37,643 bases of DNA from an uncultured Lachnospiraceae bacterium (GTDB lineage Bacteria > Bacillota > Clostridia > Lachnospirales > Lachnospiraceae). Shown here one piece after another: positions 1-37,643 of this stretch. The stretch spans positions 1-37,643 of the forward strand of contig CANQRU010000035.1 in the NCBI GenBank assembly GCA_947626395.1, written 5' to 3'. The stretch's first letter is position 1. The number at the start of each line of letters is the position of its first letter. The translations under genes and the position numbers were made by a program. The notes beneath the pieces are model-generated. The model saw nothing but the letters and a program-made list of their open reading frames with translations. It was not told the origin of the DNA and made no database searches.

Positions 1-106
1 ATACATCGTTCTGAAATTCTCTTAAAAGAATCTTCAGGGTTCTGCATACTGTTCAGTCTTCAATTGTCAAGGTCCGTGTGCTGCTGACTTCCGCCGCAAC
101 TTTCCT
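1..106 (-). other. Leader of a probable rRNA operon running off the left edge
   Basis: Read on the minus strand, the sequence downstream of the two promoters (bases 106 to 1) has the character of a Firmicutes rRNA leader: a short stretch of the TGAAGACTGAACAGTATG type followed by a small stem made of TTCTTTTAAGAGAA-like bases. Comparable leaders precede 16S rRNA genes in clostridia. No 16S sequence is visible, so the rRNA gene would lie just outside the window. This is inference from promoter architecture and leader sequence; another stable RNA operon is possible. Confidence 0.55.
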
Positions 107-135
107 AGGATATCACACCAGGTTGGCTTTGTCAA
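107..135 (-). promoter_or_regulatory. Sigma-A promoter P2 of the left-edge operon
   Basis: On the minus strand a perfect -35 TTGACA (130-135) is followed after exactly 17 bases by TATCCT (107-112). It is the proximal member of a tandem pair pointing out of the window, as is usual for rRNA operons. Confidence 0.75.
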
Positions 136-196
136 CAACTTTTTTGAAATTTTTTTCACCGCCATTCACGACTGCCCGCTTAAGCGGTGGAACTAT

Positions 197-226
197 AATA
201 TACCATCTTTTCCCGGGAAATGTCAA
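197..226 (-). promoter_or_regulatory. Sigma-A promoter P1 of the left-edge operon
   Basis: On the minus strand a perfect TTGACA (221-226) and TATATT (197-202) are separated by 18 bases. It lies about 90 bases upstream of P2. The surroundings are AT-rich (poly-A/T tracts at 240-270), which would suit an UP element. Confidence 0.7.
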
Positions 227-415
227 GGGATTTGTGCTACTTTTTTAAACAATTTTTGAGGCTTTTTTTAGCACCACAAGATATGCGAATTTCCTATATT
301 TTCCTCTATATTTTGTGCCTTGTGACAGACGCGGCAAAGAGGGACCGATCCTCTTTGCCACGAATTGTGTCTATTCAATATAATATATATGCAAATCAGC
401 AAAAAACTCCGCTTC
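227..415. other. AT-rich intergenic region with one hairpin
   Basis: No gene is supported here. A 10-bp perfect inverted repeat (333-342 GGCAAAGAGG with 350-359 CCTCTTTGCC, 7-base loop) lies about 55 bases past the stop of the CvpA-like gene and could end that transcript, but no T-run follows on either strand. The AT-rich tracts at 240-270 lie upstream of promoter P1. Confidence 0.4.
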
Positions 416-1141
416 TTATGAAATGATCCCCCTGACGATCCCCAGCGCCAGGCGCGAGACAAGATTATAATGGTAGAGAAACGAGAGCCAGGGACTCGCC
501 TCGATCTGATCGAGTACAGCGGACGCCCAGGATGTCGCGGCAAACGCTGTGACCAGCAGAGACATCAGCCATAGAAAAAAAAGCCCCTGCAGGCCGCCCA
601 GCGCGGCGCCGGCCAGCTGATTCATGCCGGACAGGATCGGAAGCTTCGCCACCAGATCGAGCGCTCCCGCCAGAAGCTTTAAAGAGATATAGATCAAAAG
701 GAACAGGACCACAAATCCGACAAAGTTGATGATCACATTCGCCAGATAACTGCCGATATACTCAGCGAAGGCGTCTACCCCAAGCAGATCATAGACCGTA
801 TTGTTATTGTTCTCAATAAGAAGTTCCTTCAGATCATCCGGCAGACGCAGTTCCTCGATGAACTGCCGCTGCGCCGCGGGCATCTGCATGTCCGGAAGCG
901 CCTCTTCGCCGATGCCGAACGCGCCGCTGACGCTGTCCGTGATCCAGCCGTAAACCGGCGTCTTCTCCCTGATAAATGTGCCCACATACGGCATGGCAAA
1001 ATGAACGGCTGCAAGCGTAACCACCAGCGCCACCATAGAGACCGCCAGGCGGATAAGCCCCCGGTAATGACCGTAGAGCACCATGCCCAGCAGATAAACG
1101 CCGACCGTTATCTGCAGCCAGTTTTCCCTGAAATATTCCAT
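416..1141 (-). CDS. CvpA-family membrane protein
   Basis: A 241-residue hydrophobic protein that resembles the CvpA (colicin V production) family, integral membrane proteins of poorly defined role. Four hydrophobic helices can be seen: about residues 10-25, 30-50, 130-160 (IINFVGFVVLFLLIYISLKL) and 180-205 (GLQGLFFLWLMSLLVTAFAA). The stretch between the second and third is hydrophilic. The glycine-rich segment before the last helix (LAGAALGGLQGLFF) is typical of the family. It is the last gene of a minus-strand run, 18 bases after the HAD phosphatase, so it is probably co-transcribed with it. Family assignment is good; function is not known. Confidence 0.8.
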   Translation of the reverse strand: MEYFRENWLQITVGVYLLGMVLYGHYRGLIRLAVSMVALVVTLAAVHFAMPYVGTFIREKTPVYGWITDSVSGAFGIGEEALPDMQMPAAQRQFIEELRLPDDLKELLIENNNNTVYDLLGVDAFAEYIGSYLANVIINFVGFVVLFLLIYISLKLLAGALDLVAKLPILSGMNQLAGAALGGLQGLFFLWLMSLLVTAFAATSWASAVLDQIEASPWLSFLYHYNLVSRLALGIVRGIIS

Positions 1142-1159
1142 ATACGTTCCAAACCCCCG

Positions 1160-1987
1160 TCAGCCGGTCAGAATGAATTTCTCGATCGTCAGGGCTACGC
1201 CGGCGTCGTTGTTGCTGCCGGTCACATAATCCGCGGCCGCCCTGAGTTCTTCCTCCGCGTTCTCCATAGCGACACCGATCCCGGCGGTCTCGATCATCGA
1301 ATAATCGTTGCCGCCGTCGCCGAATGCCATCGTCTCCCCGATATCGATATCAAGAAGTCCCGCCAGGCGCTTTAGGGCGGGGCCTTTAGAAGCTCCCGCG
1401 CCATTGATCTCCAGATTATTCACCACGGAAGAAGTCACCAGAATATCGGGAAACCGCTTCAGCTGTTCCCGCATAAGCTCTCTCTCCCGCAGATCCGCAA
1501 AATACATATTGACTTTGTTCACCGCCGTCTGCGGGCGGCTGATATATTCCAGCATGTCCGGAACCTTCGTACGGGTCTGCCGGATCATTTTCACGATCTG
1601 GGGCGGAATCCCGAACTGTTCCAGATGATCATAATATCTCGCTTCGGAAATCCCTCTTCCGTCCGCGTAAGCGTCGCACATGATGCCCGGGCGGCTCATC
1701 GCCAGCTGCATGACAGCCAGCGCCGTCTCCCGCCCGACTAACTGCAGATCCAGCGTGCGTTCCTCCCGCAGATCCTCAATAGCGCCTCCATTGACCGTAA
1801 TGGCGTAACGGACGCCGAGTTCCAGGATCTCCTGCGGGATTCCGGCAGCCAGCCGGCCCGTACAGGGGACGATCAGGATCCCTCTCTCCGCGCAGGCGGC
1901 CAGCGCCAGGCGGTTCCTCTCGGGCAGGTTCTTCTCATCATCCAGCGCCGTCCCATCCAGGTCAAACGCCACCAGTCGAATCTTCAT
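1160..1987 (-). CDS. Cof-type HAD-superfamily hydrolase (IIB subfamily)
   Basis: A 275-residue cytosolic phosphatase of the Cof/YidA type, which acts on sugar phosphates, nucleotides or flavin phosphates; the substrate cannot be read from sequence. HAD motif I is FDLDGTALDDE (Asp9 nucleophile, Asp11 acid/base), motif II is the PCTGR segment near residue 42, motif III is the Lys of GASKGPAL near 205, and motif IV is GDGGNDYSMIE near 225. The large cap domain lies between about 85 and 190. Length is normal for the family. It starts 13 bases after the TPR gene stop and is followed 18 bases later by the CvpA-like gene, which suggests an operon. Nothing in it looks damaged. Confidence 0.9.
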   Translation of the reverse strand: MKIRLVAFDLDGTALDDEKNLPERNRLALAACAERGILIVPCTGRLAAGIPQEILELGVRYAITVNGGAIEDLREERTLDLQLVGRETALAVMQLAMSRPGIMCDAYADGRGISEARYYDHLEQFGIPPQIVKMIRQTRTKVPDMLEYISRPQTAVNKVNMYFADLRERELMREQLKRFPDILVTSSVVNNLEINGAGASKGPALKRLAGLLDIDIGETMAFGDGGNDYSMIETAGIGVAMENAEEELRAAADYVTGSNNDAGVALTIEKFILTG

Positions 1988-2000
1988 AAGCTGTTTCCGT

Positions 2001-4130
2001 TTATATAAAATGTTCCTCGCGCAGGATCAGAAGTCCTTCTTTATTATACTTGGCAGAGAACACGCCGGTGATCAGACGGCCCAGGGATGGTTTCTCAGCG
2101 CGGTCAGCGGCTTCCTCGATCATCGCCTCGGCGTTCTCCTTCGTCAGCGGAACCCCATCCTCCTCCATCAGTTCTACCCTCTCGTAGAGAGCCAGCATGC
2201 TTTTGCCGGTAATGCTGCAGTCGATACTCGCCGCGTAATCGCAGGCATACTGGGCGAAGGAATCTGCATCCATCTCCTGGCGGCGGTCATCGTCTCTTGG
2301 CTCCGGCTCCATCGGTTCCACCACCGCACTGCGGTCCGCATCGGATGTGGAAGTGATCGCTTCCGGCCCTTCCTCTTCCTTGCGGGCCAGGCGTTCCTGC
2401 TCCTCTACCTGCTCCATAACGGCGTTGCCGATCGCCACTTCTTCCGGCACCAGCTCGCCGTCGATCCGGGTAAAGCTCCCCATCTGCTCCGGGTATTTCT
2501 GATACAGATCCTCCATCTGACGCGGATTGTCAAGAAGCACTACCGCCATATGGTTCTGGTTCTCTTCCGCCGTCATCAGGCCGACCAGCTTCTCCAGTTC
2601 CTCGCCGCTCAGATCGCCCGCTTCATCCACGATCAGATCCCTGCCGGTCAGCTGGGCGGTAACTGTGTCCACACCGCGGCTGTTCAGCTTGCTTCCGGTG
2701 ATCCTGACCGTCTGGTTATGGCTGTCGTGCTGGACGTGATACGCTTTCAGCTTCTCGATCGCCTTCTCCATTCCCTTCTCCGGAGTACGCGTCTCGATCG
2801 CCATATACTCAGGCACCGCTTCTTCCTCCGCAGCCGCTGAAGCTCCGTCAGCTTCATCCGAATCTTCGGTACCGGCCGGACCGGCCGCGTCGTCTGTATC
2901 TTCTGCCGCAGATGCCTCCGGCATCTCCGCCTCCCCGGAAATCTCCTGCTCATCCGCATCCGTCTCCAGATCTTCCGCGCTCCCGGCTTCCTCCGGATCT
3001 TCATCCGGGACTTCCTCGCCACGCAGCGCCGGCGGAAGCGCTCTGTGGATATCGTATAATTTCTTGGTCTGCTCGTTAAATACGTTCTCGTCCGCCGCGC
3101 CGTCACGGGTCAGGCGGGACATCTCTCTGGCAAGCTGTTCTTCAGCCGCCGCCTGATGGAGATTCGCCACCAGCTCCTCATCGATCGTTACGCGTTCCGG
3201 CGCGCGCTGCAGTTCTTCGTCGGTCTCTTCCGCGGATTCCTCCGCAGCATCCTCATCTCCGGCCGGCTCCTCATAGATCACATCTTCATCCTCCGGCTCC
3301 TGATCCTCCTGGCCGTCGTATTCCGGGCCGTATGCGTCCTCTTCATAAACCGGCTCTTCCCCGTACTGTTCATACTGTCCGCCGTCGTCGTCATAATCAT
3401 GATCTGGGAACTGCATCTCTCCGGAGAAATGATCCTCCGGATACGAATCGTCCTCTCCGAACACGTCCAGGGCTCCGTTTTCAAATTCCTGCTCTACCGC
3501 TTTATACTGGGCCTCATACTTGTCAGGATTCCTGACCAGATCCTGCTGATAATCAGACAGGGCCGCGAACTGGGCTTTCAGGGCCAGCGCCTTGTCCACA
3601 TATTTTCCAAATGCGAACATCAGCGCGATTTTATCGCACATCTGTACGCACAGATTCTTCTCGCCGATGGCGGCATACAGCTCCGCCAGTTCATACATCC
3701 AGCGTTCATCCAGTTCCACCGAGACGTATTTCTCCAGAGTGGCCGCCAGCTGCCTGCTGGACGCCCCCTTTGCCTTCAGGATCAGATACCGGAGCAGATT
3801 CTGCCTGGGATCCCCTGCCGCCGCTTCGGTGAACTCCCGGTAATACTCTTCGGCCTCGCGGACATTCCCCTCCCGCAGGGCCAGCTCCGCCAGTTTAAAT
3901 AAAAGGCTCTTTCCGACAGGCGCACGCTCATACGCCTGCATCAGGATCTCCTTGGCTTCCTGATACTCTCCATTCTTCTCATAGACCTGGGAGATCATCG
4001 CCAGCAGGTTCGCGTTGCGCACGCGCCGCCAGTCAATAGTATCCGCGATCTTCATGGAGGTGGTGAAATCCCCCTTTGTCACCAGTTTCTTGATCTGTTC
4101 AACTTTAATGTTAAACTCGTACTTGTCCAT
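2001..4130 (-). CDS. Large acidic TPR protein with a degenerate AAA-like segment
   Basis: A 709-residue protein without signal peptide or membrane helix. Residues about 40-180 form TPR-like helical pairs (YEKNGEYQEAKEILMQAY, LREGNVREAEEYYREF). Residues 215-440 are extremely acidic and low in complexity, rich in Asp/Glu with many Tyr. Residues 455-560 resemble the Walker B half of CbxX/SpoVK-type AAA ATPases: GRDLIVDEAGDLSGEELEKL (496-515) is followed by an HMAVVLLDNPRQMEDLYQKY stretch (527-546), as those ATPases have a strand after Walker B and then a Met/Leu-rich helix. No GxxGxGK[ST] P-loop precedes it, so ATP hydrolysis is unlikely. The C-terminus (620-709) is helical. An AAGGG ribosome site sits 5 bases before the ATG. 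It lies between recR and the HAD gene on the same strand. I know no function; a scaffold role is only a guess. Confidence 0.75.
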   Translation of the reverse strand: MDKYEFNIKVEQIKKLVTKGDFTTSMKIADTIDWRRVRNANLLAMISQVYEKNGEYQEAKEILMQAYERAPVGKSLLFKLAELALREGNVREAEEYYREFTEAAAGDPRQNLLRYLILKAKGASSRQLAATLEKYVSVELDERWMYELAELYAAIGEKNLCVQMCDKIALMFAFGKYVDKALALKAQFAALSDYQQDLVRNPDKYEAQYKAVEQEFENGALDVFGEDDSYPEDHFSGEMQFPDHDYDDDGGQYEQYGEEPVYEEDAYGPEYDGQEDQEPEDEDVIYEEPAGDEDAAEESAEETDEELQRAPERVTIDEELVANLHQAAAEEQLAREMSRLTRDGAADENVFNEQTKKLYDIHRALPPALRGEEVPDEDPEEAGSAEDLETDADEQEISGEAEMPEASAAEDTDDAAGPAGTEDSDEADGASAAAEEEAVPEYMAIETRTPEKGMEKAIEKLKAYHVQHDSHNQTVRITGSKLNSRGVDTVTAQLTGRDLIVDEAGDLSGEELEKLVGLMTAEENQNHMAVVLLDNPRQMEDLYQKYPEQMGSFTRIDGELVPEEVAIGNAVMEQVEEQERLARKEEEGPEAITSTSDADRSAVVEPMEPEPRDDDRRQEMDADSFAQYACDYAASIDCSITGKSMLALYERVELMEEDGVPLTKENAEAMIEEAADRAEKPSLGRLITGVFSAKYNKEGLLILREEHFI

Positions 4131-4279
4131 GGTATCCCTTCCTGCTTTCCTGCGCAGAACCCGCTCCGGGCTGTTCCGCCGCGTTCTGACGCAATGTATT
4201 CGCCGCTGTCCGGACTTCCCCCGCGGCCGGGCCCCGCATGAAAGCGCGCCGTACGATCGGCGGCGTGTATTCCCGGCGG

Positions 4280-4876
4280 TTACAGTTCGATCCGCCCTTC
4301 CAGCGCACGGAGCAGAGTCACCTCGTCGATGTTCTCCAGATCCCCGCCCACCGGGACGCCGCTGGCGATGCGGCTGACTTTGATTCCTGTAGGCTTTATC
4401 AGCTTGCTGATATACATCGCCGTCGTCTCGCCTTCCAGGCTTGAATTCGTGGCGATGATCACCTCGTTTACATCTCCCTGAAGACGCTGCATCAGCTCCT
4501 TCAGCTTTATATCCCCGGGACCGATCCCCAGCATCGGGGATATGGCGCCGTGGAGTACATGATAGACCCCGTCGTATCTTCCGGTCTTCTCATAAGCCAC
4601 ATAATCTCTGGGAGTCTCTACCACCATGATAGTCTTGTGGTCGCGGCCCGCGCTTCTGCAGACCGGGCAAAGCTCCTGATCCGTGAGCGTACAGCACTCT
4701 TTGCAATAGCGTATATTCCTGCGCGCCTCCGTCATGGACGACGCCAGCCGGTCCACCTGCTCTTCCGGCATATTGATGATGTGAAATGCGAGCCGCTGTG
4801 CCGATTTGGCGCCAATGCCGGGAAGCCTGGATAATTCGTCGATCAGTTTCGTGATCTGGCCACTGTAATATTCCAT
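4280..4876 (-). CDS. recR: Recombination mediator protein RecR
   Basis: A 198-residue RecR, the normal family length. It works with RecO (and RecF) to load RecA on single-stranded gaps during recombinational repair. Visible parts are the N-terminal helix-hairpin-helix ([18 protein letters not shown], residues 16-33), a four-cysteine zinc finger (C58, C61, C70, C73) and the TOPRIM domain ([21 protein letters not shown] onward, about residues 83-175). The C-terminal segment [20 protein letters not shown] is highly typical. It begins 3 bases after the YbaB/EbfC gene, and the dnaX-ybaB-recR order is the standard Firmicutes and proteobacterial arrangement. All key residues are present. Confidence 0.97.
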
Positions 4877-4879
4877 AAT

Positions 4880-5245
4880 CTAGAACGGGAAACCTCCGCC
4901 CATACCGCCGAGGCCTGCGCCTAAACCGCCGGTGAATTTGGACATGGCGCCCGCGGAATCTTCCTCCATCTGACGGAACGCCTCGTTAGCCGCCGCCATG
5001 ATCAGGTCTTCCAGCATCTCCACATCATCCGGATCCACGGCTTCCGGGGAAATCTTCACGGCCGTGATCTCTTTCTTCCCGGATACGGTGACGCTTACCG
5101 CGCCGCCGCCTGCCGACGCCGTATATTCCTTGCTTTCCAGTTCCTTCGTCGTCTCTTCCATCTGACGCTGCATGCGCTGGGCCTGCTTCATCAGATTGCT
5201 CATGTTCCCCGGCATGCCGCCCGGAAATCCGCCACGTTTCGCCAT
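4880..5245 (-). CDS. YbaB/EbfC-family nucleoid-associated protein
   Basis: A 121-residue protein of the YbaB/EbfC family (B. subtilis YaaK), a small dimeric DNA-binding protein found between dnaX and recR in most bacteria. The N-terminal helix carries the family pattern NMSNLMKQAQRMQRQMEETT (14-33). A beta-rich middle follows (GGGAVSVTVSGKKEITAVKI), then the acidic VDPDDVEMLEDLIMAAANEA. The tail is glycine-rich (GGLGAGLGGMGGGFPF), which is common in the family. It starts 5 bases after dnaX and ends 3 bases before recR, so translation is probably coupled. Confidence 0.95.
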   Translation of the reverse strand: MAKRGGFPGGMPGNMSNLMKQAQRMQRQMEETTKELESKEYTASAGGGAVSVTVSGKKEITAVKISPEAVDPDDVEMLEDLIMAAANEAFRQMEEDSAGAMSKFTGGLGAGLGGMGGGFPF

Positions 5246-5250
5246 GGTCT

Positions 5251-6990
5251 CTATTCCTCCTCTATTGAAATATCCATATGGATATGTTCTTTCAGATCCT
5301 CCGCGGTCACATAGACCGTATCCGTGCGCTCGCCATTCCCCAGCAGTCTGGCCTTGAAATAAATGTCTTTGCCGTAGGCCGACCGGACATACTCCTCCAG
5401 CTGTCCCATGACTGTGGGCCTTCTGCCGATCTCAAAGCTGTTCACACTGGAAAATACGACCGTCAGGCAGCTGTCGCCGCCCGGTTCCACAATGGTGTCG
5501 CGGAAGCTGGGCCGCACCGCGCCTCCCAGATTCCGGACGATCTTGCCCCAGTCGTTGCGGATCATCTGCAGATCCTCCATCTGGGCCCTGGGCAGCGTAA
5601 CTTCCCGAGGCGGCGTGAACGCCTGTCCCGGCTGCGCGTATGCGCCGGGTACGCCGCCCGGCGTCACAGCCGCGGTTTGCGCAGATACGCCGGTTCCTGC
5701 CTCTGCCGCAAATCCGCTGGCACCATATCCTGCCAAGCTGCCCGCGGCACCGCTGCCTACAGAGGATGCGCTGGCGCCGGCACCTGCAGGCACGCCGTAT
5801 CCGGGCATCCCTGCCCCGCCCGCACTCACCGGAACGCCTTCCTCCAGCGTCTCTTCGATCTTATTCAGCCGCTCGATGACAGAATCATAATTATGCTCCA
5901 TCTGCGGCTTCGTCAGTCTGATAAACGCCAGTTCCACCAGCACCCGTTTTTGGGACGCGTAGCGGATCTGGTTGGACAGATCGGAAAACACGCGGATATA
6001 GCGCATCAGCGTCTCTCCGTCCGTCAGTCCCGCGTCCTCCTTCAGAAGCCGCAGGTTCTCCGTGGACATGTCCACGATGCCCTCCGCGTCCTCCGCCGTC
6101 TGCGCCAGCAGGAGATTGCGCATATACCAGATAAAATCCGTCACAAACTGGGACAGCTCCCGACCCTGGACCACCAGTTCCTCCAGCTGCCGGATGCAGT
6201 CCGCCGTCCGGTTCCCGGCCACAGCGCGGAACATCGAGCTGAAGATGGCGGTATCCACCGCGCCGAGCACATCCAGCACATGGTCGTAGGTCAGCCGCTC
6301 CCCGTAATGGAACGCGACGCACTGATCCAGAAGACTTAACGCGTCGCGCATGGAGCCGTCGGCCGCCCTCGCGATATAGGAAAGCGCCCTCTCCTCCACG
6401 TCGATCTTCTCCGCCGCGGACAGTTCCGCAAGCCGGTCCGTGATCGTCGCGATGGAGATGCGTTTGAAATCGTACCTCTGGCAGCGGGAAAGCACCGTGA
6501 TCGGAATCCGGTGCACTTCCGTCGTCGCCAGGATAAAAATCACATAAGAAGGCGGCTCCTCCAACGTCTTGAGCAGGGCGTTGAAGGCGCCCGTCGATAA
6601 CATATGAACCTCGTCAATGATATAGACCCGGTAGCGTCCCTCCGTCGGAGGATACTGCACCTGCTCCCGGATCTCGCGGATATTATCCACGCCGTTATTG
6701 GACGCGGCGTCGATCTCCACGACGTTCAGCGACGCACCCGCCACGATATTCTTACAGGTCTGACACTCGCCGCAGGGACTTCCGTCCACCGGATGCTCAC
6801 AGTTGACCGCTTTCGCGAAGATCTTGGCGATCGTGGTCTTCCCGGTGCCGCGGGTGCCGCAGAACAGATACGCATGTCCGATGCGCTGGGACAGTATTTG
6901 ATTTTTCAAAGTCGTCACAATATGGTCCTGGCCCCTGACATCGTCGAAAGCGGCCGGACGCCATTTGCGGTACAGCGCCATGTAGGACAT
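5251..6990 (-). CDS. dnaX: DNA polymerase III subunit gamma/tau
   Basis: The clamp-loader ATPase subunit of the replicative polymerase. I place the start at the ATG giving MSYMALYRKWRPAAF, because AGGAG lies 10 bases upstream and this is the conserved family N-terminus; an ATG 30 bases further upstream has no such support. In this 579-residue form the Walker A is GTRGTGKT (45-52), the zinc module uses Cys 64, 73, 76 and 79, Walker B is IIDEVHML, and the sensor/SRC motif is VLSRCQRYDF. After the third domain there is a Gly/Ala-rich linker and then a C-terminal tau-like domain. I saw no A AAA AAG slippery heptamer, so a programmed gamma frameshift is not supported. It leads the dnaX-ybaB-recR cluster, 88 bases downstream of pfkA. 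Confidence 0.96.
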   Translation of the reverse strand: MSYMALYRKWRPAAFDDVRGQDHIVTTLKNQILSQRIGHAYLFCGTRGTGKTTIAKIFAKAVNCEHPVDGSPCGECQTCKNIVAGASLNVVEIDAASNNGVDNIREIREQVQYPPTEGRYRVYIIDEVHMLSTGAFNALLKTLEEPPSYVIFILATTEVHRIPITVLSRCQRYDFKRISIATITDRLAELSAAEKIDVEERALSYIARAADGSMRDALSLLDQCVAFHYGERLTYDHVLDVLGAVDTAIFSSMFRAVAGNRTADCIRQLEELVVQGRELSQFVTDFIWYMRNLLLAQTAEDAEGIVDMSTENLRLLKEDAGLTDGETLMRYIRVFSDLSNQIRYASQKRVLVELAFIRLTKPQMEHNYDSVIERLNKIEETLEEGVPVSAGGAGMPGYGVPAGAGASASSVGSGAAGSLAGYGASGFAAEAGTGVSAQTAAVTPGGVPGAYAQPGQAFTPPREVTLPRAQMEDLQMIRNDWGKIVRNLGGAVRPSFRDTIVEPGGDSCLTVVFSSVNSFEIGRRPTVMGQLEEYVRSAYGKDIYFKARLLGNGERTDTVYVTAEDLKEHIHMDISIEEE

Positions 6991-7078
6991 GAATCCGTAT
7001 CTCCTGTCATCATCGTCCATGCAGGCTGCTCCCGCGGGAACAGCACACGCACGGACACCTGTTTCTGTAAACGGATGC

Positions 7079-8170
7079 TTATTTCATCTTCTCGTCGCCG
7101 AAGCAGATACCGATCATCTTCGCCTCGCGGATAATGGAACTCTTCGGATCGACGACCTTCAGCTTCCCGGCTACGTCCTTCAGCGGGATCTTGTCGATGT
7201 CGTTGTTCTTCACGCAGACCATGTAGCCGTATTCCTTCTGCTTGATCAGGTAAGCCGCCTCGGCGCCCAGTCTGGTGGAAAGCACACGGTCATACGGGCA
7301 GGGCTCGCCGCCGCGCTGCATATGGCCCGGAACCGTCACACGGATCTCCTGGCCGGTCAGCTCGCCGATCTTCGCGCCGATCTCGTAGGCGACCGACGGA
7401 TAGACCGGACCCTTGGCCTGTTTCTCTTTCAGTTCCTTCTTGGTCAGCTTGGCGTCTTCCTTGGAAATAGCGCCCTCCGCCACTGCCAGGATGGAGAAGC
7501 GCTTGCCCTGGCGGTTGCGCTCCTTCAGAGCGTCCACGACGATATTGATATCATAGGGGATCTCAGGAAGCAGGATGATATCCGCGCCGCCGGCGATACC
7601 TGCATGCAGCGTCGGCCAGCCTACCTTATGGCCCATGATCTCCACGATGAAGACGCGGCCGTGAGAGGAAGCCGTGGTATGAATGCTGTCGATGGCGTTG
7701 GTCGCCACGTTCACCGCGCTCTGGAATCCGAACGTCATCTCGGTGCCCCACAGATCATTGTCAATGGTCTTCGGCAGAGCGATGATGTTCAGTCCCTCTT
7801 CGCGGAGAAGGTTGGCCGTCTTCTGGCTGCCGTTGCCGCCAAGGACCACGAGGCATTCCAGGCGGAGCTTGCGGTAGGTCTGCTTCATGGACTCGACCTT
7901 GTCCAGGCCGTTCTCATCCGGCTCGCGCATCAGCTTGAACGGCTGGCGGGAGGTGCCCAGCATCGTGCCGCCCTGGGTAAGAATACCGGAGAAATCCCGC
8001 GGTTTCAGGATCCGGTAGTCCGTGTAGATCAGGCCCTTATAGCCGTCCTCGAAACCGATGATCTCCACTTCGTTGTCGTACATGTTGTACAGTGCCTTCG
8101 CCACGCCGCGCATGGTCGCGTTCAGCGCCTGGCAGTCGCCGCCGCTGGTGAGCATTCCAACTCTAATCAT
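7079..8170 (-). CDS. pfkA: 6-phosphofructokinase (clostridial long type)
   Basis: A 363-residue phosphofructokinase that phosphorylates fructose 6-phosphate in glycolysis. The N-terminal nucleotide loop is MLTSGGDCQALNATMRG and the substrate/catalytic motif is PKTIDNDLWGTEMTFGF (D137 and D139 of TIDND). The site that separates ATP from pyrophosphate enzymes reads GGNGS (111-115), with Asn where E. coli PfkA has Asp103; the following Gly, as in ATP users, is kept. Length and the HTTASSHGRVFIVEIMGHKVGW region match the longer clostridial and actinobacterial type. Phosphoryl donor preference is therefore best left open, ATP being more likely. It has its own promoter upstream and lies between the SRP RNA gene and dnaX. 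Confidence 0.93.
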   Translation of the reverse strand: MIRVGMLTSGGDCQALNATMRGVAKALYNMYDNEVEIIGFEDGYKGLIYTDYRILKPRDFSGILTQGGTMLGTSRQPFKLMREPDENGLDKVESMKQTYRKLRLECLVVLGGNGSQKTANLLREEGLNIIALPKTIDNDLWGTEMTFGFQSAVNVATNAIDSIHTTASSHGRVFIVEIMGHKVGWPTLHAGIAGGADIILLPEIPYDINIVVDALKERNRQGKRFSILAVAEGAISKEDAKLTKKELKEKQAKGPVYPSVAYEIGAKIGELTGQEIRVTVPGHMQRGGEPCPYDRVLSTRLGAEAAYLIKQKEYGYMVCVKNNDIDKIPLKDVAGKLKVVDPKSSIIREAKMIGICFGDEKMK

Positions 8171-8232
8171 GTCCTTAAATCCCCTTTCTCTTATAAGATA
8201 AAGTTATGTCATTACAATAACCCCATTGTGTT

Positions 8233-8261
8233 ATTATAATACAAAGGCCGGGATGGGACAA
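8233..8261 (-). promoter_or_regulatory. Promoter of pfkA
   Basis: On the minus strand TTGTCC (8256-8261) and a perfect TATAAT (8233-8238) are 17 bases apart. The start would be about 55 bases before the pfkA ATG. An AAGGGGATTTAAGG stretch before the ATG supplies the ribosome site. Confidence 0.75.
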
Positions 8262-8366
8262 GGGGAAATTCGAGAAATTATAAAATTATGAATCCGGGTA
8301 AATGCGGTTCCGATGGCGGATCTTCCTGCGCCGCCCCGGCCCCGCGGGAAATATCAGAATGGAAAT

Positions 8367-8628
8367 CCGTGCGTCTCACTTTGAACAGCTGCCACAGACG
8401 TTACCTGCGCAGTTAGCTCGGCCCAGGCTGCCTCGCGGCACACAGAGTGATCCGCTTAGTGCTGCTGCATTCCTGCCCTGACACGGTTCACGAAGCTCTG
8501 TTGCGCAAGACCCGGACGTCAACACCACTTACGCAGGGCAGCTCTGCAACAGACTGCCCGGGGTGAGACATCACCCCTGCTAGAGCGGATTGCAGGTACA
8601 GGGCACCGCTATCTCCCCGGCTGCACGG
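8367..8628 (-). ncRNA. ffs: Signal recognition particle RNA (large, Bacillus type)
   Basis: About 262 nt of the large Firmicutes SRP RNA (scRNA) with Alu and S domains, which binds Ffh and docks ribosomes to FtsY. On the minus strand the ends pair (5' CCGTGC with 3' GCACGG). The S-domain core reads GTGTCAGGGCAGGAATGCAGCAGC and then ACTAAG, with the SRP-specific GGAA/CAGCAG-type asymmetric loop; the 5' Alu part has GTGCCCTGTACCTGCAATCC. It has its own promoter. In B. subtilis scr lies between tadA and dnaX; here pfkA has come between the RNA and dnaX, and tadA points the other way. Ends are set by pairing and may be off by a few bases. Confidence 0.93.
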
Positions 8629-8651
8629 AAAAGTTATGACTTCATCAGGCC

Positions 8652-8668
8652 GCCGGCGCATCGCCGGC
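8652..8668 (-). other. 5' hairpin in the SRP RNA precursor
   Basis: GCCGGCG, a 3-base loop and CGCCGGC form a perfect 7-bp GC stem. It starts at about the +1 expected from the promoter and 24 bases before the mature 5' end, so it would cap the precursor. A stabilising or processing role is inference. Confidence 0.5.
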
Positions 8669-8675
8669 AAGAAAC

Positions 8676-8704
8676 AGTATAGCGGGTTCGGGCGGATTTG
8701 TCAA
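8676..8704 (-). promoter_or_regulatory. Promoter of the SRP RNA gene
   Basis: On the minus strand TTGACA (8699-8704) and TATACT (8676-8681) are separated by exactly 17 bases. Near-consensus strength fits a stable RNA gene. Confidence 0.85.
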
Positions 8705-8731
8705 GGCGGGAAAACGGGGACGCGGAATGAA

Positions 8732-8760
8732 TTGACAAGCGCAGAAAGTATCCGTAAAAT
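8732..8760 (+). promoter_or_regulatory. Promoter of tadA
   Basis: TTGACA (8732-8737) and TAAAAT (8755-8760) with a 17-base spacer, 36 bases before the tadA ATG. Its -35 is 27 bases from the -35 of the divergent SRP RNA promoter. Confidence 0.8.
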
Positions 8761-8795
8761 AACTTTATCAGATACCTTCATTAAGGAGACCCGCC

Positions 8796-9314
8796 ATGAC
8801 CATGACCCCACAGGAAAAATACATGAAAGCCGCCATCCGCGAGGCAAAAAAAGCGCAGGCGCTGGGCGAGGTGCCCATCGGCTGCGTGATCGAATACGAA
8901 GGAAAGGTCATCGGCCGCGGCTACAACCGCCGCATGACCGACCACACGGTCCTGGCCCACGCCGAGATCGCCGCCATCCGAAAGGCCTGCCGGAACATGG
9001 GCGACTGGCGGCTGGAAGGCTGCACCATGTATGTGACGCTGGAGCCCTGCCCCATGTGCGCCGGGGCCATCGTCCAGGCGCGGATCCCGCGGGTCGTCAT
9101 GGGCTGCATGAATCCGAAAGCCGGCTGCGCCGGCTCCGTGCTGGATCTTCTGCACGAACCGGGCTTCAACCATCAGGTGGAGACGGAGACCGGCGTGCTG
9201 GGGGAAGAATGCTCGCAGATGCTGACGGCATTTTTCAAGGCTCTGCGCGCCGCCAGGAACGCGGCGAGAAGTTCCGCAGGCGCACTACCGGACGCAGAAT
9301 CCGAAACAACCTGA
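8796..9314 (+). CDS. tadA: tRNA-specific adenosine deaminase TadA
   Basis: A 172-residue cytidine-deaminase-fold enzyme that converts A34 to inosine in tRNA-Arg(ACG). The zinc site is complete: HAE (His55, catalytic Glu57) and PCPMCAGA (Cys85, Cys88). GEVPIGCVI and GYNRRMTDHTVLAHAE are typical of TadA rather than free-base deaminases. AAGGAG lies 7 bases before the ATG, and a MTMT start repeat offers a second ATG 6 bases on. The last 20 or so residues (after FFKALRAAR) are a non-conserved tail. It is transcribed alone, convergent with trkH and divergent from the SRP RNA. Confidence 0.95.
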   Translation: MTMTPQEKYMKAAIREAKKAQALGEVPIGCVIEYEGKVIGRGYNRRMTDHTVLAHAEIAAIRKACRNMGDWRLEGCTMYVTLEPCPMCAGAIVQARIPRVVMGCMNPKAGCAGSVLDLLHEPGFNHQVETETGVLGEECSQMLTAFFKALRAARNAARSSAGALPDAESETT

Positions 9315-9372
9315 GTTTTCCTAAACCTCATAACAACTGTACATCCCTCGCTCACAACTGCCGAATCCGGCA

Positions 9373-10818
9373 TCAGAACTTCTTCCAGGTATTTCTCGAC
9401 AGTAACACCAGCAGCGGGAACAGCTCCAGGCGTCCCGCCAGCATATCGAAGATCATCACCAGAAGCGACCTGGCCGAATAGACCGAATAATTCGTTGACG
9501 GCCCCACCAGCGACAGGCCCGGCCCGATATTATTGAGCGTGGCCGCCACCGCCGTGAAATTCGTCACCGCGTCCAGATTATCGATGGACAGCAGAAGCAC
9601 GGAAATGGAGAACACCGCGAAGTAAGCGGCGAAAAATACATTGGTCGCGCGCACCACCTCGTGGTCCACGCTCTTGCCGTCCATCCGCACCTTCATCACG
9701 CCGTCCGGATGCACATACGTCCAAATCTCCTTCCGGACCGTTTTGAACAGGATCACGATACGCGACACCTTGATACCGCCGCCGGTACTGCCGGAGCAGG
9801 CGCCGACGAACATGATCATGACCAGCATCGTCCGCGACATCTCCGGCCACAGATCGAAGTCCACGGTCGAGTAGCCGGTGGTCGTGATGATGGACGCCAC
9901 CTGGAACGCCGCCTGCTGGAACGCCTTCGCCAGACTGTCGAACAGGCCGTAATGCCACACATTGAACGTGACGATCAGGATCGCCGCCAGGATAATGCCC
10001 AGGTACGCGCGGACCTCTTCCATCTTGAAGGCCGCCGCGGCCCTGTGGAACAGGATGAAGAAATACGCGTTAAAATTGATACCGAACAGAATCATGAAAA
10101 TGGTGATGACCACCTGATTATAAACCGAATAGCTGGCAATGCTGTCGTTGCGCACGCCGAAACCTCCGGTACCCGCGGTACCGAAGGACAGCGTCAGCGC
10201 GTCGAAGAGCGGCATCCGCCCCAGAAGGAGCAGGCACACCTCGATCACTGTCATACCGATGTAAATGAGATAAAGGATCTTCGCCGTCGTCTGAACCTTC
10301 GGCACCAGACGGCTTACGGAAGGGCCCGGGCTCTCCGCCTTCATCAGGCTCATATGGAAGCCGCCGCTCATAGGCAGGAGCGTCAGCAGGAATACCAGCA
10401 CGCCCATACCGCCGATCCAGTGGGTGAAGCTGCGCCAGAACAGAATGCTCTTCGGAAGCGGTTCTACCGCCGCCAGAATGCTGGCCCCGGTGGTCGTAAA
10501 GCCGGATACCGCCTCAAAAAGCGCCTGAACCGGATCCGGGATCGCGCCGCTGAGAACGAAAGGCACCGCCCCCATCACACTGATCGCCAGCCAGCTCAGC
10601 GCTACCGCCACAAAGCCTTCCCGGGCGAAGAATACGCTGTTGTCCGGCCGTTTCCCGCGCAGAAGCAGTCCAAAGGCGACGCAGGCCAGCACAGACACGG
10701 CCAGCGCCCAGAACGCCGTCTCCCCATAGATCACGGCCACGATGCAGGACGGAACCATCAGCGCTCCCTCCAGGATCAGGGTCATTCCCACGATATATCG
10801 GATAATCGAATGATTCAT
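9373..10818 (-). CDS. trkH: TrkH/KtrB-family potassium channel subunit
   Basis: A 481-residue integral membrane protein, the ion-conducting part of a Trk/Ktr potassium uptake system. Four degenerate P-loop filters can be seen in order: SGFTTTGASI (about 105), FGTAGTGGFGVRN (about 220), SIITTTGYSTVDFD (about 315) and AATLNNIGPGLSLVG (about 435), each with a central Gly as in the family. About ten or more hydrophobic helices surround them. Length fits TrkH (about 480) better than KtrB. The start lies 9 bases after the trkA stop, so the two are co-transcribed and translation may be coupled. Confidence 0.94.
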   Translation of the reverse strand: MNHSIIRYIVGMTLILEGALMVPSCIVAVIYGETAFWALAVSVLACVAFGLLLRGKRPDNSVFFAREGFVAVALSWLAISVMGAVPFVLSGAIPDPVQALFEAVSGFTTTGASILAAVEPLPKSILFWRSFTHWIGGMGVLVFLLTLLPMSGGFHMSLMKAESPGPSVSRLVPKVQTTAKILYLIYIGMTVIEVCLLLLGRMPLFDALTLSFGTAGTGGFGVRNDSIASYSVYNQVVITIFMILFGINFNAYFFILFHRAAAAFKMEEVRAYLGIILAAILIVTFNVWHYGLFDSLAKAFQQAAFQVASIITTTGYSTVDFDLWPEMSRTMLVMIMFVGACSGSTGGGIKVSRIVILFKTVRKEIWTYVHPDGVMKVRMDGKSVDHEVVRATNVFFAAYFAVFSISVLLLSIDNLDAVTNFTAVAATLNNIGPGLSLVGPSTNYSVYSARSLLVMIFDMLAGRLELFPLLVLLSRNTWKKF

Positions 10819-10827
10819 AACTCACAC

Positions 10828-12189
10828 CTATTTCGCCAGAATATCATTAATGTCCTGAAGCCCTTTCTGCGTCGTAACAATGATCACCGTATCTCCGGGC
10901 CGGATGCTGTCCTGACCTTTGGGGATGATCACATTGCCGTCGTGGTTGATGCTGCAGACCAGAAGGTCCTTCTTCAGCCTGCGGCTTAGCTGCGCCAGCG
11001 TCATATTCGCCACCAGGCTGTCCGGTTTCACAGAAAATTCCAGCGCCTCGGCCCGGTTGTCCAGGATATGGCACAGCGTCTGTACGCTGCCGCCGACCGC
11101 GTTCTGCTGGGCGCGCACATACTGAAGGATCGTGTCGGCAGTTATGTACTTGGGGTACACGACGCTGCCGATATCCAGCTTCTGGATAATACTGTCGAAT
11201 GCCAGCCGGTTCACCTTCGTCACCAGCTTGGCCTTCGTCCGGTCCTTGGCGAACTGGGACAGGAAAATATTCTCCTCGTCGATGGGCGTCAGGGACACGA
11301 TGGCCTGCGCCGACAGAAAGCCCGACTGCAGAAGGATTTTCCGGTCGGAACCGTCGCCATTGATAACAGACACGTCCGGCAGCGCCTCGCAGAGGATCTC
11401 GCAGCGTTCCCGGTCGCGTTCCACGATACGCACGTCGATCTTCGACTCCCGCAGCTGCTGGGCCAGATAATAGCCCAGCGTGCCGCCTCCCACGATCAGC
11501 GCGTTCTTCACCGGGCGGGTCGAAAGTCCAAGATCCCGGAAGAACCGCTGGCAGTCCTCATGAGCCGCCACAATGGAAACCAGATCGTTGTCATGGAGTA
11601 CGAAATCGCCTCGGGGAATCGCGATCATTTCATCCCTCTCCACGGCGCAGATCAGCACCTTCGGCAGACGGTCCGCCAGCTTGTACATGGGCTGGCCGCT
11701 CATGCAGAATTCCGGCAGAAGCTTGAATTTGACGATCTGGACATTGCCCCCGGCGAAGGTATCGATCTGGATCGCCGACGGGAACTTGAGAAGCATGGCG
11801 ATCTCACGGGCCGTCGTGTACTCCGGATTGATGATCATGGAAATGCCCATGCTCTCCTTGATAAAGCTGATATCCTTCTGATACACCGGATTGCGTACGC
11901 GGGCGATCGTGCGGCACTGGCTGACCTTGCGGGCCACCAGGCAGCACAGCAGGTTCAGCTCGTCGGAGCCCGTGACCGCGATCAGCACATCCGCCACGTC
12001 CACTCCGGCCTCTTCCAGAACGCCGATACTGGCGCCGTTGCCGGCGACACAGATCGCGTCCACCTCTTCATTAAATTCCGCAAGCTTGCGGGCCTGGGTA
12101 TCTACGATAACAATGTCGTGATTCTCTTCGCTCAGCTGCTGGGCCAGCGCGCGGCCGACCTTGCCGCAGCCGATGATGATGATTCTCAT
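10828..12189 (-). CDS. trkA: Trk system potassium transporter peripheral subunit TrkA
   Basis: A 453-residue cytosolic gating subunit of TrkH with two RCK modules, each an NAD(H)/nucleotide-binding Rossmann fold followed by a RCK_C domain. The first fold begins MRIIIIGCGKVGRALAQQL (GxGxxG at 7-12), with Asp of IVDTQ at the end of beta-2; the second begins NALIVGGGTLGYYLAQQL (about residue 230). I start at this ATG because GGAGGT lies 11 bases upstream and the protein then has normal TrkA length; the reading frame stays open 180 bases further but that part is low-complexity and lies in the leader. RCK_C domains are also known c-di-AMP or nucleotide sensors. Confidence 0.95.
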   Translation of the reverse strand: MRIIIIGCGKVGRALAQQLSEENHDIVIVDTQARKLAEFNEEVDAICVAGNGASIGVLEEAGVDVADVLIAVTGSDELNLLCCLVARKVSQCRTIARVRNPVYQKDISFIKESMGISMIINPEYTTAREIAMLLKFPSAIQIDTFAGGNVQIVKFKLLPEFCMSGQPMYKLADRLPKVLICAVERDEMIAIPRGDFVLHDNDLVSIVAAHEDCQRFFRDLGLSTRPVKNALIVGGGTLGYYLAQQLRESKIDVRIVERDRERCEILCEALPDVSVINGDGSDRKILLQSGFLSAQAIVSLTPIDEENIFLSQFAKDRTKAKLVTKVNRLAFDSIIQKLDIGSVVYPKYITADTILQYVRAQQNAVGGSVQTLCHILDNRAEALEFSVKPDSLVANMTLAQLSRRLKKDLLVCSINHDGNVIIPKGQDSIRPGDTVIIVTTQKGLQDINDILAK

Positions 12190-12331
12190 AGGATAAAGAA
12201 ACCTCCGTGATCCACAGTACGCCGGTTCGCAGTACGCCTGCGCCCCGTATATATCCGGGCCGGTACCGGCAGCCGGTCCAAGGCCCACAGGCGTCCCGGC
12301 ATCCCGCGGCGGCATACTGCACAATACATAC
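12190..12331 (-). promoter_or_regulatory. Long structured leader of trkA-trkH
   Basis: About 140 nt lie between the predicted +1 and the trkA ATG. On the minus strand the element GCAGTATGCC near the start can pair with GGCGTACTGC further down, and a second copy of GGCGTACTG follows about 16 bases later, closer to the ribosome site. ACGCCTG in the middle can also pair with CAGGCGT. The two downstream copies compete for one partner. I could not match it to the ydaO c-di-AMP riboswitch. A regulatory role is inference. Confidence 0.4.
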
Positions 12332-12337
12332 GCGAAG

Positions 12338-12366
12338 ATTATACCACCTATTTGTGAAATTCTCAA
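12338..12366 (-). promoter_or_regulatory. Promoter of trkA-trkH
   Basis: On the minus strand TTGAGA (12361-12366) and a perfect TATAAT (12338-12343) with a 17-base spacer. Confidence 0.78.
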
Positions 12367-12386
12367 CACCCAAAATCCTGTTCCGC

Positions 12387-12415
12387 TTGAAAGTACGGCA
12401 TTTATGCGGTAAGAT
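12387..12415 (+). promoter_or_regulatory. Promoter of the NrdG-like gene
   Basis: TTGAAA (12387-12392) and TAAGAT (12410-12415) with a 17-base spacer, about 75 bases before the ATG. It is divergent from the trkA promoter. Confidence 0.65.
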
Positions 12416-12490
12416 GAATGTATCGCGACACCCGGATGTTCACGGACGTACGGATCAGCAGCGCGGTAATCAACGATAAAGGATAAAAAT

Positions 12491-13267
12491 ATGGCAAAGA
12501 TGAAAATATGCGGACTGCAGAAGACAACTCTCCTGGACTATCCGGGCAAAGTGGCGGCCACCGTGTTCCTGGGCGGCTGTAATTTCCGCTGCCCGTTCTG
12601 CCACAACTCCGATCTGCTGGGCGGCAGCGCGCCGGAACTGATGACGGCGGAAGAACTCCTGTCGTTCCTGAAGCGGCGGCAGGGGATCCTGGAAGGCGTG
12701 TGCATCACCGGCGGCGAACCGACGCTCTGGCCGGAAGATGCGGCGGCGCTGATGCAGCGGATCAAAGAAATGGATTATCAGATAAAGCTGGACACCAACG
12801 GCTACCGGCCCCAGGTACTGAAGGATCTGTGCGGGCTGGGAGTCGTGGACTATGTGGCTATGGATATCAAGGCCGGGAGGCAGCATTACGCGGAGGTATG
12901 CGGAGCTGGCCGCGCCGCGGCTGGTACCGTATACGACTCCGGACAGCCTACGGATGCGCCTGTCAGTACTGCTGCCAATGGTTTCCGTCTGGCCTCCATC
13001 GAGGAAAGCGCCGCGTGGCTGATGGAAGGCCATGTGCCTTACGAATTCCGGACCACGACCGTAAAAGGGATCCACACCGCGGAGGATTTCACCGATATCG
13101 CCGCCTGGATCGGCGGCTGTGAGCGGTATTTCATCCAGGGCTTTGTGGACTCCGGCCATGTGCTAAAAAGCGGTTTCTCGGCCTATAAACGGGCGGAACT
13201 GGACGAATTTCTGGACATCGTGAAGAAGACGATCCCAAATGCGGAGATCCGCGGCGTGGATTACTGA
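12491..13267 (+). CDS. Anaerobic ribonucleotide reductase activase, NrdG2-type radical SAM protein
   Basis: A 258-residue radical SAM enzyme. The cluster motif is GGCNFRCPFCHNS (Cys30, Cys34, Cys37) and the SAM-binding motif is ITGGEPTLW. The start MAKMKICGLQKTTLLDYPGK is typical of the NrdG2 group, which activates the glycyl radical class III ribonucleotide reductase (NrdD); related activases serve other glycyl radical enzymes. Between AEVCGAG and ASIEESAAWL (about 135-175) there is a low-complexity Ala/Gly/Thr-rich stretch that I do not expect in the family. No nrdD is adjacent. An AAAGGAT stretch precedes the ATG. It converges on the next gene through a shared hairpin terminator. Confidence 0.85.
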   Translation: MAKMKICGLQKTTLLDYPGKVAATVFLGGCNFRCPFCHNSDLLGGSAPELMTAEELLSFLKRRQGILEGVCITGGEPTLWPEDAAALMQRIKEMDYQIKLDTNGYRPQVLKDLCGLGVVDYVAMDIKAGRQHYAEVCGAGRAAAGTVYDSGQPTDAPVSTAANGFRLASIEESAAWLMEGHVPYEFRTTTVKGIHTAEDFTDIAAWIGGCERYFIQGFVDSGHVLKSGFSAYKRAELDEFLDIVKKTIPNAEIRGVDY

Positions 13268-13303
13268 CGGCGGTTCACTCCCGGCTTCTCTGCATCTCAT
13301 CAA

Positions 13304-13349
13304 AAAGCAGCGTCTGCGCAGGACCAGCCGTCCGCGGAGCCGCTGCTTT
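13304..13349. terminator. Bidirectional hairpin between convergent genes
   Basis: AAAGCAGCG (13304-13312) and CGCTGCTTT (13341-13349) are perfect inverted repeats, with a further GC-rich partial stem inside. T-richer sequence follows on the plus strand, and a run of five A before the left arm gives a short T-run on the minus strand. It sits between the NrdG-like gene and the proline-rich protein. Confidence 0.7.
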
Positions 13350-13355
13350 CTATGT

Positions 13356-14894
13356 TTATGCTCTATTGGTACTTCCGTCTGTCAGCTTTATATCCGTATA
13401 CCAGTACCCGAAACGCCCGTCGCCGGCCGGCTGCATTTTCGAAAGGACGAAGTTCGGAAAGCCGAACATGGACGCCATGTATTTCTCGTTACTGTAGTAA
13501 TGCCCCGGGACGCCCAAAAGGAAGCGGACGACGCCGTCCGGGGACGACAGGCGGGCCAGGATCAGATAACGGTGGTTATAGTAGCCGTGGAGGAGGAAGC
13601 TGTTGTTGCCGTAAGCCCAGGTCTCGCGGGGAAGCAGGCCGATATCCTGGGGCTTGATCAGAAGAATCTCACAGCCGCCGTGATAGTCGAAGGCCTGGAT
13701 CTTCGGATAATGTCTCTGGAAATGGCTCCACAGGCGGCCGATGTCGTCCCGGTCCGGCTGACCGGACGGATCCGGGAGCGGAATCTGCGAAGCCGGCTGA
13801 CCCTCCGGGGACGGCGCAGTTCCGGACGGGGCAGAAGAGACAGGCTGGGCTGTGTCGCCGGAAGATAAATTCGTCGGGACAGGGCCCTCAGAGGGCTGTC
13901 GGGACGCTTCCTGCGGCTGCGGCGGGGCTTCCGGCTGCATCGCTTCCGGCTGCGGATAGACCGCAGATGCTTCCGGCTGCGGTACACGCGGAGCCTCTGC
14001 TTCCGGCTGCGTCGCTGCTTCTGATTGGGTTACACACGGGCTCTCCGGCACATACGGCCGCGGCTCCGATGTTCCCTGTTGTGGCGCGCGCTGAATCTCC
14101 GAAACCTGCGCCTGCGCCGCTGGCATCTCCGACTGCGGTATGTGCGGAGTCTCCGAAACCTGCACCGCCGGCATCTCCGACTGCGGTATGTGCGGAGTCT
14201 CCGGCTGCGGATATATCACCGGCGCTTCCGGCTGCCGCATCGGCGGCTCCTGTATCAGCGGTGCCTCCGGCTGTGCCGCCGGAACTTCCGTCCGCTTCGG
14301 CTGCAATGTCTCCTCCGGCTGCGCCGCAATCCCTCTCCCGACGGACTCCGTCACTGCCTTCCGCGCAGCCGGCTGCGCCGCGATCTCCCTCTCGATACTC
14401 TCCACCACCGATTCCCGCGGCGCGCCGTCCATTCCGGCAAGGCTTTTCTCCGTGATTTCCGCGGGAGGCAGCTTCTCCATTTCCTTCGCCTCGGCATTCG
14501 CCGCCGTAGCCTCCTCCAGCTCCACCGCCGCCGCATGGGCCACCGCGTCTTCCCAGATCGTCGTATAACAGCGCCACGCATCGTCTGTGCTGTGGATCGT
14601 CAGTCCATAGCACTGATCCATCCCCCGCCCGGAGCCGTCGACATTATCAAATGGAACCACCGCACGGAATTCGCCGCTGCCGCCCCGCAGAAAGATCCGC
14701 CCGACCAGGATCTCCTTGTCCGGCGTCAGCAGATAGACGCCTACGTCCTGATTTCCCACATAGATCCTGCGCACGCTCACCTGGATCTTGCACTGGCCGC
14801 CGCGGGCCTCCAGTTTGGCGAAACCGATATTGCGCCCTTTCACGCCGCCTTCATACGCATATATGTACGAGATCAATCTCCGATAATCCGACAT
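13356..14894 (-). CDS. Two-domain protein with a Pro/Gln/Glu-rich repeat linker
   Basis: A 512-residue protein with no signal peptide or membrane helix. I start at MSDYRRLISYIYAYEGG because AAGGAG lies 7 bases upstream; a frame-open ATG 27 bases earlier lacks a site. Residues 1-115 form a compact, beta-rich domain. Residues about 130-370 are a low-complexity linker made of repeated QPEAP, PHIPQSEMPA and QVSE units. Residues 375-512 form a second domain rich in aromatic residues (WAYGNNSFLLHGYYNHRYLI, LLGVPGHYYSNEKYMASMFG). I have seen this layout in Lachnospiraceae hypotheticals but cannot name a function. The stop lies 7 bases from the terminator hairpin shared with the NrdG-like gene. Confidence 0.75.
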   Translation of the reverse strand: MSDYRRLISYIYAYEGGVKGRNIGFAKLEARGGQCKIQVSVRRIYVGNQDVGVYLLTPDKEILVGRIFLRGGSGEFRAVVPFDNVDGSGRGMDQCYGLTIHSTDDAWRCYTTIWEDAVAHAAAVELEEATAANAEAKEMEKLPPAEITEKSLAGMDGAPRESVVESIEREIAAQPAARKAVTESVGRGIAAQPEETLQPKRTEVPAAQPEAPLIQEPPMRQPEAPVIYPQPETPHIPQSEMPAVQVSETPHIPQSEMPAAQAQVSEIQRAPQQGTSEPRPYVPESPCVTQSEAATQPEAEAPRVPQPEASAVYPQPEAMQPEAPPQPQEASRQPSEGPVPTNLSSGDTAQPVSSAPSGTAPSPEGQPASQIPLPDPSGQPDRDDIGRLWSHFQRHYPKIQAFDYHGGCEILLIKPQDIGLLPRETWAYGNNSFLLHGYYNHRYLILARLSSPDGVVRFLLGVPGHYYSNEKYMASMFGFPNFVLSKMQPAGDGRFGYWYTDIKLTDGSTNRA

Positions 14895-14965
14895 TCCTCT
14901 GCTCCTTCCCTTGCGCTGCATTTATTTCTTCTAATTAGCCATTACTATAATTTATGAAGAAACCA

Positions 14966-14994
14966 TTGCAAACATTCCGAAAAAATGGTACAAT
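14966..14994 (+). promoter_or_regulatory. Promoter of nagB
   Basis: TTGCAA (14966-14971) and TACAAT (14989-14994) with a 17-base spacer, about 50 bases before the nagB start. No clear operator was recognised. Confidence 0.72.
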
Positions 14995-15042
14995 CACCAT
15001 AAATATGGCCGAGAACAAAGTTTCCGAATGGAGGTATTACCG

Positions 15043-15774
15043 ATGAAAATTTACAGAACGACCGATTATCAGGAAATGAGCCGCACCGCCGCCATGATCC
15101 TGGCCGCGCAGATCCATCTGAAGCCCGACTGCGTGCTGGGTCTGGCCACCGGATCCACTCCGATAGGAACCTATGAAGAACTCGTCCGGCAGTATCAGGC
15201 CGGACACCTGGATTTCTCTCAGGTGAAGTCCGCCAATCTGGATGAATACCGCGGCCTTACCCGCGACAATGATCAGAGCTACTATTATTTCATGCAGGAG
15301 AACCTTTTTAGGCATGTGAACATCGATCCCGCGAATACATTTATCCCCGACGGCTCCCAGCCGGATCCGGACGCCGAGTGCAGCCGCTACGAGGCGGTCC
15401 TGGCGCAGCTTGGCGGCGTGGACCTGCAGATCCTGGGTCTGGGCCATAACGGCCATATCGGTTTCAATGAACCTGCGGACGCATTTGCGAAGGCCACCCA
15501 CTGCGTGGATCTGACGCGCAGCACCATCGAAGCCAACCGGCGTTTCTTCGAGAAGGAGGAGGATGTGCCCCGCCAGGCCTACACCATGGGCGTCGGCACC
15601 ATCATGCGCGCGAAGAAGATCCTTCTGCTGGTCAGCGGCGAGGGGAAAGCCGCCATTCTCCGGGAAGCGGTCGCCGGACCGGTGACGCCCCGCGTCCCCG
15701 CGTCCATCCTGCAGTTCCATCCGGATGTGACAGTAATCGCCGATGAAGCCGCGCTGGCGCAGCTTGACGCGTGA
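15043..15774 (+). CDS. nagB: Glucosamine-6-phosphate deaminase
   Basis: A 243-residue enzyme that converts glucosamine 6-phosphate to fructose 6-phosphate and ammonia, feeding amino sugars into glycolysis. The start is MKIYRTTDYQEM, with GGAGG 9 bases upstream; the ATG 15 bases earlier overlaps that site. Family motifs: phosphate-binding LATGSTPIGTY, SANLDEYRGL (general base Asp67) and LGLGHNGHIGFNEP, which holds catalytic His138 and Glu143. Asn136 replaces the Asp of the E. coli catalytic triad, as in other Firmicutes NagB. Length is that of the short Firmicutes form, lacking the E. coli allosteric C-terminus. It stands alone; no nagA is next to it. Confidence 0.95.
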   Translation: MKIYRTTDYQEMSRTAAMILAAQIHLKPDCVLGLATGSTPIGTYEELVRQYQAGHLDFSQVKSANLDEYRGLTRDNDQSYYYFMQENLFRHVNIDPANTFIPDGSQPDPDAECSRYEAVLAQLGGVDLQILGLGHNGHIGFNEPADAFAKATHCVDLTRSTIEANRRFFEKEEDVPRQAYTMGVGTIMRAKKILLLVSGEGKAAILREAVAGPVTPRVPASILQFHPDVTVIADEAALAQLDA

Positions 15775-15867
15775 TACATGTGCTGATACCGCCGTTCGTA
15801 CAATACAATACCGACACACTCCGGCCGCGCGGTCTTCGGAACCGTACGGCCGATTTCGCGTTAACAC

Positions 15868-15896
15868 TTGAATCCGGCCGGTATTTGCGATAAAAT
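15868..15896 (+). promoter_or_regulatory. Promoter of the zinc-ribbon membrane protein gene
   Basis: TTGAAT (15868-15873) and TAAAAT (15891-15896) with a 17-base spacer, about 38 bases before the ATG. Confidence 0.68.
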
Positions 15897-15933
15897 GTCA
15901 TCAGACGCTAATTTCTGACAGGGGGAGAACACT

Positions 15934-17031
15934 ATGGAATACAAGATCTGTCCGATCTGCGACCAGAAGATGACCAAACCGCATTACTGCGACCATTGCC
16001 GCCAGCGGATCCGCAATCCGCTGACCATCGATGTAAATTATTATCTGAACGAGCGGCATCCGGATGCGGAGCACGACTGCTCCTTCCACGACTATGACGA
16101 TCCCGCCTACAATATGCAGCCGAATACATGGCAGCCCTCCCGGCAGACCGTCTCCGGCCAGTCATCCGGACAGACCGTCTCCAGCCAGCCCGTCCGCAGG
16201 GCCGTGCCGAACCAGTCTGCCCGCCAGTCCGTACCCAACCAGCCCCGCAGAGCGGCCAGGACCGCGAAGACTTCCAGCGCCGGGGACCGGACCGCGCTCA
16301 TTGTTTCCGTGATCATAATCTTTGTCATTGCCGTGTCTGTGATATCCGTCTTTCTCTCTCTGTTCAACACCATGCTGAAGGGGACGTCCGAAGGCGGCGC
16401 ATTCCCCGGCGCAGTGTCCCTCTATCCGTCAGAGAACTCTCTCGACGAGCTTCTGGAACAATGGAATAACAATGCGGCCGGAGATCCCGAAGAAGATAAA
16501 TATGAGAACTGGGAACTCGACGAGGCTGACGTTATCGCCGCCGGAGTCAACTGCAGCAGCTACGGACATTTCCACGTCACCGGGGAACAGATGTCCGACG
16601 AACTGGTCGCTTTCCTCTCGGATATGGGATATTCCGTCGAGTCGGACGATGTCTTTACCTCCAATACCGAAGATTCCTACGGCTATACCTCTTTTAACCG
16701 GTATGACTCCTTCTATTTCGGCAGCGGAACTTCCATGGAAATTCGCTCCGACACCGCCACGAACCAGCTGCATTCCGTCAATATCTCCTGGTCCGGCGCG
16801 GATGAGACGATTCAGATCGCGGAGAAGATCACTGCCATTCTCCGGGCCTCCGGCGACTGGTCTCTGTCCGAAGCCGACACGGCCGCCTGGCTGGATGATC
16901 TGAAACGCCGTCTTCCGAAGCTCGAATACGAAGACGTCACCCCGGAAGAGTTAAGCTACAGCGTATACGTGTTCGTCTCTTCCTATGAATCGGACGGGTA
17001 TTATATTTCCTTTAGTAATTGGGGAGATTGA
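15934..17031 (+). CDS. Zinc-ribbon single-pass membrane protein, function unknown
   Basis: A 365-residue protein not recognised as a named family. The N-terminus carries a treble-clef-like zinc ribbon (Cys6, Cys9, Cys19, Cys22: CPICDQK and YCDHC). Residues 60-118 are a Ser/Gln/Val/Arg-rich disordered linker with repeated units (QTVSGQSSGQTVSSQ). One membrane helix follows at about 120-143 (ALIVSVIIIFVIAVSVISVF). Residues 150-365 are an acidic domain rich in Tyr, Ser and Asp, probably extracellular if the basic linker stays inside. A GGGGGAG site sits 6 bases before the ATG, and a strong hairpin terminator follows. Zinc-ribbon plus one helix plus an outer domain is common in Firmicutes sensor-like hypotheticals; the role is unknown. 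Confidence 0.75.
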   Translation: MEYKICPICDQKMTKPHYCDHCRQRIRNPLTIDVNYYLNERHPDAEHDCSFHDYDDPAYNMQPNTWQPSRQTVSGQSSGQTVSSQPVRRAVPNQSARQSVPNQPRRAARTAKTSSAGDRTALIVSVIIIFVIAVSVISVFLSLFNTMLKGTSEGGAFPGAVSLYPSENSLDELLEQWNNNAAGDPEEDKYENWELDEADVIAAGVNCSSYGHFHVTGEQMSDELVAFLSDMGYSVESDDVFTSNTEDSYGYTSFNRYDSFYFGSGTSMEIRSDTATNQLHSVNISWSGADETIQIAEKITAILRASGDWSLSEADTAAWLDDLKRRLPKLEYEDVTPEELSYSVYVFVSSYESDGYYISFSNWGD

Positions 17032-17070
17032 TAAGCAGACCGCGTACATTATCTTATAATAAAATTATCA

Positions 17071-17099
17071 GGGTGAGCGCCGGTTGTGGGCGCTCACCC
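17071..17099. terminator. Strong hairpin terminator after the zinc-ribbon gene
   Basis: GGGTGAGCGCC (17071-17081) and GGCGCTCACCC (17089-17099) form a perfect 11-bp stem with a 7-base loop, followed by TTTGCAGTTT on the plus strand. On the minus strand it is followed by an AT-rich tract, so it may also end the adhesin transcript. Confidence 0.85.
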
Positions 17100-17128
17100 T
17101 TTGCAGTTTATTCTCTGTTCTGCTCTAT

Positions 17129-17153
17129 GCGGGCCGGCCGATGGCCGGCCCGC
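17129..17153. terminator. GC hairpin between convergent genes
   Basis: GCGGGCCGGCC (17129-17139) and GGCCGGCCCGC (17143-17153) form an 11-bp all-GC stem with a 3-base loop, 52 bases past the adhesin stop on the minus strand. No clear T-run follows, so it may act as a pause or a 3' stabiliser together with the next hairpin. Confidence 0.55.
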
Positions 17154-17205
17154 ATCTCTTACTGTGATTCCGTTCTATCCGCGCGTCCTGCGCTCCGGAC
17201 AGGTC

Positions 17206-20200
17206 TTACGCGTCCTCCTCGTCCTTCTTCGAAGCCAGGATTCCGAACGCTCCCATCATTCCCAGGGCCAGCAGCCCGAACAGCGCTGCCGCTCCCACAG
17301 GCTTGTTGTCTCCCGTCATCGGGGCAAGGAATGCCAGCGGCACATCCTCATCCTCGATCGTCTCGAAGTTCGACAGTGGCGTCGGCTCGTCGCTGATCGT
17401 TATGATCTCCGGCGTCCCCGGGCTCTGCGGTACTTCGTTGTCAGGGATATTCGTTCCCGGACGGTCCGGCGTCGTTCCGCCGGTCGGCTGGTACCTGTAG
17501 TTCTCATACTCTACTACCGAGGTCCCCTCTATCTGGATCGTTCCTTCCGCAACAACCGCTGCCTGGCCGTTCCCGTTCAACGTCAACGTCGTCCGGTATC
17601 CGTCCGTGTCTGCCTCTATCTCTTCTACACGGTATCCTGCCCCGGCCGGGATGTCATGGAACGTGATCTCCTGGCCATGTCTCAATGTCACCGTCACCAC
17701 TCCGTCCGTGATCACTCCGTCCGCCGGCGCGTCCTCGCTTCCGTAGATGCTGCTTCCCGTGTAGCTGTAGCTTCCCTTCAGCGGGTTTCCTGACTGGTCT
17801 GTCAGCGTCACCGTGAAATGGAAATCCCTTCTCACTTCCCCGGCGTTGCCCGTCACCGTCTTGCTGATCCGCAGCTCGCCGGGCGCCGTGAAGCCGTTCT
17901 CGAACTCCGCGGCCGTCTCACTGGTATCCGGCGTCGGCCTGTTGCTGGTGTAGCTGTGGCTCTTCACCACCAGCTGGCTGTCCTCATCCTCTACCACCAC
18001 GGTCAGCGTCCAGCTCCTGTCGTCGTAGGTCCAGTACGGACTGTTACCCGCCGTCTCCTTCACCGTGAAGGTGTAGGTCCCGGCCTTCTTAAACGTGATG
18101 TCGTCGAACTTCGCCGTGCCCGCTCCGGTCACGGTCACTTTCCTCGCGCTCTCCGCTCCGCTGAACTCCGCTCCGCCTTCCGTGTTGTCCGCCGACGCAG
18201 TCAGTTCGAACTCGAACGTCTCATCCCACAGCGGCATGCCCGTGATCGTCTTCACGACCTCCGGCCCGTATACGGTCGGCTTCACCTGGTAGTCATTCAC
18301 GAACTCCGCGGCCGCCGTCTCTCCCACAAGGGTGATGTCCTCGTTCGTTACGGTGTCCTTCGTTGCGTAGGTGATGCTGTCCACCTTCAGCTCGCTGGCA
18401 TGGTCAGACACCACGAGCGTCAGCGTCCAGACGTTCTTATCATAGGTGTAACCGGGCAGGGAGTCGTTCGTCTCCTCGATCCTGAACTCATAGGTCCCGG
18501 CCTTGTTAAACGTGATCTCTCCGAAACTGTCGGTCGTCACGCTCCCGTTCGCCGTCCCCAGCACTTCCGCCGTGGTCTTCTCCGGCATCGTCAGGCTGTC
18601 ACCGTAATCCTCTGCAGCTTCCAGCGTGAAGTGGAAATACTTGTGCTCCGGACGGATCTCGCCCGTCACTTCCTTCGTTACCTTTGGCGCGTATTCCACC
18701 GGTACCACTGTGTAGACATTGGTAAATACCGTCTCGAACTGCTTCGTGTTGTCGATCTCGTTCGTCATCGGCTCCACTGTCACTTCCTGGCCGCCCTTTG
18801 TGAAGCTCACATCCGTCACTTCCAGCTGGCTGTCATTGTCCACGACCTCTACAGTCATCTCAAACGGCTCGGTGTCGTAGGTGTAGCCCGGGATCCCGTT
18901 GTCCTTCTCTGCGATCTCGAACGTATAGGTCCCGGCCGCCGTGAAGGTGATGTCCCCGAAGCGTCCGCTGTTCTCGGAACCCTCGTCGCTCCTGATCACC
19001 ACGGTGATCTCAGTCTCATCCGGAAGCGTCGCGCCTTTCTGATCGTCCGCCTGCGTAATGTCGAACAGGAACTTATACTCCTGTCCTGCCGGGCGATCGT
19101 CTCCCTCGACCGTCTTCTTGATGCCGGCGTTCAGCTTTGTCTCGGTCACATGATACTGGTTGGTAAACTTTGCGGACTCGGTACTCTTCTCAGTCCCGGC
19201 CGTATAGGTGGCAGAGTCGACTTTCAGCGCATTTCCGGTATCCACCACTTCAACAACCAACGTCCATACAGTGCCGTCAAAGGTATAGCCTTTGTAGTTT
19301 TCAGCGGCATCATCCGGCTTAACCTCTTTAATCAAGTACTTATATGTGCCGGGCTTATTATACGTAATCTCCTCAAAACTTGCATAGCCCAGGGCCTCTC
19401 CTGCCTTAAGCTGCAGTCTGGCAGTACCGATCACCTCTCCCATGGTAAACCTGCCATTCTCTGCCTGAACCGCTTCCAGGCTGAAGACGAATTCCTTCTC
19501 CCTGGCTGTTTCAGAACCCTCGATGACCTTGGTAATCTGCGGCGCGTAGGAGACTTCTGTAGTATCATACTTATTGGTGAACTCAGCAGCATCGTTCGTC
19601 GAATCGCCATTTCTGTAGGTGACCGCCGCTCCCAGCCGGCCCTTGTTATCCGTTACTTCCACGGTTACCAGCCAGATCGTACTGTCATAAGTAAACCCTG
19701 CGGTATCGCCTCTCTCTTCACGGATACGGTACTTATATGTGCCGGCCTTTTCATATTTCAGCGGAGCGAAACTCACACTGCCTTCGGTTGTTCCCGCCTC
19801 CACTCCGGGTTTCGTGTCATTGGCCTCCAGGGTGACTGCCTGATTCTCCAGCACTTCCCCCATACTGAACCGGCCTGAACTTCCCAGATCTTTCTCCAAT
19901 ACGAATGTGAATGTGGTATCCTCCGGATAAGTGTAGCCGCCCTGTTCCGCAGCTGCATCAATATGTTTCTTAACATCCAGCACCACTTCCGTAGGCACCG
20001 GCTTATAGGTGTTGGTGAATTCAAATGTGTAAGCCGTATCGTCAGCAGCTGCCGGACCGCCGGCCGTGAATCTTCCGACCTTCTTTTCTACCGTTACGGT
20101 CTTCTGCAGATTGCCGTCCTTCGCCGCGACATCCTCTACTACGACCGTAACAATATACTCCGTCGTATCATAGGTGTAGCCGGTAGGATCCGTATCGCCG

Positions 20201-23200
20201 CGCACCTCGGAAATCGTGAATTTATAGGTTCCCGGTTCTTTGAATGTGACTGTATCAAACGACTTTGTTCCAGAAACGGGTCCATTCTTAAAAGTCTTTC
20301 CTTCTTCAGGAGTAACCTTCAGCTCTACAGTTTGTGGTTCCTCAACAACCTCAGCCACACCATCCGGGCCTTCTGTCTGAGTTAACGTGAAGGAGAACGT
20401 CTGTTCATAGCCTTCAGGAATGTCATGGCCGTTCGTATCCATCGTCTTCTCCACGCTGGGAGTCCAATAGGTGTCAACGTAATCAAATGTGTTGGTAAAG
20501 GTAAATCCAGAAACAACCAAAGTTCCCTCATTATCAGCATAAGTCGTCAACTGACCATCCACATCTTTGACCACAACAGTTATATCCTGCACTGCCGCAA
20601 CGCCACCTACATAACCAGCCAAATTCGGATTTTCTTCTGCAATTTGGAATGTGTATGTGCCGGCCTTTTTAAATTTAACCTCCCTGAAGGTATCGTTCCA
20701 GTCATTGCTATTGCTTACGACGGCCTTCGTATCAGGTATCTCAACATCAGCTGCATTTCCACTCGTCAGAGACAGATCAAACGTAAACACTCTCTCTGTC
20801 TTTTTCGGGTCTTCGTCGCCGTTAAATTGCTTTGTTACAGACGGAGCCCAGGTGGCGGATTCAGGAGCATATGTGTTGGTAAACTCAGCACCATCTCCTC
20901 CATCGAAACTGATCGCTGTAATCAACGTTCCCTTGTGGTCATCCGTTACTGTAACAGTCAATCTACTCGTATTCGTATCATACGTATAACCCTTTTCATC
21001 TCCCGAATCTTCGGTAATATTAAAGTTATACGTGCCTGGCTTGCTAAACGTTATTTCATCAAATGAACCTGTAAAGGGTCCCACACCGTTGCCTGCGGGA
21101 ACTTCCACGGTGGCACTCATGCTGTCCGTTAATACCTTCGGATTGTCAGTCTCAGCCTCAGCCAAAGTGAATGTGAACTCCTTAGCTAACGGCCGTTCAT
21201 GGCCACCCGTGACATTTTTAGAAACCGTTGGTGTATAGGTGGTCGGACGAGGCTGATATGTATTAGTGAATGCGGCTGCGTCACTATTGCTTACGCCATC
21301 TTTCGTATATGTTTTGCTGTCAACACGCAGGTTCCCATTTCCGTCATCACTAACAACTACGTTTACCGTCCATACACTTGGGTCGTAAATGTAGTGTAAA
21401 TTATCGTTTTGTTCCGTTATTGTAAATGTGTAGTCGCCAGCTTTTGTAAACGTAATCCCGCTAAACAAGGCATCATCTGTACCATTCGTTGTCACAGAAG
21501 TCGTGGGCGGATACGTTACATCACTCGGACCATTCAGTGAAAACGTGAATGTTTGCTCTTCCGGCTGCTCGTAACCGCCGTAAAGGACTGTCTTTTTTAC
21601 CTTGAGATCAGTAGAGACCGAGTTTACATTGTAAGTATTTGTAACATTTACCGTGCTGCCGCCTGCCTGAATTGTTCCTCCGACCAGTCCCGAAGCCGTA
21701 TACCCACCATAGGAATCCTCCGTAATTGTATAACTGGTTCCAACAGGATAATCCTTCGGTGAGGTCCAGCTGCCATCATGCGCCAATGAGAACTCATACG
21801 TATCTCCTCCAATTGTCACATGGAATTGGAAAGGTTTTGTAGTATCAGCAATCCCTGTTCCGTTTTGCACAGTCTTTTTGACCGTCAAATTGCCGACCTT
21901 TTTCTCATTATACACTTTAGCATTGTTACTATACTTCGTCGTCCTATCAGCTGCCTCATACCCATCCGGTGCTTTTGTTTCGACAAAATAAAACTCGCTT
22001 GCGTCTGCACCATTATTGACTTTGAATGTGTAGGAGACCACGCCATTCGTATCGCTCGTAAGGCCACTCGCGACCAGCGTATCCGCTGTACCATTCTTGC
22101 CCTTACGGTACAATCTGAACTCGGCACCATTAACAGGAGTTGTTGTCTCGGTACCATTAAGCTTTTCGTATTTCGTCAGGCTAAGTGTCAGTTCAGTATT
22201 TGTTATTTTAATGTCTTTGGAAGCTGAAACAGGAGCTTGGCCCTTACCGATGCCGATGAGAGCTTGGCTTTTAGTTTTATCTTTGGGAGTATAGTAATAA
22301 ACAGCATTTTTTACACTCTGCGTTCCGCTCAGTGTCGCCGTAATTGTGTCGCCTGAATTAATTCCTGTAACATTTTCAAAAACGGCGTACTGATCGCCAG
22401 CATTAAGTTTTTTTGTTCCCCGAGTGGTGTTGCCCTTCTTTATTGTCACTGTTATATCGCTGCCCGAAGCCACTTTAGCATTTAATCCAACTCGGATTGT
22501 ATACGATCCTCCCTTTCCCGCATAGTCTGCAGTCATACTTCGTATAACCACATCAGGACTCGAACTAGAGGCCGTGCGAGACAACAGATAATTCTGTATC
22601 TGTTCAATATTATAACTAACCTGGCTTGTATTAGTATTGTACTCTGCTGTCACAGTCCCAAAGCGTTTTTCACCACGTCTGGCGTAACTATCTAAGTTAG
22701 TAGTAGGTACAATTCTCTTGAATGTTCTACGCTCACCGTTCGTGATGCTCCAGATTGCTGACTGAGTGGCAGATATAATCTGTCCCAGATCAACTGCACC
22801 CTGAATCGTATATCCTGCATCCACCATCGGATCAATAATGTCAGTTATATTAGATATATAAGGGTACGAATTCTCAACAACTGCACGGAGTTTATTCAGC
22901 TCATGTTGGGTCTTACCAGCAGCAAACCAAGAATTTTCGAGGTTATCACGGCGATAGGCACATTGACTACTACTGCCACCCGTTGCTGTGATTCCTGCAT
23001 CGGCGCAATATACATATACATAATTTTGCGCAGTTTTATTGTAGAGCCTGTAAATCATTGCAACCGTACCGTTAGAACTCCTTGAGCTGCTGAGATAGAA
23101 TGGACTGACGAGATGAAGCCTTTTTGAATTACTATTAGGCAGCACAAACTTATACTCCCCAGTTCCGTCAGACTTCAAATCATTTGCATTGGGTTCCCTT

Positions 23201-24684
23201 GCGGAACCTGTCTGTGTAGGAGCCGGATAATACGAATATTTATTGCCTTTACTCGTCGTTCGTGATTGGGCTCTAACATTCAGCGGCGCAATCCCCACGC
23301 CTATCACCACATCCCACATGGCGACAGCTACTTCTCCGCTCTCGTCCACATAGCCGTAAGCGATCTGGCACACGCCGTTGTCTACCTTGACGGTCATACC
23401 GCCATCAGCGGTCAGGGAGATCACATTCTCATCCAGGGATTTCCATACGCCATCCGTGGGCAGGGTGACGTTCACGCCATACGGCGGTTCCTCGGCCATA
23501 GCTTCAATATGGGACTCACCGAAGTTCGGATTCTCATATCCAGCCTCCACAGCCAGCTGCATCACGTCGTTATACGGCTCGTCAGAGTAGACCGTCACAC
23601 GGCTGCTCTCCACTCTCACCAACCAGCTCAGTTCGGTTCCGTCTTCCATCGGATATTCATTTTCGGCGTCTTCCGCAGCCGCCGGTTCATCGTTCTCTTC
23701 CGGTTCAGAAACGTTCTGCTCATCTGCGGGAGCCTCAGTCGTCCGAGGCGCAGTTTCCGTCTCAGAGGGAGTGGTATCCTCTGCAGCATCAACAGAAGGC
23801 TCCTCCGCCTTATCTGCATTCTGCGGCGTAGCCTCTCCGACAGTCTCTTCCCCGGAGTCGCCTGTCTCATCGCCTGCATTCTCTTCGTTGGCAGGCTGAG
23901 CCTCATCCACGATCGCTTCGCCTTCTGCGTCAGCTTCGTCGCCAGACCGCTCCGTTTCATCTACGATCGCTTCGCCTTCCGCGTCAGCTTCGTCACCAGA
24001 CTGCTCCGCTTCATCTACGATCGCTTCGCCTTCTGCGTCAGCTTCGTCGCCAGACTGCTCCGCTTCATCTACGACCGCTTCGCCTTTCACGGCAGCTTCA
24101 TCTTCAGACTGTTCGGTTTCCGTCGCCACAGTATCGGCAGGCGTTTCCGCTGCTTCATCCGTTACCGCTTCCGGCTCGGCCATCGGCGCTTCATAGGTGA
24201 AGGTCACCGTCGCGCGGCCGATGGACTTGACGAGCGCGTCGCCGTCGTCATACATGGCCAGGACATCGGTATTATCCGATGACCAGGTTCCGGTAAGTTC
24301 TTCCGCCAGGGTGCTGTACTCGCTATCCTGAAGAAGGACCTGACCAAGGGTCACGCCTTCCTGATCGCTGTACTTATAGGTATCCCATCCGCCGCTCCAC
24401 ACATACCGACCGGCTTCTTCATCGAATTCCGCCCTGGGCAGAATATCCAGCACAAGGCCTTCTGACGGCTCTGTCTCTTCAGGACCCTGCGTCAGATCCG
24501 GCTCTGCCGTATCGTCATTGTTCTGGCCCGGGAACTGCAGCAGTGTGCCGTTGCTCGGGGTGGCGATACCGGTTGCGTACACCGTCTGCACATTCGCCGC
24601 GATGTTGGAGAACACCAGCACGAGCGCCATGAAACCGGCCAGCAGACGGGATTTCTTCTTGTTAAATGTCCACATTTCCTTCAT
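17206..24684 (-). CDS. Giant thioester/isopeptide cell-wall adhesin
   Basis: A 2492-residue surface protein, probably sortase-anchored and binding host or neighbour surfaces. In order: signal peptide (KKKSRLLAGFMALVLVFSNI ending near VYATG); an Ig-like segment (to about 170); an acidic region with 18-residue repeats; a second Ig-like segment (about 345-465); a thioester domain (about 475-700) with Cys560 in YVYCADAG and Gln641 in SATQSAIWS, the pair that forms the internal Cys-Gln thioester in TQXA adhesins; Cna-B-like domains (about 830-1020; FYFVETKAPDGY); nine FctA-like pilin repeats (about 1020-2265), each with a KxxK-type lysine, a TITE-type Glu and a terminal FTNTY-type Asn for Lys-Asn isopeptide bonds; a last beta domain; and a tail with APMTGD, a hydrophobic helix and KKDEEDA. 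An AAGGGAG site precedes the ATG. Confidence 0.9.
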   Translation of the reverse strand: MKEMWTFNKKKSRLLAGFMALVLVFSNIAANVQTVYATGIATPSNGTLLQFPGQNNDDTAEPDLTQGPEETEPSEGLVLDILPRAEFDEEAGRYVWSGGWDTYKYSDQEGVTLGQVLLQDSEYSTLAEELTGTWSSDNTDVLAMYDDGDALVKSIGRATVTFTYEAPMAEPEAVTDEAAETPADTVATETEQSEDEAAVKGEAVVDEAEQSGDEADAEGEAIVDEAEQSGDEADAEGEAIVDETERSGDEADAEGEAIVDEAQPANEENAGDETGDSGEETVGEATPQNADKAEEPSVDAAEDTTPSETETAPRTTEAPADEQNVSEPEENDEPAAAEDAENEYPMEDGTELSWLVRVESSRVTVYSDEPYNDVMQLAVEAGYENPNFGESHIEAMAEEPPYGVNVTLPTDGVWKSLDENVISLTADGGMTVKVDNGVCQIAYGYVDESGEVAVAMWDVVIGVGIAPLNVRAQSRTTSKGNKYSYYPAPTQTGSAREPNANDLKSDGTGEYKFVLPNSNSKRLHLVSPFYLSSSRSSNGTVAMIYRLYNKTAQNYVYVYCADAGITATGGSSSQCAYRRDNLENSWFAAGKTQHELNKLRAVVENSYPYISNITDIIDPMVDAGYTIQGAVDLGQIISATQSAIWSITNGERRTFKRIVPTTNLDSYARRGEKRFGTVTAEYNTNTSQVSYNIEQIQNYLLSRTASSSSPDVVIRSMTADYAGKGGSYTIRVGLNAKVASGSDITVTIKKGNTTRGTKKLNAGDQYAVFENVTGINSGDTITATLSGTQSVKNAVYYYTPKDKTKSQALIGIGKGQAPVSASKDIKITNTELTLSLTKYEKLNGTETTTPVNGAEFRLYRKGKNGTADTLVASGLTSDTNGVVSYTFKVNNGADASEFYFVETKAPDGYEAADRTTKYSNNAKVYNEKKVGNLTVKKTVQNGTGIADTTKPFQFHVTIGGDTYEFSLAHDGSWTSPKDYPVGTSYTITEDSYGGYTASGLVGGTIQAGGSTVNVTNTYNVNSVSTDLKVKKTVLYGGYEQPEEQTFTFSLNGPSDVTYPPTTSVTTNGTDDALFSGITFTKAGDYTFTITEQNDNLHYIYDPSVWTVNVVVSDDGNGNLRVDSKTYTKDGVSNSDAAAFTNTYQPRPTTYTPTVSKNVTGGHERPLAKEFTFTLAEAETDNPKVLTDSMSATVEVPAGNGVGPFTGSFDEITFSKPGTYNFNITEDSGDEKGYTYDTNTSRLTVTVTDDHKGTLITAISFDGGDGAEFTNTYAPESATWAPSVTKQFNGDEDPKKTERVFTFDLSLTSGNAADVEIPDTKAVVSNSNDWNDTFREVKFKKAGTYTFQIAEENPNLAGYVGGVAAVQDITVVVKDVDGQLTTYADNEGTLVVSGFTFTNTFDYVDTYWTPSVEKTMDTNGHDIPEGYEQTFSFTLTQTEGPDGVAEVVEEPQTVELKVTPEEGKTFKNGPVSGTKSFDTVTFKEPGTYKFTISEVRGDTDPTGYTYDTTEYIVTVVVEDVAAKDGNLQKTVTVEKKVGRFTAGGPAAADDTAYTFEFTNTYKPVPTEVVLDVKKHIDAAAEQGGYTYPEDTTFTFVLEKDLGSSGRFSMGEVLENQAVTLEANDTKPGVEAGTTEGSVSFAPLKYEKAGTYKYRIREERGDTAGFTYDSTIWLVTVEVTDNKGRLGAAVTYRNGDSTNDAAEFTNKYDTTEVSYAPQITKVIEGSETAREKEFVFSLEAVQAENGRFTMGEVIGTARLQLKAGEALGYASFEEITYNKPGTYKYLIKEVKPDDAAENYKGYTFDGTVWTLVVEVVDTGNALKVDSATYTAGTEKSTESAKFTNQYHVTETKLNAGIKKTVEGDDRPAGQEYKFLFDITQADDQKGATLPDETEITVVIRSDEGSENSGRFGDITFTAAGTYTFEIAEKDNGIPGYTYDTEPFEMTVEVVDNDSQLEVTDVSFTKGGQEVTVEPMTNEIDNTKQFETVFTNVYTVVPVEYAPKVTKEVTGEIRPEHKYFHFTLEAAEDYGDSLTMPEKTTAEVLGTANGSVTTDSFGEITFNKAGTYEFRIEETNDSLPGYTYDKNVWTLTLVVSDHASELKVDSITYATKDTVTNEDITLVGETAAAEFVNDYQVKPTVYGPEVVKTITGMPLWDETFEFELTASADNTEGGAEFSGAESARKVTVTGAGTAKFDDITFKKAGTYTFTVKETAGNSPYWTYDDRSWTLTVVVEDEDSQLVVKSHSYTSNRPTPDTSETAAEFENGFTAPGELRISKTVTGNAGEVRRDFHFTVTLTDQSGNPLKGSYSYTGSSIYGSEDAPADGVITDGVVTVTLRHGQEITFHDIPAGAGYRVEEIEADTDGYRTTLTLNGNGQAAVVAEGTIQIEGTSVVEYENYRYQPTGGTTPDRPGTNIPDNEVPQSPGTPEIITISDEPTPLSNFETIEDEDVPLAFLAPMTGDNKPVGAAALFGLLALGMMGAFGILASKKDEEDA
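23909..24124 (-). repeat. 54-base tandem repeats coding an acidic linker
   Basis: Units of 54 bases begin at 23909, 23963, 24017 and 24071. Copies 1-3 are nearly identical and the fourth has diverged. They encode EAIVDEAEQSGDEADAEG-type 18-residue repeats. They keep frame, so copy-number change would alter stalk length only. Confidence 0.85.
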
Positions 24685-24745
24685 TTCCTTTCTCTCCCTT
24701 CAAGATTTTTCCTTTTTTCATCCTTTTTTATCTATATAAAGCTTA

Positions 24746-25237
24746 CTATGGAGCTGTCTGCGGTTCTTCCGGGTCCGCCCCCGGGGGCGCCTGTGAACTT
24801 TCGTCCAGAGCCCCGTCGATCAGCTTCAACAGTTCCAGGGCGCTGCGGAAATATTTCCGCTCCTGCTTCTCGGCCCAGACCACCTCGCCCTGCCAGGTGG
24901 CGTTCTGTCTGTATTTGACGCGGACGATGAAGGTTCCGATATCGCCTGTCCTGTCCTTGATACGCGCCTCGTCCATGTATGCTGTCTCCTCCTCTCGCTC
25001 TAACGCCGAAGTCTTCGGCTCCCCATTTCCAAAGTGCCGGACTTGCGTCGACCGTTGGGGGAAATCCCATCTGTCGTAGAGTTCATCCATCTCCTGCACC
25101 AGTTCCATGGTGGTGGAGAAATGGATCGGGCCGGTCCGGTACTGGTGCCAGATCCTTCCGGAGTAGTCGCGGCCTGTGACCTTGTCTACGCCGATACAGA
25201 TCAGGTTGCGCGCGTGCATCGCCAGCTGCGCACCCAT
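24746..25237 (-). CDS. Conserved hypothetical protein upstream of the adhesin
   Basis: A 163-residue soluble protein with no signal peptide and no domain I can name. It begins MGAQLAMHARNLICIGVDKV, with AGGAGG 8 bases before the first ATG; a second ATG lies at residue 7. Notable segments are YSGRIWHQYRTGPIHFSTTM, ELVQEMDELYDRWDFPQRS and the C-terminal FIVRVKYRQNATWQGEVVW followed by YFRSALELLKLIDGALDE. This pattern recurs among Lachnospiraceae proteins as far as I recall. The tail is Pro/Glu-rich. It ends 62 bases before the adhesin start on the same strand, so both may share a transcript. A role in adhesin expression is only a guess. Confidence 0.7.
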   Translation of the reverse strand: MGAQLAMHARNLICIGVDKVTGRDYSGRIWHQYRTGPIHFSTTMELVQEMDELYDRWDFPQRSTQVRHFGNGEPKTSALEREEETAYMDEARIKDRTGDIGTFIVRVKYRQNATWQGEVVWAEKQERKYFRSALELLKLIDGALDESSQAPPGADPEEPQTAP

Positions 25238-25416
25238 AGAACCTCCCTCCTCTCCTTTTGATGGTTTTGGCTTAAGTTTAACAGGTGGAGTGTCTCAGGA
25301 TTTGACTCATGGATGGCAGATTTGGAAAAAATTTTATTTTTTTCGCATTATTTTTCTTGCGGGAGCGGGAGGATGGAAAAAACGAGAAAAAACGGACGCC
25401 GGAGAACCTGAAGGCG
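25238..25416. other. AT-rich intergenic region
   Basis: No gene is supported. It holds the purine-rich ribosome site of the 163-residue gene at its left end and T/A tracts around 25325-25360. I saw no convincing promoter for the minus-strand gene. Confidence 0.4.
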
Positions 25417-25445
25417 TTGAAAGATCTGATTCAAAATGATATAAT
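25417..25445 (+). promoter_or_regulatory. Promoter of the small coiled-coil gene
   Basis: TTGAAA (25417-25422) and a perfect TATAAT (25440-25445) with a 17-base spacer, 30 bases before the ATG. Confidence 0.8.
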
Positions 25446-25475
25446 TTAGAATATATCTATCGGAGGTACGAGGAG

Positions 25476-25709
25476 ATGGAACATGAGGGAGTAAATGAGA
25501 TCGTGGACGATGAACTGATCCTTGATATCGACATCCTGATGGCGGAAGCGGACCGGCGGCAGGAAGAGGCTGTGGCGGCGGCCGTGGCGGAAGCGGCTAG
25601 GCGACAGGAAGAGGCCGTGGCGGAAGCAGAAGCCACCCAAAACAAACTGATCGCCAAACTCCGTTCGCTCGGCGTTTCGGAAGAAGAGATCGCTGAACTT
25701 ACCAGATAA
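25476..25709 (+). CDS. Small coiled-coil protein, resembles a transposase-family tail
   Basis: A 77-residue, highly charged protein. Residues 20-60 form a heptad-like helix built from two copies of an ADRRQEEAVA/AARRQEEAVA unit. The C-terminus KLIAKLRSLGVSEEEIAELT has the pattern seen at the end of PD-(D/E)XK (Rpn/YhgA-type) transposase-family proteins, where a charged helix precedes a short LxxLGxSxEEIAxLT helix. GGAGG lies 9 bases before the ATG, and a strong promoter and terminator frame it, so it looks expressed as it stands. It could be a domesticated remnant or an independent small protein; the link rests on pattern memory only. Confidence 0.65.
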   Translation: MEHEGVNEIVDDELILDIDILMAEADRRQEEAVAAAVAEAARRQEEAVAEAEATQNKLIAKLRSLGVSEEEIAELTR

Positions 25710-25745
25710 TACAAAAGACATGGCATATTTACCGGCTGACGGATG

Positions 25746-25770
25746 GGGCCCCGCGGATTCCGCGGGGCCC
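25746..25770. terminator. GC-rich hairpin between convergent genes
   Basis: GGGCCCCGCGG (25746-25756) and CCGCGGGGCCC (25760-25770) form an 11-bp stem with a 3-base loop, followed by AAATAATTCATT on the plus strand. It lies between the small coiled-coil gene and the BTAD regulator. Confidence 0.75.
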
Positions 25771-25863
25771 AAATAATTCATTCCTGTTCTGTTCCCTGTC
25801 CGGGCATTCCGACCGATATCTGAATCGTCCGGATCCCCCGGCTTCGTGGCGCTTCCGGCTTCG

Positions 25864-27084
25864 TCACGCATTCCCTTCCACTTCCCGGAACCCAAGCAGC
25901 GAATCCATGCTGTAGCTCAGCTCGCCGGCGATACCGGGGCGCTTCTTCCAGGCGCGGTAGAGACGCTCGAAGGCGCGGACGCCGTTCTCGCGGCCGGTGC
26001 CGCTTAAGATGATCAGGTACTGGCAGCGGCTGTACTTGGTATAGATATCGCCTTTGCGGAAGACGCGGGAGATGGTCTCCTTGAGGATCTCCATCTGCCG
26101 CTCTTCTTCCTGCCGCTTCTCTGACTCTGGGCGTCCCGCGCCGCCGCGGGATGACCAGGTGCACAGCAGAAGGAAGAGGGACTGTCCGGTCCGCTCCGCG
26201 ATCCGGGACAGGATCTGACAGGAGTCGATGAAATCCGGATAATAGCAGTAATAGGCGCCGTCGTCCGGGTCACCGCGAAGCGACTCGGCGATATCGGAGA
26301 GCCGCCGGACGGGACGGAGCGAGTTCTTCTCGATGATCTCCAGCCGGTCCTTATATTCCGTACTTGGCATGATCCCCAGTTCTTCATCGTAGAGCCGTTC
26401 TGTATTCTGATAGACGGCGTAAGCGCCGTTATAATCCTTCAGCGCGATCAGGCAGTCGATCTCCGCCAGCTGCCAGGACTCGAACGGGAACAGCAGCGAC
26501 GCGTTATGATAGACGTCCCTGGCCTTCAGAAGGTTCCCCTGCTGCCTGTACTCTTCTCCGAGCAGCTCCGCCGCCTTGAAATACAGCCGCTTCAGCTCCT
26601 GGTCCTTCTGGATCACCCACAGCTCCGTGCAGTATTCCTCCAGAAAATCCCCGGTGTAAAGTTCCATGGCGTCTTCCAGAAGGCCAAGCCGATTCTCCAT
26701 GCCGCTCTCGTTCTCCAGCGCCTGGATCGTCTTCTGCTCGAACATCAGGGCGTCTACTTCCACAGGAAAATCCGCCTCGAAGCGGGCGAAGCCTCCTTCC
26801 AGATTCACGGTGGCCCCTTCCATCCCCCAGACGGTAAGCTGCTTCTTCAGGCGGTACAGCAGATTATTCAGATTACGGTTGGGATCGGCGCCGCGCTCCT
26901 GACCCTGGCCGTAAATATTGCCGATCAGTTCCCGCTTCGGGAGTCCCTTGTCACCGGCCAGAAGGAGCATGGCAAACACCTGCAGCACTTTCGTGCTGCT
27001 GCCGCGCATGATATTCACCGGCTGACCGTCAAATTCCATGGAATATGCGGAAAACATATGTACCCGCAGACCCTCTCTTAACAT
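25864..27084 (-). CDS. BTAD/SARP-like transcriptional regulator with degenerate GGDEF-like C-terminus
   Basis: A 406-residue regulator. I start at the ATG giving MLREGLRVHMFSAYSMEFDG, which has GAGG 5 bases upstream; a GTG 51 bases earlier has weaker support. Residues 1-95 are an OmpR/SARP-type winged helix (LQVFAMLLLAGDKGLPKREL, then NLNNLLYRLKKQL). Residues about 105-250 match a bacterial transcriptional activator (BTAD) TPR-like domain (VDALMFEQ, YTGDFLEE, YNGAYAVYQNTERLYDEELG). Residues 275-400 look like a worn GGDEF/nucleotide-cyclase fold (KGDIYTKYSRCQYLIILSGT) without a GGDEF motif, so no catalysis is expected. A 65-residue HTH gene precedes it by 55 bases on the same strand, transcribed from a consensus promoter that the divergent repressor could control. 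Confidence 0.82.
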   Translation of the reverse strand: MLREGLRVHMFSAYSMEFDGQPVNIMRGSSTKVLQVFAMLLLAGDKGLPKRELIGNIYGQGQERGADPNRNLNNLLYRLKKQLTVWGMEGATVNLEGGFARFEADFPVEVDALMFEQKTIQALENESGMENRLGLLEDAMELYTGDFLEEYCTELWVIQKDQELKRLYFKAAELLGEEYRQQGNLLKARDVYHNASLLFPFESWQLAEIDCLIALKDYNGAYAVYQNTERLYDEELGIMPSTEYKDRLEIIEKNSLRPVRRLSDIAESLRGDPDDGAYYCYYPDFIDSCQILSRIAERTGQSLFLLLCTWSSRGGAGRPESEKRQEEERQMEILKETISRVFRKGDIYTKYSRCQYLIILSGTGRENGVRAFERLYRAWKKRPGIAGELSYSMDSLLGFREVEGNA

Positions 27085-27139
27085 GCGATCCTCTTTCTGA
27101 AACGCCTTTCGGCGTACTTCAACGATAGTTTGCACGCCT

Positions 27140-27337
27140 TTAGTCCGCTACCAGGTGCAGTTCCCTCATGATCAGGTCCCTGGTCTTCTCACTCTGGTTC
27201 TTGCCGGATATCACTTCACACACCGTCGCTTCAGATTTATTGATCCGGCCCGCAAGCTCCTTAACAGTCATATCCTGCGCGAAGAGCGCCATCTTGATCT
27301 CCATCCCCTCCGCAGTCGGCTTCCTGGTACGCCTCAT
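27140..27337 (-). CDS. Small XRE-type helix-turn-helix protein
   Basis: A 65-residue protein that is almost entirely one helix-turn-helix domain: MTVKELAGRINKSEATVCEVISGKNQS (about residues 23-49), with the second and third helices ELAGRI and EATVCEVI. The start is the ATG with GAGGAG 8 bases upstream; an ATG 39 bases earlier in frame lies in the leader and lacks a site. The N-terminus (RRTRKPTAEGMEIKMALF) resembles those of small regulators found in Lachnospiraceae mobile or phage-like regions. It is first in a two-gene unit with the BTAD regulator. Confidence 0.78.
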   Translation of the reverse strand: MRRTRKPTAEGMEIKMALFAQDMTVKELAGRINKSEATVCEVISGKNQSEKTRDLIMRELHLVAD

Positions 27338-27416
27338 AAAAACATCTCCTCTTTTTCGCTTGAAGTATGTTTTCAAGTACTATATAATCTATTCGATGAC
27401 TAATACATTCGGTTTC

Positions 27417-27445
27417 ATTATATTCGCAAATTTACGCAATGTCAA
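27417..27445 (-). promoter_or_regulatory. Consensus promoter of the HTH-BTAD unit
   Basis: On the minus strand TTGACA (27440-27445) and TATAAT (27417-27422) are 17 bases apart, a perfect sigma-A consensus. Such strength suggests that it must be held down by a repressor. Confidence 0.85.
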
Positions 27446-27466
27446 CATTGCAAGTCGAAAATTTGC
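27426..27466. promoter_or_regulatory. Nested dyad operator between divergent regulators
   Basis: An inner dyad GCAATGT-CA-ACATTGC (27436-27451) covers the -35 of the minus-strand promoter. It is flanked by an outer inverted pair GCAAATTT (27426-27433) and AAATTTGC (27459-27466). The layout fits a dimeric HTH repressor, probably the divergent S24-like protein or the small HTH protein. Binding is inferred. Confidence 0.65.
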
Positions 27467-27520
27467 TACCTTTTGCTCCCAAAGTAGCATCTTCGACATC
27501 ATACTAAGGAGGTAACTGCT

Positions 27521-28291
27521 ATGAAAATGGTTGAGCGGATCAAAGCCGCGGCCGCCAGGCAGGGATTTACCCTTGCCCAGCTCGAACGGTCGCTGGGCTT
27601 TGGGGCGCGTACGATTTATAAATGGGATAAGAATCTTCCATCTGTAGACAAGGTCCTGGCCGTCGCAAATTTTCTCCAGGTATCTTTCTCCTGGCTTGTG
27701 ACCGGATCCTGTGAGAATGACCAGCAGCCGCTGGCCGCGCGTTTTGAACTTCTGTCCGAAACGGACAAAGAAAAGGTCGAACATTTTATGGAGATCAGTC
27801 TGATCGGAAATACCGGCAGTTCGCCGGCGTATAATAATTCAGCCGCATCGGAAAAGAACCCGTCCTGGGTGCCGGTACTGGGCTATGTGTCCTCCCGTTC
27901 CATGACCGCGGGCATCCACTGCCTGGGGTATACGCAGACCAGCCTTGGGGCTGATTACGCGCTGATCATGGATGACAGCACCATGGAACCGCTTTTCTAT
28001 CCGAACGAGTATGTTTTTCTGAAAAATGAACGGCTTCCGGCCGACGGAGATATCGTCGTGGCCAACCACGCACAGAGGCTGATGTGCAGGCAGTACCGGG
28101 AGAAGGGGAACCGCTGTTCCCTGCGGCCTTTAAATCCGGCCGGTCCGGCCGTGCCGGAAGCTTCCGGGAATGAAACTTCCGAGAATAACGGATGGACCGA
28201 CCCGGTCATAATGGCGGAAATCGTAGGCAAAGTTCTGCTTGACCGCAGACAGCAGGATATCGTCGCTCTTTTTTTTGCAGAAAAAATCTAA
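27521..28291 (+). CDS. HTH-S24 (LexA/CI-like) repressor with altered protease site
   Basis: A 256-residue regulator. Residues 1-65 are an XRE-type helix-turn-helix (FTLAQLERSLGFGARTIYKW), and residues 115-250 an S24/LexA-like domain (WVPVLGYVSS; DYALIMDDSTMEPLFYPNEY; GDIVVANHAQRLMCRQY; LRPLNPAG). Ser153 of DDSTMEP sits where the nucleophile of GDSMxP is expected, but with an extra Thr before Met. Exactly 37 residues on, the usual Ser-Lys spacing in LexA and UmuD, there is Arg190 instead of Lys. The Ala-Gly cleavage pair is also not seen after GYV (Ser-Ser-Arg instead). Self-cleavage is therefore doubtful. AAGGAGG lies 8 bases before the ATG. It is divergent from the HTH-BTAD unit across the dyad operator. 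Confidence 0.85.
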   Translation: MKMVERIKAAAARQGFTLAQLERSLGFGARTIYKWDKNLPSVDKVLAVANFLQVSFSWLVTGSCENDQQPLAARFELLSETDKEKVEHFMEISLIGNTGSSPAYNNSAASEKNPSWVPVLGYVSSRSMTAGIHCLGYTQTSLGADYALIMDDSTMEPLFYPNEYVFLKNERLPADGDIVVANHAQRLMCRQYREKGNRCSLRPLNPAGPAVPEASGNETSENNGWTDPVIMAEIVGKVLLDRRQQDIVALFFAEKI

Positions 28292-28334
28292 TGTATTCGA
28301 ATTTTCGTCCTGCCGTCCTTCCGCGCCAGACATA

Positions 28335-28363
28335 AAACCGCCGCCCTGACGGGCCGGCGGTTT
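28335..28363. terminator. Bidirectional terminator between the repressor gene and rsmI
   Basis: AAACCGCC and GGCGGTTT pair, with an inner CCC-tgac-GGG stem. On the minus strand TTTTATG follows, which suits rsmI; on the plus strand TTTCCTATTCC follows, which suits the repressor gene. Confidence 0.8.
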
Positions 28364-28370
28364 CCTATTC

Positions 28371-29393
28371 CTATTCCTGTTCCATCAGGCGCTGATAGAT
28401 ATCGCGGCGGCTCAGTCCCCGGTCTTTGGCCGCCTGCCGCATGGCTTCTTTGCGGGGAAGGCCCTGCGCCTCGTAAAGGGCTACATGTTCTTCAATACTC
28501 ATCTCTTCCCAGACGCGCGCCTGCTCTTCTTTCCGCGATTCCATGCTTCGGCCTTCCAGAAGGATCACGCATTCGCCCCGCGGCTCTTCTGCGGCAAACC
28601 GGGACAGGGCGCCGTCGATGGTGGTCTGCCAGGCTTCTTCGTATTTCTTCGTCAGTTCGCGGCAGAGGGTCATGGAACGGCCGCCGCCCAGCGCTTCTTT
28701 CAAGTCCGTGAGCGTCGTTATCAGATGATGCGGCGCCTCGTAAATGATGATGGTCCTGGTTTCGTCCCTCAGTTCATCCAGGATCTGCCGGCGCTCCTTT
28801 TTCTCCGAAGGAAGGAACGCCTCGAAGCAGAAACGGCGGGTGGGAAGCCCCGACAGCGTAAGCGCGGTGACGCAGGCGGACGGGCCCGGCAGCGACGTGA
28901 CCGGCACGCCGGCCGCCATACACTGGCGGACCAGTTCCTCGCCGGGGTCGGATATCGCCGGCGTCCCGGCGTCGGTGATGAGCGCGACGCTGCGCCCTTC
29001 CTGCAGCTGCGCCACGAGGGCGCGGGCCTTTTCTACCTTATTATATTCATGGTAGCTGGTCATGGGGGTATGGATATCGTAGTGATTCAGCAGCTTCATG
29101 CTGTGGCGGGTATCCTCGGCCGCGATCAGATCCACCGTTTTCAGCGTGTTCAGTACCCGGAGGGTAATGTCCTCCAGGTTGCCGATGGGGGTGGCGCAGA
29201 TATAGAGGGTGCCGCCCTGAATTCCGCGGTCCGGGATATCGGGTTCCGTAATCGCAGGATCGCTGTTTTCACATTCTGAAACCGCACCGTTTGGGATATC
29301 CGGTTCCGGGTCTGGGCGGCCTGCGGCTTCATTTTCATTTTCAAAAGTTTCACGATTCTGGTGACGCGGCCTGGGTTTATGGTTTTTCGGCAT
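28371..29393 (-). CDS. rsmI: 16S rRNA 2'-O-ribose C1402 methyltransferase RsmI
   Basis: The SAM-dependent enzyme (B. subtilis YabC) that methylates the ribose of C1402 in the 16S decoding centre. I start at the ATG giving MPKNHKPRPRHQNRETF (340 residues), with AAGGGAG 12 bases upstream; another ATG 114 bases earlier has no site. The catalytic core begins near residue 60 (GGTLYICATPIGNLEDITLR), with AEDTRHSMKLLNHYDI, TDAGTPAISDPGEELVRQC, SLPGPSACVTALTLSGLP and IIIYEAPHHL following. The core is of normal length; the 55 or so preceding residues are a Pro/Glu/Asn-rich extension. It closes the tmk-holB-ricT-trmN6 block. Confidence 0.94.
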   Translation of the reverse strand: MPKNHKPRPRHQNRETFENENEAAGRPDPEPDIPNGAVSECENSDPAITEPDIPDRGIQGGTLYICATPIGNLEDITLRVLNTLKTVDLIAAEDTRHSMKLLNHYDIHTPMTSYHEYNKVEKARALVAQLQEGRSVALITDAGTPAISDPGEELVRQCMAAGVPVTSLPGPSACVTALTLSGLPTRRFCFEAFLPSEKKERRQILDELRDETRTIIIYEAPHHLITTLTDLKEALGGGRSMTLCRELTKKYEEAWQTTIDGALSRFAAEEPRGECVILLEGRSMESRKEEQARVWEEMSIEEHVALYEAQGLPRKEAMRQAAKDRGLSRRDIYQRLMEQE

Positions 29394-29557
29394 AATATCG
29401 AAATTCTCCCTTCTGACAGCCGGATCTGCTGCAGCATGATCATTCTGTTTCTTCGCATTCCCGCAGGCTCCGTTCTGTGGCTCCAGCCTGTCAATGTCCA
29501 CACGCATCCCGGATCCCGCCGCTTTCGGAATCGGTTCCGGTCTTCGGTAACGGCAGG

Positions 29558-30301
29558 TTAATATCCGTATACGTCCCGGATCTCGTCGCTGTAGACGCCC
29601 GGCTCCTTAAATACGATAACCGGCGCTTCCACCTTCATCAGCGGCCGGCCGCCGCGGACGGCTTCGATGAGCACCAGGTTGGCGTCGCGACCGGTGAACG
29701 GGTGGACCATTTTCATGCGCTTGGGTTCCAGGCCGTAAGCACGCATCGTGACGATCAGCTCCGGCAGGCGGCGGGGCCGGTGAACCAGATAGAAACGGCC
29801 GCCGGACTTTAAGAGGCGGGCCGCCTCACGGGCCACATCGTCGAGGGTGCAGAGGATCTCATGACGGGCGATGGCCTTGGGTTCATCCGGATTCTTAAGG
29901 CCGGCGCCGCCGTCCATGTAGGGCGGATTGGATGTGACTACATCGAAAGAGGCCAGACCAAACAGGCGGCTGGCCTCCTTAATATCTCCCTGTATAATGT
30001 CGATCTTATCCTGCAGGCGGTTCAGCGCCACGCTGCGGGCGGCCATACCGGCCATCTCCGGCTGGATCTCCAGACCGGTGAAATGCTTTCCTTCCGTCTT
30101 CGCTTCCAGCAGGATCGGAATGATCCCGGTGCCGCAGCCCAGATCGATGACCCTCTCGCCGCGGCGCACCCGCGCGAAACCGGACAGCAGGACCGCGTCC
30201 ATGCCGAAGCAGAATTTCGTCGTATCCTGAATGATGCGGCGGCCGTTGCGTTCCAGGTCGTCGATACGCTCAGTGGGCCGAATCTCCACATCCGCCGTCA
30301 T
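29558..30301 (-). CDS. tRNA1(Val) A37 N6-methyltransferase family protein (YabB type)
   Basis: A 247-residue class I SAM-dependent methyltransferase. Motif I is VIDLGCGTGIIP (51-62) and the N6-adenine/amine motif is NPPY (125-128, in VVTSNPPYMDGG). The N-terminus ERIDDLERNGRRIIQDTTKF with CFGMDAVLLSGFA is typical of TrmN6/YfiC and B. subtilis YabB. The ATG overlaps the ricT stop by 4 bases (ATGA), so translation is coupled. The order ricT-this gene-rsmI is the B. subtilis order yaaT-(yabA)-yabB-(yazA)-yabC. Substrate is inferred from the family. Confidence 0.9.
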   Translation of the reverse strand: MTADVEIRPTERIDDLERNGRRIIQDTTKFCFGMDAVLLSGFARVRRGERVIDLGCGTGIIPILLEAKTEGKHFTGLEIQPEMAGMAARSVALNRLQDKIDIIQGDIKEASRLFGLASFDVVTSNPPYMDGGAGLKNPDEPKAIARHEILCTLDDVAREAARLLKSGGRFYLVHRPRRLPELIVTMRAYGLEPKRMKMVHPFTGRDANLVLIEAVRGGRPLMKVEAPVIVFKEPGVYSDEIRDVYGY

Positions 30302-31215
30302 AGCTTCGATTTCCCTTCGGATTTCTCCAGGGCCTCCAGCTTCTTCAGCTCCGCGTCCTGCGCCTGATTCTTCTCTCCCTGGTTCTTCTCTTTCTTCCGG
30401 CGCGGCTTGAAGCGGAGCTGCTCGACTTTGTATTCCTTGATCTCGATCTCGTCTTTGTCGACGACCATGCGGACCTTCACAGTCTGGCGAAGTACATTTA
30501 CACTGTGGACCTCGCCCTTCTGACCGTCGTCGGTGGTAACCGTATCGCCGATGCCGGGCAGCTTGCTGTTCAGGTACTCGTAGGTCTCTTCCTCATTCTT
30601 CAGACAGCACATCAGACGGCCGCAGACGCCGGAGATCTTCGTGGGATTCAGCGACAGATTCTGCTCCTTGGCCATCTTGATGGACACCGGAATGAACTCG
30701 GACAAATAGGTGTGGCAGCACAGAGGCCGCCCGCAGATGCCCACGCCGCCGACGATCTTCGTCTCGTCGCGGACGCCTACCTGGCGGAGCTCGATCCGGG
30801 TACGGAACACCGAAGCCAGATCTTTCACCAGCTCCCGGAAATCGATGCGCCCGTCGGCGGTGAAATAGAACAGGATCTTATTGTTATCAAACGTGTACTC
30901 CACATCGATCAGCTTCATCTCCAGGCCGTGCCTGCGGATCTTCTCCTGGCAGATCTTAAAGGCGTCTTTCTCCTTCGCCTTGTTCTCCGTCTCGATCCGG
31001 TCGTCCTCTTCACTGGCCATGCGGATCACGGCTTTCAGGGGCTGGATCACCTTATTGTCTTCCACGTCGCGGTTGCCGAGGACCACATAGCCGTATTCGA
31101 TACCGCGGGCCGTCTCCACGATCACATGCTGGCCCGCCTTGATATTAAGCTGCCCGGGAGAAAAATAGTAGATCTTTCCCACGTTGCGAAATCTTACTCC
31201 GATTACTGTTATCAT
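30298..31215 (-). CDS. ricT: PSP1-domain protein RicT (YaaT)
   Basis: A 305-residue homologue of B. subtilis RicT/YaaT, which with RicA and RicF forms an iron-sulphur complex that works with RNase Y in mRNA maturation and affects sporulation, competence and biofilm formation. The PSP1 region is about residues 60-145. The conserved cysteines are present: CGRPLCCH (161, 166, 167) and GVCGRLMCC (198, 203, 204). The C-terminus is Lys/Glu-rich (about 260-305). The start overlaps the holB stop by 4 bases, and the stop overlaps the next gene by 4. No gene for RicA or RicF is in the window. Confidence 0.95.
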   Translation of the reverse strand: MITVIGVRFRNVGKIYYFSPGQLNIKAGQHVIVETARGIEYGYVVLGNRDVEDNKVIQPLKAVIRMASEEDDRIETENKAKEKDAFKICQEKIRRHGLEMKLIDVEYTFDNNKILFYFTADGRIDFRELVKDLASVFRTRIELRQVGVRDETKIVGGVGICGRPLCCHTYLSEFIPVSIKMAKEQNLSLNPTKISGVCGRLMCCLKNEEETYEYLNSKLPGIGDTVTTDDGQKGEVHSVNVLRQTVKVRMVVDKDEIEIKEYKVEQLRFKPRRKKEKNQGEKNQAQDAELKKLEALEKSEGKSKL

Positions 31216-32207
31216 GCTTCATTCTCCTTCATCACCAGAAGCATCAGCTCCATGGCGAGTTCCTTATTCACATTCGCCTGCAGGCGCACCCGCGCTTTAT
31301 CGATGGCCTGCAGGATCATCTCAAATCCGTCATAACCGATCTGACGCGCCATCTCGCCGATGGCGGCGAATTCTTCCTTAAAGATCAGCAGATCCATGTC
31401 CTTGGTCACCTTGTACATCAGGGCGTCCCGGTACCAGACCTGCATGAAATCCAGACATTCATAAATATCCATCTGCTCGTCCTCCCAGCTCCTGATCCGG
31501 GCAAGAAGGTCGGTAATACTCATCTCTTTCACATGCTTGAGCACATAGAGCAGCTCCTCGTACATATGCCTGAAATCATCGGAACCGGCAAGCTTTATGG
31601 CTTTGCCCAGGTTCCCCCTGGCGAAGGCGGCGCAGAGACGGGCGTCGCTTTCGGGGAGTTTCAGTACATTCTCCAGATATTCCTCGATCACCGAATCCTG
31701 CAGCGGCTTCAGCTTCAGCTGCACGCAGCGGGACAGGATCGTAGGCAGAAATGCCTCCGGATTGGTCGTGAGCAGCAGGATCACGGCGTAGGACGGCGGC
31801 TCCTCGATGGTCTTGAGAAGCGCGTTCTGGGCCTGGACCGTCATCTTCTCCGCCTCGTCGATGATATAGATCTTATAATAGCTGCTGTAGGGGCGGATCA
31901 TGATCGTGTCGGTCACCTGTTCGCGGATATCGTCGACGCCGATCGTCGCCGGCTTCTCATGGGTCACATGGATCAGATCCGGATGGTTGTCCGACAGGAC
32001 CTGCTTACAGGCGTGGCATTCCATGCAGGGCTGGCTTCCGCCCTTCTCGCACAGAAGCGTAAGCGCGAACGCGTGGGCCAGGGACTTGCGGCCCATGCCG
32101 GCTTCTCCCGCCAGGATGTAGGCGTGAGAGATCTTATGCGCCTCGATGGCTTTCTGAAAATGTTGTTTTACGGCCTCATGGCCAAGGATGTCGTTAAAGC
32201 CCGGCAT
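31212..32207 (-). CDS. holB: DNA polymerase III subunit delta'
   Basis: A 331-residue clamp-loader subunit. I start at MPGFNDILGHEAVKQHF, with GAGGGG 11 bases upstream; the frame is open 78 bases further, but that would run across a likely promoter. The AAA module has a P-loop-like GEAGMGRKS (34-42), where Arg takes the Walker A lysine position and Lys follows it. The zinc module uses Cys 53, 61, 64 and 67, Walker B reads IYIIDEAEKM, and the SRC motif is ILSRCVQLKL. Delta' usually does not hydrolyse ATP. It is coupled to ricT by a 4-base overlap. Confidence 0.94.
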   Translation of the reverse strand: MPGFNDILGHEAVKQHFQKAIEAHKISHAYILAGEAGMGRKSLAHAFALTLLCEKGGSQPCMECHACKQVLSDNHPDLIHVTHEKPATIGVDDIREQVTDTIMIRPYSSYYKIYIIDEAEKMTVQAQNALLKTIEEPPSYAVILLLTTNPEAFLPTILSRCVQLKLKPLQDSVIEEYLENVLKLPESDARLCAAFARGNLGKAIKLAGSDDFRHMYEELLYVLKHVKEMSITDLLARIRSWEDEQMDIYECLDFMQVWYRDALMYKVTKDMDLLIFKEEFAAIGEMARQIGYDGFEMILQAIDKARVRLQANVNKELAMELMLLVMKENEA

Positions 32208-32275
32208 AACGCGGTGTCCCCCTCTCCGCATGGTATATTCTGATTCGCGCGGCTCTGTTCGCTGCCTACGTGGAC

Positions 32276-32304
32276 AGTATATCATAATTTAAATTTCATG
32301 TATA
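32276..32304 (-). promoter_or_regulatory. Possible promoter of holB-ricT-trmN6-rsmI
   Basis: On the minus strand TATACA (32299-32304) and TATACT (32276-32281) with a 17-base spacer, plus a TG one base before the -10 (extended -10). It lies in the 130-base gap after tmk. Confidence 0.5.
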
Positions 32305-32337
32305 GTTTTATTTCACTGGTATTTTCGTACCGGCGGC

Positions 32338-33012
32338 TCACCAGCCCAGGCGGCCGCGGATCAATTCATGGATCTCTTCAATGGTCTTCAGATTTCCCTC
32401 TCCATCGCAGCATGCGATCCGCTCCCAGCCGTATTTCTCAACCAAAAGGATGCTGTTCTCATAGGAGCGGCGCAGGAAATCCGGATTCGCCTCATGGATA
32501 TCCTTCTTCGCCTCGTGGGTGATCTTATTGGCGCGCTCCCGGATCAGGCGCGCGGATACCTCCGGCGGCACGTCCAGAAAGAATACGTGCTCCGGCACCG
32601 GCAGACCGCCCTTCACATACTCAAAATCATATTCCCAGTCCAGGAACGCCGTTTTCTCTTCCGGCGTATCCAGCTTGGCCGCCTGATGCAGCATATTGCT
32701 GGTCACATAGCGGTCGCAGATAACGACATGATCGTCGCCGGATTCATAGAAATCCTTCCATTCCTTCAGATAGGACGCGAACCGGTCGACGGCGTAGAAC
32801 GCGGAAGTTACATATGGATTGACCGCGAACGCGTCGCCGCCGAACTCGCGGCCCAGATACATCCGCACCAGCGCCGAGGAATCGCTCTCGTAGTTCGGAT
32901 AGGTCACCTTGCGCACAGGCTGCCCCTGCGCCTGAAGATATTCGAAAAGGAGGCGGGTCTGGGTCTCCTTGCCGCTGCCGTCGCTGCCCTCGATAACGAT
33001 TACTTTGCCCAT
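32338..33012 (-). CDS. tmk: Thymidylate kinase
   Basis: A 224-residue kinase that converts dTMP to dTDP. The start is MGKVIVIEGSDGSGKETQ, with GAGAGG 8 bases upstream. The P-loop is GSDGSGKE (residues 9-16); the DRY motif is VICDRYVTSN; the lid region carries ARLIRERANKITHEAKKDIHE. It is of the longer clostridial type, whose spacing around YPNYESDSSALVRMYL differs from E. coli Tmk. It lies 16 bases after the decarboxylase gene, as yaaO-tmk do in B. subtilis. Confidence 0.93.
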   Translation of the reverse strand: MGKVIVIEGSDGSGKETQTRLLFEYLQAQGQPVRKVTYPNYESDSSALVRMYLGREFGGDAFAVNPYVTSAFYAVDRFASYLKEWKDFYESGDDHVVICDRYVTSNMLHQAAKLDTPEEKTAFLDWEYDFEYVKGGLPVPEHVFFLDVPPEVSARLIRERANKITHEAKKDIHEANPDFLRRSYENSILLVEKYGWERIACCDGEGNLKTIEEIHELIRGRLGW

Positions 33013-33028
33013 AAAAATATCCTCTCTT

Positions 33029-34525
33029 TCATATAAGCACACGGATCGCAGCCGCCGTATGATCGCAAAGGCCCTGGATCGGGAGCCGCCGCTCCCTGTA
33101 CAGGCGGATCAGGCCGATAATCTCTTCCGTCAGAAGCTCTCCCGGTACGACGACCGGCGTTCCGGGCGGATACAGATAGACATATTCTCCGGAAATGCAG
33201 CCGGCTGCCTCCTCGAAAGGAATCGCGCGGACCGGGCGCGACTGCGCCTCGTAAATAGGCAGGACCGTCTGCGAACGCGGCAGAGCCGCGGAGGCGGAAG
33301 CTGCAGGCGCAGGTACCGCGGAATCTGCTTTCGCAGGCCCGGAACTCAATTTCCCATCAATCTCCAGCAATGCCGCCTCTAATCTGGCAAGTCCCTCCCG
33401 GCTGTCCATCAGCGTCGTGATGGCCGTCACATAATCAGCGCCGCACATTTCCATCTCCAGATGATAGCTGCGGCGGAGGATTTCCGCCAGTTCCGAACCG
33501 CTCATCCGCCCCGCCGCATATCTTGTGGACACTACAAGCTTCGAAATATCCAGATCATACACTCCGGCCTTCCCGATCATATCCCGATCCAGAAGCCGGA
33601 GACGCTCCATCCGCCGCAGCCGCCCCCGCAGATCCGCAAGCCGGGCGGCAAAGCGCTGCATTTCACCGCGCCTTTTGTCCGCCATATATTCAATACATCT
33701 CTCGATCCCGGCCATCAGCACATAGGAAGGGCTGCTCGTCTGGAAAACCTGCAGATAATATTCCAGGCGCCCGGTATCGATGAGGCCAGAATCCGCCCGT
33801 ACATGCAGAAGCGCCGTCTGGGTGAAAGCCGGAAGCGTTTTATGTAAACTTTGTATTACGATATCCGCGCCCATCTCCAGCGCGGAAGCCGGGAACATTT
33901 CCCCGAACGGAAAATGAGCTCCATGGGCCTCGTCAACGATCAGCGGTACGCTATACCGGCGGCAGACGCCGGCGATCCCGCGGACGTCCGACACTACGCC
34001 GTCATAAGTAGGAGAAGTGATAAAGACAGCAGCGGGCGGATCCGACGTTTCGTCCGCGCTTATCAACATTTCCTCGATGTCCTGCGGCAATAATCCACCC
34101 TGCAGTCCAAACTCTTCTGCTATTTGTGGATAAATATACCGAATATTCAGTTCATTCAGCGACGCGGCGTGATACGCGGACTTATGGCAGTTGCGGGCCA
34201 TCAGGATCGTGCCGCCCCGCGGAACCGCCGCGCAGATGGCCGCCAATACGCCGCAGGTGCTTCCATTTACCAGATAATACGTACGGCCGGCGCCGTATAC
34301 AGACGCAGCCCAATCCATGGATTCACGCAGAATGCCCTCGGCGTGATGGAGGTTGTCGAAACCGTCGATCTCCGTGAGGTCGATGCTGTACGGATTGGGG
34401 AATTCCGCCGTAAATCCCACATCCATCCGCCGCTTATGTCCCGGCATATGGAAAGGATAAACGTCGGAACGGCAGTATTCATCCAGCTGTCGGTACAGCC
34501 GGGGGCATGGACGCCGGTCTTCCAT
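33029..34525 (-). CDS. Orn/Lys/Arg decarboxylase family protein (YaaO type)
   Basis: A 498-residue PLP enzyme of fold type I. The start is MEDRRPCPRLYRQLDEYCRS, with AAGGAGG 8 bases upstream. Motifs: FHMPGHKR (25-32), the PLP-contacting VDEAHGAHFPF (197-207) and the Schiff-base lysine Lys229 in SLHKTLPAFTQTALLH. The C-terminal third has the family ending (IPFEEAAGCISGEYVYLYPPG). A short Ala/Pro/Ser-rich linker (about 405-425) precedes it. It belongs to the short Firmicutes group next to tmk. Lysine, arginine or ornithine as substrate cannot be told from this sequence; B. subtilis SpeA (arginine) is a close relative of this group. Confidence 0.92.
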   Translation of the reverse strand: MEDRRPCPRLYRQLDEYCRSDVYPFHMPGHKRRMDVGFTAEFPNPYSIDLTEIDGFDNLHHAEGILRESMDWAASVYGAGRTYYLVNGSTCGVLAAICAAVPRGGTILMARNCHKSAYHAASLNELNIRYIYPQIAEEFGLQGGLLPQDIEEMLISADETSDPPAAVFITSPTYDGVVSDVRGIAGVCRRYSVPLIVDEAHGAHFPFGEMFPASALEMGADIVIQSLHKTLPAFTQTALLHVRADSGLIDTGRLEYYLQVFQTSSPSYVLMAGIERCIEYMADKRRGEMQRFAARLADLRGRLRRMERLRLLDRDMIGKAGVYDLDISKLVVSTRYAAGRMSGSELAEILRRSYHLEMEMCGADYVTAITTLMDSREGLARLEAALLEIDGKLSSGPAKADSAVPAPAASASAALPRSQTVLPIYEAQSRPVRAIPFEEAAGCISGEYVYLYPPGTPVVVPGELLTEEIIGLIRLYRERRLPIQGLCDHTAAAIRVLI

Positions 34526-34538
34526 GTCGTACGCCTCC

Positions 34539-34610
34539 TTATTCCTTCTTTTCCTGAAAAACAAATAGGAATAGTCTGTCTTTATACGTTATATTCACGC
34601 GTTTACTCAT
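34539..34610 (-). pseudogene. N-terminal remnant of a PD-(D/E)XK transposase-family gene
   Basis: On the minus strand a 23-codon frame begins MSKRVNITYKDRLFLFVF and stops. The pattern ITYKDRLFxxxF is how many Lachnospiraceae PD-(D/E)XK (Rpn/YhgA-like) transposase-family proteins begin. It ends after QEKKE just before the decarboxylase ribosome site. It may be a fossil 5' end left in the decarboxylase leader. The match is from memory of the family. Confidence 0.45.
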
Positions 34611-34639
34611 ATTATATCGGTTCCCCTCTTTCATTTCAA
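34611..34639 (-). promoter_or_regulatory. Promoter of the decarboxylase-tmk unit
   Basis: On the minus strand TTGAAA (34634-34639) and a perfect TATAAT (34611-34616) with a 17-base spacer. The -10 abuts the ATG of the remnant frame, so the transcript would begin inside it. Confidence 0.78.
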
Positions 34640-34727
34640 TATGTATTCTGTAAAAAGTCCCTGCGATCACGCCCAAAAACGCGGCGATACCGTCAAAGAT
34701 ACCGGAGATTTCCCGCGGAATTTCTGA

Positions 34728-34756
34728 TTGTAGAAATGACGTTTCTGTGAGATAAT
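34728..34756 (+). promoter_or_regulatory. Promoter of the 76-residue gene
   Basis: TTGTAG (34728-34733) and GATAAT (34751-34756) with a 17-base spacer, 23 bases before the ATG. Confidence 0.6.
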
Positions 34757-34779
34757 CAGCAGGAAGGAGGCATATCGCC

Positions 34780-35010
34780 ATGAGAGTTATCGAGTTTAAA
34801 ATGGAACGTCAGGGGCTTGTAAACATCGGTGATGAAGTTGAGATCACAGCCCATGAAGCGCTCAGCGGCACCAGCTATATCATTGAGCCGGCGGTAGCCA
34901 TGTCCGGCTGCTATAAGGGCCGGGACCGCCTGAAATCGACCCGCGGTATCGTACGTGACATCAAGCAAAATGACCGCGGTTTTTATGTTGTGGCAGAATT
35001 TGACGAATAG
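34780..35010 (+). CDS. Small hypothetical protein
   Basis: A 76-residue protein beginning [20 protein letters not shown], with AAGGAGG 9 bases before the ATG. No domain is recognised. It is probably a small beta-rich cytosolic protein: short alternating hydrophobic stretches ([28 protein letters not shown]), no signal peptide and a single Cys. It is divergent from the decarboxylase and about 160 bases upstream of the collagen-like gene. Start site and promoter make it a real gene; its role is unknown. Confidence 0.72.
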
Positions 35011-35096
35011 ACCGGTCCGGCATGAAAACCGAACCGAACATCCGGTGCAAACAGTTCGCGGCGCAAAAGGAGGACGAACCAAACCTGTATTTGGGA

Positions 35097-35105
35097 CATA
35101 TGATA
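35097..35105 (+). promoter_or_regulatory. Possible sigma-K -10 element before the collagen-like gene
   Basis: CATATGATA fits the sigma-K -10 pattern CATAnnnTA; a -35 AACC ends 16 bases upstream (about 35077-35080). It lies about 65 bases before the ATG. Short motifs like this arise by chance, so confidence is low. Confidence 0.3.
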
Positions 35106-35170
35106 TAGCAGACCGGCGGGGACGGGATCATATCCCGGAACTGTCCGGCAGAATAGAAAGGAGTGATCAT

Positions 35171-36799
35171 ATGTTTTTCCCAAACTATGGGTATAATTGT
35201 CCATCTGATAACTGCTGCGGCTCCGGCGGAAATACTGCCGTCGGAGGCAGCTGCGATATCCCGGTATACGCCCCGCCCTGTCCGCATTCCGGCACGCTGC
35301 CCTGTTCGCCGGCCTGCCCGCCTCGTTGTCAGGGTCCTGCCGGGCAGCAGGGGCTGCAGGGGTTGACCGGACCTCAGGGGCCGCAGGGCCTGACCGGGCC
35401 GCAGGGACCTCAGGGACCCGCTGGGCCACAGGGATCCCAGGGACCGCAGGGTGTAGCCGGACCCGCCGGACCCATGGGACCGGAAGGACCGGCGGCCACG
35501 CTTTCCATCGGCGTCATCACTACCGGTGCCCCCGGCACCCAGGCCGCTGTTTCTAACGTAGGAACCGAACAGAACGCAATTCTTAACTTCACGATCCCGC
35601 AGGGCACTGACGGCGCCGCGGGTACACCCGGACCGCAGGGACCCCAGGGGCCCGTAGGACCGGCCGGACCCATGGGACCAGCCGGTCCGGCTGGCGCGGC
35701 AGCTACAATCTCCATCGGTACGATCACAACCGGCACACCGGGTTCTCTGGCCAGCGTCTCCAACGTAGGGACAGATCAAAACGCAATCCTAAACTTTACG
35801 ATCCCGCAGGGATCGGCTGGGCCGGAAGGACCGGCTGGACCCGCTGGACCTCAAGGACCTGCTGGCGCTGACGGCGCTGTTGGGCCGCAGGGACCGGTTG
35901 GACCGACTGGACCTCAGGGACCCGCTGGGCCGGAAGGACCGCAGGGGCCCGCTGGCGCTGACGGCGCTGCTGGACCTCAGGGACCGGTTGGACCGGCTGG
36001 ACCTCAGGGACCCGCTGGCGCTGACGGCGCGGTTGGACCGCAGGGACCGGTTGGACCGACTGGACCTCAGGGACCCGCTGGCGCTGACGGCGCTGCTGGA
36101 CCGCAGGGACCGGTTGGACCGGCTGGACCTCAGGGACCCGCTGGGCCGGAAGGACCGCAGGGGCCCGCTGGCGCTGACGGCGCGGTTGGGCCGCAGGGAC
36201 CGGAAGGGCCGACTGGACCTCAGGGACCTGCCGGACCGGAAGGACCTCAGGGACCTGCTGGACCCGCTGGACCTCAGGGGCCTGCCGGACCCGCCGGACC
36301 TCAGGGGCCTGCCGGACCCGCCGGACCTCAGGGACCTCAGGGACCGATCGGTCCGATGAGCGCCAACGCCATACTGCCCGAGGTAAGCGCGCTTAACGCA
36401 GTCAATACCGCCGCTCAGACCGTTGCTTCCGGCACAGCGCCGCTGCTGCTCGCCTCCACCCCGGTTCAGGCCGGCCCGGCGATCACTCATGACGCAGGCA
36501 GCGGCACCTTCACGCTGAACGAGGACGGCCTGTACGAAATCTCCTACAATACCGAAGTAACCGCCTCTGCCGGCGCACCCACGGCTGTCACTTTGGCCCT
36601 GACCAATGGCGGCGCCGCCATCGACGGCACAACTACTTCGGCTTATGTGGCGGCAGACAATGCACCGGTATCCGTATCCGGCACCACCATCGTCAATGTG
36701 ACCGGCGGCACTCCCGCGGCCATTTCCCTGGTCTCGCCGACCGGCTTTGACAATGCTTCCTACAGCAATACAGCGATAACGATCCGGAAACTGCTCTGA
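35171..36799 (+). CDS. Collagen-like protein with Cys-rich head and BclA-like C-terminal domain
   Basis: A 542-residue protein, started at [20 protein letters not shown] because AAAGGAGTG lies 6 bases upstream. Residues 1-53 hold all eight cysteines (10, 15, 16, 28, 37, 45, 49, 53) with no signal peptide. Gly-X-Y triplets run at about 54-107, 148-176 and 217-395, mostly [13 protein letters not shown] and GPEGPQ. They are broken by two nearly identical 40-residue modules (108-147 and 177-216; [11 protein letters not shown] and [11 protein letters not shown], ending [11 protein letters not shown]). Residues 396-542 form a C-terminal domain like those of Bacillus BclA filaments ([22 protein letters not shown]), which fold as jelly-roll trimers. 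The lack of a signal and the Cys-rich head suit a spore coat or exosporium fibre. A spore role is inference; a phage-tail-like fibre is the alternative. Confidence 0.87.
35820..36350 (+). repeat. Collagen-coding DNA repeats
   Basis: Highly similar 9- to 54-base units, built on GGACCTCAGGGACC and GCTGGCGCTGACGGCGC, recur many times. Such tracts commonly change length by slippage or recombination, and short-read assemblies may collapse them. Confidence 0.85.
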
Positions 36800-36881
36800 G
36801 CAGAAACACGGATATCACCACATGTAAGATCCAGCGCAGAAAGACGCCTCTGACGTCCTCTCCTGCGCACCGGAACGCAGC

Positions 36882-36907
36882 AAGGCGTCCGCATCCGCGG
36901 GCGCCTT
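36882..36907 (+). terminator. Terminator of the collagen-like gene
   Basis: AAGGCGTCCGC (36882-36892) pairs with GCGGGCGCCTT (36897-36907), with one G-T pair and a 4-base loop, followed by TTCCCC. Confidence 0.65.
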
Positions 36908-36929
36908 TTCCCCGCGCCTGCATACAAAA

Positions 36930-36960
36930 AGAGAACCGTACGCAATCTCTCCGGTTCTCT
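36930..36960. terminator. Terminator of nrdB (bidirectional)
   Basis: AGAGAACCG (36930-36938) and CGGTTCTCT (36952-36960) are perfect inverted repeats. On the minus strand a TTTTTG run follows at once, 24 bases past the nrdB stop. Confidence 0.85.
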
Positions 36961-36983
36961 TCTGTACTTGCTCTCTGCAATTT

Positions 36984-37643
36984 CTACAGATCATCCTCCA
37001 GCGCGCTGCTCTTGGCGTAAGCCGTGCTCCGCGCCTCGAAGAAGTCCGTCTTGATCATATTCGCGTTGGAATACTGGGACACCCACCGCATGCTGTCCGG
37101 CTCTTGCTCATGCCCCTCATAGATCGGATCCAGCCCGATATTCGTGCACCGCAGATTCCCCAGATACTGGATGTAATCCGTGATCATCCCCTTATTCAGT
37201 CCCTGCACATCGTCGCCGATCACATAATGACCCCAGCGGATCTCCTGCTCGCAGCCTTCCTTGATCATCCCACGGTAGACCGCCTTCTTCTCCTCCGTGA
37301 ACATCTGCGGCTCTTCCTTCTGCATCTCCAGGATAATATTGCGGAACAGCCACAGATGCGTATTCTCATCGCGGTTGATATAACGGATCTCCTGCACCGA
37401 CCCCGGCATCAGGTTATTCCGTCCCAGATTGTAGAAGAACATGAAACCGCTGTAGAAATACACGCCTTCCAGAATATAATTGGCCACCAGCGTCCTCATG
37501 AAGACGTCCAGTTCCTTATCCTTCTGGAAATCATTGTACAGATCCCCGATAAATTTGTTCCTGGCCAGCAGATGCTCGTCGTCCTTCCACTGGTAAAGCA
37601 CGTCGTTGCGCTCCTGCGGCTCGCAGATCGTATCCAGCATGTA
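36984..37643 (-). CDS. nrdB: Ribonucleoside-diphosphate reductase class I small subunit, partial
   Basis: The C-terminal 218 or more residues of an R2 subunit, the ferritin-like protein that makes the radical for class I ribonucleotide reductase. The gene enters from the right edge; the ATG at 37640 is probably internal, because R2 proteins are about 340 residues and the first metal-ligand region (Asp, then ExxH) is not in the window. Present are the Glu of NYILEGVYFYSGF and the second ExxH, RDENTHLWLF, which supply three metal ligands in the R2 family. The C-terminal tail, which docks on NrdA, reads STAYAKSSALEDDL. An anaerobe carrying this besides a class III activase is common among Lachnospiraceae. 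Confidence 0.92.
   Translation of the reverse strand, partial: YMLDTICEPQERNDVLYQWKDDEHLLARNKFIGDLYNDFQKDKELDVFMRTLVANYILEGVYFYSGFMFFYNLGRNNLMPGSVQEIRYINRDENTHLWLFRNIILEMQKEEPQMFTEEKKAVYRGMIKEGCEQEIRWGHYVIGDDVQGLNKGMITDYIQYLGNLRCTNIGLDPIYEGHEQEPDSMRWVSQYSNANMIKTDFFEARSTAYAKSSALEDDL

Follow-up and report, generated by a model that had tools for sequence, protein, structure and literature searches.

A predicted thioester-headed fibrillar adhesin with nine FctA modules in one chain from an uncultured Lachnospiraceae bacterium, and the apparent replacement of its gene in a sister species

Locus organization and domain architecture

The stretch of DNA analyzed here (the window) spans the full length of contig C35 (37643 bases), part of the draft genome of an uncultured Lachnospiraceae bacterium (3.46 Mb, 87 contigs, 98.5% complete). 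A single uninterrupted frame at 17206-24684 on its minus strand encodes a protein of 2492 amino acids, in which scans with Pfam and NCBIfam profiles, together with inspection of both ends, revealed the following order: an Ig-like and acidic N-terminal part, a thioester domain (TED), SpaA, DUF5979, nine FctA modules, DUF7601, and a sorting-signal-like end. The TED was matched at residues 558-702 with 26.6 bits (cut-off 22), and FctA in nine stretches above the gathering score (E 1.8e-140, 461.6 bits). The NCBIfam model strep_pil_rpt likewise matched in nine stretches, which bears out the first-pass annotation in its claim of nine FctA modules fused in one chain, and the NCBIfam TQXA domain matched under its cut-off. 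No ester-bond domain was listed in the Pfam scan of this protein at E up to 1. The features of the locus are as follows:

17070..17100, minus strand: terminator-like hairpin directly past the adhesin stop (1 found against a mean of 0.3 in shuffles)
17206..24684, minus strand: giant putative adhesin, 2492 aa, one open frame
17209..17493, minus strand: C-terminal linker and sorting-signal-like end (LAPMTGD, hydrophobic stretch, charged tail), from sequence; common to paralogues
17494..17889, minus strand: DUF7601 module R10, residues 2266-2397 (best Pfam stretch 2269-2388; triad candidate K2275/E2355/N2395)
17890..21630, minus strand: nine FctA modules R1-R9, residues 1019-2265 (Pfam, NCBIfam, alignment; modelled fold of R8-R9)
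21631..21897, minus strand: DUF5979 module R0, residues 930-1018 (best Pfam stretch 933-1018; triad candidate K937/E989/N1016)
21898..22167, minus strand: SpaA (prealbumin-like) domain, residues ~840-929 (best Pfam stretch 845-916; triad candidate K838/E902/N926)
22168..23289, minus strand: predicted thioester domain of class II type, residues 466-839 (Pfam TED, alignments, model and fold matches)
23290..24573, minus strand: Ig-like segments flanking an acidic repeat tract, residues 38-465 (sub-cut-off Pfam, composition, tandem repeat)
24574..24684, minus strand: signal-peptide-like N-terminus, residues 1-37 (by eye; 28 of 37 positions invariant in five paralogues)
24746..25237, minus strand: orf163, small gene directly upstream of the adhesin; relatives upstream of other giants
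25864..27135, minus strand: BTAD-domain regulator gene (Pfam BTAD, E 2.5e-9)
27521..28291, plus strand: HTH/S24 repressor-like gene, divergent to the locus (Pfam)

The small gene orf163 has no Pfam or NCBIfam match, and its two halves resemble each other when inspected by eye. Of the seven other FctA giants in the same genome, five have a relative of it upstream; relatives were also found in 13 of 20 loci from related genomes, in 12 of these at, or at most 0.4 kb from, the start of the giant frame. An invertible promoter in the 24500-28400 region was considered and found unsupported, the five inverted repeats detected there being short or imperfect. Elsewhere in the window, a collagen-like repeat protein is encoded at 34955-36799 on the plus strand (Pfam Collagen, E 3e-40; BclA_C, E 2e-9, just under cut-off); collagen-like proteins with a BclA_C-type end are of a kind seen on spores. 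A frame of 686 aa, antisense to the FctA repeats (17818-19878, plus strand), is probably a by-product of codon bias.

Isopeptide triads in the stalk

A profile built from the FctA repeats of the window matched the adhesin nine times in one set; a smaller set gave ten matches. The nine repeats are only 26-42% identical in pairwise comparisons, yet their Lys, Glu, and Asn residues are invariant in all nine. In a broader alignment of 174 FctA matches in 24 ORFs from this genome and its relatives, the same Asn, Lys, and Glu columns ranked highest in conservation among 120 that were well filled (1.00, 1.00, and 0.99; the next reached 0.98). All 123 matches with the three columns filled carry Lys, Glu, and Asn, a count that leans towards the window's repeats, as the profile was built from them; the remaining 51, partial matches, were set aside, one of them with Ala in the Glu column. 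The conservation of these residues is more than chance.

The repeat profile (A1) also finds the streptococcal pilin Spy0128 (3b2m, E 1.3e-10) with two matches, one strong (41.8 bits) and one weak (6.0 bits), so that the earlier description of streptococcal pili as carrying one FctA domain per subunit was inexact. In the alignment, the profile Lys and Asn fall on chain positions 23 and 155 of 3b2m and, by hand count, the Glu on 104, which an offset of 13 turns into 36, 168, and 117, respectively. The PDB entries 3gld and 3gle are titled as the E117A and N168A mutants, and Lys36 is the Lys of the Spy0128 triad.

An AlphaFold model of the R8-R9 pair (34 sequences, with both triads invariant) reached a mean pLDDT of 94.2, and its fourteen best rows in the comparison with known structures were streptococcal pilins of FctA/FctB type. 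The superposition on 3b2m runs from model residue 6 on residue 29 through model residue 274 on residue 305, so that, with ungapped ends, Lys13 would fall on 36 and Asn272 on 303. As far as this superposition reaches, the predicted geometry speaks for the first-pass annotation and not for a separation of Lys, Glu, and Asn, the outer ends of both triads lying in register with Spy0128; the FctA modules are modelled in a CnaB-like pilin fold. The fold alone is no proof of the bond, because FctB shares it, yet 5ttd is titled with an engineered isopeptide; it is therefore the triad, rather than the fold, that carries the isopeptide argument. The Lys-Asn crosslinking that the first-pass annotation had read into the repeats is in good agreement with the invariant triads and the Spy0128 register.

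Its count of nine isopeptide-bonded stalk domains holds for the FctA modules and falls short of the twelve candidate modules obtained with SpaA, DUF5979, and DUF7601, each of which offers one further triad candidate (the Lys of the SpaA candidate, K838, lies just ahead of the domain). The nine FctA modules and these three candidates lead to a prediction of approximately twelve isopeptide bonds. Modules of this kind are 4-5 nm long, and a rod computed on that basis would measure approximately 50-60 nm.

The predicted thioester head

Cys560 is located within the motif YVYCADAG, where the YC at 559-560 fits the thioester [YFL]C motif. Together with the Pfam TED match, this sustains the earlier proposal of a thioester head at this residue. 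The domain does not form the very N-terminus of the protein: approximately 460 residues precede it. Across 17 aligned TEDs, the column of the thioester Cys holds Cys in every row, and Gln807, within SQALIG, aligns with Gln in 17/17. Two further Pfam TED matches (in G032 and G043) were excluded from this alignment, the script having found no TQxxW motif in them.

The AlphaFold model of the TED was of low confidence (mean pLDDT 57.7, five-sequence alignment), and the eight best rows of its comparison with PDB structures were thioester proteins; with rows less than 1 Z unit apart counted as equal, 6fwy was tied with unrelated ones, and both class II rows (6fwv and 6fwy) had an rmsd above 8. In this low-confidence model, beta-sandwich strands at 248-335 lie between a helix at 222-236 and a strand at 344-361. 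This agrees with a TED fold of class II type for the head, in which a beta-sandwich insert separates helix 3 from the Gln strand. By sequence, no TED was found in PDB with profile A3, and the best 60 of the 106 phmmer matches obtained with the TED alone were chains named as antibodies or light chains.

The identity of the head to its relatives ranges from 24% to 32%. Of 397 family genomes sampled, 3 gave relatives in a single-sequence search, and of 26 genomes of the genus, 6 did so in a profile search, own genome included in both; the few relatives recovered by the former indicate a head that is either rare or too divergent. Low identity, along with the differences in heads among the giants, would also suit a structural or degenerate TED that folds without binding covalently, in a giant serving mainly as a spacer or as a noncovalent adhesin. 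We consider this unlikely, given that the Cys and the late Gln are retained in 17/17 aligned TEDs while the remainder diverges.

N-terminal region, anchor, and sortases

The first 37 residues combine a basic start, a hydrophobic core, and a VYA end, resembling a signal peptide when judged by eye. Between this region and the TED lie two Ig-like segments, one matched below cut-off by Pfam Ig_NUP210_16th at 108-163 and the other recognized by eye, and an acidic tract at residues 169-346 (178 residues, 37% Asp+Glu). The DNA of the N-terminal part also contains a 54-bp tandem repeat at 23903-24111. At the opposite end, LAPMTGD is followed by a hydrophobic stretch and a charged end; the motif is not LPXTG, and the NCBIfam model LPXTG_double matched it below cut-off (E 1.4e-4).

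Two sortase genes were detected in the genome by PF04203, both matching the class B model TIGR03064, one of them under cut-off. TIGR01076 found no pilin-polymerizing (class C) sortase at E up to 1 in this 98.5% complete draft. The Pfam scan of 20 window ORFs showed nothing resembling a pilin or a sortase, and no pilin operon with several subunits was seen there, the neighbors being orf163, the BTAD and S24 regulators, nagB, rsmI, and other housekeeping genes. Since only two class B sortases were found and the neighbors are not pilin genes, the chain itself is probably the rod, as opposed to a subunit of a pilus. FctA is the fold of streptococcal backbone pilins and TEDs occur in Cpa-type pilus tip proteins, features that a tip or shaft subunit of a true sortase-assembled, multisubunit pilus would share; with the two class B-like sortases as the only ones found in the genome and no pilin-like product in the vicinity, we rejected this reading as very improbable. 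The pre-assembled pilus-like rod of the first-pass annotation therefore finds backing in the single chain and the sortase content, but it is not special to this adhesin, considering the spread of FctA in the family and the known protein class addressed below.

Giant proteins in the genome and family

The genome contains 41 FctA matches on eight contigs, distributed over eight giant frames of 1971-3819 aa. A ninth giant, on contig C3 (L020:8539-15999, minus strand), has an APMTGD end and a stalk that appears DUF11-like by eye, and one of the class B sortase genes (L020:7377-8279, minus strand) directly adjoins it; hence, the genome holds at least nine giants. TED motifs were found in three of the eight FctA giants (C35, C59, and C9). 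The signal-peptide region and the anchor are common to five (C35, C59, C9, C16, and C34), whereas head and stalk are not.

Third-codon identity between C16 and C34 was 0.78-1.00 for blocks within the first 420 residues and 0.25-0.45 for those of 429-1843, and it climbed from 0.55 to 0.98 across the last 360 residues. For the giant of the window (C35), high values were largely confined to the end in comparisons with C16 (up to 0.93) and C34 (up to 0.90), with 0.73 in the first block; there was also one internal block (residue 1732 on) of up to 0.75 against C16; compared with C59, values reached 0.80 at the start and 0.87 at the end.

In six giants (L013-L018; C5, C16, C34, C9, C15, and C59), a contig end lies approximately 0.2-1 kb past the end of the giant, a pattern suggesting that assembly was halted by a repeat immediately downstream. 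Because of this proximity, the shared giant ends may have affected assembly; in the window contig, the giant is central and both flanks are present.

Multi-FctA giants are not special to the genus. FctA matches occurred in 19 of 61 relatives and in 76 of 299 sampled family genomes (own included in each), with at least 21 in a single frame of 4600 aa. The genomes compared are mostly drafts, some of them metagenome-derived. The closest named relatives found, at 36-38% identity, are three loci of uncultured Lachnospiraceae isolates designated "Lapin", and we infer that the species lives in rabbits.

The same site in related genomes

The flanking gene PSP1 was found in 23 of 26 genomes of the genus, own included, and 15 of the 22 non-own loci were examined. 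A giant occupies the rsmI side in five of these 15 (G004, G012, G013, G020, and G008), accompanied in all five by relatives of orf163 and the BTAD gene at 33-94% identity. Three sites are empty (G009, G018, and G021), with rsmI adjoining nagB or its neighbor, and seven were left unscored, their other flank being unrecognized (G002, G001, G025, G019, G014, G023, and G007). Matches to the S24 gene are present in G012 and G013, and none was found in the G004 locus or at the three empty sites. In G009, DNA similarity stops at 17013 and restarts at 28374, so that the whole module with both regulators is missing. No signature of site-specific insertion was seen at the empty sites, and no duplication was evident by eye. 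In G020, a TED and nine FctA modules are encoded at the same site. The same-locus giants of G013 (L072:6031-13890, plus strand) and G008 (L081:6228-13715, minus strand) have no obvious sorting signal and end alike (DIDERLV and DVDDRFV), and the frame next to each of them has a start resembling that of a small secreted protein.

In the sister species G004, PSP1 is 98%, BTAD 94%, and orf163 92% identical to the genes of the window, and DNA similarity extends with short breaks from 13378 to 17379, ending inside the last 57 codons of the adhesin, and restarts at 24801, inside orf163; the intervening 7.4 kb differs. The G004 giant is a frame of 2597 aa with three matches to our FctA profile and no TED match. 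Its body resembles the giants of C15 (43% over 817 residues) and C36 (39% over 791 residues) from the genome studied here, contains Pfam DUF11 (and VWA below cut-off), and is matched by the giant of the window in its last 116 residues only (BLASTP, E up to 1e-3). Hence, an entirely different giant gene appears to have taken the place of the whole adhesin gene at this position of the chromosome. With the regulator, orf163, and the anchor sequence shared, block replacement seems more probable than independent gain of a module.

On a wider scale, we tentatively propose, as a possibility somewhat less likely than not, that the giant repertoire is exchanged as blocks genus-wide. The orf163 and signal-peptide region on one side and the anchor region on the other may act as recombination arms, and the head-plus-stalk bodies, thioester heads included, might be swapped between loci and species under the resident BTAD regulator, which would shuffle the set of covalent grips available to a gut bacterium. 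The alternative to block exchange is that each species gained and lost whole modules independently at one favored site.

Bond partner of Cys560 and proposed function

The thioester had initially been assigned to Cys560 and Gln641. The cysteine is retained, whereas the partner is now predicted to be Gln807, because Gln641, within TQSAIW, corresponds to the TQxxW-motif Gln on the helix, which is reportedly dispensable for the bond, and Gln807 is aligned with Gln in 17/17. According to the accessible portions of two studies (PMC4450167 and PMC6194298), mutagenesis of the Cpa TED indicated that this helix Gln is not essential for the thioester, and the bonding Gln sits on a later strand in both TED classes; judging from the alignment ends, Gln807 would be in register with Gln267 of CpTIE. 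A Cys560-Gln641 bond, favored by the equal invariance of Gln641 in a TED alignment whose wider set was itself picked by the TQxxW motif, was rejected on this mutagenesis and the TED alignment, and we regard it as having next to no chance of being correct.

With a probability of roughly 0.8, we propose that the protein is a wall-anchored fibrillar adhesin of the TIE (thioester, isopeptide, ester domain) type, with a Cys560-Gln807 head and a crosslinked rod of approximately twelve modules. The computed support comprises domains, triads, folds, conservation, and the finding of no other sortase; bond formation, covalent adhesion, the ligand, the anchoring enzyme, and regulation are inferred. After export, the head would form its internal thioester, and attack on that bond by a nucleophile of a host or dietary ligand, probably a lysine amine, would attach the cell covalently to its target. 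In each of approximately twelve CnaB-like modules (SpaA, DUF5979, nine FctA, and DUF7601), a Glu-catalyzed Lys-Asn isopeptide would lock the first and last strands, rendering the rod inextensible and protease-resistant. One or other of the class B sortases would probably link the LAPMTGD signal to peptidoglycan. The gene would operate within a locus of BTAD regulator, orf163, and giant, the last differing, it seems, as a block from that of the sister species.

Comparison with known systems

Chains that combine a TED with isopeptide domains constitute a described class, the TIE proteins, as outlined in the accessible parts of PMC4450167 and PMC6194298. For BaTIE, SaTIE, EfmTIE86, and CpTIE, these parts describe a distal-side TED, a tandem crosslinked stalk, and a sorting signal, to which correspond in the adhesin the predicted TED, the stalk with its candidate crosslinks, and the sorting-signal-like end; class II TEDs of this class also have the beta-sandwich between helices and Gln strand seen in our low-confidence model. 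The adhesin departs from TIE proteins in its stalk, composed mostly of FctA, in the approximately 460 residues before the TED, and in having no ester-bond domain listed; it is also far longer than BaTIE, for which three isopeptide domains are described. Another known system is the 7651-residue adhesin of Mobiluncus mulieris (PMC10619420), for which the accessible text gives a predicted TED (Cys529-Gln712) and 51 crosslinked repeats. Both are single giant chains in which a predicted TED is combined with numerous Ig-like modules of the crosslinked kind, the 51 modules of M. mulieris being ester- or isopeptide-bonded and the approximately twelve predicted here of isopeptide type.

Spy0128, the major pilin of Streptococcus pyogenes, and FctB share the FctA fold with the adhesin, and Spy0128 also the Lys-Glu-Asn triad; unlike these sortase-polymerized subunits, the adhesin has all nine of its FctA modules on a single chain, and a polymerizing sortase was not found. 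Multi-FctA giants of the same family resemble it in their long FctA arrays (frames of approximately 2000-5600 aa), but their heads are mostly not of its TED type. A survey of isopeptide domains, in its accessible portion, describes tandem isopeptide stalks as common in fibrillar adhesins (PMC12617251); giants such as this one fall outside the survey, because its database stops at 1280 residues. Among the literature matches listed, in which subscription journals are mostly uncovered, no title dealt with the giants of this genus or the BTAD-orf163-giant locus.

The protein class and design are thus already known, with longer members; what merits closer attention is the apparent exchange at the locus. 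In the papers considered here, members of the class come mostly from pathogens, and the adhesin represents an extreme single-chain form in a lineage of uncultured Lachnospiraceae. With the partner corrected to Gln807, its head is directly testable. In group A Streptococcus, M-fibril and T-pilus genes are recombinationally exchanged, according to the accessible part of PMC11078000. Recombination would likewise diversify surface-protein genes at the present locus, but here the genes concerned would encode giant adhesins of a single chain, accompanied by orf163 and a BTAD regulator, and the differences are seen between species instead of strains. If block replacement at this regulated locus holds true in strains, it would provide a defined system for how commensals change their covalent attachment targets.
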